DNA of 64,000 nt from NCBI GenBank assembly GCA_019096065.1, contig JAGUCH010000005.1, forward strand, positions 6,696,001-6,760,000, written 5' to 3'. This DNA is from Paracyclopina nana. Taxonomy: Eukaryota > Arthropoda > Copepoda > Cyclopoida > Cyclopettidae. Below the pieces are notes generated by a model, which was not told where the DNA came from, searched no databases, and saw nothing but the letters and a program-made list of their open reading frames with translations. How positions within the stretch are numbered: position 1 is the stretch's first letter; every line of letters begins with the position of its first letter. Positions 1 through 64,000 of this stretch are shown piece by piece. The position numbers and the translations under genes were made by a program.

Positions 1-990
1 TAGGCAATGTAAGGGAACTGGTGCCATTTTTCTGGGCCCACGCTGAAATGAGTGCATTTCTCGAAATAACATTTTCATTATATTCATTGAGTACGCTATA
101 CTTACTTGTTCAAGCTTGCAAAGAGTGTATTTGCAATTGTAAAGCCAAACAAAAGAAGAAAATTCTGTATCATATTCCCTAGGCTTTTAGGAGCATCCCT
201 GCGATAGGCATTGGCTTGGGGCAGGGGCTGAACCTGGTTTAGCTTAATTTTAGTGAGTGTGATCAATATTGTCAATACAATATGTGATAGAAAAGGGATG
301 CCAGTGATGAGAGCTTCAATTTTTAGTTTAGGCTGCATCAACTCCCAAGATTTGTAGTAAATCCCGTAGCAATAGGCCTAAGTCAAAGCAATTAGCCATT
401 TCCTGAGTTGCGTAAGCTGCTTCTATGTGTATACCTGGTTGAAAACTGGTCTTCCTGGCAAGTAAAGTTTGACCAATGCTGAGAACACTCCATACATCCA
501 AGCTACCAAAGCCAAATAGAAAGCTATGAAGGAATCATTGATGGAGGGAATGTTTTTCCACACGCAGATGAACATGAATTTGGCGCATGAAATGAACAAG
601 AAGAGGAACATGACAGAGTTACTCAGTGCAATTTTCATAATGTAATTTCCATTGCAAATCACCATAGGTAGCGGACCAAAGAGAAAACGAGCCAAATCAG
701 TGGTGCTAACAATCATTATATACAAGAATCCCTAAATCAAGACATTTGCCCCCTTGACTTAGAAAGCAATAGATGATTTTAAAACTTACAGTAACATTGA
801 TGCATGACGTTAGCTGATTGATGAGAGGTCTATAGTGGCCCATGCTACCCTCAAGCTCAAACTTGGCTGAGGCAAGTAAAAAGAAAGCACACAGCACGCT
901 TATTAGCCATGGAAAAGTTACAAGGGACTTCAACCAAATCGGAGTTGCAGCATCAATGTACAAGTTTTCTTCAAAAGTGCTGTTCCTCAT
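1..990 (-). CDS. Seven-helix membrane protein, copy A (3' end cut by window edge)
   Basis: Exons on the minus strand are 990-790, 731-435, 377-106 and 42-1 (partial). All junctions are GT/AG and the phases (0, 0, 2) agree. Exon lengths 201, 297 and 272 are identical to those of the nested copy B at 2382-3585, and the proteins are clearly paralogous. The start is the ATG at 990, which aligns with the copy B start (MRNSTFEE against MENTTFEV). Hydrophobic segments lie in exon 1 (one), exon 2 (about three) and exon 3 (two), with a last one expected in the truncated exon 4, so seven in all. Conserved stretches include FELEGSMGHYRP, CAKFMFICVWKNIPS and GRPVFNQ. I do not recognise a family; the topology is GPCR-like but no DRY or NPxxY motif is evident. 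It starts about 280 bp downstream of the NO synthase stop on the same strand. Confidence 0.75.
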
Positions 991-1271
991 GGTACCCAAC
1001 TTTCTCTTGTGATTGTTTGTAGGAAAATTCCGACTCTTATATACGAGAATGCTCATGCTTGAGTTCAGTTTGAGAGCGATGATTAGATAATGGTGCTAAG
1101 AGAGAGTTGTTTAGCGCCCTTCCATGCCCAGTTAAAAAGCAAAGCAATTAGAGCTTTCGTACACAACTGCAGATCTGATTATGAAAACAATTCATTTCTT
1201 AATTATTGTACAACATATGTACAGAATTTTTTTTTTTCAACAATCAGACATAAAATTAATGTTTGCACAGT

Positions 1272-4200
1272 TTAGCCAAAAAATTCCTCCACAAGTCTTC
1301 CAGATCTCTTGAGTTGCCTTACAACTTGCAAAGCCTCAGTCTCACCCAGTTTTGCCATCAGAATAGTTGTCAGAGCCTTCTTCACTTCCAGAGCCATGGT
1401 TGCCTGAAAAACAGATTTCAATTAAATGCAGCATTAGCAGCTCAGGATGTAGTGTCGTTATACCATTCCACAGATGAATAAATGCGCGTTTCTGTGCATG
1501 ATTGCATCAAAGACAACATCCTGGTCCTTGATGAGCAAATCTTGCACATATTGGCGCTCATTGTTCATCCTAGAAAAGGCCACTTTTCTGGTGATAAATG
1601 GCTCAGTTTCTTCATGAAACAGATTGTCATCCTGATCCCTGCAACCAAAATACAGCAATGCGTTAGGCTGCCTCCTCTGCTGCCAAAAAGCCCTGAACGG
1701 AGCAATTCCAGATCCAGCACAAATCATGATGATTGGAATCTCTTCACTTGGCAACTTGAACTGATCATTGGCATGGTGGTAGGTCAAAAAGGTAGTTTTT
1801 GCCTCCATCCTGTTGAGGAAATCAGAGCAGACACCGAACCTTTGCTTGAATCCAGACTCAAAGCTTGAATGCTCGAGCAGTAGATTGACCACTGGGATAA
1901 TCTGATCTCCAATCAGGTCATACTTGGGCTCATAAGAGGCCACACTGTATGATCTGGGCAGTAACTTCTTCATTGAGGCCACAAAGGAAGCAGCTGGGAT
2001 TTTGACGCCAGGAAATGCAGCCAAAAAGTCAGAGACATCAGGCTTTTTAGCTCGCCATTCTCGGAAGGCTTCATCTTCTTGGCACAGCTTCTCAACAGCT
2101 TCAGTCTCAGCTTTGTCGGTTGAGAAAGGAAGCCACATCCTCATGACATCCTGAGATGGACTGCTAGCCAGGTCCAAGTAACTTGTCAGGGCCTTTTTTA
2201 AGGTGCAAGGTGGCACATCACATTCTGCAACATAGACAAACAAAGAAGCAGGTGTTTTGCTGCATAACTTTATAATGCAATAAATCTAACATAAAACAGA
2301 GAGTTTTAAACAAACAGGACATCACTTCATAGAAGCGCTTTAATTAAGCTAGCTTCATCTAGGGATGATATACATGTAGCGCTACTGATTCAGACATTGT
2401 TTGATGGATTTCCACTGCACAAAAGTAGCAATGGAGGCAAAAATGCTTGCTATGAAAAAATGGTTGTAGATGTGGTAGACAATGTAAGGAAACTGGCTCC
2501 ATTTCTCAGGGCCCACACTGAAATGGCATTGAAATGCATTGTCAATCATGGTTAACTCTTTATTTTTGAGTTCTACTCACTAGTTGAGGTTTGCAAACAG
2601 TGTATTTGCAATGCAAAAGCAACAAAAGAGAAGAAAGTTTTGCAGCATATTTCCCATGCTCTTAGGAGCATCCCTGCGATCAGCAGTGCCTTGCACATGC
2701 GGCTCAACTTGATTGTGCCTAGATTTAGCGATAGTGATACAAATTGTTAAAACTATATGAGTTAGAAACGGGATGCCAGCTACTAAAGCTTCCATTTTCA
2801 GTTTTGGCTGCATCAGCTCCCAAGATCTGTGGTAAATCCCATAGCAATAGGCCTAATTGAAAGCAATTAGTCATTTCCTGTGCAAAATATGCCGCTTTAC
2901 AGAGTACCTGGTTAAAAACTGGCCTTCCTGGTGAGTAGGACTTGACAAAAGCTGACATCAAGCCAAACATCCAGGCTACCAAAGTCAAATAGAAGGCAAT
3001 GAAAGAATCATCCAGAGAGGGAATGTTTTTCCACACACAGATGAACATGAATTTGGCGCAAGAAATGAACAAGATTAGAAATACAACTGAGTTTCCCAAA
3101 GCAATTTTGACAATGTAGTTTCCATCGCATAACGCAACTGGCAAAGGCCCAAAGATGAATCGAACCCAATCAATTGTGGTTACAATTAGAATGTACAAAA
3201 ATCCCTAGAGAAAAGCACTTTTTTTCATGATTTATGTACTGCTTTGGATAAACATTTTGAGTTTTAAAATTGTAAGGCTAAACAAGTATGGTCTAAATAA
3301 GTAGGGCATTTTACCAATCTGTTAGAGAGGCTACGAGGTAAGTTTTTTGCTGCCTATCAGCTTGTTACAGAATTTCAAACTTACAGTTACATTTGTGAAG
3401 GAGGTTAACTGATTGATAACAGGCCTGTAGTGTCCCATGCTTCCTTCAAGCTCAAACTTGGCTGCTGCTAGCAAAAAGAAAGCGCAGAACACACTTATCA
3501 GCCATGGAAAAGTCACAAGGGCTTTCAACCATATTGGTGTGAGAGGATCAACGTACAAGTTGACTTCAAAAGTGGTATTTTCCATTTTTCACAACTTCCT
3601 TCTTAGGTTGACGTCTATTAGAAGAGTGAGAACTACACTCATCCTTGAAGAGAACACTCTCGATCTCACTTGGTGCTGCTAAAAGAGAGAAATGGATTGG
3701 CTTACCATTCCAAGAAACCACCTCAGACTCATCCGGTGCTGCAATCAATGAGTTCATAACATCTTCCACCAATTGGGGATGATTGTCTGGGAAAATGGTG
3801 ATATGATCCCCAGGAGCTAGCTTAAGCCAGGCACATGTTGGAAAGCCCAGGGTCACCAAAAAGTATCTGCTGGAGAGGACTTTCCTGCTGATCAACACAG
3901 TGGTCATCAGGTCAACTTGATGAAGAGCACTTCCATGAAATTTCTTCATATCTTTGTGAAAAATTAATTTGTAGTGAACTAAATAAGGCTGAAGCTCTTT
4001 AAAGTGTACCTGCAATGCAACTGCTGGTCTTTTGCACTTGGTGGCTGATCCAGCTTGCCTTTCTGGCCCTGGCTTGTGCAAAAGGCAAATAGTCTTCATA
4101 TTTGGCAGGCAACTCCAATTTCAGCATGTGGCACCCATTCTTCAAGACTGACTCAGTCCAAGACCTGAAGGGCTTGTCCTGGCCCTTCTGATCATCTCCC

Positions 4201-6774
4201 AGGAACAAGGGTGCAATCCTGGTTGCCCCCAGATCATCCAGGCTCTGGTCACAAAACTTTCCAAAGGCGCAAAAATCTTCATAATTGGAACTGCCGAGGG
4301 CAAACACAGAAAACTTCAAGCCCGTCAGCTGGTTTTGGCGCTTCTCCTTCAGGGCATCTTCCAGCTGACATTTGAAGCCAATGGCATGATGGGGAGAATC
4401 TCCATTGCCAGTGGTTGAGGTCAATATCAAGATGAGGGACTTGTCTTTGTCCACATCCTGGATGAGGCTCCAAGTGTCTTCATGCAGAGGCTGAACGGAG
4501 GTCTTGAACAGCTTTTCTAAGCATTTGGACAGGAGTGAGGCGTACATTTTGGCAGTTCCAGTGGAAGTGCCATAGAAGATGTAGGCCTCTGGTCTATTTT
4601 CGTACCTCTTCTGGTACAAGGAGGAGATGAACCAAAGGGCCTTGGCAATGCCAGTGACACTTCGCTTTCTGCTCTTCAGCTCATTTTTCCACAGAGGCTC
4701 TTGGTACTCATAGGAGGGAGACAAGTGGTAGCTCAACATTTCCTGGTGGAAAGTTGGCACCAATCCAGAGGAGATGGGTGGGACTATCCATATCCAATCA
4801 GCAGGGCAACCTCCTCTGACCTTGTGCTCAGTTTTAAAGTGCATCATGTATTGCTCAGCCTACCAGAATGTGCAAACATCAATAGTTTCTCAAAAAATGT
4901 AAATACAAGCATACCAAAGTGTGGTGATCCACTATGGTGATGCCAGCTCTTTTGAAGCTGTGCAAAACTGCCACAGATAATTCTGTGTTGACCCTCTCTT
5001 GCCACAAATCATCTTGATTGGAAGAGTCCAGCTCCAAAGCATCAGCTACTTCCTGCCAAATAATGTTTTCAACGCCATATTACATATTGATCTTTGGCTT
5101 TTTTTACTTGTCTGAGGTTGTATCTGTGCTCATCAAGGAGATCCCTGGTTGCAATTTCAGACAGAGCATACCAGCCAGAAAAAGGGCAGAATGGGAATTG
5201 GATGCCAGCAATTTCAAGGAGCATTCCACTCACAGCTGGCAATCCGTACCACTCCAATTCCAGCTCAGCAATAGCCTCCAATCTTGGGTGAGCTATTTTC
5301 ACCCTAGGCACTATTTCCTCTGGGATCTCATACAAGTGTGGCTTGCCATCTGGGCCAGAGATGACCAGAGGTAAAACGTCAAATCTGGTGCCTTTCCCTG
5401 CCCAGCCCAAGGTTTGGCAAAACTTTACACAAAATACTATAATGGATGTTTAAAACTGACTAAAATTCCAATTTTAGTTACCTCAGTGAATTCAATGTTG
5501 GCCTTGTCCCCAACCCACTTTGTGGCCTCTTCGTCAATCCAGTAGCCAGCATACATGAACAATTGAGCATTCCACATTCTGAACTGATCAGAGTTGTCTG
5601 GTTGCCTCTCTGGGAACAATGTGATGGTTGGCTTGATGCTGCCATTGTTGAAGGATTCCACAATGTGAGTCTTGATCTCCTCGAAGACCTCGTCACAGGA
5701 GCTGATTCCCTTTCTCTTGTCCCTGATCACCAGATCTTTCCACACACTTCGGCCAGAGCACCGAGCTGCATTCCTCCAGGCTGTTTTGGCACCAAAAGCC
5801 AGCTCATCCAGAGTCAATTGGAAATGTCCATTCAAAGTCAAATTTTCCTTCACTGCAGCCCACCTCTCGTCAAACTCGGGCTTCCTTCGAGGAGGGAGAC
5901 TTGCATGCATTATTTTCTGGCATTAGCCCGGTTCCAACAATGAAAATCAGTATAGTATGGACACCTTACTTATACTTATAAGTATAGTATGGTGCCTGCT
6001 AGCTCGCGCGCTCAGCTGCACCATACTATACTAGTTAATCGTACTTATACTATACTTATTTTGTTGTTGGAACCGGGCTATTATTATGAGCAGGTCATGA
6101 TTTTACCTGCCAACTTCAGTGAAGTATTCCTCAAAGAAATCCTTAGCATGAGCGAGTTTCTGACCTTTTCTCAGACCTCTTTTCACAGTGCCAAAAGAGC
6201 CCATCAACGCACCGCCACATTTCCTCTCTACGCAGGCCAACGTCTGGAATTAATTTTAAAACATTCAACAATTGTAATATTATTTGCATGAGTAAGGAGC
6301 GAGTAAAAAATCTACAAAACTAAGCTGCCTGTACCAATCAAAATTGACAAAAACAAAGGTGTACTGACCAAAAAAGATTTACCAATCAAAGATGTACCTA
6401 ACAAAGTTGAGCCGAACAAAGTTGTACCTAATAAAGAAGTTGTACCAAACAAAGTTGTACCTAAAGAGAAGTTGTACTAAACAAAGTTGTACCAAACAAA
6501 GTTGTACCAAACATAGTTGTACCAAACAAAGATGTACCAAACAAAGTTGTACCAAACAAAGTTGTACAAAAAAAGTTGTATGTACCAAACAAAGTTTTAC
6601 CTTTTTAGCTAATTTTCACAAGGTTTTAAAAAAGCTCCAGTAAAACATAACTCATTGAAAAAATGTTGGGTTATTTACCTGCAGATTTCTCCCAGAGATC
6701 AAAGTGTCATTCAAAGTTTCTTTTGTGGCCACGTTTGCGACTTGATTTGGATTTTCTCCAGGTTTTGGCTTCAT
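1272..6774 (-). CDS. NOS: Nitric oxide synthase, complete, nine exons, 1042 aa
   Basis: Makes NO and citrulline from arginine, NADPH and O2. Exons: 6774-6679, 6243-6107, 5899-5482, 5422-5108, 5052-4915, 4859-4010, 3951-3670, 2224-1464, 1403-1272; the phases agree throughout. The start ATG lies in GCCACCATG. Visible landmarks: CX4C zinc pair C36/C41; heme-ligand Cys125 in WRNAARCSGR; likely substrate Glu306 in SGWYALSEIATRD; pterin/dimer region GGCPADWIWIVPP; basic calmodulin-type helix near 430-453 (KSRKRSVTGIAK); FMN site FYGTSTGTA; FAD motif PRSYSVAS; NADPH motif SGIAPFRAFWQQR. The FMN module lacks the roughly 40-residue autoregulatory insert of constitutive NOS, and the protein stops at VEEFFG without a C-terminal tail, so it resembles inducible NOS. 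There is no PDZ domain. Intron 7 contains a separate gene and intron 2 a MITE-like insertion. Confidence 0.93.
2382..3585 (-). CDS. Seven-helix membrane protein, copy B, nested in NOS intron 7
   Basis: Exons 3585-3385, 3204-2908, 2852-2581 and 2517-2382 give 906 nt, 301 aa. All introns are GT/AG and phases are 0, 0 and 2. The protein has about seven hydrophobic segments: residues 18-43, three in exon 2, two in exon 3 and one near 270-290 (NHFFIASIFASIATF). It has a short extracellular-like N-terminus with an N-x-T site (MENTTFE) and ends KSIKQCLNQ. It lies entirely between NOS exons 7 and 8 on the same strand, so NOS splicing must skip four internal exons with good splice sites. The first ATG is 84 bp past the NOS donor at 3669. 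Copy A is the sister gene. The family is not recognised; an orphan chemosensory or rhodopsin-like receptor is possible but unproven. Confidence 0.78.
5924..6080. mobile_element. MITE-like element with TA flanks in NOS intron 2
   Basis: The ends are inverted copies: TAGCCCGGTTCCAACAA at the left and TTGTTGGAACCGGGCTA at the right. The interior has further palindromic AT-rich sequence (repeats of TATAGTATGG and its complement). TA at both ends suggests a Tc1/mariner-type TA target site. The element is about 157 bp and non-coding. Its left end is about 23 bp from the acceptor of NOS exon 3, so it supplies most of the upstream branch-point region. Confidence 0.7.
6360..6605. repeat. 15-bp minisatellite in NOS intron 1
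   Basis: Tandem copies of roughly GTTGTACCAAACAAA, with some variants of GATGTACC and GAAGTTGTACC type. The open frames across it on both strands (CTKQS and CLVQL repeats) are artefacts of the repeat. Confidence 0.85.
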
Positions 6775-7584
6775 GGTGGCGGGAGAGGAAACTCAAACTG
6801 AGCGCCAATTTGTGACGATGAGGCCATGAGCAATATGACTTGACTGCCAAGAACGCACTAAGCCATCCCCACCAACCAAAACTAGCTTAATAATTTACGC
6901 CTCCCACTTATCCACAAAAACAGGGCCTTCGGCTCAATTTATGGCCACATTTCCTTTTTCCAAATGGAAGTGAAATTACACTATTTTTGAATTAACACCG
7001 CATGAAAAATATCTTGCACTTATTTTACCAAAATTATGCTGTAAAATATTTAGAATGGACTTAACTTGTATACATGAACCTTCAGGAATTTTTGGATTCA
7101 AGGTAGATTATTTTTCGTGGTTGGTGGGGCTCGTTTAATTGCTCAATAATACGTACTTGTGCGACTCTGAGAAACCATCTTCGTGCTCACGTTTTCACCC
7201 CTGGCTGGTATTAAGAAGGTTCAATATGTAATTTCACAAAATTCACTCAGGAATCATGACACAGCCAAACCTGCTGATTGCCACCCATGGACCCTAAATT
7301 GATGTTTACTTCGTCTCATGTGAAATAAATTGGCTACTTTCCCCTAGGAAAGATGAAATGTTTTTTGGCCACCATAAATAACTTTTGAATTATGGTGAAT
7401 TTCACATCTTACATTGACGAGGTTAGGTGACCTTTAGCCTTAATGTTCCGTGAAGCTCAAATAGAACACACACTAAGTTTTGTATTTATTTTGAGGTGCA
7501 GTCAAATATTTAGAAACATAACGTGTTAGCAATAATTCATTGATATGAATGATAATAGTGCACTTTTGTTTGAATTGAGAAAGG
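6775..7584. other. Intergenic spacer between NOS 5' end and the DEG/ENaC 3' end
   Basis: AT-rich, with no convincing ORF, splice-paired exon or RNA gene seen. It must hold the NOS promoter (minus strand, rising from 6775) and the 3' UTR of the DEG/ENaC gene. No recognisable TATA box or polyadenylation signal could be assigned with confidence. Confidence 0.5.
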
Positions 7585-9413
7585 CTAATTTAGTCTCCAA
7601 AACAATCTGGGAACTAATTTAGCAATCCAGAAAATTATTTCAGCCATGCTTAGAATACTCATGCCTGTAAAAAGTCCCATAGTTCCACCTATAAAAAATG
7701 GGAATCATCTATCTTTTAAATACATAAGACACTACTGAAGCAATCACCAAACACTCCAAGCTTGTCTCCAAAAGTAACTTTTTTGTCCATAATGCTTCTG
7801 AAGTACTTTTTGGTCTCAAACCTAACTGAAACTATGGCTATATCAGACTCAAACAATTGCTCACACAATTGGATTTGCTTTGGGCTAAATATTCCATCAT
7901 TGCTTGGAATTTGAGAGGAATTTCCCAACTCAGAATACATTTTCATCATGTAGAGCAGCCCATCATACCTGCAAACAAATTTCTTTTTTCTTTAGAAATC
8001 ACCCTTATGTTGACTAAAAATTGGCTATGCATTTACCCATTTTTTAGCTTATTGTCAGTTAGTTTGTGGCCAAGACCGTTTGGAGTACTGCAATAGTCCT
8101 TCACATTTGTCTTGAATTCTTGCTCATTCACAGTGAAGCGTATGTCATTGCAGTCAGGCAAACAATCGCAATCATGAGCTTTGTTATGGTTGAAGGCTGC
8201 ATAGAAACAGGTGTTTCCAAATACATCACAGATGCTTTGGACGTCTTCAAACCTGGGAATATCCCAAGGAATACAATTACATTGGCTAGACGCGAATTGT
8301 ATTCTGCACTCAAACACACAAGAACTTTGGCTGTACTTATGAAACAATTTGCTGCCTTTTGACTCTTGGGGAAGTTTGCATTTTCTTTGGCTCAGAGGTA
8401 TCTCCATCAAACCACTGGTTGCAACAACTTCAACTGGGGCAATGTCAAATATCTTTTTGTATCCTGGCCTCGCAGCTTTTGCTAAGGAATTGATTTCAAA
8501 GTATTGATTTGCAGATGTAATTCCAATAAGAAAATCCTTCTTCGAGGATTTTCTGTTAAAATTTGAACTGTCAATGAAAAAATCTAGAGCATTCTTTGCT
8601 CCAGATCCCTGACCATTTGCAATAAGGATATTGTTAAGTTCAGATCCATATGCTTCGCCAAATGTTTCCTTAAACCAACTTTCTTTAAGATAGGTCATAG
8701 TGGACTCTCCATTGAAGGAATAACAAATTCCAAGGTCAGTGATAACTGGCTTGAAAATATTGCACTCAAAAGGTTGATCAGCAGTTAGGATGTAAGAACA
8801 ATATGGCAAGTATGAGGTTGTATCCATTTGAATATCATCTGAATAGTTTGCAATTGAATACTTTAATATCCTTTAAAAACAATCTCATTCATTTGCAAAG
8901 ACCACCTGTAATTTATACATAATGAATGTTCACCAATCATGAAATGCTACAATTAGAAAAAATGGGTTCTTTTCAAATGAATGAGAATGCTACTTGGGAT
9001 TATTTCTATATGGAGCCAAAAAGTCAGTGACATTAAAATGGCTCTGGCCTCTGCCTACTGCCATTCTCATAATCTTCATAACAGGTGCCAATTTGCCTCC
9101 CACCCATTTGGACCAATAATTGCAGCATGCATCCCCCATTTCTTCGGAATTGCAATTGTAATCACCAATGAATCCCCAAATGCCATTATAACAGTCAGAA
9201 ACACTTGCTAGTAATGTTGGATCTCTTGAAGCGGCTTCACACTGAGAGTTGACAAATGTTTGTCGTGATCTGTGAGAAGTATATTCCTCTTTCTCCCCTC
9301 TAAATATCGAAGGAATGTCAAAGAGTGAAATAGTTTCATTTGGAGTGAATCCCAATGCAAGACCTAAGTCAGCAAAATATCCATGCAGAGCTTTTTCATG
9401 TTGAGATATTTTG

Positions 9414-9535
9414 GGCAGTGGCCAGATAACCAGCGCACAGAAATCCCGAAATCACACAATGCACACACCAGCCTCATTAACCATTGAAACGCACAGAAAA
9501 CCCAAAATCACACAATGCACATCAACCTCACTCAC
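9414..9535 (+). repeat. Left terminal inverted repeat, non-satellite outer part
   Basis: Begins GGCAGTGGCCAGATAACC and matches the complement of about 18295-18416 almost base for base. It contains an internal direct duplication of about 50 bp: CGCACAGAAATCCCGAAATC and CGCACAGAAAACCCAAAATC are each followed by ACACAATGCACA. Confidence 0.88.
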
Positions 9536-12125
9536 CTCACAATCCTCACCCACCTCACAATCCTCACCCACCTCACAATACTGACCCACCTCATCATCCT
9601 AACCCACCTCACATTCCTCACCCACCTCACAATCCTCACCCACCTCACTCACCTCATCAACCTCACTCACCTCATCAACCTCACTCACCTCACTCGCCTC
9701 TCAAGCCTCACCAACCTCACTCACCTCACCCACCTCATCAGCCTCACTCACCTCACTCGCCTCATCAACCTCACTCACCTCACCAACCTCACTCACCTCA
9801 CTCACCTCACTCGCCTCATCAACCTCACTCACCTCACCCACCTCATCAACCTCACTCACCTCACCAACCTCACTCACCTCACTCTCCTCATCAACCTCAC
9901 TCACCTCACTCGCCTCATCAACCTCACTCACCTCACCAACCTCACCCACCTCACTCACCTCACCAACCTCACTCACCTCACCAACCTCACTCACCTCACT
10001 CGCCTCATCAACCTCACTCACCTCACTCGCCTCATCAACCTCACTCACCTCACTCGCCTCATCAACCTCACTCACCTCACCAACCTCACTCACCTCACTC
10101 ACCTCACTCGCCTCATCAACCTCACTCACCTCACCCACCTCATCAACCTCACTCACCTCACCAACCTCACTCACCTCACTCGCCTCATCAACCTCACTCA
10201 CCTCACTCGCCTCATCAACCTCACTCACCTCACCAACCTCACTCACCTCATCAACCTCACTCACCTCACCCACCTCACCCACCTCACCCACCTCACCCAC
10301 CTCACCCACCTCACCCACCTCATCAACCTCACTCACCTCACTCGCCTCATCAACCTCACTCACCTCACTCACCTCATCAACCTCACTCACCTCACCAACC
10401 TCACTCACCTCACTCGCCTCATCAACCTCACTCACCTCACTCGCCTCATCAACCTCACTCACCTCACTCGCCTCATCAACCTCACTCACCTCACTCACCT
10501 CACTCGCCTCATCAACCTCACTCACCTCACTCACCTCATCAACCTCACTCACCTCACCAACCTCACTCACCTCACTCACCTCATCAACCTCACTCACCTC
10601 ACCATCCTCATCCACCTCACTCTCCTCACCAACCTCACTCAACCTCACTCACCTCATCAACCTCACTCCCACCTCACTCACCTCACCAACCTCATCAACC
10701 TCACTACCTCACTCACCTCACTCACCTCACCAACCTCACTCACCTCACTCACCTCACTCACCTCACCAACCTCACTCACCTCACTCACCTCACTCGCCTC
10801 ACCAACCTCACTCACCTCACCCACCTCATCAACCTCACTCACCTCACCCACCTCACCCACCTCACTCACCTCACCAACCTCACTCGCCTCATCAACCTCA
10901 CTCACCTCACTCGCCTCATCAACCTCACTCACCTCATCAACCTCACTCACCTCACAATCCTCACCCACCTCACTCACCTCACTCGCCTCATCAACCTCAC
11001 TCACCTCACCAACCTCACTCACCTCACCAACCTCACTCACCTCACCAACCTCACTCACCTCACTCACCTCACCCACCTCATCAACCTCACTCACCTCACT
11101 CGCCTCATCAACCTCACTCACCTCACTCACCTCATCAACCTCACTCACCTCACCCACCTCACCAACCTCACTCACCTCACTCACCTCACCAACCTCACTC
11201 ACCTCACTCACCTCATCAACCTCACTCACCTCACTCACCTCATCAACCTCACTCACCTCACTCACCTCACTCACCTCATCAACCTCACTCACCTCACCAA
11301 CCTCACTCACCTCACTCACCTCACCCACCTCACTCACCTCACCCACCTCATCAACCTCACTCACCTCACTCACCTCACCAACCTCACTCACCTCACTCGC
11401 CTCATCAACCTCACTCACCTCACTCGCCTCATCAACCTCACTCACCTCACCAACCTCATCAACCTCACTCACCTCATCAACCTCACTCACCTCACCAACC
11501 TCATCAACCTCACTCACCTCATCAACCTCACTCACCTCACCAACCTGACTCACCTCACTCACCTCACTCGCCTCATCAACCTCACTCACCTCACCCACCT
11601 CATCAACCTCACTCACCTCACCCACCTCATCAACCTCACTCACCTCACCAACCTCACTCGCCTCATCAACCTCACTCACCTCACTCGCCTCATCAACCTC
11701 ACTCACCTCACCAACCTCACTCACCTCACCCACCTCATCAACCTCACTCACCTCACCCACCTCATCAACCTCACTCACCTCACTCACCTCATCAACCTCA
11801 CTCACCTCACCAACCTCACTCACCTCACTCGCCTCATCAACCTCACTCACCTCACCAACCTCACTCACCTCACCCACCTCATCAACCTCACTCACCTCAC
11901 CCACCTCATCAACCTCACTCACCTCATCAACCTCACCAACCTAACTCACCTCACCCACCTCATCAACCTCACTCACCTCACTCGCCTCATCAACCTCACT
12001 CACCTCATCAACCTCACTCACCTCACCCACCTCATCAACCTCACTCACCTCACCAACCTCACTCACCTCATCAACCTCACTCACCTCACCCACCTCATCA
12101 ACCTCACTCACCTCACCAACCTCAC
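9536..12125 (+). repeat. Left-arm 9-bp satellite (CCTCAYCNN)
   Basis: About 2.6 kb of head-to-tail 9-bp units: CCTCACTCA, CCTCACTCG, CCTCATCAA, CCTCACCAA and CCTCACCCA. Units are arranged in larger irregular blocks. Because the period is a multiple of three and lacks stop words, long open frames run on both strands (PHSPHQ-, LTHLINLT-, TSLTSPTS- and SEVDEVGE-type), including one of 900 codons. None is credible as a gene. Confidence 0.93.
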
Positions 12126-12475
12126 TAGCTCTAAAAGTTGCCAAAAAACATGCAAGTTGCCAAAAAACATGCTAGTTTTCAGTTAGCATTTTGCACTAGG
12201 AGACTAGTGTTGTCAAGACTAGGTGAAAAAAAGACCAAACTTTGGCCTTTGTCAAAAATGCAATTTCGCTTTGGCTATTATTCTCGTTACGCGAATTTCG
12301 CTCCTAGCTCAAAAAAGTTTCCAAAAAATATACTAGTTTCAGTTAGTTTTGACACTAGGAGACTAGTCTGGTCAAAGCTATGCGATAGAAAGGCTAAAGT
12401 TTGGCCTTTGTCAAAAAATGCAATTTTGCTCTAGCAATTATTCACGTTACGTGATTTTCGCTCAGCACAGTAGAC
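12126..12475 (+). repeat. Left-arm copies of the 160-bp repeat (two)
   Basis: Two diverged units carry GAGACTAGT, TTGACAAAGGCC (as complement) and GTTACGTGA-like words. They are inverted relative to the six copies at 15160-16080, so they belong to the inner part of the foldback arm. Confidence 0.75.
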
Positions 12476-12710
12476 AAAAAAGCCGTTTTCGCTCTCACAA
12501 GAAATTCCGTCAAATTGTGGAATTCTCATTTGAAGACCAATTTTGAGCTGCTTATTTGAATGACTTCTAGGCTATCAAAAGAGTCAAAATTAATGTGCAC
12601 TGACAGATAAAGAAGAAAATTTGCAATAGAAACCTATTTATCTTGGGAAAATTGAATGCATTCAAGATATTATGACTAAAAAAGCCACTACTAACATTTT
12701 GATTTTGATT

Positions 12711-14620
12711 TTGCCTCACATTTAGGGTCCAAATGCCTCAACTAATCAGCCACTACTGACATTTTGACTCAAATTTGACTTAGTCCAGAATTTCGTATTT
12801 TCTTAGTAGTTTATTAGCAGCAATACGCAATGCGCAAGTTTTGGCTCTCGAACTGTCAAAAATGAGTCAAAGTTTGATTTTGCCTCACATTTAGGGTCCA
12901 AATGCCTCAACTAATCAGCCACTACTGACATTTTGACTCAAATTTGACTTAGTCCAGAATTTTGTATTTTCTTAGTAGTTTATTAGCAGCATTACGCGAT
13001 GCGCAAGTTTTGGCTCTCGAATTGTCAAAAATGAGTCAAAGTTTGATTTTGCCTCACATTTAGGGTCCAAATGCCTCAACTAATCAGCCACTACTGACAT
13101 TTTGACTCAAATTTGACTTAGTCCAGAATTTCGTATTTTCTTAGTAGTTTATTAGCAGCAATACGCAATGCGCAAGTTTTGGCTCTCGAATTGTCAAAAA
13201 TGAGTCAAAGTTTGATTTTGCCTCACATTTAGGGTCCAAATGCCTCAACTAATCAGCCACTACTGACATTTTGACTCAAATTTGACTTAGTCCAGAATTT
13301 TGTATTTTCTTAGTAGTTTATTAGCAGCATTACGCGATGCGCAAGTTTTGGCTCTCGAATTGTCAAAAATGAGTCAAAGTTTGATTTTGCCTCACATTTA
13401 GGGTCCAAATGCCTCAACTAATCAGCCACTACTGACATTTTGACTCAAATTTGACTTAGTCCAGAATTTCGTATTTTCTTAGTAGTTTATTAGCAGCATT
13501 ACGCGATGCGCAAGTTTTGGCTCTCGAATTGTCAAAAATGAGTCAAAGTTTGATTTTGCCTCACATTTAGGGTCCAAATGCCTCAACTAATCAGCCACTA
13601 CTGACATTTTGACTCAAATTTGACTTAGTCCAGAATTTCGTATTTTCTTAGTAGTTTATTAGCAGCAATACGCAATGCGCAAGTTTTGGCTCTCGAATTG
13701 TCAAAAATGAGTCAAAGTTTGATTTTGCCACACATTTAGGGTCCAAATGCCTCAAATAATCAGCCACTACTGACATTTTGACTCAAAATTGACCTTATCC
13801 ATAATTTCGTATTTTCTTAGTAGTTTATTAGCAGCATTACGCGATGCGCAAGTTTTGGCTCTCGAATTGTCAAAAATGAGTCAAAGTTTGATTTTGCCTC
13901 ACATTTAGGGTCCAAATGCCTCAACTAATCAGCCACTACTGACATTTTGACTCAAATTTGACTTAGTCCAGAATTTCGTATTTTCTTAGTAGTTTATTAG
14001 CAGCAATACGCAATGCGCAAGTTTTGGCTCTCGAATTGTCAAAAATGAGTCAAAGTTTGATTTTGCCTCACATTTAGGGTCCAAATGCCTCAACTAATCA
14101 GCCACTACTGACATTTTGACTCAAATTTGACTTAGTCCAGAATTTTGTATTTTCTTAGTAGTTTATTAGCAGCATTACGCGATGCGCAAGTTTTGGCTCT
14201 CGAATTGTCAAAAATGAGTCAAAGTTTGATTTTGCCTCACATTTAGGGTCCAAATGCCTCAACTAATCAGCCACTACTGACATTTTGACTCAAATTTGAC
14301 TTAGTCCAGAATTTTGTATTTTCTTAGTAGTTTATTAGCAGCATTACGCGATGCGCAAGTTTTGGCTCTCGAATTGTCAAAAATGAGTCAAAGTTTGATT
14401 TTGCCTCACATTTAGGGTCCAAATGCCTCAACTAATCAGCCACTACTGACATTTTGACTCAAATTTGACTTAGTCCAGAATTTCGTATTTTCTTACTAGT
14501 TTATTAGCAGCAATACGCAATGCGCAAGTTTTGGCTCTCGCTTAGTCAAACATGAGTCAAAGTTTGACTTTGCCTCACATTTAGAGTCTAAATGCCTCAA
14601 ATTATCAGCCACTACTGACA
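12711..14620 (+). repeat. 169-bp satellite, about 11 copies, core of foldback element
   Basis: The word TTGCCTCACATTTAGGGTCC recurs at about 12711, 12880, 13049, 13218, 13387, 13556, 13725, 13894, 14063, 14232 and 14401, an exact 169-bp period. A degraded last copy lies near 14570. Two variants, GCAATACGCAATGCGCAAG and GCATTACGCGATGCGCAAG, intermix, suggesting higher-order amplification. No coding capacity. Confidence 0.92.
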
Positions 14621-14897
14621 TTTTGACACAAAAACGCTCAGCAGCGGAGTTATTCAGCCTCCCATTTGACCCCATTTTCAGAACTTGAATTCGTCTTGGG
14701 TCTTGTGACATTCTCTATAACTTTTATTAGTACTCAAAGTCCCTCAGCGCATTTTCGTTTTCGAAGTTCTGTACTGCTGAGCGCTTAGCGCTATCTCTGC
14801 TTGTATTTCTCCGATTTTAAAACTGTTTACAGCTATGGAACTCAGCAGAAACTACTTTCATTTCATAGCAAACTTGATATCTCCACTTTTACTTGCG

Positions 14898-14954
14898 CTA
14901 GTTCTTAACGAAAAGCTCTATAGAGCTTTTATAGAGTTTTTCGTTAAGAACTAG
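14898..14954. repeat. 57-bp near-perfect hairpin near the element centre
   Basis: Two 25-bp arms start CTAGTTCTTAACGAAAA and end TTTTCGTTAAGAACTAG, with one mismatch and a 7-base loop. It lies in the unique core between the 169-bp satellite and the right-arm repeats. Confidence 0.85.
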
Positions 14955-15159
14955 CCAAAATTCGAAAAATGCTCCGATTTTGGAACTATTCACAGTTTTG
15001 GAAATGGGAAATCAAACTGAACACTTTTTATTACTTAGTAAACAAGATAACTCAGCTCCTTGTCTCCGTAAAACTCAGCAGTTAGGCTGCTATTTAGCGG
15101 TAAACTTTGGCGTGATATCTGCGTGAGCGCGCGGGCCCCGGAGCGAGCTTGCATGAGGA

Positions 15160-16080
15160 CATGAGAACTCGCGTAACGTGAATAGTTACTAGAGCAAAAT
15201 TGCATTTTTTGACAAAGGCCAAAAAGCCTTTGCTTCACCTAGTTTTGACCAGACTAGTCTCCTAGTGCAGAAACTAACTGAAACTAGCATATTTTCTTGG
15301 CAATTTTTCTGAACTGGGAGCGAAACTCGCGTAACGTGAATAATTACTGAAGCAAAATTGCATTTTTTGACAAAGGCCAAAATTTAGCCTTTGCTTCACC
15401 TATTTTTGACCAGATTGGTCTCCTAGAGCAAAAACTAACTGAAACTAGCATATTTTCTTGGCAATTTTTCTGAACTGGGAGCGAAACTCGCATAACGTGA
15501 ATTATTACTGAAGCAAAATTGCATTTTTTGACAAAGGCCAAAATTTAGCCTTTGCTTCACCTAGTTTTGACCAGATTGATCTCCTAGTGCAAAAACTAAC
15601 TGAAACTAGCATATTTTTTGGCAATTTTTCTGAACTGGGAGCGAAACTCGCGTAACGTGAATTATTACTGAAGCAAAATTGCATTTTTTGACAAAGGCCA
15701 AAATTAAGCCTTTGCTTTACCTAGTTTTGACCAGATTGGTCTCCTAGAGCAAAAACTAACTGAAACTAGCATATTTTCTTGGCAATTTTTCTGAACTGGG
15801 AGCGAAACTCGCATAACGTGAATTATTACTGAGCAAAATTGCATTTTTTGACAAAGGCCAAAATTTAGCCTTTGCTTCACCTAGTTTTGTCCAGACTAGT
15901 CTCCTAGAGCAAAAACTAACTGAAACTAGCATATTTTCTTGGCAATTTTTCTGAACTGGGAGCGAAACTCGCATAACGTGAATTATTACTGAAGAAAAAT
16001 TGCATTTTTTAACAAAGGCCAAAATTTAGCCTTTGCTTCACCTAGTTTTGACCAGATTGATCTCCTAGTGAAAAAACCAA
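15160..16080 (-). repeat. Right-arm copies of the 160-bp repeat (six)
   Basis: Units repeat about every 160 bp, marked by GAGCGAAACTCGC at about 15320, 15480, 15641, 15802 and 15962, with TTTTTTGACAAAGGCCAAA and CTGAAACTAGCATATTTT in each. Short minus-strand frames starting MAFVKKCN are repeat artefacts. The left arm has only two copies, so the arms are unequal. Confidence 0.88.
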
Positions 16081-16109
16081 CTGGAAATAGCATATTTTTT
16101 TGGCATATT

Positions 16110-18290
16110 TTTTTGAGTGAGGCGAGTGAGGTGAGTGAGGTTGGTGAGGTGGGTGAGGTGAGTGAGGTTGATGAGGCGAGTGAGGTGAGTGAGGTGAGTG
16201 AGGTGAGTGAGTTGAGTGAGGTTGGTGAGGTGAGTGAGGTTGATGAGAAGAGTGAGGTGAGTGAGGTGAGTGAGGTGAGTGAGGTTAATGAGGCGAGTTT
16301 TTTGGCATATTTTTTTGAGTGAGGCGAGTGAGGTGAGTGAGGTTGGTGAGGTTGGTGAGGTGAGTGAGGTTGATGAGGCGAGTGAGGTGAGTGAGGTGAG
16401 TGAGGTTGGTGAGGTGAGTGAGGTTGATGAGAAGAGTGAGGTGAGTGAGGTGAGTGAGGTTGGTGAGGTGAGTGAGGTTGATGAGGCGAGTGAGGTGAGT
16501 GAGGTTGATGAGGTGGGTGAGGTGAGTGAGGTTGATGAGGTGAGTGAGGTTGATGAGGCGAGTGAGGTGAGTGAGGTTGATGAGGTGGGTGAGGTGAGTG
16601 AGGAGAGTGAGGTTGGTGAGGTGAGTGAGGTTGGTGAGGTGAGTGAGGTGAGTGAGGTTGATGAGGCGAGTGAGGTGAGTGAGGTTGATGAGGTGGGTGA
16701 GGTGAGTGAGGTGAGTGAGGTTGGTGAGGTGAGTGAGGTTGATGAGGTGAGTGAGGTTGGTGAGGTGAGTGAGGTTGATGAGGCGAGTGAGGTGAGTGAG
16801 GTTGATGAGGTGGGTGAGGTGAGTGAGGTTGGTGAGGTTGGTGAGGTGAGTGAGGTTGGTGAGGTGGGTGAGGTGGGTGAGGTTGGTGAGGTGGGTGAGG
16901 TGAGTGAGGTTGATGAGGCGAGTGAGGTGAGTGAGGTTGATGAGGCGAGTGAGGTGAGTGAGGTTGATGAGGCGAGTGAGGTGAGTGAGGTTGATGAGGT
17001 GAGTGAGGTTGATGAGGCGAGTGAGGTGAGTGAGGTTGATGAGGCGAGTGAGGTGAGTGAGGTTGATGAGGTGGGTGAGGTGAGTGAGGTGGGTGAGGTG
17101 GGTGAGGTGGGTGAGGTTGGTGAGGTGGGTGAGGTGGGTGAGGTGGGTGAGGTTGGTGAGGTGGGTGAGGTGGGTGAGGTGGGTGAGGTGGGTGAGGTGA
17201 GTGAGGTTGGTGAGGTGGGTGAGGTGAGTGAGGTTGGTGAGGTGGGTGAGGTGGGTGAGGTGGGTGAGGTGGGTGAGGTGGGTGAGGTGGGTGAGGTGGG
17301 TGAGGTGGGTGAGGTGGGTGAGGTTGGTGAGGTGGGTGAGGTGAGTGAGGTTGATGAGGCGAGTGAGGTGAGTGAGGTGAGTGAGGTTGGTGAGGTGAGT
17401 GAGGTGAGTGAGGTTGATGAGGTGGGTGAGGTGAGTGAGGTGAGTGAGGTTGGTGAGGTGAGTGAGGTTGATGAGGTGAGTGAGGTGAGTGAGGTTGATG
17501 AGGCGAGTGAGGTGAGTGAGGTTGATGAGGTGGGTGAGGTGAGTGAGGTGAGTGAGGTTGGTGAGGTGAGTGAGGTTGATGAGGTGAGTGAGGTTGGTGA
17601 GGTGAGTGAGGTTGATGAGGCGAGTGAGGTGAGTGAGGTTGATGAGGTGGGTGAGGTGAGTGAGGTTGATGAGGCGAGTGAGGTGAGTGAGGTTGATGAG
17701 GCGAGTGAGGTGAGTGAGGTGGGTGAGGTGAGTGAGGTTGATGAGGCGAGTGAGGTGAGTGAGGTTGATGAGGTGGGTGAGGTGAGTGAGGTTGATGAGG
17801 CGAGTGAGGTGAGTGAGGTTGATGAGGTGAGTGAGGTGAGTGAGGTTGATGAGGTGAGTGAGGTTGATGAGGTAAGTGAGGTGGGTGAGGTTGATGAGGC
17901 GAGTGAGGTTGATGAGGTGGGTGAGGTGAGTGAGGTTGATGAGGCGAGTGAGGCGAGTGAGGTGGGTGAGGTGAGTGAGGTTGATGAGGTGGGTGAGGTG
18001 AGTGAGGTTGATGAGGCGAGTGAGGTGAGTGAGGTTGATGAGGCGAGTGAGGTGAGTGAGGTGAGTGAGTTTGATGAGGTGGGTGAGGTGAGTGAGGTTG
18101 ATGAGGCGAGTGAGGTTGATGAGGCGAGTGAGGTTGATGAGTCAAGTGAGGTGAGTGATGTTGATGAGGTGGGTGAGGTGAGTGAGTTTGATGAGGCGAG
18201 TGAGGTGAGTGAGGTTGATGAGGCGAGTGAGGTGAGTGAGGTTGATGAGGTGAGTGAGTTAGGTGAGGATTGTGAGGTGGGTGAGGATTG
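16110..18290 (-). repeat. Right-arm 9-bp satellite (complement of left arm)
   Basis: Units GAGGTGAGT, GAGGTTGAT, GAGGCGAGT, GAGGTTGGT and GAGGTGGGT are the complement of the left-arm set. The junction sequence TTGGCATATTTTTTTGAGTG occurs twice (about 16100 and 16300), showing an internal duplication. Frames of 699-798 codons on both strands are artefacts. Confidence 0.93.
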
Positions 18291-18294
18291 TGAG

Positions 18295-18416
18295 GTGAGT
18301 GAGGTTGATGTGCATTGTGTGATTTTGGGATTTCTGTGCGTTTCAATGGTTAATGAGGCTGGTGTGTGCATTGTGTGATTTCGGGATTTCTGTGCGCTGG
18401 TTATCTGGCCACTGCC
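18295..18416 (-). repeat. Right terminal inverted repeat, non-satellite outer part
   Basis: Ends GGTTATCTGGCCACTGCC, the complement of the left end. Immediately outside is the target copy ATATTTTG (18417-18424). Confidence 0.88.
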
Positions 18417-20187
18417 ATATTTTGGGGCAATCATATTTGATTGAATTGACATAGGTCTCATCTAATGAGCTCCACAAAGGAGAAGATCCAATTTTCGTTC
18501 CAGTCAAGTTGGCAAATGTGGAGACAAAGAGCCCGAGGGGAATGTTGGTTTGGCTATTCAGCATTAATTCAGACACATCAAGGTATGATTTGGCTAATAT
18601 CTTTCTATCCTTGCAAGCTTCATCGCAACTAGGCTCAAAGCATCCAAATATGTCACATTCTGCGGTTATAAAGAAATATTATTTTGGAAATTGAATAAAT
18701 TATTCAAATCAAGTTAATCTTCATAGATAGGCTTCATTTGCTAAGATGAGCTTGTGTAACTTAAAAGCCTGGATCAGCTGGTTATTTCATCGCAATTATG
18801 AGCTCAGTAATTGCGATCCAGTCGTCAACAGAATGGGTAAACCTGTTAAAGGCTAATTCGCAAAAGGCGAGGCTATTTGGATAAAAGGCTACTTGTTGAA
18901 AGGCTTATTGGCTAAAAGCTATCAAACATTAAGCTAATAGCAGATGCTTTTGAATGATATTGTTGACAAGTGTCAAATCTTCACCCGCGGCTGCTTTGCT
19001 TGCCGTAAATGCACTTTAATTATCTAACGTAGCTGATTGACTTAAAAAATTGCGACGCAAAACCTAACAGCAGCAGAAATTATGACCGAAATTGCGCAAC
19101 AATTGTGCATTGCTAGCTGATCCAGGCTTTAACAAACCAGAATGACCTCTAACTGACCTACATATTCTGCAAGTAGATGGACTGCATCCTGAAATTTGGT
19201 GCCTCTGAGGAATTCCTTCACTACTCCTGCAGTGATGTCTCCAGGTGAAAGCTCTTTTTGAGCCAAGTGAATGGCAGTCTCCACTATAATCTTGGAGTAC
19301 CAAAATATCTGGTTGTCCTGTATAGACCGATATATATACCATATTGGGGAATTTGGATTGGAATAGTGCATGGACAGAACTTTGTTAAACAGTTCATTGG
19401 TAATAGGATCAGCAATTTCTTCTCTAACCTAGAGTGATGCTCAATTCCTCCTTGAATTCAATTTTATTTCTTTGTTAATTACCATTTGAGTCTTCAAGCA
19501 ACTTTCCTCGTCAAAACATACAAATTCTAAGGCGTTCAATAATTTCTCCAAATACCCCCAATTATCTACTGGTTGCTTCGGGTCTGGACAAACTGTTACA
19601 GTAGGAAATTGGACATTCTTTATTGGTGCTGAGATTGAGTCAATTGTGGTGATGACAGGATTCTCAGCCCAGTCAGTCATGACTTGGTCAATCATCCATA
19701 TAGCAGTTGAAAAGCCTGCTACTATGATACATACCTTAAAGTAGATTTAGGCTATTATATAGTTTACAGCAAGTGCAATGATTTCTAATTACCCAAAGTA
19801 TTCTCTGTAAAATGTGGTTACTTGAATGGACATAGCGAAAGCCATGAACAGTTGTTGCATCAAGGTACTGATCCATGGTGTAAAAAGGACTAAACTACTA
19901 GCAAATTAATTTTGTGCTACAATCAATACACTGAAATTGGAATTTCTAAAGCACTACCTTAATGAAAACAAGACTGAAATAACTCATTATTTCTAACATT
20001 TCATGCTCAAAATCACATTATTTTGTCAAAAATTAATAATGAGTGTTTTTTATGATTCAGTTTGAAAGCAGAATTTGGTGCATTGTAGCTTGATGTTAGA
20101 CCTTTTGGAGATAGCAAGCAATGAAAATAATTGCTCAATAGCAATTTTGAAAATGAGAATATTCTAGACTTGGCTTTGTTTATTCAA

Positions 20188-20907
20188 TCAATATTTGCAT
20201 GATGAGTAATTTGTGGCCAAGTCAAATTTGTTGCCTACTTCATCTAGGTCATCAATTGTGGCTCTGCCATTTTGCCTACAGTCCTCTTCAATCAACTTGT
20301 CTCTTAATTTTTCATTCTTGATGGAATTGATTAGGAGAATCTTTTTGACATCTTCAGTAGATAGAGAATCAAACTTGGCTGAGCTGAACAAAGTATGCAG
20401 CTGGTCAAAGTGATGGCCAAAGCCTTGATTGGGATCATCTTGTCTGAAGTTGAAGCAATCCAAGCGCCTTTTCATCAGGGGATACATGTTCTCAAATATT
20501 CCAGTGAGCATGGTTTCCATTGAAGGTAAAGCTTCAGTTAGTTCATCTTCAGTGAAAATGGGTGTGTTATCCTCAAGCCTGTACCTTATCCTGGAGGCCA
20601 AAACGTGATCCAGTAAGGCCAAAGCGTAAGACCTTTGCACACACAAGGGCAAGTTCTTCAATTTTGAGAGGCCAAAGTAGAGTTTCCAGTCTTCCATGAA
20701 GTTATCAAATTCAACAGGAGATGAAGTGAACTTGAGCTTGTCTGGTTTCAGAGATTGGTCCAATTTTGGGCTACTATTCAAGTCCCAAAATAGCCAGTCT
20801 TCATAGACTTTGGGAGACTTGACAAAGGTCCATTCTTCCGTTGGTTGTGAAGTTGATTTTTTTGATGCTGCCATTATTGTTCCATGAGTGTACAAAAACC
20901 ACTCCAT
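20188..20907 (-). CDS. Single-exon gag-like protein
   Basis: An intact 239-codon frame; the start may be the ATG at 20907 or 20874 (MAASKKST). The protein is soluble, without signal peptide or membrane segment. The central part (FDNFMEDWKLYFGLSKL, then LALLDHVLASRIRYRL) and the later FGHHFDQLHTLFSSAKFD and VKKILLINSIKNEKLRDKL resemble the helical core of retrotransposon Gag proteins, where such helices precede a zinc knuckle. Here no knuckle, protease or reverse transcriptase follows, and no LTRs were seen. It sits between DEG/ENaC copy A and the trypsin gene. It is either a decayed retroelement fragment that is still open or a host-adopted gag gene. Family assignment is by general resemblance only. 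Confidence 0.5.
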   Translation of the reverse strand: MEWFLYTHGTIMAASKKSTSQPTEEWTFVKSPKVYEDWLFWDLNSSPKLDQSLKPDKLKFTSSPVEFDNFMEDWKLYFGLSKLKNLPLCVQRSYALALLDHVLASRIRYRLEDNTPIFTEDELTEALPSMETMLTGIFENMYPLMKRRLDCFNFRQDDPNQGFGHHFDQLHTLFSSAKFDSLSTEDVKKILLINSIKNEKLRDKLIEEDCRQNGRATIDDLDEVGNKFDLATNYSSCKY

Positions 20908-21620
20908 GCCACTTGAAAATGTAGCAAGTTAGCTCTAATCTAGGTTGTTATTACAACAAAAAGCTAGAATGAGTTTGTAGTTCAGCAGGTTTTCTTGGTT
21001 GCCTGTAGTGATTTTGCAGGATAGATGCAAAAGTAAATGTGAAAACGGCCACTTTTTCCTATAGATGGCGCTTTGAATGACTCTTCAGCAGCAGCAGAGC
21101 CATCTATATCAACAATATGGAATCCTTGCATTTTTTCTATGCATGAAAGCCTCCATCAATGCTTAAGACTAATTAAGGCTTACTGTTATGATCCTCTAAA
21201 ATATGAATGATTAAAGTTATTTCTATAATCTAAATGCCCAGAGAAAGCAGAACAAAAATATGGAGCTCCATTTTCTTTATGTTCAATGGTCTTCTATTTC
21301 AGCACAAGCTGGTGCCACCTGTTAGCCTCAACAAAAGGCCTTTTCTAGCGTTCTAAGGTGTACTCCATGAAGAAGAAAGTAACTTTCCACTTCTAGAGCT
21401 CCTAGAACAAGTAGGCAATCATTTCCATTTAAGTGCTAGCCTTAGTGGTATATCACGTAGCCTACAAAAACGCATTTGCCCTTCGCTTCCTTCACCATGT
21501 TGCTTGTCAATCTGATGTAGGCAATCTTTAGGTTAGTTTTAAGGTGGCTTCAAGGCTACTCATAGTTCAGCCACTGAAAAGCAACTTGCTTAGAAAAGAT
21601 TGAAATTGCAGCAAGACAGT
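20908..21620. other. Intergenic spacer, gag-like gene to trypsin gene
   Basis: AT-rich single-copy sequence. No supported exon, RNA gene or repeat array was seen. It holds the trypsin 3' flank and the presumed promoter of the gag-like ORF. Confidence 0.4.
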
Positions 21621-22595
21621 TTATTCCTTATGATCCATGATAGTTTTCTTTATCCAATTCACATATTTCCGGACATTGGTGTACACCCCTGGAACTCCTT
21701 CAGTGGCACAGCCATAGCCCCATGAGACAATTCCTGAGACCACAAAGGATCCATTATCCGTTGGGCATATCAGTGGACCTCCAGAGTCTCCTTGGCAAGC
21801 ATCATAGACAGAGCCCCCAGCACAAATCATGGAATCACTCACACTGTCCCATGGCAAGTGTTGGAGCATTTTTCCACACATGGTGTTATTTGGCACCAAC
21901 ACATCAACAACCCTTAATTTAAAGACTTCCATATCAATTCTAAGCCTGTTTTTTTTTTTGATTTCCTACCTTAGAATGTGAGGATGCTTCAATCCATTGG
22001 ACTCAAGCAGTCCCCATCCACTGACTGAGCAACCTCTGCCAGAAGGGTCAAAGTCTTCTTCAGGCAATGCCATGGGTTCCATAGGGTAAGCTTTTTTGTC
22101 ACCACTTCCAGAAATGGGCTCAGGTTCTAGTTCAAACAAAGCCACATCTCCTGTCTTTGTTGAGCTGTAGACAAAGATGAAGAAAAAATATGGCATGCAG
22201 CTCTTGTTAAGCCTCCAAAAATAAACTCACTCATCATAATCATAAATAAAGATGTTCTTCACTTTGTATTTGGGGTTGTTGTCATCTTTTAAATCCCTTG
22301 CACCCAGCACAACTCTTAAATTGTCCTTGTTCCTGAACAAAAAATCATTTGTTAAACATAGAATTGATAAATATCAGCAAACTGACTGATTTCTTGAGCA
22401 ATGGGCAGCAGTTAAAACCCATCCTGGTTCAATCAAGGTCCCACCACAAAAATTGAACCCACTTTGGTATTGAAGTGAAGCCTGGTACTTGATTTCACCA
22501 AACTTGGCTTCTCTTCCATTCACAATTCTTCCTGGCCTTATTTCAGCATTGCTCTTAGCCAGGATGTTTATCAAAAGAAGCAAAAGGGCCTTCAT
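21621..22595 (-). CDS. Trypsin-like serine protease, complete, 276 aa
   Basis: S1 family protease. Exons 22595-22387, 22332-22231, 22164-21970 and 21945-21621; GT/AG junctions, all phase 2, 831 nt. A hydrophobic signal peptide ([17 protein letters not shown]) is followed by a short propeptide and the activation site R23-IVNG. The catalytic triad is visible: His65 in LTAAHC, Asp110 in TGDVALFEL and Ser223 in GDSGGP. Asp217 in [10 protein letters not shown] occupies the trypsin S1 position, so cleavage after Lys/Arg is expected. SWGYGCA and PGVYTNV are typical. The protein is probably secreted, in digestion or another extracellular role; no clip or other extra domain precedes the protease. Confidence 0.93.
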
Positions 22596-23027
22596 CCTGA
22601 AGCTTACTGAAGAATGAACTTGAAAAGCCTGATGATATCATCATTTTACAAGTTCAGAACAATGAATGAGAGCAAGATGCACCTGTTAAAAGTAAAGGTG
22701 TCATAACATCAAAGAAAGGCATTGAAATTGGCTCATAGAAGTATTCTTACCTTGTGTACATTTAATTGTAAATTCATGATGTTTAGGCCAAATTTCAACT
22801 CTTCCTACACCTACTTTAAGCAAGAATTGTTAGCAAGCCCATCTCTTTTTCTTTCTAAAGGACTTTAACTAAAGGCTTTCTTTAGAAATACGCACAAGTG
22901 TACATATAGTAGCACAGAAAAAAACAAGCTCCGAAGGCATGAAGATGACACCTGCACTCAGACATTACAGATTTCCCCACATAATTTATTGCTTCCAGTC
23001 TTTTATTATAAGATTTCAAAACAAGGT
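22596..23027. other. Intergenic spacer, trypsin to DEG/ENaC copy B
   Basis: Contains the presumed trypsin promoter (reading right to left) and the 3' flank of DEG/ENaC copy B. No exon or RNA gene was seen. Confidence 0.4.
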
Positions 23028-26000
23028 TTATTTGGGCCCCAAAAATATCCTAGGCACCAATTTGAAGATCCAGAAAATAATTTCTGCCATACTGAGAAAG
23101 CTCATGCCAGTAAATAAGCCCAATGTTCCTCCTTTGCAAATCCTTGGATTGAATTTATAATAGAAATATTCAGCTTAACACTTACCAAATGCTCCCAGTT
23201 TGTCTCCAAATGTCACCTTTTTATCCTTAATACTTCTAATGTACTTCTTTGTCTCAAATCTAACAGAAACAATTGCTATTTCTGTCTCAAACAGTTCCTT
23301 ACACAATTTGATCTGTTTCTTGCTGAATAAACCTTCAGTACCAGGCAGAAGAGAAGAATTGCTGAGTTCAAAATACATTTTTTGCTTGTAAAACAGCCCA
23401 TCAAGCCTGGGAAAGATTTTCATGTATTATCCAAAAATGAAGCCTCTTTGCAAAAGTGGTTAAGCAAATAATCAATCAGAAAAAGTTAGGTTAGGTAAGT
23501 TAGAACTGTAATAAATGATCTTTTTCAAACTTATCTGTACAACTCACCCATGACTTAGTTTGTTCAGAACAATTTTGTGACCCAGTCCATTTACTTCACT
23601 GCAATAGTCTTCTACATTTGTCTTGAATTCTTGCTCATTCACTGAAAATCTTACGTCATTGCAGTCAGGCAAGCAGTCACATTCATGAAGATCATTATGA
23701 TTAAGAGCTGCATAGAAGCAAGTATTTCCAAAGACATCACAGATGCTTTTTAAGCCATCAAATCTGGGAATATCCCAGGGAATACAATTGCATTGGTCTG
23801 ATGCAAATTGTATTCTACATTCAAACTCACAAGAACTTTGGCTGTATTTTTGAAACAATTTACTACCCTCGGATTCATTAGGCAGTTTGCACTTTCGTTG
23901 GCTGAGAGGAATTTCCACAAGGCCATTGGTTGCGACAACTTCTATAGGAGCTATGTCAAACACTTTTATGTATCCTGGTCTTGCATTTTTTGCCAGTGAG
24001 TTAGCCTCAAAATATTGATTTGCTGATGTAACTGCAACAAGAAAATCTTTGGCTGGCAGCTTCCGTTTCATCTTGGAGCTGTCAATGAAGAAATCCAATG
24101 AATTTTTGGCTCCAGAGCCTTGACCCTTCAAAATTAAAGTATCCTCGAGTTCTGATCCGTATGCTTCCAAAAAAGTTTCTTTAAAACTGCCCTCTTTAAG
24201 AAAGCCCAAAGTGGATTCTGCATTGAAGGCATAACAAATACCAAGATCGGTTACAACTGGCTGGAAAATATTGCACTCAAATGGTTTGTCAGGGGATTGG
24301 ATGTAGGAGCAATAAGGTAAGTATGAGGTTGTATCCATTTGCATGTCATCTGTATAGTTTATCACTGTATACCGCATAACACTTTGAAAGCAGTCATCAT
24401 ATTCATGAAAAAAGATCTTTGAATACCCAAATAAGAGCCTTTTAAAAGAAACTAGTATTTCTGGCACCATTGTTCTCTTGATCATCAAGTTGACTTGATC
24501 TAATTGGACATTGGTTTCTTTGGCTGCATTTGCTATCCTAGTAGCAAATACTATGAAATAGTTGTGATTTTGCTAATAAGTGCAGTACAAAAACTACAAA
24601 CTCTGCTCAAATCAACTGGTAAGAACTTTTCAATGAATATGAGAGCTACTTTGGATTATTTTTGAAAGGAGACAAAAAGTTGGTGATGTTAAAATGGCTC
24701 TGGCCTCTTCTCACTGCCATCCTCATAATTTTCATTAGTGGCAACAATTTGTTTCCAGCCCATTTAGACCAATAATTGCAGCATGCATCCACTTTCCCTC
24801 CAAGTTTGCAATTGTATGTATATGAATCCCAAATGCCAGCATAACAATCAGAGTTGCTGCTGAGTAAGCTTGGCTCTTTTTTGCTGGCTATGCATTGCGA
24901 ATAAATGAACATATTTCGAGATTTCTTCAGATCATAATCTTCTTTTTCATGACCAAAAATGGCAGGAATGTCAAAAAGTGAAATTGTTTCATTCAACTCA
25001 AAGCCCAATGCGAGACCAAGGTCAGAAAAATACTTGTGCAGGTACTTTTCATTTGTAGACATCTTGGAGCACCCCTCTGAAACTGTACTAATGAGCGTAT
25101 CATCTAATGAACTCCATGTTGGTAAAGATCCAATTTTCGTCCCAGTTAAGTTGGCAAAAGAGGACACATAGAGACCCAAGGGGATGTTCTGTTGGCTATT
25201 CAATAATAATTCAGAAACATCAAGGTATGATGTTGCAAGAATCCTTTGGCTTTCGCATGCTTTGTTGCAACTTGGCTCAAAGCAACCAAAGTCGCAATCT
25301 TAATTCAAACTTGACTCTCATATTCATTTCCTTGAAAGTAACCAAAACAGAGCGTTTTTCAATTCAAATTGCTGATTTTCAAAATCACAAAGAAAAGCTA
25401 GGAATTAATTCCTTTCAGATCATGAGTATGAGAGTTTCCCTGAGTAATTAGCCAATTTATGTAGGATTTTTTCAAAGGAAGTTCCTTTAAGGAATTCCTT
25501 GACGACTCCATTTGCTATGTCCCCAGCTGAAAATTTCTTGTTTGCCAAGTGAATGGCAGTCTCCACTATGACCTTAGAGTACCAAGATTTCTGGCCTTCA
25601 TAAAGAGATCCATAATTGTACCATATTGGTGAAGCAGGGTTGTTGAAGTGCATAGCCAAGGCTGCTTTCACCAGTTCATTTGTAATGGGGTCAGCAATCT
25701 CGTCTCTCACCTACCCAATGGTTTTTAATTGATCTTTGCGAAAGTTTTCTTTTGGGTTACCTTCTGAGTTCTTGGGCAGTTATCATAGCATGCGAATTCC
25801 ACAGCATTCAATAATTTCTCCAAGTATCCCCAATTGTCGACAGATTGCTTGGGGTCTGGACAAACTGTTACAGTTGGAAATTGGACATACTTTATTGGTG
25901 CTGAGATTGAGTCAATTGTGGTGATGACAGGATTCTCTGCCCAGTCAGTCATGACTTGGTCAATCATCCAGGCAGCTGTTGAAAAGCCGGCTACAATCAT

Positions 26001-26147
26001 CAAGAGCTAGAAGTGCATTGCAGGTGGACTGAGTGCAACAAAACTTTGGGGGGAAACGCTTACCCACGCAAATCTTTGGCAAAAATGGTTGCTAGAATGG
26101 ACATAGCGAAAGCCATGAACAGTTGTTGCTTCTAGGTACTGATCCAT
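23028..26147 (-). CDS. DEG/ENaC (pickpocket-type) channel subunit, copy B, 854 aa
   Basis: Exons 26147-26064, 26006-25761, 25710-25440, 25298-24650, 24537-23548, 23406-23186 and 23131-23028 total 2565 nt in frame. The N-terminal HG motif (TVHGFRYVHS) precedes TM1 (LLMIVAGFSTAAWMI). A very long ectodomain of over 700 residues contains CDFGCFEPSCNKAC, CNCIPWDIPRFD, CDVFGNTCFY and CDCLPDCNDVRF cysteine motifs. TM2 has the G-x-S filter at 829-831 (GLFTGMSFLSMAEIIFW). Most DEG/ENaC proteins are 500-650 aa, so the ectodomain is enlarged. The exon 3 donor reads G|GGAAAC where copy A has G|GTCAGT, so either a non-canonical intron is used or the transcript is aberrant. Exon sizes of copies A and B match at exons 1, 3, 6 and 7, showing tandem duplication. 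Confidence 0.87.
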
Positions 26148-28910
26148 GGCTCTGGTGATCAAATTATCAAATGGCTCTTAATCACATTTAATTGGACCCA
26201 ATATTCAAGGGTCATTATGGTAAATTATGGGTAATGGGGAGCCATTGAAACTCTTGAATTGAGCATTTTGATTTTGAGGGGTAGATCAAATTCTCAACTC
26301 ACACTTTTTGATACCAAATATTTCTTGGCTTTTGAAGTCTATTGAAGCTGATTTCCTGAATAGGAAATCTAATTTTGCAAATCCAACATTTTCTCTCTCT
26401 GACATTCTGAGTTGCTTTCAAAGTGGAGCAAGGCCAAAATGACCTTGAAAGGTCATTTTTGGCTATCCTAAGCATTTTATCAGATAATCATATAACTAGC
26501 TTATGCTAAGTAGTCAAGGTCATGAGCAGAAAAAAATTCCATGATATGAGGCAACTAAGTAATGTTCATGCCATTATTTCTTTTCAGCTACAATATATCA
26601 ATTTAACTTGTAAGCTAACGCATATTGGCTTTTGTAGAGTGTATCAAGCAAGAGTGAGTCCAATTTCTGTTATGGCAACCAAATTTACACATGGTTACTC
26701 AAACACAGTGGGAGACTAAGCTTGAAAATGTAATGTCATGGCATTCAATTTTTTGGCAAAATCCATGATCAAAATAGCAAACATGCAAAATGAGCTTCAA
26801 TTTCAAAATTGAGCTGAGAGGGAGAAGAATGTGCTTTGCTTGTGCACAACAGCTTTTTTGGGAAAATCAAGAAAAATGATTTTATCAGCGAGAAAATACA
26901 GTGGCTTTTCTTTTGAAAGCTTTCTAGTAGTGCTGCTCCTTCCCTAGGTTGAAAATTGGAGCTTTGGGCCTTTATATGCATGAAAGAGGCCTCTGGCCTT
27001 GTCCTTCCTTGGCTGTGGCCTTTCATGTCCTCTCCTGCCACTCTGACCTTGCAACTTAAAAAAGTTTTTAAGGCTACATCTCCCACACAAAATTGATATC
27101 TTAATTTCACTAATATGAGACAGGCAAAAGATCTGCATTCATGATGTTAGCCAGAAATACCACTTTTCCTATTTTTTATGCTTAAAAGTTTTTACTCTAA
27201 CTCACTCGTGTAGTCCCAATTTTTCGGTTTATTTTCAATGAAAAATTTACCGTACTTGTTTAATTACCGTTAGCCCTCCGCGCGTCACTTCGCTCCGCTC
27301 GAACTATCCGAACTTGCCAATGAATGATCGCGCTTCTTTTTCCGATCTATTTTTAGGTGATCCTTATTTACAATGCAAGGATTCATCAAGGAAGAGAAGA
27401 TTAAGTGTGTAATGATGCAGTGAGCGGCTAAATTGGTTGATGGCCAAATATTGGCTCAAAGTTTATCAAGGCTTTCAATGTTTTCATGACAGGAGCTTTT
27501 TTTAGTAGCACAAAAATAACGCAAAAAATTGATTTTGATCGATTTGGGTTGAAATCATTATCCTTATGAGTACTAGAAGCTCAGTTTTACCCATGTTATG
27601 GCAATGTGTAGACTCGAGTTAAAAATGGCTGAAGCTAAACAGCAACAATTAAGTGCAGTTCTTGAAATTGAAGAAAAGCTCAAATTCTATTTCGAAGAGC
27701 TCATTGGACTTACCAAGAAGTCAAATGCCAAAAGAAATGAGTAAGTTTAAAAAGAAGAAAAAATACTAGATTTCACTTTAAAAAGTATAAGAGTGTGTTT
27801 CCGGCCCAAAGATGGCGCAGGTACGGTAAAAGTTTTGGAATTAGCTCGAATATATTAAAAGCAATCACGGTATTATATATGACAACTGACATGAAAAACG
27901 AGGCCATAAATAAGATATATCAGTGCACAGTTGTATCAATTTGTTTGGTCAATATGATAACTTATGTCATGACCCTTTTAAATTATCTGGCAGCACTGTA
28001 ACGGAAATTGGGTTATAACGTTAACAACTAATTTATGAGACCTGACATTACTAGATAATTGTTCAGAGGCTCATGAATATTCACGTACATTCTGCTGGTA
28101 AATGACAGGGCTACCAGATTCTGTAATGTCCAATCAAAACGCAGCATTAAAATCGTTACATTTTTTGAAAATTAAAAAATACATCGTCACCTGTATTTTC
28201 TAAAAACTATTATGGGGATATTATAATTGAATAAAAAACTGTGAAAATGACTTTAATTAGGTTAATTGAAACTGACCGTGACCATAACCATGACTTGAAC
28301 ACATGATTTGAAGCGTATAAATCTGAGCATTGATGATAAATAATTACGTTACAATGAAACCGACAAAGGAGACCGAGTTTATACACGGTTCTGATACAAT
28401 TCAGGCGAAAATGGACATTTTTTGGATATAGCCGAATGGATGATACACCGCGGTCAAAACCCGTTACGTTTGTTTGCGTTTCAAGTCGGTGAGTGCTCGT
28501 GTGTTTCTTCGAATGTTGTCAGCCTTTGGCGTCATAGAAATGGTTATTACTGTCCACCAGCTGAGGTGAAAAAAGAAAGCCAGCTCGGGTGCTTAGTCAT
28601 TAAACAACAGCGCAACATGAACATGGTGAACAAATCATCTTGAAATTTGCATTCACATAACCAACAGAAAAAAAATAACGGTAACGGTTTCCCGCGACAA
28701 AAATTCATTTCAAATAAAATATTTCGAGGGTAACAGCAATATCGAACAAGTGAGATAATTACCCCAATTACCAGCAGGTATTTAACGTGGTGTAAACTAA
28801 TGTTGCTTAGTTGCACTCATATGCTATAATCTACGTGACAAAGACGTAAATGATGTAATTTAGTTCATGATCAACTCCATTTGTACTCAGTTTTTCTGCT
28901 TAGGCGATCC
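26148..28910. other. Intergenic region, DEG/ENaC copy B to KIF19
   Basis: About 2.7 kb of mostly AT-rich sequence between divergent genes. One exon-like segment (27598-27742) stands out. The open frames near 26522, 26769, 27795 and 28422 have no codon, motif or splice support. Confidence 0.5.
27598..27742 (+). other. Isolated exon-like segment, coiled-coil, possible COG3 relic
   Basis: An open frame starting at ATG (MAMCRLELKMAEAKQQQL) reads about 47 codons of charged, helical sequence (EIEEKLKFYFEELIGLTKK) and runs into a good donor (AATGA|GTAAGT). The helix resembles the EQ-L-EIQ-KL-YF-EL segment of conserved oligomeric Golgi subunit 3, but only by general pattern. No partner exon with a matching acceptor could be found downstream. 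It may be a gene fragment or chance. Confidence 0.25.
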
Positions 28911-31900
28911 ATGGCACCGCACAAAACCCAAATAACGGTTTCGCCTCCCTCCGCCAGCTCTTCAAGGAGTGAAGACCACCAAAAAGCAAATGGCGGCTCA
29001 GACAGCGAAAAGTTGATGGTGAGTGTTTAAGAAATCAGAGAAACTGTGGGAAAATGGAAATTGTCTTTGTCAGCAAAATAAATTAGCGTTTTCAGCTAGA
29101 ATTCTGAGGAAATAGAACAAAGGAAGAGAAACTTTTTTGTAGTAGGACAAAGCATATGAAGTATCTGCATAATTTCGAGCGTAGCGGATAGAGGGGAAAA
29201 TTGAGCGGTCAAGCTGATATTTGTTATGCGAAGAGACTTATAGTGTAGCTGAATACATCTTAGTGTGCCAGATGTAGCGGAGATTTGCCAAGAGTAGCGC
29301 AGCGAAGACAAATCAAATTGTGGCTCATGGTTTCTACGTGCAAAAAAACCCCGTAGAATATATGCAAGTAGTACAAATATGTAGTGTAGCGGAAAGCAGT
29401 TAAGCATCAGAGTAGCTAAGTGTATCGCGAGCAGCTAAGTGCAGCGGGAGCCGCTCAGTGTAGCGGGAGCCGCTCAGTATAGCGTGAGCAGCTCAGTGTA
29501 GCGAGAGCAGCTCAGTGTAGCGGGAGAAGCTCAGTGTAGCGTAAATAGCTCAGTGTAGCGGGAGCAGCTCAGTTTAGATGGAGCAGCTCAATGTAGCGGA
29601 GATCAACTCAGGGTAGCGGGAGCACCGTACTGTAGCGAAATCAGCTAAGTGAAGCGGTAACACCCCAGTGTCGCACCTAAATGTAGCGGAATCAGTTAGG
29701 TGTGGCGGGAGAAGTGAAGACAAGAGTAACTAGTGATGAAAGACCTTAGTCCAATGTTACAACCCTAGTCTTGAACACCTACCTTAAAAAAAATTACGTA
29801 GCCACTACAGCCACAATCAGCAACTTGTCGACCCTGACACACTTGGTGATCTTTGTGTTGTGAATCTGATTGATTGGCACCCCTTGGGAAATAAACTCTG
29901 CAGCTAGGGAAGACAAGAAACTTTTTACTACCTTGCATGCTATGATAATACATAGTACATATACCAAGGATAAGACAGCGATATAAAATGTTCCCTTTTC
30001 CACGTCGAGTAATCCAAGGCATTACACAAGTATTTTTACCCGACAGGTTGCTCTGAGGATTCGCCCATTGAAGAATGAGGAAAGGTCGAGAGGCTACAGG
30101 GCTGTGGCAGAAAAAGTGGATGATCGAGTAAGTGTGTCGAAACAATTTGGGCGAAAAGAAACAACGCAAAGTTCTTCAACATCTGCAAAGTTTTATGCAA
30201 AGCTTGCGCAAGTTGCTCAAAACTTGGATTTCTAGATAATCGCAGCGAAATTCTTGAGCAAACTGCTCTCGATGTCACTAGTTAAAATGGGCGCAACACC
30301 AACAATTCTAGATAGATCTAGAATGAATTAAGATTTTGGCCTTTTCCTGCATTGAAACTTTAGAGTTAAAAAATCCTAGGTTAAAATTACGCAGGCCTTT
30401 TAAAAATCTGAAAACTACTTCAAATTGCATTAAATGCTGCAATTCTAATTTGAGCACTTTTCTAGATGGTGATACTGCTAGATAGCTCCAATGGGCCCAA
30501 GCAGAACGCTCCCCAAGATCCCCTACGCAAAAAGAGGACCAACGAAAGGCAGTACGTGTTTGACGTGACTTTTGGAGCTGACTCGACTCAACAGGAGGTC
30601 TATGACAAGACCACCAAGCCATTGGTGCAATCGGTCCTGGATGGGTACAACGCCACGGTTTTTGCATATGGAGCCACAGGCTCAGGCAAAACGTACACAA
30701 TGGTTGGCACCCCTGACAATCCTGGGTGCATGGCCAAGGCACTCAACGAGCTCTTTGGGCAAATGGAGGCTAACAAGGAGGTGGTGTTCAAGGTGACCAT
30801 GTCCTACCTGGAGATTTACAACGAAAACATCCGGGATCTGCTCAATCCCGCGTCAGGCCACTTGGACCTCAGAGACGATTCAAAAGGAAAGAACATCACT
30901 GTTGCTGGACTCTCTGAGATTGCAACCAAAAACACTGAGGAGGTGAATATATGGCTTGCACTCTCAAAAGCTGTGTAGTATTATGTTGTGTGCGGTAAAA
31001 TTCCCGTAAGCCTGGATTCTTTTTGAATCTGGATTGCAATTGAACATGGATTTTAAACAAACCTGGATTCTCTTCGAACATGGACTCTAATCGAACGTGG
31101 ATTCCCAGCGAATCTGGATTCACTTCGAATCTGAATTCCCTGCAAACCTTGATTCCCTGCGAACCTTGATTCACTGCAAACCTGCATTCCATGTGAATCT
31201 GGATTCCCTGAGAATCTGGATTCCCTGAGAATCTGGATTCCCTGAGAATCTGGATTCCCTGTGAATTTAGATTCCCAGCGAATCAGGATTATAATTTAAC
31301 CTGGATTCAAAGCAAACCTAGATTCCCTGTGAACCTTTGATTCCCTATGAATCTGGATTTTAATCGAACTTGGATGAGCAAGCTTGGGTTCTCAGTAAAT
31401 TCTCATTGACTAGAGATTCTTATGGAAGACTCGCGGCTCTCATTTGACTAATTTCTCGAAAGCCTGAATGATTCTTAAAGAGTATGCATTTTTTTTGGAA
31501 AAGGTGATGAGGCTGCTGCAAAGGGGGAACAAGGAGCGCACCCAAGAGCCGACAGCTGCAAACAAAACTTCGTCTCGGAGTCACGCTCTTCTAATGGTCA
31601 ACGTGAGGCAAACGGCGAAATCTAGAGCTACCACAAGAGGAGCTGTCAAGTTTGGAAGGCTCTACATGATCGATTTGGCTGGCAGCGAGAGAGCCTCGCA
31701 AACAGAGGTGAAAATGCCAAATTGTTATAGCGTGCAATCAGAGTCAAATGGGATAGAGTTTGGGTCTGATAAGGCGGGAGATTTGCAATTAGTGTCCGCC
31801 CTTGGACGCCTATTTCTTGCGTGAAAAAGTAATTAAAAGTTGCGAAGAAGTGGAAGAAAGGAAACAATGACGTCCCTTTACTCTTTCTCCGCGTCTGGAT

Positions 31901-34900
31901 GTGCGTTATAGTCCGTTTTTGCTCTATTAATGCCTTTCTAGATTCTGTATTCGGTATAGTAATGGAACTTTTTCCTGAGCTTAAAACTTACTTGAGAAAA
32001 TCAGCCTTAAAGAGTGTAAGCCTTTTTTCATGGCAAAAATGGCCTGAGATGACTCAAAGCCGAAAAGAAATAAAAACAGACTTTAAAATGCCTACCTTTA
32101 TGGCTGCCTCGCGCAACTTTTAAACTTTTCTTCTTCTTTCTGCCTCAAACTCCAGCACTCACTAATTATTCGGTGACCCATGGGCTAGCTTTCTTGTTTG
32201 TTTACATTTTTCAGAACCGCGGGAAACGGCTGAAGGAGGGCGCGCACATCAACCGCTCGCTCCTCGCGCTGGGCAACGTGATCAACGCGCTCGCTGAGCA
32301 CAAGGCGCGCGGTCACGTCAACTATCGCGACTCGAAATTAACCCGTTTGCTGAAGGACGCGCTGAGCGGGAATTGCCAGACTGTGATGATCGCTCACATC
32401 TCTCCCGCGGACAAGCACAGGGACGAGTCCCGCAACACGCTCGTCTACGCCGACAGGGCCAAGAACATTTCCAACAAGCTGCGCAAGAACGTGCTGGACG
32501 TGACCCACCACGTGTCACAATATCAAAACATCATTTCCGAGCTCCGCGGAGAAATTGGCAGGCTCAAGGAGAAAATTCAATCCGAGGGAGGTCACCTTTC
32601 CAATCAGCCGGGCTCGAAGAAGCAAGCTCAGGAGCTGCAGGAGTTGAGGGACCAAATGGTGGCCAACTTCAAGGACCAAATGAGCCTCAGGTGAACAAAA
32701 AGCTTCTCTTTACCGAGTGCTTATATAGTCATTTCGCCTGTGAAATTGTTTCCTTTCGAAATAATTTCCAAAAGAAGCCATTTTTTAAAGTCATTAACTA
32801 ATGAAGTCACTTTCTGTTAAAGTCATTTCTCCGTTCAGTAATTTCTCTGTCATTGCCAAGGTCATTTCCTTATAAAGTTAATTCCTCGTAAAGTAATTTA
32901 CTTTGTAAAGTAATATTCCTTGTAAAGTAATTTACCTTGTAAAGCTATTTTCCTTGTAAGGTAATTTTCCTTGCAAAGTAATTTTTCCTTGTAAAGTAAT
33001 ATTCCTTGTTAAGTAATTTTTCCTTGTAAAGCTATTTTCCTTGTAAGGTAATTTTCCTTGTAAAGTAATTTTTCCTTGTAAAGTAATATTCCTTGTAAAG
33101 TAATTTTCCTTGCAAAGTTATTTTCCTTTTAAAGTGACTTTCCTTGTAAAGCATTTTTCATGTGAAGCTTATTCCCTTTGCCATACGGCCATTTAATGCT
33201 ATGCTGAGCAATTTCGCAGCGAAGCCAGCTCACAGTGAAGTTGGAAAAATTTGTTTGACTTTGAAGCCTGGTCACTCATCCGTGAAGTCACATGTGGTCA
33301 CTTCACTAAAAGGCATTCATTGCACTTTTTTGGTTTTTGATAGAAGTCAGTCAAATGTTGGCTGAGCACGTTGCTAGGCTGAAGGTTGGCTCAGGAACTT
33401 TCGAAATTACCCTTTCTTGGTGAACAGGAACAAAGGCTGTTTTGCCAGCATTTTATTTCTCTTGAAATATTGCTCTCTTGAACAAGGGAAAATGCATAAG
33501 CAGCGAGCCTGAAAAGTTTGAACAGAAAAAGTTTTGTTTTATGGGCACCACCATAAAAAAACTTATGCTGTTGTTCTAGTATACTAAGAAAAACTTGATG
33601 TAGTAGATGTGTACTATAAAAGTTGGCCCATTGAATCTTCTTTATTTGATGCTCCAAGCTGTATCTGACACCAATGCAATTTCACGGCTAGAAGAGCTAG
33701 ACACTTGCTTTTTCAATTCAGACGAATTCATCTACTTTTTGAATTAACTGCTTTTAAAAACAAATGGAAATAGATCCAAAATTTTGTTTTCTTTAGATCA
33801 TGAAGCATCTATATTGCATTATGAAATCAGACTTCATTTATGAAAATGTTCATTTTAAAATTATCTATTTTAGGCACCGATTGATGGAGATTGACAACCA
33901 CATTTTGTCCCTGATGATGGAATTTGAGAGGCAAAACATCATCATCAACGAGCATGAGACGAACAAAGCCAAGAATGCTCATGATCGAGCCTGGAGCAAG
34001 AAGATGCTGAAGCATAGCAAAGCTAAGCAAAGTGACATGGACGAGGATGAGTTGGCCTATGAAGGGGACAAGGAAGAGTCTGGCTTTGAGGACAATGGCA
34101 GTGCCACAAATGATGATGATGATGAAGATGAAGACCAAGAAGGCAACAATGATCAAGAGGAAGAAGAAGACTCTGAAGAAGAGGACGAACTGTCTACCAA
34201 ACAGTCGAAGAAAAGCTCATCTGAAAATGAAGACAGCGATGACGAAGAAGAGGGTGAGTTTATGACAAATGCACAATTTTTGCCATTATTTTGCTCGCAT
34301 AAAATATTGGCCATTCCCATGCTCACCTAGCAAGGCTGAAGAAAGCTAAGCAAGGTTCTTTCGAGGCTCACATCTCAGCAATCACGTAAAATATTGGCGT
34401 CACATTTGTTTCTTTTCAGCTTGATCAAACAGCAAATATGGATGATTTTTTTGTTAACTTAACTTTTGATATGTAAAATTAATGCGTTATCATGTTCAGC
34501 TCACTAATGCATTTTGGATGCTCAAATCTCAGCAATCACTGATCCGATTGGTGCCACATTGATTTTAGAACAAAAGCTCATTAATAGTGACGCCAATAGC
34601 TCTTTTTTTAAAGGCCTTCAAATTGGTGAGTTTTTGGATTTGTTTTGCCTTTCTGCTCTGATTGGCAACACGTGATTGACCTTGGATCCTCACCAAATGT
34701 ATCGGAGATATTTGCTACTTCGTCATGATGATTGGTACCAAATTTGGTGCCAATTACTTCAGTGATTGCTGAGATATGAACCTCCCAAGCGCCTTGCTTT
34801 TCTTTTTTCTCCCTTTGAAGGTGAGCTTGGGAAGAAACTAATATTTTTGTGGGGGGAGTTGTGGCAAAAATTGTGCATCAAGAGTACGATGCACAAAGTT

Positions 34901-37900
34901 TAGTGTAGAGTGCCTATAAATGGGCAATTTTGTTGCAGAAAATGGAGAGAGTGAGGAACCAGAAGAAGTTAAACAAGCGTGGGATGAACTACATCTTCTG
35001 CAGCGAGAACAGCAGCGATACTCGGACATCAAATATGACCTGGAGCAAGACTTGGAGCGATGCAAGAAAAAGCAAGCAAAGCTGGAAGATGTGAGTGCAT
35101 CTCATGTTTCATCTTTCTATGATAGAGTCTATCATAGATGATTTTCTCTCCAATGACCGAGATAGATATTTGTCACATGGATGGAGTCTATCACAGATGA
35201 TTTTTTATGTCATAAATGAATGATAGAGTTACATGATAGATGACAGGGTATATAGTGTTTGCCTCCCGGCGAGGTTTTGTGACTCTATCTGGCTGGACTC
35301 ACTTTCGATCCCTTATGTTTTGTTTACTTTAGTACTTTATCGGATTTTATGCATGGCGGTCGTCAAAAATAAACGATCTGACCCAAAAGATCCCTTATAG
35401 AGTGCTCTTTTATTCGTGCGACGTTTATTTTTATCAGTTCATCGAGTCGAGATTACAGTGATCAGATTTACATGGCGACCAACGTTATCAGTTCCACACC
35501 GTGAGAGATCAAGAGTCAAGCTTACCGAGGGAGCCGGCGGCCATTGCAGTCAGCTGTTGCTGGCTGACAAGCTAAAGGAGTTTGCGAACGGGGGACAAAG
35601 CTTTGTCCCACGAAACGCAAACGAGGGGACAGTGAATCGGATGTCAAAGGACACTACCAAGAAGTACGGCCTCAGACACAATCCGATAAGGAATGTGAGG
35701 TTGACGTCGGGAGAGTATGAACACGAACTTCACGAAGCCAGGACCGCAAAAACAGTATCGAGTCGAGCGGATGAAGTCGAGGCTGCGAGGTCAGAGGAGG
35801 CCAACAGACGGATTGCCGAGTTCAAAAAGAGAGTCTCAAGTGATAAGTCAGTGTGTTTGTCAGGACACCCAGACACAATTGAGGGGACAAACACCCAGTT
35901 AGACACTGCGGGGACCGAGTGGGACCTCCGCTATAGTGACTCGACGTTGCTTGGTGACACGACAAACAACGTGCACATGATGACTGTCGAGCCAAATAAC
36001 ATGGCTCCGTGGAAGGAGGCTTGGGCAGGAACCAGAGCCGGCCTAGAAAGTGACATGGCAAAGCTCGAAGACAGTTTGACGGCTGCAACAAGAGCAGGAG
36101 CAGTGGAGTGTGTGCGAAATGGCCTCAATAAACTCATAGAAACACTTAAGAGTGATGCGGTGGTGCTGGAGTCGCTGGTGAGCCAGAGCGACAGGGAAGA
36201 GTTCGCAACGGAGATGAGAGCCATGAACAAGAGGCTGGTAGTGCTAGTGATGAAAGCCAGCACGAAAGCAAGGAATATCATGGTCGCGGGCGTATCGACA
36301 GAGGCAGAGACTTTAGTTGTCACTGCCTCTGAAAACGCTCCCAAGCAGCAAAACCACGACACCCAAGCGCAACCAGGGGAGTCCGAGGATGCGGAGGAAT
36401 CAGAGGTGGAAAAATGCATCACGCTGAACGGTGAGTTCTTTTCGCTAGTCTCACAATTGAAAAGCGCGGATAGGGAACTCAGAAAAATGAGAGCCGGTTC
36501 GATGGAAGCAGTGCGGCAGGCAAACATGATGAGAGAGGTCAACAGGAGAAGAGTGGAAGTGGGAGAAGAACTGCTCAAGATGCCAGACAACGCTGACTTT
36601 CCAGTCAACAAGCAGTGCATCGTGATTGGAAACAAAGAAGCTGAAAATATTGCGCGAAGCATGCCAGCACAAAGAGAAGAGAACGACCAGGAGACCACCC
36701 CACGGCCAACCAAGGGCCGCGAGGATAACATTGAGGAGAGAGGGCGCTACGCTGGTGCAGAAGAAGAAAGAACTCTGCAGCTGGGGGTCCCAGCAGTCCA
36801 CCTCACGGAAGAAAAATACAAAGAGAAGCTGGCAAAAGAAGAAGAGTTTCTGGATCAACACACGGTGATCGAACAAGTCAGAAGAAGGAAAACCACGGAT
36901 GTTTGTTGGGCAGACATCATGCAGAGGAAAAACCTCCACAGATTCTATGACCCAAGCCTGCCAAAGGACTCAAACTCAAGAGAGGATGTCAAGCCAATGT
37001 TCTTCGATGGAGCGAACACAGGAGCATACAAGGACTTCAAAGAATATGTCCACGCGGCAATCATCATGAAAAAGAACTTGAGCTGGTTCGAAAAGATCTC
37101 CAAACTCAAGTACTTGTGCACAGGAGGAGCAAAGTTCGCAGTGAGAAGGTGCACGCTGGACTTTGAAGGCCTGGTCAGCGCACTGGAAAATCTGGATGGC
37201 ACATATTTAGGACATCCAGGAGAAGCTGACGAAATGGTGCACGACCTCTCAGCTCAGTTGATCAAAATGGTGCCAATAAGCATGAAGAGTCTAGCAACAT
37301 TGGAAGCCACGCTAGCTCTAGTCGAGGAAATTATTGACTGCAACGGGCGAGCAGGAAAGGACGCCTTAGATGGAGAGCAGTCAATCCTGAGCAACATCCA
37401 ATTCGAGATAGGAGCCAGGAGAGATTACGAGAGGTTCAAAGAACAAAAAATGCAATCTCGAAACTCCTTGAGACTATTTATCACGTGGTCCAGGACAAGA
37501 ATAAGGGAAATCCAGAGAAGCAGAAAAGTATGCACGGTGGTAGAAGACATCAACAAGATGCACGACAGAAATTATCATCGAGGAACAGGCCAAGCCTACG
37601 GATATGTTCCACAAACCCAAGCAGCCGAACCCCCACAGCCAACCAGGGGCTACAGGGGAGGAGGCTTCAGAGGCCGAGCCAGGAGGCCCTTCTATGGAGG
37701 CAGAAGAGAGCAATCGTACTTCGCGTGGGGAGCAGCTTACCCCTCGAGATATGATGACCCCGATGATCAAGACTATTGGTGGGATGAAGAACAACGATGG
37801 CAAGGTTGCGAGAATGAGGTGGTTGCTCATTGCGAAGATCAAGGAGGCGATTGGTATGATTTTGGCTATCAAGACCAAGATGAAGAATGCGTCAACTTCG

Positions 37901-40900
37901 TCAATGGGAAAACGATCTGCCTTTTATGCAAGAAGCCAGGGCACAGGTGTAGCGACTGTCCAGAATGGAATCTGTTCAAGTTGCAAGATATCATCAAAGT
38001 CATTGACGAAGCAAAGATTTGCCCCCGGTGCTTGCAGGGCAAACACAAACTTAACGATTGCAAAAGACAATTAACCTGCGGTGTGTGCGGATCAGCAAGT
38101 CACCACACAAAGATCCATAGGCAGAAACCGAAGCCAGAAGAGGCGACGAAGAGCGTGGAAGACAAAGAAAATGTAAAAGAGCTGCTAGCATCAATGACGA
38201 AGCTTATGACGAAGCTGTCAGAAACTACACTCCTAAGTCAGGACCTTGGTTGTGCTGACGAAGGAGAACAAGCTGAGGATGTGATTTTGCTGGCAGCCCA
38301 AGCAACACGATCGTGGCTCACTGTGCCAGTGGAGGTAGCAAGCGACCTCTCGTTTGAAAAATCAGTGACAACGAACGCGCTCATCGATGCAGGATCGAGT
38401 GCAACATTATTGAAGCCCAGCTTAGCGAAACAAATGGGATTCAAGGGCAAAAGAAAGCAGCTGACAGTGCAAGTCGTGGGAGACAAGTCCATCACACAAC
38501 CATCACAAGAAGGCAAAATCTACATCAGAGCGAAAGACAGGAGCGGAGAAGTCTATGAACTAAAGTTCAACACCTTCGAGCTACCGGTGTCGATCAAACC
38601 TGTCGATCCGAACACAGTCAAGAAGGATCACAGCGAGCTGAGAGAAATTGAGTTCCCGGTGCCAGAGGAAGGTGGAGTGGGTCTTCTAGTTGGATTCAAC
38701 AACACCGTCCTAATGAGCAGTGAGAGAGACATCGTGGTGAAAGATGGACCGCTAGCAAGAAAAACGCCCCTGGGGTGGTCAATACTCAACTACCCAGGAG
38801 TGGGAGATAGCGAAGTGGCGTGCTTGGTTGACGACTGGAAGCTGTTCAATCAGTCGTCAATGACGGAGTCAGAGTTCAGGTACATGCTCGACAGACAGTA
38901 TGGCCTGGAGTCAATCGGAATTGACCGGAAGGAAGAGCCAGTCAAAAGACTCAACCTAGCAGAAGAGATAGCCTTGGTGAAAATGAAATCAACAATGAGA
39001 CTACTGCCATCAGGGCACGTAGAAGTGGCCATACCATTCATTAAGGAGGTCCCGGATTTGCCGGAGAACTTCTTGCAGTGTGCAGCGATCCAGAGAAGCC
39101 TAGACAAGAAACACGAAGCTGATCCAGGAGTCATGGAAGCAATTGGCTCAACATTTCAAGAATACCTGAGACTTGGCATAATAGAACCTGTGCCGAAGCA
39201 TGAACTAGGGAGAGGATATTTCCTCCCAGTGTTCTGCGTGGCTAGGCACACCAGCGAGACAACAAAATACAGGTTTGTGTACAATGCTAAGCAGAAGTTC
39301 AACGGGACGTCGATAAATGAGCAAATGTACACCGGCCCAAATTATCTAGAAGACATCTTCGATACCATGCTCCAATTCCGCGTGGGAGACATAGCTGTTG
39401 TGGCCGACATTGAAAAAATGTACTTAATGATCGCGCTGCCGGAGAAAGATAGGAAGTACGTCAGAGTGTTAATCCAAGGGCAGCAGTATCAGTTCTGCAG
39501 GTGGCCCTTTGGACTCAGAGCAGCCCCGTCAGTGGCAAATTTCGTGGTGAAGTCACACATCAAAAACAAAGGCTCCAGACTGCTCCAGGAGACAGTCAAC
39601 ATCTACATGGACGATGTGATCGTGGCCTTCAAGGCCAAAGAGACCGCAAAAAAGGTCATCGAAGAATTAATACCCCTCATGAGCGAAATTGGAATGGAGC
39701 TGAGAAAATTTGTTTCAAATGACAAAGATGTGCTGGAAAACGTGCCATTGGAAAGAAGGGGAAAATCGATGGTAGTGGAAGAGAACATGGAAGAAAGAAT
39801 ACACTCTACGCTTGGCCTTAAGTGGGACCCAGTGACAGATCGTATTGGGTACCAGCTGTCAAAACACAACCAGGGTGTAGTGACAAAGAGGATCATGGCA
39901 AGTCAGATCCCAGCGGTATTCGACCCGTTAGGAGCCTTAGCTCCGTGCTTATTGAAGGCCAGGAAAGCGCTCCAACTGGCTCACAAGGCGGACAAGGACA
40001 AAAAAATTGCGTGGGACGACGATTTGTCAAAAGTGGATGATAAGAACGCAAAGGAGGCAGTGAAACTGTGGAAGCAGTGGCAAAGTGAGTTCAATCAAAT
40101 GACAGAAGTCAGCTACCCAAGAAAAGCAGCGAGCTCAATTGACGAGAATACAATTCTCCACATGTGCAGCGACGGGTCGGATCTTGCATTTGCGACAGTG
40201 GCATATCTGAGCCAGAGAGGTGGAGAGCCACAACCAAGGTGGCTAACCACAAAAGCAAGAATACAAGGAGTCAGGCAAAGATCCATACCAGAAGTTGAAT
40301 TAGCAGGAGCGCTGCTCAGCTCAAGACTGTCGAACAGGCTCATCAGGCTCTTTGGAATCAAGAGAGAAAATGTGTGGTACTGGGTAGACAACAAGCCAGT
40401 AATCTACTGGATAAGGAAGCCAGGAGTGGAAAGGTGCGTGTTCGTGAGAAACAGAGTGATCGAAATCGCGGACACAACACTGATGGAGCATTGGAATCAC
40501 ATAGCCACAGCTGAGAACTCAGCAGACCTTCCAACGAGAGGCTGCACTGGCAATCAACTCAAGGACCACAAAAACTATTGGGAAGGTCCGGAGTTCTTCA
40601 AGAAGAACCAGGATGAATGGAGTTTGACAGACATCAAAGTCATAGAGGAAGAGCTGCTTGGATCAGGTGAGATAACATTGATGTGCGAGGACCTTGGTTG
40701 TCCTGGCACTGTTGTTGTCAATCAGTTAGCAATGATCCAACCTCATGACATACAAGATGGAGGTCAACAAGCAGTAGGTCCAAGCTACGAAGTCTTCAAG
40801 CGAATGGAAAATGTTATGAGTCTGCAGATGGCTGGAAGGTGGCCAGTGATGATCAGAGCGTTGGCAAGAATAATCGGCAGGAGCCGCGGGATGAAACTGG

Positions 40901-43900
40901 GCTACGTCATTCCGGATGATCTGATGGACGCAGCTACAACAAAAGTGCTGATATTTGGGCAGTGGCTGCAATGGGAAAAAGAGATGCTACAGTTCGAAAA
41001 GTCTGGAAAATGGCCCACAGCGATGCAAGGAAAACACGCGCTAATGATCAGTCGGGATGGCCTAGTCAGGGTGTGCACTAGACTATACAAGCAGGACTTG
41101 AAAGGATCGCAAATCAACCCAATTCTACTGGCGAACACGTGGCCGTTCATCTTGTATGTGTGGGGAATACACCTAGCAGAAAACCACATCAGGTATGACA
41201 ATTTGCTGCATAGATTATCACGAGAAGTTTCAGGGCCAGCAGTCAAAAAATTGGCCTACAAAGTGTCAAGAGAATGCAGCAAATGCAGGAGAGATCATGC
41301 CACCATGCCAAGACAGTTAATGGGAGGCATCACAAAAGTCGACCTGAAAAATTTGAGACCATGTGCGAAGGTGGCCATTGACTATACAGGAGCACAGTGG
41401 GTTAAATTCAGAAGAAAAAGAATTCCGGTGTATGTGCTAGTCGCCGTCTGCCTAGTAACGAAAGTAGTGACATTGGAAATCACCATGGGAATGAATACAG
41501 AAGATTTGATCTTGGCCCTAACAAGAATTGCAGCCCGAAGAGGACCAATCGAAGAGGCATACTCAGACAATGGTGGTAGCTTCAAGAAGGCGATGAGATT
41601 GTTGGAAAAGGAGCAGCATGGCAAGGCTCAAGACATGGAACACGAAGTTGAACAGATCGATTGGGAGTCAGTGCAACTCAGGACAACAAAGTTCGTGAGA
41701 AAATGGATCATGTCACCACCAAGAGATCATGAGGCAAACGGCCAAGTGGAAGCTTTTGTGAAGCTGGCAAAGAAAGCCATCCAAGACCACAATGATCGAG
41801 GAGAAGTGGATCTTGAAATCTACAGAACGTGGGTAGCTCAGGCCGAAAACGTGGTCAATTCAAGACCAATAGCAGTAATACGGCAAAATGATGACGAAAA
41901 ACTAGTCTTAACACCCAACCACCTTCTAGTTGGGAGGTTGGGAGACACAGGCATATTCTCAACAGACCACGAACTAGACTTCAATGTGCACGAACTAGCA
42001 CAAAGAATGGCGAAGTTTGAGAAGAGCTGGTGCGATTATTTTATGCAAAGCATGCATGACAGGTCAAAGTTCAGAACCAAATATGAAAGAAGATTGACAG
42101 AGGGAGACTTGGTTGTGGTGGCCGAGGAAGACCTTAATGTGAAAAGATTCAAGTGGAGAATAGCGAAGATTTTAAAGGTGAAAAAAAGCGCAGATGGCTT
42201 GGTGAGACGTGTAGTAGTGCAACAAGGAAGAAACATTTTCGAAAGAAGCATAAGGGACATCATCCCTGTTGGAGGATTCCCGCACATCCAGTTGAACTAA
42301 AAAAAAAAAAAAAAAAAAATGTTGTTGCACACACCCACCAAGAAATCACCCAACCCACACCACATAAATCTAGTCAAAACGAATTTTATGAGAGGACGAA
42401 GAGCGAGCCAAAAAATGTCTGGTAGCGCTGCAAGTATTGACGATCGGCTGAGCGACAGCTCAGCAGGTAAAGTGAGAAAAAACCCGCGCGCGCAATATTT
42501 TCCGCCAAATCACAACAGTGAAAATTGCGGATCGCATAGAGTGAAGAAAATGGCAGAGCGCGATGGAAGTGAGCGAAAAAGGAAGAGAATCACGGCTCCC
42601 GACAGCTCCCCGAGCCCTGGTTGCTCGAGGGAGCGGGAAAACAAGGAAGAATTGCGAATAACTATCGCCAATACGGGAGAGGAGCCTAGTGAACAAAGGC
42701 CAGATCATGGAGCGGCAGCGTTCACTTCAGAGCGACAAACGGACACGGCTGCCGAAATAATGCGAGTCACGGGCCTTAGAAGACTCCACTGGTACACCAA
42801 CAACGACGTTAGCCGCAGAGAAGCATTTTTCGTGGCGGCCAAGGACCCCGAGGCGCTGATCATCGGCGACCAATACAACTGGGGAGAAAAAATGCCCGAC
42901 GACACGAGACCCGCGGAGAAGAGAAGAAAACTTCGGCGAATGGACCTGTGGAGAGCGTACAGGGCGCTGCTTTGCCGAGCCAAGGGGATGACGCTGCTAG
43001 AGACGTATATGTTTTCTTATGGTAATCAATTCCTAGATATTTTGAGGCTGCAGAACGAGAACAAGGACCCAGAGCTGGAAGAACTCCCCGACAAGGCCAC
43101 AATGGTCAGGAATTGGATGGCAGCCAGAGCACTTGGGAACTACATAGCGGGCTCAGTGGAGGATGCAACCTGGGAAAGGGGCGTGCTTCAGGCGATGGAA
43201 GCGGGCCTGGGAATGCATGTTGCACCCAAGATGTACAAAATGTACCGAGAAGGCGATGTGGCCGACATCGTCATGATTGACCAGGCGAGGACCACGTTGT
43301 CGATTGAAGAAATGGAGCAGCTGTCGGTGTTCAAGAAGCTGCCGATAGTCACGAGAGAACACAATGAGCAATTTGTCAAGGCGCTCAAAGACACGTTGGA
43401 GGCTATCAACGGCCCACCTTTCCGGTGCTCGATGAGAATAGTCCACCACCGAGGCAGCCAAGTCATCGATAGTGAGAGAGAGAGCACCTCAAGTTTTGGC
43501 CCACTGGGTGGAGCTTCGAAGGGGCAAGACCCTGGTTGTCTTGCTCCAGAAAAAGCCGAACCTGGAATGGACCCGGCCAGAAGAGTGATCGTGGAAGAAG
43601 ATGAGCCGATGGAAGAGGCTGCGGTGGAGAAAGTAGCAGCGGCAACGCAGACTGAGCAGCAAAGCCCTGAGGAGCCACGGCCCTCGACGAGCAGAAGACA
43701 ACCATTGGTGATCCCAGCTGGCATGGAGGACGAGATCATGGCTGACTTTCGAGGATCTCAAATGAAGGACATGTCAGGGTTGAGGTCATCAGCCACGCCC
43801 ATGGATGACGACGAGGAGTACTTGCGTAAATATGATTTAAAATTTGAGTGTCCTGAGCTAGTTGCAGGCAAAGTTTATGACATGAAGAGCGAGCAAGCAA

Positions 43901-46900
43901 AAGCATGCAATCACATCGCGTGCGCCATTCGACGGGAGTTCGAGCTGGCAGAGACGATCGACAAGTCCATGACAGTGGCCTTGGTTGTCACTGTCAAAGA
44001 GGCTAGAAGGCTGGCATCGATGGCTCGAGGCACGCCCTACGATCTGGAGACGAAGGATTTGAACTCAGTGTACATTTACGGCCTCACCAAGAAGGACAAT
44101 GGATACACGGCAAACAGCTTCGAGGAGATTGAGCACTTCTTGGAAAGCGGGGACTTTTTTAGCTCTATTGACAGGAGCAAAGTGATGACGATTGACTGCG
44201 AGGGATTCCATCATTCCACCAAAGTGGCGTATGCGAAGAAATATCCGCCAACGGTCGACGAATTCAACAACATGACATCCTATGTGCACATGGGAGCCCC
44301 GAATGGAGTTGCTTTTGGCACTCGAGTGGCCTTTGTGGGCCCCAAATTCATTGGCAGGAAGCTGCCGCGGAGGATCGTGGAGTTGCTCGAGTCGGACAAG
44401 ATTTTCAAATTGGGCTTTGGAGTTGACGGCGACCTCAAGAGATTCAGGCTCATGGGCATCAATGTGAGGTCGTGGGTGGATGTTGGCCACATCATCAAGC
44501 TGCTGGATCCATCAGCCAACGTTGGCAAGGAGGAGATGCTGAGGCTGCTCAGAGTTCAACACTCGGTGAGGTTCCCGAAGTGGGCCAGAGAAGATCCTTA
44601 TGCTGGATTCGTGGACGAGTACTCCAAGGCGACAATCTACTATGACAGGATTGATCAATTCGCGCCGTTAGCCGGCCTTTTTAAGGCGGCCAGCATCGTA
44701 GCGGAATACGAAAACCTCGGGGAAGAAGACAACATGTACCCCTACGCCTTGGCCTTGCTGGCCTTGTATGTGAACGTCCCGCTCAGATTTGGCTCTCAGC
44801 CGAGAGTTGAGTTCGAGGGCCTGCTTGGTGATCCGACGCGCCCCCTGCAAGTGCTGAGAGCGGAATCGAGGCTTTTCAACTCAAGGGAAAGCATAGTCAA
44901 GAAGTTCAGGGACCTGGAGCTCCTGTGGCCTCTGTCAAGAGCGATGTTTTGGCACTTGTCTAATTCTGCCATCCAGCTCCTTGAGAGCGACCTGGAAGCG
45001 TCCCTGGTTGACCTTCACAGGGCCGCTGTCATTGATGGGGCTGTTGGGCGGATCACGACTACGGCCAAGAAGAACAGGAAGATCTCCAAGTATCCTCATG
45101 CGTGTGTCATCTGTGGGGACTTTGATCATGACTCAGCTGATTGCCTGGAGCTGCCGAGTTGTCATTTGCCCTTTTGCGGCCGAGATGGTCACTCATCCAA
45201 AGTCTGCCCACAAGTTCTGGAAGTTTGCCACGTGTGCGGAGGCCGCGGCCACAATGGTGGCCATCATCAGGACTCTGACCTGGTGCAGCTTTTTGCTGCC
45301 GAAAGAGTCGCCCCGTTCGTGCACGTCATGGCTGTCCGTCAAATGGACAGAAACGGAAGAATTCTAGTGATGCATCGGCATGGCGGCGTCAAGCCCCTGC
45401 GCAGGTTCGAGTAGTCTTGGTCCACCGATAGATTCCCAGAGGGGACTGTTTGCCTCCCGGCGAGGTTTTGTGACTCTATCTGGCTGGACTCACTTTCGAT
45501 CCCTTATGTTTTGTTTACTTTAGTACTTTATCGGATTTTATGCATGGCGGTCGTCAAAAATAAACGATCTGACCCAAAAGATCCCTTATAGAGTGCTCTT
45601 TTATTCGTGCGACGTTTATTTTTATCAGTTCATCGAGTCGAGATTACAGTGATCAGATTTACATATAGGGTAATGTTACTTTTATGATAGTCTATCAAAG
45701 ATGATGGAGTCTATCAAAAATGATGTCCTGGATTGCTGAGACTATCTTAGATTACTGAGACTATCTTAGATTACTGAGACTTTCTTAGATTACTGAGACT
45801 ATCTTAGATTACTGAGACTATCTTAGATTACCGGGACTATCTTGGATTACTGAGACTATCTTAGATTACTGAGACTATCTTAGATTACTGAGACTATCTT
45901 AGAATACTGAGACTATCTTAGATTACCGAGGCTATCTTAGATTACCGAGACTATCTTAGATTACTGAGACTATCTTAGATTACTGAGACAAGCTCAGATT
46001 GCTGAGGTTATCTTAGATTAGTGAGACTATCTTAGATTGCTGAGACTATATAAGATTGCTGAGACTATCTTATAGTGCTGAGACTAAATTAGATTACTGA
46101 TACTAAATTAGATTACTGATTCTATATTAGATTACTGAGACTATATTAGATTGCTTAGACTAGCATATATTGCTGAGACTATCTTATAATGCTGAGACTA
46201 AATTAGATTACTGATACTAAATTAGATTACTGAGACTATATTAGATTGCTGAGACTATCTTATACTGCTGAGATTATCTTAAATTACTGATACTATATTA
46301 GATTGTTGAGACTAGCATAGATTACTGAGACTATCTTAGATTGTTGAGACTATCTTATGCTTCTGAGACTATCTTAGATAACAGAGACTACAGTATGGTG
46401 TATTAGCCCATGAATTACCGCTAAAAGTGAAATGTTTTTGTGAGCGGAGGCGAAAGCTCCATTTTTCTCCTGAAAGGATCACTTGAGTGCAGTAAATACC
46501 CAATACTATTGGAAATCCTTCTATTTTTGGCCTCAAAAACAATTTGACAGTTGCGGCTCGAATGATCGCCGTCAATGTTTCTGTTGCAGGAATTACCAAA
46601 GCGGATCAGCACAGAGGAGGAAGCCGAGATTTTGTCTCTATTGTGCAAAGTGCATGAGTTGGAGATAGCTAAAGTGGAAATGCAGAGAGATGCTTTGCTT
46701 AAGGAGCACGAAGTACGAAAAAGGGATTTGCTCATCCTCAAATATGACAAACAGCGAAGCCTCTGCGATGAAATCATCGAAAGGCAGCGAGAACTCATTG
46801 AAGGTGCGATTTTCAATAGCTCAACATTTCTAAGAACTAATCATATAATAAGCGTAGTAAAAACTTTATTAAAAACTTAATTAAGCTTTCTAAAAAAAAG

Positions 46901-49900
46901 CCTTTCCTGGAGCTTTTAAAATACTTGACTTAGCTCTGAGTTCCTGGGTTTAAAAAGCTAAACTTTGCTTACTTTTTTCACTGAATTAAGCAATGGAAGC
47001 TAATAAAGGCCACGGTGGCTCAAAAGAAGGTTTGTTTGCTTTCATTAAGTGCACACGGTGGGAAAATGATTGAAAACCGCCATCTCACTGAGTGCTCAAC
47101 TTTCTCATTCTAGATGTGACTTTTTTGCTAGGTGTTTTGGCTGTCAAGCGTGAAATGCGATTTAACTCAACTACTTTTCTTCACTTGCTTTCCTCTCCTA
47201 AAATAGATTCTTCTCAGCACCAAGAGAGAAAATGTATGCGATAAGATTTTTAAGATTTTTTTTGTCAATCATGTGTAGTTTCAGTGTCCATCATAGTTTC
47301 AGTGTCTATCATAGTTTCAGTGTCTATCATAGTTTTGTGTCTCTTAGATTTTTGTGTCGATTAGAGTTTTGAGTCTATTATAGATTCGTGTTGTTCATAG
47401 TTTCAGTGTCTATCATAGTTTTGTGTCCACCATAGATTTGATTATTCATTATGGTTTCAAGTTTCTTTCAAAGTGTCTTTCTTGTGTTCGTTATAGTTTT
47501 GAGAATCCGTGAAAGCCTTGAATTTCCACTACATTTTTAAGTGTGTATCTCATGTCTATCATAAATTTGACTATCATTCTTGTCTTAAAAAAGTGTCTAC
47601 CATGGGTTTATACTAATTTTGAGTATCTGATATAGCTTTAAGTTTCCATTACATTTTTAAGTTTCTATCATAGTTTCAAGTGCCCACCATGGTTTTTGGA
47701 GGCTATCCAAGCCCAGTTTTGAGTCTATTATAATATAATAGGTTGGTTTATAAGTAGTTTTAATTTGGTGAATTGGATGTTACAAGCAAATCTTCTGCAA
47801 CTCCAGAAATGTGGGAAGGCCTTCTTCTGCTACAACACACGTTGGAGTAAAAACAAACATTTTTTGCAGAGACTTGCCCAGTCAACTGAGAAAAGCTCCT
47901 AGCTACTCTTGAATTGGGCTTTGCTCACGGTGTAGTTACATTTTGCCGAATAATGTAAAAAAGATGGCATTAGAAGTAACCTCCGATTCTTTTTCAAAGT
48001 CGCTTAAACTAGTTCGTCGCATAATCGTTATCATTTGGCTTTTTGACTTTAAAAAACGAAATATTTTGCGTTTTTGTCAAGAAAGGAGAGATTTTCTGCC
48101 TTTTCCAGAAATCTCAACCGTGTATCAAGTTAGATTTTCTTGGGCAAATTGTCCTACAAAGCATGCAATTATTACTGAATTTGCCCTTAAAATGACTACA
48201 AAACAAGATTAAAACTTGCTTTTCAAAAATTAGAAGACTGAAATATAAGTGAAGTAGTTGAAATATATCAAATCTGGATGCTTTTAAAATTGATCGGAGG
48301 TTCAATATTTTTAGATCGGGGCTAGTAGCAGGGCGGGTGGAAACAGAAACAGATCGAAACTCAATTTTCAGCCCGCTTAGCTTACACTGCTATTAGCTGG
48401 GGTATCATTAGCTCCTCCTGGCGGCAAAAATCATTACTACCAGAGCCTCCGTGAGCAAAGCCCAATTTGGCTCGTGTGTGCAAAAAAGTGCACCTTCACT
48501 GAAATAGCCAACATAAAATGCCACTTTTGCACCTACGATCCTCTTGATCTGGCGGTGTGTGTGCAAAAACGAAGGGCACTTTTCAAAATATTTTCATCAC
48601 CAAGAGTTGACCTTTCAGGTCAAGCCATGCCGATGCCACCAGAGCTGATGGAATTGTACAATTTGTACAAGCAAGAATTGGAAACGCGAAACAGCAAGGA
48701 TAACCAATTCATCGAGGACTTGAACAATGAAATCATTAGGGTGAGTTAAAACTGAAGTCAGCCTTAATTCAAATTCAATTGAAGAATGTTTTCCTATTTC
48801 AGTCGCCGAGCATGATTTCATTGAGGACCAGCAACAATTTGGACGAGTGGAGCTCCTCCCCTCATTTGCCGCCAATCAAGCAGGAGATGTCTGAAGACAG
48901 GTTATTCCAGTCACGTGATAACTTACGCGAAATGGACGAAGAAAGCAACGGCCCATATTCGTTTCACGGAAGAACTGAGAGCGAGAGGTAAGAAGAAAAA
49001 CCTCGGTTATTATTCCTTACGTCCACACTGACAAAAAGCTAACATAGCCAAGATATTTTTAGTAGCAGAAGCTGGAGCACATCCGTTGGAATCGGGGAAA
49101 ATGCATGAATAATTCATACACAAGTTGGAAGTTTTATCTCGTGAGCTTGTGCACACTGGGCTGCTCTTTTAAGAGCTTAACAGCTTTCTTAGACTCAGTC
49201 AATCGAAATGTAGATGCAAACTGAATTTCTTTGTCAATCTGAGACTTTAAGTCAAACTGAGAGTTTTAAGTCAAACTGAGAGTTTAAGTCAAACTGAGAG
49301 TTTTAGGTCAAACTGAGAGTTTTAGGTCAAACTGAGCGCTTAAGAGTTTTAAGTCAAACTGAGAGTTTTAAGTCAAACTGAGTTTTAAGTCAAACTGACA
49401 ATTCAAGTCAAACTGACAATTCAAGTCAAACTGACAATTCAAGTCAAACTGAGAGTTTTAAGTCAAACTGAGAGTTTTAAGTCAAACTGAGAGTTTTAAG
49501 TCAAACTGAGAGTTTTAAGTCAAACTGAGAGTTTTAAGTCAAACTTAGAATTTTAAGTCAAACTTAGAGTTTTAAGTCAAACTGAGAGTTTTAAGTCAAA
49601 TTGAGAGTATTAAGTCAAACTGAGTTTTAAGTCATACTGAGTTTTAAGTCAAACTGACAATTCAAGTCAAATTGAGAGTTTTAAGTTAAACTGAGTTTTA
49701 AGTCAAACTGACAATTCAAGTCAAACTGAGAGCTTAAGTCAAACTGAGAGTTTTAAGTCAAACTGAGAGTTTTAAGTCAAACTTAGTGTTTTAAGTCAAA
49801 CTGAGAGTTTTAAGTCAAACTTAGAGTTTTAAGTTAAACTTAGAATTTTAAGTCAAACTGAGAGTTTTAAGTCAAACTTAGAGTTTTAAGTCAAACTGAG

Positions 49901-52154
49901 AGTTTTTAGTCAAACTGAGAGTTTCAAGTCAAATTGAGAGTTTCAAGTCAAATTGAGAGTTTCAAGTCAAATTGAGAGTTTATAAGTCAAACTTAGCTAG
50001 AGTTTGAGATTAGCAGATTTTATCAGGTCAAACTGAGCTAAGCATTGTTATTCAAATGTTTTCCTTGTGAAGTTCTGCTGATGGTTTGCCGCCTATTGGA
50101 AGTGGGAGATCGTCAACAAGGTCGACAGCAAAGTTCCGATCCCGATCGGCCGAGGGCATCATAACGAGGAATAAAAGCCGGTCGGGAATTCCCATTCCGG
50201 TGGGGAAGCGAAACAAGCGGATCAAATCCTCGCAGTTGTCACGGTCAAACTCTGAAGCTGCTCCAACCAAGTTTCCACCCATAAAAAATAACCGCTGAAA
50301 AAAAATATCATAAATACAATGACAACGCTGAAAAATACACTTAAAGTGTGATGATACATGAAAAGCTTAATTGCGATTGCAGTGAAGAGTGTGACAAATT
50401 TGAAATTTGCAGTGCATTTGAAAAGCCAACTTTGGTTAGCAACTTTTAATTATGATCTACTCTTCTTTTGCAGGGAATTATCATCGACCAAAATTCCATC
50501 TTTGCCACCAATCAAAAATCGACGAGGGTGAGTGTTCTTCAAATTTGTCGACCTTAATTGATCTTTATTATTATTACTTTTGATTTTCAACAATTTTTTT
50601 CGAGCTTTTAAAAAATAATTTGACCATTTTGCCTCTTTCCTAATTTCTCACATCCTTCGTTTCAGCCATAAAAAGGCAAAAAAAGTCTTTTCAAAATTGT
50701 TATTCGTTGATCTTTATGCATATTTTTCAGGTTTAGACGATCTAACTCGTTCGGACCGAGGCATTCCACAGCTTATTACGATTTACCCGCGGGAGTTTCA
50801 AAATTACCCAGGAGATTAAATTACAGGTGAAAAAAATGTTTTGCCTGCCGTGACCAGGATTCGAACCTGGGTTACTGCGGCCACAACGCAGGGTCCTAAC
50901 CACTAGACGATCACGGCTACGGTGTCATATAAGCTTTTTCTTCCTATTTCGCTTTTTATTATGTATTTTCATTTACATACAATATTTTTTAGATTTTTTT
51001 AGTGAGGCATTTATGAAGGCAAAATCTCAGCAAATACTAGCTAAATTGAACCATATTTGGCAGGTATCACTAGGACAACCAACCAAAAATGCCCTTGCAG
51101 AATTTTAGCAAATTCTCAGGGTCGATTTCTTGAGGCCACTTCTCCACAGCTTTTGCTAACACACAAACGGCCTCGGATCTCCACCGAATTCATTCAGGAT
51201 ATTTGTGATGTCATCACAACTGTACTTGACAATTTTGGCACCATTCGGTTCAGAGATTGCTGAGATTAGAGCTTTCAAAGGCTGTGCTGCCTTCCTGGCA
51301 CTAAAATTGCATTTGTGTACGAGCTACATTGAATATTTGGCTCTTTTTTGCAGGCGAAATAGCGCTACTGATTTGCCATCTCCGTCGTCAGGGCGAAAAG
51401 CATCGTATCCATCTCAAGGCATCAACAGTAAGAGAGAAAAAAGGGCACACAGTGGGCCCAAAAAGAAAGCTACTTTACCTTATAATTTGTCCTCCTCCCC
51501 AGTGAGGCATCATTTTTCACTTTTTCCCCACAGTGTGCCCACCGAGGCTCGTTCTCATAATCAATTAAGCGGAGCTGAGATAAGCACGGCTCTTCTAAGG
51601 CTCGTAACCCTATGATTACTTAATGGATTGGCACCATGCTTAGGGTATAACAATTCTCCATGTTACAAGAGATCTGAGGCCGATTTCAAGTGACGGTTTT
51701 TGCCTTGCTTTGCTAAGCAACGCTTTGTTTAGTATGGCATTTTGAGGCTCTTATCTCAGCTTTAACTGTGCCTATTGGCATCTAATTTGGCAGATATCAA
51801 TACCACAATCCAATAGAGGTTGGTTCAGCCTTGCTTACAGCTAGCGGCCTAAAAAGCTAAGCAAGGCAAAATAGGCTCTGGATTTCGACCTCAGATCTGT
51901 CATCGACTTTTGCAATACCTTAAAAATGAATCAACAATGGTACCAAACGTCTGAGAGGGCCTCTGAGGTGCATCGCTTTACTATACTTTTTAATGCGTTG
52001 GAGAACGAGCCAAGTTGCTCTGCGAGACCTTTATGCATACTTTATACTTTCAGGCTCAGAATTTGCATCAACAGGAGGAAGAAGAGCCAAGAAAAAAATG
52101 AGCAAAAACACAGACCCATTTGAGAACATTTCCATTACGCTTCAAAGATACTGA
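28911..52154 (+). CDS. KIF19: Kinesin-8 family motor KIF19, 15 exons, about 973 aa
   Basis: Plus-end microtubule motor/depolymerase that sets ciliary length in vertebrates. Exons: 28911-29018, 30047-30127, 30466-30942, 31504-31707, 32215-32690, 33874-34253, 34939-35090, 46590-46803, 48619-48740, 48803-48987, 50073-50270, 50474-50527, 50731-50826, 51354-51427, 52054-52154. Phases agree throughout (2922 nt). The motor domain has VALRIRPL, P-loop GATGSGKT (132-139), switch I SSRSH (245-249) and switch II DLAGSE (279-284), with [20 protein letters not shown] and [17 protein letters not shown]19-type features follow: [15 protein letters not shown], then [24 protein letters not shown] and RSLCDEII in exon 8. 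Exon 6 codes a long acidic stretch. The serine/basic tail repeats an LPPIK motif. The exon 11 donor (CCAA|GTTTCC) is weak; reading on gives a stop at 50298 and a shorter isoform. Intron 7 holds a BEL/Pao element. Confidence 0.92.
29250..29715. repeat. 19-bp minisatellite in KIF19 intron 1
   Basis: Units of the form AGCTCAGTGTAGCGGGAGC, best preserved at 29400-29600 and decaying outward (TAGCGGAGATCA, TAGCGTGAGCAGC variants). Confidence 0.85.
31010..31380. repeat. 17-bp minisatellite in KIF19 intron 3
   Basis: Repeated AATCTGGATTCCCTGAG with variants (AACCTGGATT, GAACCTTGATTCCCTG). It is clearest at 31195-31260, where units are nearly identical. Confidence 0.85.
32810..33170. repeat. 17-18 bp minisatellite in KIF19 intron 5
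   Basis: Units of CCTTGTAAAGTAATTTT with variants in the AAAGCTATTTT and AAGGTAATTTT forms, starting just after exon 5. Confidence 0.85.
34340..34800. repeat. Hairpin-type dispersed repeat in KIF19 intron 6
   Basis: CTCAGCAATCAC near 34372 and 34530 is mirrored by GTGATTGCTGAG near 34764, and GCAAGG/GCCTTGCTTT words flank both ends. Similar words (CTCAGCAA, GATTGCTGAGAT, TTGCTTTGCTTAGC) recur at 51030-51900 and 58264-58664, so this is probably a dispersed inverted-repeat family. Confidence 0.55.
35256..35472 (+). repeat. 5' LTR
   Basis: 217 bp, TGTTTGCCTCCCGGCGAGG to GATCAGATTTACA. It acts as promoter and 5' end of the element. No certain TATA box was assigned; TATAGAGTGCTC near 35397 is a candidate. 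Confidence 0.95.
35473..35490 (+). other. Primer-binding site
   Basis: TGGCGACCAACGTTATCA begins at the first base after the LTR. TGG matches the universal tRNA 3' CCA; the tRNA is not identified, though TGGCGACC fits acceptor ends of GGTCGCCA type. Confidence 0.7.
35641..42300 (+). CDS. Gag-Pol polyprotein of BEL/Pao element, about 2219 aa
   Basis: The first in-frame ATG is at 35641; the open frame itself begins in the LTR. Order by position: charged N-terminal gag; DUF1759-like gag core about 36990-37540; arginine/glycine-rich linker; CCHC knuckles about 37915-38110 ([14 protein letters not shown]); aspartic protease with DAGS near 38389; reverse transcriptase with active site YMDD at 39604-39615 and [11 protein letters not shown]; RNase H from about 40158 ([23 protein letters not shown]); integrase with an HHCC finger (ECSKCRR) and D,D,E at AIDYTG, YSDNGG and ANGQVEAF (about 41375-41760); and the C-terminal DUF5641-type module ([21 protein letters not shown]). 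All catalytic motifs are intact. Together these residues support an active element. It ends in TAA directly before a run of A's. Confidence 0.95.
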   Translation: MSKDTTKKYGLRHNPIRNVRLTSGEYEHELHEARTAKTVSSRADEVEAARSEEANRRIAEFKKRVSSDKSVCLSGHPDTIEGTNTQLDTAGTEWDLRYSDSTLLGDTTNNVHMMTVEPNNMAPWKEAWAGTRAGLESDMAKLEDSLTAATRAGAVECVRNGLNKLIETLKSDAVVLESLVSQSDREEFATEMRAMNKRLVVLVMKASTKARNIMVAGVSTEAETLVVTASENAPKQQNHDTQAQPGESEDAEESEVEKCITLNGEFFSLVSQLKSADRELRKMRAGSMEAVRQANMMREVNRRRVEVGEELLKMPDNADFPVNKQCIVIGNKEAENIARSMPAQREENDQETTPRPTKGREDNIEERGRYAGAEEERTLQLGVPAVHLTEEKYKEKLAKEEEFLDQHTVIEQVRRRKTTDVCWADIMQRKNLHRFYDPSLPKDSNSREDVKPMFFDGANTGAYKDFKEYVHAAIIMKKNLSWFEKISKLKYLCTGGAKFAVRRCTLDFEGLVSALENLDGTYLGHPGEADEMVHDLSAQLIKMVPISMKSLATLEATLALVEEIIDCNGRAGKDALDGEQSILSNIQFEIGARRDYERFKEQKMQSRNSLRLFITWSRTRIREIQRSRKVCTVVEDINKMHDRNYHRGTGQAYGYVPQTQAAEPPQPTRGYRGGGFRGRARRPFYGGRREQSYFAWGAAYPSRYDDPDDQDYWWDEEQRWQGCENEVVAHCEDQGGDWYDFGYQDQDEECVNFVNGKTICLLCKKPGHRCSDCPEWNLFKLQDIIKVIDEAKICPRCLQGKHKLNDCKRQLTCGVCGSASHHTKIHRQKPKPEEATKSVEDKENVKELLASMTKLMTKLSETTLLSQDLGCADEGEQAEDVILLAAQATRSWLTVPVEVASDLSFEKSVTTNALIDAGSSATLLKPSLAKQMGFKGKRKQLTVQVVGDKSITQPSQEGKIYIRAKDRSGEVYELKFNTFELPVSIKPVDPNTVKKDHSELREIEFPVPEEGGVGLLVGFNNTVLMSSERDIVVKDGPLARKTPLGWSILNYPGVGDSEVACLVDDWKLFNQSSMTESEFRYMLDRQYGLESIGIDRKEEPVKRLNLAEEIALVKMKSTMRLLPSGHVEVAIPFIKEVPDLPENFLQCAAIQRSLDKKHEADPGVMEAIGSTFQEYLRLGIIEPVPKHELGRGYFLPVFCVARHTSETTKYRFVYNAKQKFNGTSINEQMYTGPNYLEDIFDTMLQFRVGDIAVVADIEKMYLMIALPEKDRKYVRVLIQGQQYQFCRWPFGLRAAPSVANFVVKSHIKNKGSRLLQETVNIYMDDVIVAFKAKETAKKVIEELIPLMSEIGMELRKFVSNDKDVLENVPLERRGKSMVVEENMEERIHSTLGLKWDPVTDRIGYQLSKHNQGVVTKRIMASQIPAVFDPLGALAPCLLKARKALQLAHKADKDKKIAWDDDLSKVDDKNAKEAVKLWKQWQSEFNQMTEVSYPRKAASSIDENTILHMCSDGSDLAFATVAYLSQRGGEPQPRWLTTKARIQGVRQRSIPEVELAGALLSSRLSNRLIRLFGIKRENVWYWVDNKPVIYWIRKPGVERCVFVRNRVIEIADTTLMEHWNHIATAENSADLPTRGCTGNQLKDHKNYWEGPEFFKKNQDEWSLTDIKVIEEELLGSGEITLMCEDLGCPGTVVVNQLAMIQPHDIQDGGQQAVGPSYEVFKRMENVMSLQMAGRWPVMIRALARIIGRSRGMKLGYVIPDDLMDAATTKVLIFGQWLQWEKEMLQFEKSGKWPTAMQGKHALMISRDGLVRVCTRLYKQDLKGSQINPILLANTWPFILYVWGIHLAENHIRYDNLLHRLSREVSGPAVKKLAYKVSRECSKCRRDHATMPRQLMGGITKVDLKNLRPCAKVAIDYTGAQWVKFRRKRIPVYVLVAVCLVTKVVTLEITMGMNTEDLILALTRIAARRGPIEEAYSDNGGSFKKAMRLLEKEQHGKAQDMEHEVEQIDWESVQLRTTKFVRKWIMSPPRDHEANGQVEAFVKLAKKAIQDHNDRGEVDLEIYRTWVAQAENVVNSRPIAVIRQNDDEKLVLTPNHLLVGRLGDTGIFSTDHELDFNVHELAQRMAKFEKSWCDYFMQSMHDRSKFRTKYERRLTEGDLVVVAEEDLNVKRFKWRIAKILKVKKSADGLVRRVVVQQGRNIFERSIRDIIPVGGFPHIQLN
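42299..42319 (+). other. A21 tract joining ORF1 stop to ORF2 start
   Basis: The last two bases of the ORF1 TAA plus 19 more A's end in the A of the ORF2 ATG at 42319. ORF1 and ORF2 share a frame, so only the single TAA and six AAA codons separate them. It may serve readthrough, reinitiation or transcript slippage, or be unstable DNA. Confidence 0.8.
42319..45414 (+). CDS. ORF2 of BEL/Pao element: DEDDy 3'-5' exonuclease-like protein with knuckles, 1031 aa
   Basis: A charged N-terminus (alternative ATGs at 42388 and 42415) leads into a helical region of unknown kind (about residues 150-370), an acidic/serine linker, then a fold matching DEDD exonucleases of the WRN/EXD type: D626 and E628 in TIDCEG (Exo I), D705 in [11 protein letters not shown] (Exo II) and Y775-x3-D779 in [15 protein letters not shown] (Exo III). 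The C-terminus (about 929-985) has Cys/His clusters [20 protein letters not shown] and [14 protein letters not shown] resembling retroviral-type knuckles. There is no signal peptide or membrane helix, so it is not an env gene. It probably binds nucleic acid and trims 3' ends. I know of no standard BEL/Pao protein of this kind. The exonuclease call rests on motif reading alone. Confidence 0.8.
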   Translation: MLLHTPTKKSPNPHHINLVKTNFMRGRRASQKMSGSAASIDDRLSDSSAGKVRKNPRAQYFPPNHNSENCGSHRVKKMAERDGSERKRKRITAPDSSPSPGCSRERENKEELRITIANTGEEPSEQRPDHGAAAFTSERQTDTAAEIMRVTGLRRLHWYTNNDVSRREAFFVAAKDPEALIIGDQYNWGEKMPDDTRPAEKRRKLRRMDLWRAYRALLCRAKGMTLLETYMFSYGNQFLDILRLQNENKDPELEELPDKATMVRNWMAARALGNYIAGSVEDATWERGVLQAMEAGLGMHVAPKMYKMYREGDVADIVMIDQARTTLSIEEMEQLSVFKKLPIVTREHNEQFVKALKDTLEAINGPPFRCSMRIVHHRGSQVIDSERESTSSFGPLGGASKGQDPGCLAPEKAEPGMDPARRVIVEEDEPMEEAAVEKVAAATQTEQQSPEEPRPSTSRRQPLVIPAGMEDEIMADFRGSQMKDMSGLRSSATPMDDDEEYLRKYDLKFECPELVAGKVYDMKSEQAKACNHIACAIRREFELAETIDKSMTVALVVTVKEARRLASMARGTPYDLETKDLNSVYIYGLTKKDNGYTANSFEEIEHFLESGDFFSSIDRSKVMTIDCEGFHHSTKVAYAKKYPPTVDEFNNMTSYVHMGAPNGVAFGTRVAFVGPKFIGRKLPRRIVELLESDKIFKLGFGVDGDLKRFRLMGINVRSWVDVGHIIKLLDPSANVGKEEMLRLLRVQHSVRFPKWAREDPYAGFVDEYSKATIYYDRIDQFAPLAGLFKAASIVAEYENLGEEDNMYPYALALLALYVNVPLRFGSQPRVEFEGLLGDPTRPLQVLRAESRLFNSRESIVKKFRDLELLWPLSRAMFWHLSNSAIQLLESDLEASLVDLHRAAVIDGAVGRITTTAKKNRKISKYPHACVICGDFDHDSADCLELPSCHLPFCGRDGHSSKVCPQVLEVCHVCGGRGHNGGHHQDSDLVQLFAAERVAPFVHVMAVRQMDRNGRILVMHRHGGVKPLRRFE
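45438..45446 (+). other. Polypurine tract
   Basis: AGAGGGGAC lies directly before the 3' LTR, where the plus-strand primer is expected. Confidence 0.75.
45447..45663 (+). repeat. 3' LTR
   Basis: 217 bp, no difference from the 5' LTR seen by eye. It is followed by the target copy TATAG. Confidence 0.95.
45675..46390. repeat. 19-bp minisatellite in KIF19 intron 7
   Basis: More than 30 units of GAGACTATCTTAGATTACT, starting immediately beyond the retrotransposon's 3' target copy. Related words (ATGATAGAGTCTATCATAG) lie left of the element at 35100-35250, so the retrotransposon landed at the edge of this array. Confidence 0.9.
47270..47745. repeat. Degenerate minisatellite in KIF19 intron 8
   Basis: Irregular copies of AGTTTCAGTGTCTATCAT and variants (TTTTGAGTCTATTATAG), about 17-20 bp each. 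Confidence 0.75.
49235..50035. repeat. 19-bp minisatellite in KIF19 intron 10
   Basis: About 40 units of AGAGTTTTAAGTCAAACTG with shorter forms (ACAATTCAAGTCAAACTG). It ends about 40 bp before the exon 11 acceptor. Confidence 0.9.
50846..50917 (-). tRNA. tRNA-His (GTG)
   Basis: 72 bases on the minus strand, inside KIF19 intron 13 and antisense to it. The acceptor stem GCCGTGA pairs with TCACGGC; the A-box-like TCGTCTAGTGGTTAGGA, anticodon loop with GTG, and B box GGTTCGAATCC are all present. The discriminator A is encoded and there is no intron or encoded CCA. It carries a complete internal promoter, so it is probably functional. Confidence 0.93.
51010..51900. repeat. Dispersed hairpin-family sequence in the last KIF19 introns
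   Basis: Words such as AAATCTCAGCAAA, AGAGATTGCTGAGAT and GCCTTGCTTTGCTAAGCA recur in both orientations around exon 14, as in the repeat of intron 6 and at 58264-58664. Boundaries are not clear. Confidence 0.45.
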
Positions 52155-52377
52155 ATAATACAGATGTAAATGAGTATTTCATGAAATGTATCCTTACGTT
52201 TACGTATTTGTTGGTCCGTTACGGTAACGGTCTCTACAAGTTAGCTACATTTTTCCTTATAAACGAAGCATCTTTTCCTACACTCATGTAAGCTATTTTT
52301 TATGGGCTAACATAAGAAGCAGCTATTTATTCAAAACTATGTAAAAATGCAATAATAATCATGGAAGACTTGTTGCT

Positions 52378-55300
52378 TCACACCCCGAAATTCATTCTGA
52401 GCTGCTCGTAGAAAATGAAGGTGAGAATGGTGTGGGGACCGAGCCGAACGAAAGCGGGCACAAAGCCTTTGAAAAAGGCCGAAGGGCCTTGCTTGGCAGT
52501 GAACATGATCAAATCCATCGGGCCTTTAAAGTCACCAGGTTTGGCATTCATCGCACGCGTTTTCAGCACGTCCAAAGGCTGTGTCATCATCGTGGCAATT
52601 CCACCCTAGAATAAAAGGAAACTTTTTCATAGTTCATCCAAATAGGCTAGCTCAAAACTCGTTCGGAACTATTCCGCTAGAAGGAGCTAAGATTTGTTGT
52701 TGGCGGAATTTGCGTAAGCGACCATGCGCTCAAAATATATTTTTGCCATTCGTTCATTCAAAGCGCCAAAATGTAAACATAATAAAAATATCCAAGCATG
52801 GATACACCTTCCCCCCCTACGCTGGCGCCATCAAATGGTGAAGTGGCAAAACGCCTGAACTAAATCTTTTAGCCTAGGCTATAGATTGCAAAAGGGCATA
52901 ATATTACGTAATCTATTTTATGAACAGGATTAAAAAACCTTAATTTTTTCCAATTGTAACTTTCCTAATTGATTGGGTGCGAAAATGGCTCTTTTTTTAC
53001 ATTAAGTAAAGTCGTGTGAAATGACGTCGGTCAGTGACGCAAATCCGACGTGAAACGTGTGTCTTTTTTTAAGGCTCTGTGTCAACAGTCCGTATGTCAC
53101 GTGCCTTGAAAAAATAAGAAGACAGAAATAACAGCGAAACAACCCACCGAAAAAAAGAGTGAGGAAAATAATTCAGCTGATTTTTCGCCAATTTGTGGTC
53201 ACGGCCGCAACTACTGTCTTTCTATATACAACAATTGGCATTTTTTTCATGACTTTGAACCACACAAAAGGTGCCACTCTACTTTCCATAGGCTGAATAC
53301 CGAATGAAAGCAATGTGATCAACGCGTCATGTACTTGAAAACTTTGTCCTTTTTGCTTCAAGACTTGAGACTCGTTTCAAGTTTTTACAATCTTTACAAG
53401 CCATTAGTCCTTGGGCTCGTCACAAGTCCTTGGGCTCGTCACAAGTCCTTGGGCTCGTCACAAGTTCTCAGGACCATAACAATTCCCATAATCAGTTCTT
53501 AGGCTCGCTAGACTAGTTACAAGTCCTTAGACTCATTACAAGTCCTTAGACTCGTTACAAGTCCTTAGACTCGTTACAAGTCCTTAGACTCGTTACAAGT
53601 CCTTAGACTCGTTACAAGTCCTTAGGCTCGTTAAGTCATTTTTTTCGTTACAAGTCCTTGGGCTCGTCACAAGTCCTTGAGCTCATTACAAGTTCTCAGG
53701 ACCATAACAATTCCCATAATCAGTTATTAGGCTCGCTAGACTAGTTACAAGTCCTCAGACTCGTTACAAGTCCTTAGGCTCGTTAAAAGTCATTTTTTTC
53801 GTTACAAGTCCTTGGTTTTGTTACAAGTCCTTAGGCTCGCTACAAGTCCTTAGCCTCCTTAAAAATCCTTAGGCTCATTACAAGTCCTTAAATTATGCTC
53901 GTTACAAGTCCTTAGGCTCATTAAAAGCTCTCAGGATCATTACAAGAACTTAGGCTCGCTACAAGTCCTTAGGCTAGTTACAAGACCTTGAACTTGTGAC
54001 AAGCCCTCAGACTCGTTAGAAGGCTATTATTTACCTGTTCCAAAACCTTCCGCTACGCTAAAACATTAATGATGTCTGAGTTACTGCCTTTTTTGGGGGG
54101 ATCAAGATAGGATGGATTGCAAGCTCTCACGATGAAAATTCTATCAGGTGACAACATCAGAGTGTGAAAAGTATTGCCCACAGAGCTGAATGAAAAAGTG
54201 GCGCGAGAATATTGGCCATGCTCAAAATAGCTCTCACACGAAACCCAATTTGAGGCTGCTCTCTTTTTTTTTTTTATCGACCCTGAGGTGAGTCTAATGC
54301 AATAATCTCTTTTCATTCCAACTCATCAGATAGCTTTAAAGTCACTTTTAGGAGCTTATTCACATAATTTCAAATCATTTCAACGCATTTCTATTATCTT
54401 CAAGTCAAGTATAACCCCTTGAAGTCATTTGAAGCCCTTTTAATCGTGTTAGAAAGCCTTGCCAAGTGGCATTATTTTAGGGTCTTGATACTGATATGGC
54501 AGCCTCAAAAGCTTCCTCAGAGCATGAGGTGGCATTAATTAAAATCCTGAAGACGAAAATTGTGTCAAGGCAAATAGAGGCCACTTTTCGGTTGGCTTGG
54601 CCTTTTGATTAATTAAGGCCTAAATTGGAGCTTGTTTAGAATCTTAGAATAGGATACTCACTGCACAAAGGCTGCTGGTGAAATGAGTAGTCAGGTTGTC
54701 TTTGAAGTATGGCGTGGTCAACAGTTTGGCCTTGATGACGTCATAGAAGCAAAGTTGTCCCACGGTGACGAGTACAGCCCTGGAAGAGGCCCAAGAGGCC
54801 CCGTTGAACAGCTTGGCTAGGCCCTCCTCACGTACCACCCTCACCACGCCGTCCAAAGCGTGCTTATAGCTGGAAAAGCAAATACAGTTCATTTCATGCT
54901 GGAAAGAGTCCATTTTTGGGCAACAAGTGACATTTGTTAGCCAACAAGAGTACTATTACATGAAGGCAGTCTATTTTGGGCTCACACCCAAAAAAGCTTA
55001 ATTTGATGGAAGCTTAGGAAAGCCCCACCACTCAATCACAAAAATGTTGTGGCTGGGATATTGCAAATTGCGTATTTGTATTCAGTACGCATGTGCGCTA
55101 ATTGCCTGCTGTTATGTAAGCAATGTGTATTGTCTTAACAAGTATGTATTGCGTCATTGGATAGATAACAAGAATAGTTACGACGAGAAAAAACAACCTG
55201 AGTCGACATTGAGAAAGACCACAATTATTGTTTGATGCCACAGAGGAAAGTTTTCAGTTGTAAGCAATGGGCATAGTTGTAAACTGCACAAAAGGGAATG

Positions 55301-58136
55301 TAAGCAGTAGTGCGCAAAGAGAAAAAAGGCTTCAAGTTTCAATGTATTCAGGGCTTTTATGTCATAAAACATGACTATTCGAAGAAAGTAGCCTTCAAAG
55401 TCTACATTGAGTGCTAACAAGTGCAATAAAAAAGTTTCTCACAAGTTGAAAACTTTTTTGAATAATGCGCAGAGGCTCAAAAAGAGTTTCGTTTTTTATC
55501 CTCTTTCTCCAGAGCAGTTAGCATGTAAAGCCATTTCATACAAGTGAAAACCTCCAAAGCTCTCATCAAATTGAAGAAATGGTATAATTCAGTGTTGAAT
55601 TTTATTGTGCGATTCCTGAAGCACTGGAAGCTACACGTCTATTATGTGCGTAAAAGTATCTCTTTATGTCATTTTTTACAAATACAATCACTTTGACAAG
55701 CAATTAATGATAAAAACCTCTTTTTCAGCAAAAATTGGCCTTTTCAGAGAAAATTGTCTTGTCTAGGAAAAATTGTCCTACTTTGTGAAAATTGTCCTTT
55801 TTTTGGCTAGTTTGTTCTCTGTTCACAAAAAATTCACAAAAAAAGTCCTTATTGCATAAAAATTGCAAGATTGAACAACATTTAAGAATACCATCTGGGC
55901 AAACTTGATGAAGCCTTGTAATTGCTACTTGATTCTCTCACCAAAGAGAGGCGAAAGCTTTCTAATACTATTTGTTCTGCCAAATCCTTTGAGAGAGAGA
56001 CCGAGTGAGGTAAACACAAAATGTCAGCTGTCACACAGTTCTGATGGAGAAGGCTCCGAATTGCAAAACCAATTTTACTATACATTATATTGCAGGATTT
56101 TTATCACGGAAGGCCTGAAGGAAAGCCAAGAAGTCACATGCAAGGCCCTTGGGACATGACAACTAGGCCCCCTTTTAAGAAGGTAAATTACATGGAAAAT
56201 CGATGTGGGAGACAAATTTGCTGCAGCACACAACCGTCCCCCTCTCATTATTCCCCACTTGGAATGATCCAAGCTGAGAAAGCTCATTTTCTATCGCACC
56301 AGGAACCAAGCAAGGCGATCAACAAACTTGGCTCCAAACAGATCATTCAAAGCTTTGTTCATAGCTTCCAAATGCTGGCTTGACTTTGCTTTGCCTTGCT
56401 CAGCTTTGCTTTGCTTTGCTTAGTTTTGCTTTGCTTTGCTTAGCCTAGCATGACTTAAATAGCTTAGCTTAATTTTGTATAGCAAAGCTTAGCATAAGTT
56501 AGATAGCTTAGCTTAATTTTGCATAGCAAAGCTTTGTATGGCAGAACTAAGCTTAGCATTGCTTAGCATTGCTTAGCATAGCTTAGCATGACTTCGATAG
56601 CTTTGCTTCTTAATTTTGCATAGCAGAACTAAGCTAAGCAAAGCATTGCTTAACTCAAACCTTGCTCACCTCTGCTCAAACCCAGAAAATAATGGGTATG
56701 AGATCGGCCTTTGTTAAGTAGTACTTACTTTCTGCGTTGCTCCACTGGCAATTTAATGTCATTTTGCATCCTGACGTTGATCATGTCGCCAGGTGTGCCT
56801 ACAAACCCGCCTGTTGCACCTGCCACACCTGCCATGGCCGCCCGCATTATAAACGATATTGGCTCCCCATTGGGGCTCACTTGGCGCTTAGAAACCTAGA
56901 AACAAATATTTTCAATTCTCATTTCTTTTGCTCGATCTTGAATTATTGCATATTTTTCAGATTTTTTTAAGTCAACCATGAAACAAATCTGCATAAAAGT
57001 GCAGGGCAATTTTTGAACAAAAAATGGCCATTTTGCAATTTTATTAGCCATTTTCCTAGTGCTAACTTACTAATAGAGTTGGCCGAGGGAAAGTTTATGA
57101 GCTGCATTCAAATCAATTGCAGCCACCATCAAACTTTTTGAAAGGCTGCCGAGCTTTCTTGATCTATACATAAATTAGTTTAGCTTTCAAGGTTGAAATC
57201 TTCATCAATCCAAGATTTCACATCCCTTGATCCCGACAGACTTAATTTCAGCAAGATGAATGACGACGACGCAATAAGTAACCCACATGCCAAATTAATA
57301 ATTCTTGCCAGGCTTCCTCGAATTCTTCAACATAGCAGCAACTTATACTATCTACATAAACAAATATGTTTGACTTCAAAGCAGAAGATGCGACAATCTG
57401 CTATCACAGAATGTGATAATTTATGACCAGATGTGACAATTCATGGCAAGATGTGACAGTTTATGACAAGATGTGACACTATATGACTCAGGGTGACCAG
57501 AAAATTTCCAATAATGGCCACGCTAATTGCTGAAAAAGTCTCGAAATGGCCACAAATTGGTTTTTGTGAAGACTTTCAAATGTTTACTGATTAAAATTAT
57601 CAAATTTTAGGGCTATTTAATCGTAGTCACAAATAGCTTCTGCTTTTCGACTAGCAACATTGGGGTAATAAATAGCCACATCTGGTCACCCAACACAATG
57701 TGACACTTTGTGAGAGAATATGAAAATCAGTGTTCAAGCGTGACACTTTGTGACACTTTGTGACACTTTGTGACACTTTGTGACACGTTGTGACAATTTG
57801 TGACAATTTGTGACAAGAATGACACCAAGTATGACACCTTGTGGTAAGAAATGACAAAAAAACTTGTTGAATGTAACTTACATCGTATATGGCAAATCTT
57901 GTGGTGGAATACGTCAGCTGACGGAGGAGCGAAGCGGAGAGGCCGTTGTAGAGCGCGAGCGCTCCTTGCGAGCGCACAATGTTGACGGTTGACTTGAGCA
58001 GGCTCGTGTTCTCCTTACCGCCGGCGGTTTGCAGGTGAACCTTGAGCAAGTCTAACGGGTGAGTGCAGCAAGCGGCGCCAGCTGACGCCAAACCGCCAAA
58101 ATACCACCGACCTTGCTTGGCCTTTTCCGCTGACAT
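52378..58136 (-). CDS. SLC25A10: Mitochondrial dicarboxylate carrier, four exons, 285 aa
   Basis: Inner-membrane carrier exchanging malate or succinate for phosphate or sulfur anions. Exons 58136-57882, 56895-56729, 54869-54662 and 52605-52378 give 858 nt; phases 0, 2 and 0. The three carrier signatures are present: HPLDLLKVHLQ, TPGDMINVRMQ and QPLDVLKTRAM. The protein closely follows animal SLC25A10 (RWYFGGLAS.GAACCTHPLD, LYNGLSASL, GGFVGTP, ASSRAVLVTVGQL, HTILTFIFYEQLR), and its length fits the family (about 287). The ATG at 58136 lies after an intron-like acceptor (TTTCGCAG), so a 5' UTR intron or a trans-splice site is possible. It is convergent with KIF19: the two stops are about 220 bp apart. 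Confidence 0.95.
53385..54025. repeat. 19-bp minisatellite in SLC25A10 intron 3
   Basis: Units of CAAGTCCTTAGACTCGTTA with variants (CAAGTCCTTGGGCTCGTCA). A larger block with CAGTTCTTAGGCTCGCTAG repeats at about 53460 and 53700. Confidence 0.9.
56375..56660. repeat. Simple GCTTTGCTTAGC-type repeat in SLC25A10 intron 2
   Basis: Irregular copies of TTTGCTTTGCTTAGC and longer duplicated blocks containing TAGCTTAGCTTAATTTTG. Confidence 0.75.
57405..57845. repeat. Short tandem repeat in SLC25A10 intron 1
   Basis: Units of TGTGACACTT and TGTGACAATTTATGACAAGA form two blocks (57405-57485 and 57700-57845). The second is close to the exon 1 donor. Confidence 0.85.
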
Positions 58137-58263
58137 AATAACGATCCTTGCACGTGAGCCTGCGAAACAGCAATGCCTGGGATTACTCGAGCCAAGTATT
58201 CGCCCTGGCTTTCCTTGCACTTGACCTCAAATAATTTGAAACATCAAGTGAGGCGAAAATAGT

Positions 58264-58664
58264 GACATTAGGTGGATCCCACAACATTAGGCAGCTAAGC
58301 TTAAGCAAAGCAAGGTAACTTTAATTGCATATTTCTCAGCAACTTCTCATCTGATTCGAACCAAAATTGGTAGGATTCATCAGAGTTGCCTTATAATTGT
58401 TGCTGTCAAATTTAGTGCAAATCCGAGGCTGCTAAGTGGTACCCAATTTCCCTTTGCTTAACCCAGCTTTGCTTTGCTTAAAACCAATCTTTTGAATGTG
58501 ACCTCGGATTTGGACTGAATTAGGCATGAACAATTATAAGGCAACTCTGATGAATCCTACCAATTTTGGTTCGAATCAGTTGAGAGGTTGCTGAGAAATT
58601 CGCAATCAAAGTTACTTTGCCTTTGCTTAAGCTTAGCTGCCTAATGTTGTGGGATTCACCTCAT
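58264..58664. mobile_element. Hairpin element of about 400 bp (inverted-repeat MITE-like)
   Basis: Two arms of about 165 bp are inverted copies: CCCACAACATTAGGCAGCT at the left and AGCTGCCTAATGTTGTGGG at the right, and ACCAAAATTGGTAGGATTCA with TGAATCCTACCAATTTTGGT inside. Arms differ at scattered positions. No clear target duplication. It sits just upstream of SLC25A10. Confidence 0.75.
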
Positions 58665-59321
58665 GTAAGAAGAAATTGAAAAAATTCCATCGCCTGAACT
58701 CGTTTACAAAAACTGGTTTTCCTTTATTGCTTTGGGGATCTTTTGATCTTTGTTCAAAAATTTCATTTTAAAAGGTTAAACTATTATCATTTCAGTTACC
58801 TACCAAAGGTTGAACTTGTCTCAGCTATTTTTAAGTAGTGAAGGTCAAATTGATCAATTGCCTTATATTTGACTACATATCCTAAATTTTCCATTGGGAA
58901 ATGAACAATTTTCTGCCATGACAAGCTCAAAATTGGCAGTTGTTATTTCATCAAAGGTTATACAATTTTAACCTTGAAACGTACTTTTGAGTTACCTTGT
59001 TGCTTTATGTTATACCCTCGCAGAAAGTCCAAGCAAGATATGCGAATGTGTCTGCTGCGTTGTTGTTGTGCTCTTGTCAACACATGACAAGCGTCAGCTG
59101 ACTCTGAAAAAAAGCGCGCGAAAATTCAAAATGCTTACAACCTGCATCAACTTAAGACCGTCTTTTATTAGGCGCGAAAATTCAAATTTGCCATTAATAC
59201 GTACAAATATGGATGAAATGGGATATTTTTTCAAGGGTGTGATACATTTAATGATAATTTTTCCATACACAAAAATGCATCTTAAATTGATTTCCATTGG
59301 CAACATTTTTAAATATTGTTT
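58665..59321. other. Gene-free stretch right of the hairpin element
   Basis: AT-rich. The plus-strand frame near 58987 has no supporting motif or splice sites. Nothing else was seen. Confidence 0.35.
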
Positions 59322-59554
59322 TCATTGTTGGGCATGTGGAGCTTTTGACGAGTTTGTCGTTGTAGTTTTTTTGTTGGTGTCATCTTTTAAATTCGTCTCA
59401 GCATTGGTCAGCTGATTGTTGTCATTCGATGTGGATGAGTCAGCATTTTTGATAATTTTCACCCTGTCAAAGCCCACAATTGGATGGTCAAAAACTGAAG
59501 AAGACGGATTTGAGGGTAAATGGGCCACCAAACTTGCGTTAGTCTGGCGCTGAT
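59322..59554 (-). CDS. Putative 3'-terminal exon of unknown gene
   Basis: A frame enters after a strong acceptor (TTTGTTCTTTCAG|ATCAG) in phase 1 and reads 76 codons to TGA. The peptide is hydrophilic and low-complexity (DDTNKKTTTTNSSK, then APHAQQ at the end) with VFDHPIVGFDRVKI in the middle. No upstream exon with the needed phase was found before the membrane-protein gene. It may be an alternative last exon of that gene or a separate gene. Confidence 0.35.
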
Positions 59555-59612
59555 CTGAAAGAACAAACAAATAAAGGTAAGCAAGGTGAGTTGGATCAAT
59601 TAAAATACTTTT

Positions 59613-60806
59613 AAAAAATATTGTACATGCTAGCAAAATCTAGATTTAGTTAAGCAACTTGAGTAAGGTCAATTTCAGTAACCTTTTATTAGCCTTTTCT
59701 ACCTTTTTTTGAAGGCTCAAAAATAGATAACAAATATGAGAAAGGTTATATTGTATCACTTTTAAAGCAAGGAATTTTTCCATATCTCAATATGCTGTTA
59801 TGTCATTTTGAGCCTTCCCAGTTTTTATGGTATAGCCCAGAAATGCAGTTATACAATTTTGAAGGCCAAGAAGGCTTCACTCTCAGCCTTGAAAAGGATT
59901 TTCTCCCTGAAATTGCTGACTCATTTTTGTCTCTTTGTGAGTTGTGCCTCTTTTTTCCCACACAAAAAATTGCCAAGAAGAGCACAATTCGTTCTATCTG
60001 CTGCATCCATCACCTTCAAATTTTTTTCCAGTTGATCTTCAAACAGAAGAAGCATTAATCTGCAACAGCAGAAGCATTCCTATTTTGTCCTTTGTTGTGA
60101 GCCAATATTATGGCCTTGTTTTTTGTCCTTGTTGCCACTAAAAGTATTGACCTTACCAGGCACACTGGGTACTAATAACATTGAGCCTCAAAAAAGTGCA
60201 AAAGCTAATTAGCACAATTGTGCTTTTACTGCAAAAAGGGGAATAAAATTACTTTTTTAAAAAGTCCAATTCTTTCTGGGAAGTAAGTGCTTTTCATGCT
60301 GTCTGAAGTATCTAGCAAATTAATACAGCACAAAGTCACAAGATCTTTCTCTGTTGTTACAGCAAGAAGGAAATGAAAAAAAAGAGTAGAAAGAGTCTAC
60401 TGCTAAAAATGAACTGCGTAGAATCTTTGTTGACACAGCTGCGAAGTGTAAACAAGCACTTGTAGAGGCTTAATGAAAAGTGCTGTAAAATCCTGATTGC
60501 CATTAATAAAAAACACTACAAACATTCCAGTCGTTTCAACAATTTAGATGCTTGGTTTGTGCATGCGTTAAAACCAGTTAATCCATTAATCATTTCTGTT
60601 AGACAATTGTGTTTGCTTTATTGTAGAACAATTTCATGTGGCTCAGTGCCAAAACAGCATTATACTACAGCAGTTAAATAGTAGTCACATAGCCAAAACG
60701 ACTGCTGAAGTGAGTTTTGTGGTAGTTGTTGTTAAAGTGGTAGTAAAAGCGCGCGAAAATTCAAATCAGCATCAGCACCAAGTTGGGAGTCAAGTGGACA
60801 CAAATC
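59613..60806. other. Gene-free stretch
   Basis: AT-rich sequence, which would be the 3' flank of the membrane-protein gene. The frames near 59792-60141 and 60638 lack motifs. No repeat array or RNA gene was seen. Confidence 0.35.
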
Positions 60807-63176
60807 TCAATCTAAGGCAGTTCTGTAGCCTTTTGCCATATCAATTTCATTCTCATCAGGATCCTCCTCTTCTTCATTGGCTCCATAGGACTCCATGTTG
60901 ATTCTTGGTGCTTTGGTTGTGCTCACATCAACAACAGCTGATTTCAAGCTTTTTGTAAACAAAAGTGTCAGCTGCTGATCTGACCTGAAGCTGGTCTGGC
61001 TGTAGTTGGTGTTGACCATTTCATTCTCCCACTTCCTTGCCATGACCATCTCCTGGTATTGAGAACCAATGGAGAGCATGGTGCCCACCAAAGTCACACA
61101 CATGGTGAGCAAGGTGAGGCCCACACACAGAATGGTCCATTTGGTCTTCTTGGTGCTGGCTTTGGCATTGTGATTGGTCTTCTTGGTCAAGTCCAATTGG
61201 AGCCTGGGCCTGATCTGTGGCTCAATTTTGCCACTCTTGCCCTGGACATCCACTACTCCGCCCCCTGGAGGGTGGAGGGCCGGGCCTAGGTAGGTGGGGA
61301 TGTCCACTAGGGAACAAGAGGCCCCTCTCACCAGAGTGATGCCCTGGTGGGAGTAGGTGGAGGGAATGGCCATGGAATAGGCTGAAGCGTTTGAGTGTTG
61401 GCGTGGCAGCTGACGAATGGTCACGCCCCCTGACATGCCCATGAGGAAGTGTGCTGTGGGTGCGCTCTCTGTGGTTCTCTGCTTCCTCAGAAGTCTCTGG
61501 TGCTGAAGAAGGGTTCCATTGGGCGCCGAGCGTATTTCTGGGCCTTAATGTAAAAAAAATTGAAATTAGTTCAAAATTGTAACTACCTCATTTGTCAATG
61601 GCACAATCTCATTTGGAGCCAGAACATGGCCAGAGCACTCTGCTGCATAACCATGTATGTCCAGGTGACAAGTGAGATTGTTCTTTGAGCAAGTGTTACT
61701 ACCACAATATTGGATGAATCGAAATTTACCCAAAGAATTCATTGATATTCGATGATCAGACGCGGCTGAGGAATATTTTGCTCTCTGGCCATTGGCAATG
61801 CCTTGGGCTGCCATGGCAGCTGCAATGGCAGCCTTTGTGGCTGGGCTCTTTGGGTTGACCTCTTGATCATTGTTCCTTGAATTCCTGCTCACTGGCCTTA
61901 AAAGGAATGCATTGGAATTGGCAGACATGACCATAGGACTTGAAGTGGCCTTGGACTTGGCCAAGAGTGACACATCTTCTGGACAATTATTGTCTTGGCA
62001 ATTGTCAGTGGTCCATTGCCTTGAGGGCATTCTGCCATTCACATTGAACCTTTTGATCTCTGTTTCATCAAAGTACTCAGTGCAGGCCATTTGCCTCACC
62101 AGTTGTTGTCTCTTACCACTCGCCATGTTTGGCTCAGTAATTAATTGTTGTTGTTGGTCAAAACTGGAGCTGTTATCACACTGTGAGCACCGCCTTTTAC
62201 ACCGACAAGTTTGCTCAGCTGCTGCTGCTGCTACTGTTGGTGGATTAACCTGTCTTCTACGCTGTTGAGGGCTACAGCTGGAATTACATTTCCACTTTTT
62301 GCCTTCGCGAAACCCTTGCGAAGTTTGGTTAATCAGATTTATGACAGACTGAAAGTAGGAGAAATTGGGTTACGCACCATAGCTATCCAGCTACTTTCCA
62401 GCATCACCAAGGTTACATCATCTTACATTTATACCACCTGCATAGTTAAACACGTCTAATTAGGGTCATTAGAGGACTAATCACAAATGACACTTTGTCG
62501 CAAAGCATGAATGAGGGAATTTGATGTCCTCTTGGTAATCTCAAGGCATTGAAGACTGGCATTCTTTGACTCATTCCACAGTTACATTTGTTGAAAATGT
62601 ACCTTGATAAAAGCATGTTACGAATGAATTGCAAATTCTGTGGAGCATCCTATATCTAACATATTAATAGCAGTTTCAGTAGGTGTAGAAAAGTTGAGAC
62701 TAACCATGGCATGTGCAGACTCTTCCCATCAACTTTATTGAAACTTTTAAACCAGAGCTCTCTTCGACAAATGAAACTGTTTTGCATCTCACAAAATCCA
62801 GCCACTGGGTGACTTGGATTATCTAGCACGCCAAAAATTGGCCCCTTTCAGCCAATGCGACAAAGTGTCATTAGTGATTAAGCGTTAAACGACATATAAC
62901 CTTGACGATGTCATGGTATATCATACGTACTTTGTAGCTTTGAGCCAGAGGATCTAGTGGCTGTTGCCTAAGTTGTTGATGTTCCACTTGGTGGCTTTTC
63001 ACAGCAGTGATGACTGCAGACTTGTCCTCGTCATCGTCGAAGACATTGTCCTCAATGATGTCATCGATGAAGACTGCAGTGGAGTCGTCCTCAACAATGT
63101 CTGGCTTGAAGATGGAACTGGACACATCGGCTGTGGTAGAGCAATCCTCTGCTATGAATTGGGCCATTTTCACCAT
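60807..63176 (-). CDS. Single-pass membrane protein of unknown family, about 567 aa
   Basis: Exons 63176-62931, 62348-61587 and 61502-60807 (1704 nt, phase 0 throughout). The second exon continues upstream of its first ATG in frame to a good acceptor (CTACTTTCAG), so it is internal. The N-terminus is acidic (DIIEDNVFDDDEDK). Exon 2 has a cysteine-rich basic cluster (CRCKRRCSQC), glutamine and alanine runs (AAIAAAMAAQG), and a second cysteine cluster near its end (YCGSNTCSKNNLTC). One membrane helix lies at about 457-480 (WTILCVGLTLLTMCVTLVGT), preceded by lysines (TKKTNHNAKASTKKTK), suggesting a large cytoplasmic N-terminal part and a short outer tail ending in an acidic stretch. The third-exon acceptor was picked by phase; another AG upstream breaks the frame. 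I do not recognise the family. Confidence 0.6.
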
Positions 63177-64000
63177 TTATTGGGGAAATAACAGCAGGAC
63201 AAAGAGGGAAAAGGGGGGAAAATGGGACAGTGTGGAAAAGTACCATTGAGGGTATATGTTGGTGTACTGAAAATTGCCACACCTACGTTATTACAGTAGT
63301 ATTCTGTACATGGTGTAGCCATGCTTTGATGACAGTATATTTGAGCCGATCATATACCAGTATACCAACAGTTTGAATAGTATACCACCTGCCTACTCCA
63401 TCATTATGATTATATTAAGATGCAGTGATGGCAGATACCCAGCTTTCACCCTAATTACTTACTTCAACATCTGTCATGACCATAATGTTATCAAGATACC
63501 AAATTGGTATACATGGTATACTACCAAAGTTGGCAGCTATAACTTTTCTTACACATACAGATAAATGATGAGAGATGGCTAATTACATTAATGATGCTGA
63601 GCCGCTGGGCTTCTACAAAATGTAATCTTGCAGCTGCTGCAAGCAGAGTGCCAGTTTTATATACCATGTTATAAATGTATACCAGCTCTAGACATCAAAG
63701 GGATATAGAAGATGACGACAGCGGAGTACAGTGCAAAATATAGCAGGAAATTACACGCTCTAACTTTGCTTTTGTCTAAAGCTACATAGTATGCTACTAG
63801 AAAAGATGGAGTGTACCAATGGTGTATTATTGTACCAAGCTACGTTTGGTACATATATACCATACAGTTGCAATTTTTTCTCTCAATAAGTTGTATGATA
63901 TCACTTTGCACACTGGTATATGCAGCAACTATGAAATTGTAGTACTATTTCCATTTCTGATGATGGTATTTCTCCATAATGGCCGGAAATTGGTATATCA
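63177..64000. other. 5' flank of the membrane-protein gene; ATACC-rich sequence
   Basis: No exon was seen. The words GGTATA, TATACC and TATACCA recur in both orientations through 63250-63990 (for example 63355, 63385, 63510, 63660 and 63855), more often than expected, but without a fixed period. Confidence 0.4.

Follow-up and report, generated by a model that had tools for sequence, protein, structure and literature searches.

A complete BEL/Pao retrotransposon of the copepod Paracyclopina nana carries, after gag-pol and before its 3' LTR, a second gene (ORF2) whose product has the predicted fold and the invariant catalytic residues of a DEDDy 3'-5' exonuclease. An earlier note on the 64,000-nucleotide stretch of contig JAGUCH010000005.1 analyzed here (the window) had described a BEL/Pao element with its own DEDDy exonuclease-like protein, and the predicted fold, the invariant residues, and selection support that reading. 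With slightly more confidence than doubt, we favor the fuller reading that ORF2 is a very probably active exonuclease, acquired once, translated from its own start, and acting in trans on RNA or an RNA-DNA hybrid.

The element and its second reading frame

The element occupies positions 35256-45663 of the window (Table 1). As a BEL/Pao LTR retrotransposon it has LTRs, here an identical pair, with a target-site duplication, TATAG. The tools gave an LTR length of 218 bp because T is the next base at both places; we trimmed this by eye to 217 bp. Peptidase_A17 (3.2e-26), DUF5641 (4.9e-12), and RVT_1 (7.6e-11) matched a single gag-pol frame above the Pfam cut-offs, which bears out the BEL/Pao label, and rve, Asp_protease_2, zf-CCHC_2, and DUF1759 matched below them.

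The open frame that the earlier note had placed at 42319-45414 is present and is 1,031 amino acids long. However, to judge from sequence conservation, its start codon is most probably the ATG at 42550 (Met78) and not 42319. The ATG is found at Met78 in 26 of 27 aligned copies and lies one codon off in the other (L013). We observed a dN/dS of 0.5-1.2 before Met78 (read as residues 1-77) versus 0.04-0.07 after it. The spacer between the pol stop and this ATG is 177-358 nt among the copies, excluding L002 (689 nt; early stop in the pol segment) and five rows whose locus lacks pol, and the frame relation of pol to the ATG is 0, 1, or 2. Because the spacer holds no fixed frame, ORF2 is, as read from the aligned copies, a separate cistron with its own start. 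Read-through or frameshifting as the common route of expression is ruled out by the varying frame relation. In the window copy, pol and the ORF2 ATG share one frame.

ORF2 sits downstream of pol and upstream of the 3' LTR. According to the account of these elements in PMC3118150, the few BEL/Pao elements with an env gene carry it there, and this position would suit an env-like protein. However, the third gene encodes an envelope protein there and a predicted enzyme here. Furthermore, a simple hydropathy scan found no membrane span in the window protein (most hydrophobic 19-residue stretch, 1.42). Only 3 of the 27 proteins exceeded 1.6 (L006, 1.82; L017, 1.72; L008, 1.66), with two more at 1.60, and the scan found no hydrophobic stretch common to all 27. 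An env-like ORF2 is therefore very improbable.

Table 1. Features of the element, in window coordinates; residue numbers are those of the 1,031-residue frame
Feature	Position	Strand	Basis
5' target-site duplication TATAG	35251..35255	.	same five bases recur at 45664-45668
5' LTR, 217 bp, TG...CA	35256..35472	+	identical to 45447-45663
Putative primer-binding site TGGCGACC...	35473..35490	+	adjoins LTR, TGG start (by eye)
gag-pol frame: zinc knuckles, protease, RT, Pao peptidase A17 region, integrase, DUF5641	35641..42300	+	Pfam
Spacer from pol stop to ORF2 start, with A run and motif CCGCCAAAT at 42502	42301..42549	+	dN/dS 0.5-1.2
ORF2 from conserved ATG (Met78), 954 aa	42550..45414	+	ATG conservation, dN/dS
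N-terminal conserved domain, residues 113-370	42655..43428	+	dN/dS 0.00-0.05 in four pairs; model pLDDT 75
Predicted DEDDy exonuclease domain, residues 550-825	43966..44793	+	alignment, Pfam, predicted fold
Exo I: D626, E628	44194..44202	+	invariant in 27/27 rows
Exo II: D705	44431..44433	+	invariant in 27/27 rows; aligns with Exo II Asp of WRN and EXD2
Exo III: Y775, D779 (Y-x3-D)	44641..44655	+	invariant in 27/27 rows
Three zinc knuckles: C929 C932 H937 C942; C948 C953 H958 C963; C970 C973 H978 H983	45094..45273	+	invariant
3' LTR	45447..45663	+	identical to 5' LTR
3' target-site duplication TATAG	45664..45668	.	matches 5' copy

The predicted exonuclease domain and its flanks

Residues 552-827 are predicted to fold like the DEDD exonucleases TbRND, RRP6, WRN, and EXD2, so that the structure prediction proposed as a check came out in favor of an exonuclease. 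The top Foldseek match was EXD2, with WRN equally good as a fold match; family A polymerase proofreading domains and Egalitarian also matched. On this model, ORF2 has a DEDD/RNase H-like exonuclease fold. The proposed signature (D626/E628, D705, and Y775/D779) was present as described. In the 27 aligned copies, 34 columns of the 276-residue domain are invariant and include all five catalytic positions, a chance of about 2e-5 for five named positions. Thus, the motif is beyond chance.

Profile searches gave a mixed result. For the proposed HMM check against DNA_pol_A_exo1, the window copy alone had no Pfam match, but 17 of the 27 copies matched at an E value of ≤0.1 (best, 1.3e-4). Thus, the test would have failed with this single sequence. 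Four of 10 ORF2 rows scored above the curated cut-off, one of them only with its neighbors; the window copy did not. Against the PDB, the matches of the exonuclease profile were weak (WRN, E 0.019; EXD2, E 0.035), as are all links from sequence alone to known DEDD exonucleases. Among eight host DEDDy segments, the ORF2 profile matched one, an EXD2-like segment (L046; E 4e-4, a weak match) that matches human EXD2 at 1.2e-19; the host genes L047 and L051 are each in two pieces, and L053 repeats L051. EXD2 may therefore be the nearest host enzyme, in a weak sense of kinship and not orthology. Although EXD2 and WRN are nearest by sequence to the exonuclease domain, the profile link is limited to that domain, and ORF2 has in addition an N-terminal domain of its own and three zinc knuckles.

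The N-terminal domain (residues 113-370) had no Foldseek match at an E value of ≤0.001. The three Cys/His clusters reported downstream of the exonuclease domain are where they had been placed, with all twelve ligands invariant in the 27 copies, and they gave a profile match to the LIN28 knuckles (E 0.003). By eye, their order (CCHC, CCHC-like, CCHH) is also seen in the gag part of the window element. We dropped a gag origin of the knuckles for want of support from a control, in which 75 of 500 shuffles preserving Cys and His equaled or exceeded the score of the real gag segment. The basic tail is RS/RD-rich in 12 of 27 copies; that of the window copy is slightly basic, with 10 K+R versus 8 D+E in 40 residues.

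The knuckles, the basic tail, and the fold match to Egalitarian, which has an exonuclease-like domain and serves as an adaptor in RNA transport, would fit a protein that has lost catalysis and binds element RNA to aid assembly or transport. Maelstrom and EXD1 are described in PMC5408684, in its remarks on these proteins, as having lost catalysis. However, such a loss is unexpected here because the five catalytic positions are invariant in every aligned copy, and we consider a purely binding role improbable.

Copies, selection, and history

The same 92-Mb genome holds relatives of ORF2 at no fewer than about 40 loci (best 45 of 224 candidates scored). We extracted 29 stop-free full-length ORF2s and aligned 27 of them (alignment A1; L001 is the window copy), leaving out L007 and L035, which duplicate L006 and L034 with 2 differences each. 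These 27 are 25-82% identical to the window copy; outside them are fragments and broken copies (L009-L011, L015, L016, L018-L021, L027, and L040-L044). The low dN/dS after Met78 was found in four pairs, one of which (L006/L008) is unsaturated, with 51.5 synonymous versus 12.5 nonsynonymous changes. Thus, ORF2 is conserved under purifying selection in related elements, as had been asked of it. A dispensable fragment of a host gene, caught by chance and carried neutrally, would resemble the bdelloid elements, for which PMC5408684 in its analysis of selection reports no clear departure from neutrality. The dN/dS values contradict this, the 29 stop-free frames also speak against it, and a neutral passenger is hardly credible.

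Among the matches listed, ORF2 lies downstream in 41 of 41 RT rows at ≥49% identity and in 0 of 53 at ≤35%; its absence from distant BEL/Pao elements is read from the best 45 of 224 and the best 41 of 280 candidates. The pol and ORF2 trees, built without L002 from the 19 of 27 rows whose locus includes 260 aa or more of pol, are concordant in their main clades. Therefore, ORF2 was probably acquired once, long ago, in the founding lineage of a single BEL/Pao clade, where strong purifying selection has kept it.

In a set of 5.8 billion proteins, we found no ORF2 homologue with the single sequence (E ≤0.001; best 7,986 candidates by shared words) or with alignment A1 (E ≤0.01; best 7,985 candidates). 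Viral contigs searched with residues 501-1031, exonuclease alignment A3, and an RT piece held no homologue of the ORF2 element, and the phage records searched held none of ORF2. These results say little about other animals, because the protein, viral, and phage collections probably contain few animal sequences.

Possible function and relation to other elements

We infer that the element encodes a very probably active exonuclease of the EXD2/WRN/RNase D kind, translated as a separate protein, perhaps from a shorter, spliced mRNA in the manner of env genes. The RS/RD-rich tail may direct it to the nucleus. The knuckles probably grip single-stranded nucleic acid and pass its 3' end to a two-metal site. 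The most likely substrate would be RNA (or an RNA-DNA hybrid), in trans, and the enzyme may trim the ends of the element's own RNA or remove silencing RNAs directed against the element. Counting against this reading are the missing Pfam match of the window copy, the weak PDB links, the only slightly basic tail, and the equally good fold match to WRN, which acts on DNA.

ORF2 could instead serve replication, trimming cDNA 3' ends before integration or proofreading mismatched ends beside RT. WRN and polymerase proofreading domains are among the fold matches, and ORF2 is co-inherited with pol. However, ORF2 is unfused to pol, with its own start at a distance and in no fixed frame, and other BEL/Pao elements in this genome apparently manage without it (among the matches listed). 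A role on DNA is thus rather unlikely.

Our literature search found no DEDDy ORF in BEL/Pao elements. According to the sections of Rodriguez et al. (2017; PMC5408684) on bdelloid rotifers, the LTR elements Juno and Vesta and the Penelope-like Athena elements carry a DEDDy ORF3. Compared by description, Juno and Vesta resemble our element in having a DEDDy exonuclease ORF added downstream of pol, and Vesta2 and Vesta5 also have a Cys-His-Cys motif. However, they belong to LTR clades other than BEL/Pao, words absent as whole words from PMC5408684. The bdelloid motif is given as DEED, and selection is not evident in that account; in ORF2, DEDD is intact and dN/dS is near 0.05. TbRND, the Trypanosoma brucei RNase D (PDB 7c42 and others), trims mitochondrial guide RNAs according to the account of the enzyme in PMC7797062; it belongs to no element and has four fingers versus three in ORF2, and the two are 12% identical. 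Dada elements likewise carry a DEDDy exonuclease, for which the authors propose 3' end processing, but Dada is a DNA transposon with the domain inside its transposase, as set out in the relevant part of PMC3706591. A bolder proposal is that this BEL/Pao clade encodes, in env's place and independently of the rotifer elements, a dedicated nuclear, RS/RD-tailed, zinc-knuckled counter-defense or RNA-processing nuclease with its own message, which would destroy silencing RNAs or mature the element's RNA in trans; we offer it tentatively, as possible and not as probable.

DEDDy ORFs in LTR elements are thus known from bdelloid rotifers; new here are another superfamily, another genome, the retention of all catalytic residues, and a dN/dS near 0.05 over deep divergence. 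Because the residues and this low dN/dS are kept over such divergence, ORF2 is very probably useful to the element. The modeled enzyme probably degrades RNA or DNA starting at the 3' end. This suggests that elements of this type employ their own nuclease while copying themselves or to counter host defenses. Since lineages with and apparently without ORF2 share a genome, a comparison of its role is possible inside a single host, and the question of why retroelements repeatedly acquire 3'-5' exonucleases becomes testable.

Conservation of the exonuclease signature and its relatives

Taken alone, the ORF2 of the window matched no Pfam family, found no homologue in the protein set and gave nothing firm against the PDB (EXD2, E 0.43). 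At least 59 stretches of the 92-Mb, 10-contig host genome matched ORF2 at 24-100% identity (45 of 224 candidates scored), and 29 full-length ORF2s without stops were extracted, the window's included, of which 27 were aligned. The earlier note had read D626, E628, D705, Y775 and D779 as a DEDDy signature followed by three Cys/His clusters. These five positions, and all twelve Cys/His of the three C-terminal zinc knuckles, are invariant in 27/27 copies. C511, C530 and C535 (window 43849-43923), ahead of the exo domain, are invariant in the same 27 copies and are perhaps a further metal site. Seventeen of the 27 copies gave a DNA_pol_A_exo1 (PF01612) match at E<=0.1, the best at 1.3e-4. When PF01612 was searched against the genome, ORF2 copies made up 10 of 17 rows; four of the ten passed the curated cut-off, one of these just together with its neighbours.

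A profile of the ORF2 exo domain linked weakly to PDB sequences (WRN, E 0.019; EXD2, 0.035). Of the eight host DEDDy segments compared with it, which come from six loci, it matched the EXD2-like L046 alone (19.9 bits; E 4e-4 if the database size is taken as 25,000), a gene that matches human EXD2 at 1.2e-19. This places the predicted exonuclease on the EXD2/WRN side, but does not establish capture from this host. The host DEDDy gene L048 (G000:C4:6468836-6469354) matches RRM weakly and follows the ORF2 of the L012 element on the same strand at a distance of about 7 kb, probably by chance.

The element and its surroundings

One complete LTR retrotransposon lies in the window. Its two LTRs are identical, 217 bp and TG...CA (tools report 218, the extra base by chance), with TATAG on both flanks; therefore, the insertion is recent. 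The BEL/Pao label held, since gag-pol exceeds the Pfam cut-offs for Pao peptidase A17, RVT_1 and DUF5641; rve and aspartyl protease matched below theirs. The element seems to occupy a kinesin gene intron in the sense orientation: kinesin motor segments lie at 30466 and 32173, with a candidate exon end near 35090 and a candidate exon start near 46590 (judged by eye). Its closest relative among the matches listed has ORF2 in three pieces (C4:8462774-8467054, 97-99% identity). Elsewhere, the ORF2s of L006 and L007 differ by 2 bases over 3,009 nt and those of L034 and L035 by 2 over 3,396 nt. Because these pairs are near-identical and the window LTRs identical, several lineages moved recently. L011 is a broken copy with internal stops.

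Features of the window
Feature	Position	Strand	Details
Nitric oxide synthase gene exons	1458-5910	-	NO_synthase 1.4e-41 and reductase domains (Pfam)
Amiloride-sensitive sodium channel type segment, first	8033-8827	-	judged by eye
Long CCTCAC-like arrays, two	9520-12127; 16114-18307	one per strand	GC skew about -0.96 and +0.92
Tandem array, 169-bp units	12704-14632		11 copies, 97% matches; between the CCTCAC arrays
Tandem array, 161-bp units	15166-16116		between the CCTCAC arrays
Amiloride-sensitive sodium channel type segment, second	23544-24488	-	Pfam ASC 4e-31
Kinesin motor segments	30466; 32173		Pfam
LTR retrotransposon	35256-45663		10,408 bp
gag-pol	35641-42300
19-bp-unit arrays, three	45731-46390; 49233-49993; 53406-54022		consensus unrelated

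The two sodium channel type segments resemble each other and flank the CCTCAC-like arrays on either side; these arrays yield spurious reading frames as long as 900 aa. The first 19-bp-unit array begins 67 bp past the 3' LTR.

Inheritance with pol, start codon and selection

A genome search with the reverse transcriptase (RT) piece of pol gave at least 94 rows (94 of 322 candidates scored). Each of the 41 listed at >=49% identity (about 39 elements, two being split) was followed within 15 kb by a same-strand ORF2 match, at 1.2-3.5 kb in 36 cases, and none of the 53 at <=35% identity was, among the matches listed. Two ORF2 fragments lacked an RT row among those matches. Since divergence is faster in ORF2 than in RT, a distant ORF2 could escape detection. 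When the divergent L030 protein served as query, at least 47 rows were found (41 of 280 candidates scored), by eye all at known loci; this argues against a hidden distant set without ruling one out. The pol C-terminus and ORF2 trees (19 elements each) agree on a well-supported 9 + 10 split and on groups of 6, 5 and 5; they conflict at weakly supported forks, such as the position of L012, a long branch. The shared well-supported splits indicate that ORF2 probably arrived once and then travelled with pol.

An ATG at residue 78 is conserved in 26 of the 27 copies (L013 is one codon off). We calculated dN/dS (NG86) for the four pairs, out of all, with overall dS <1.6. Residues 1-77 gave 1.07, 1.20, 0.54 and 0.58, and residues 78-1031 gave 0.07, 0.07, 0.07 and 0.04, bearing out purifying selection. 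Synonymous saturation is close in three pairs, not in L006/L008 (51.5 synonymous vs 12.5 non-synonymous changes).

Of the 22 copies whose locus includes pol, 21 have the pol stop 177-358 nt upstream of this ATG. Because all three frame relations occur among copies, ORF2 is its own cistron, positioned like an env gene. A 21-A run (42299-42319) extends from the end of the pol stop codon to the ORF2 start assigned earlier, and A runs occur likewise in this spacer in other copies. YCGYCAAA precedes the ATG in 20/27 copies, and CGTCAAA itself is present in 14/27, where simulations gave 1.7 on average and 6 at most (relatedness is not corrected for). Seven of the 27 (L022-L025, L030, L031 and L038) share the splice-donor-like TGTGAGTA in the spacer (8-mer count; places by eye), which may be relevant to expression. 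The first 40 residues past the ATG hold 8-19 K+R across the 27 copies, at least 16 in 12 of them, in RS/RD/RE-rich runs. The window copy has 10 K+R vs 8 D+E, so the reading of a basic tail stands on the other copies.

Precedents and proposed role

DEDDy ORF3s are described in the Juno and Vesta elements of bdelloids and in Athena PLEs (Rodriguez et al. 2017, PMC5408684), with at least two acquisitions and no clear departure from neutrality; the whole words BEL and Pao are absent from that text. Among other mobile elements, DEDDy exonucleases occur in Terminons (PMC6431247) and a DEDDy domain in Dada DNA transposons (PMC3706591). A later opinion paper (PMC6338049) counts a DnaQ-like exonuclease among known LTR-element accessory domains, citing Rodriguez et al. 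2017 and Ustyantsev et al. A BEL/Pao survey (PMC3118150) reports env in few elements, and the word exonuclease does not occur in it. Among the papers listed, titles and abstract openings, with thin coverage of subscription journals, yielded no DEDDy exonuclease in a BEL/Pao element.

What is supported for ORF2 is a predicted fold, a catalytic set, selection, a separate start and co-inheritance with pol. That it trims cDNA or proofreads, as the earlier note proposed, is possible but less favoured, because it is unfused to pol and this genome's other BEL/Pao elements apparently manage without it (among the matches listed). EXD2 digests many substrates, including RNA-DNA hybrids (PMC13425236), and because TbRND trims guide RNA (PMC7797062), analogy would favour RNA as substrate. 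We propose that the ORF2 protein would enter the nucleus, grip single strands with its zinc knuckles, cleave 3'-5' by a two-metal mechanism and act in trans on RNA or hybrids.
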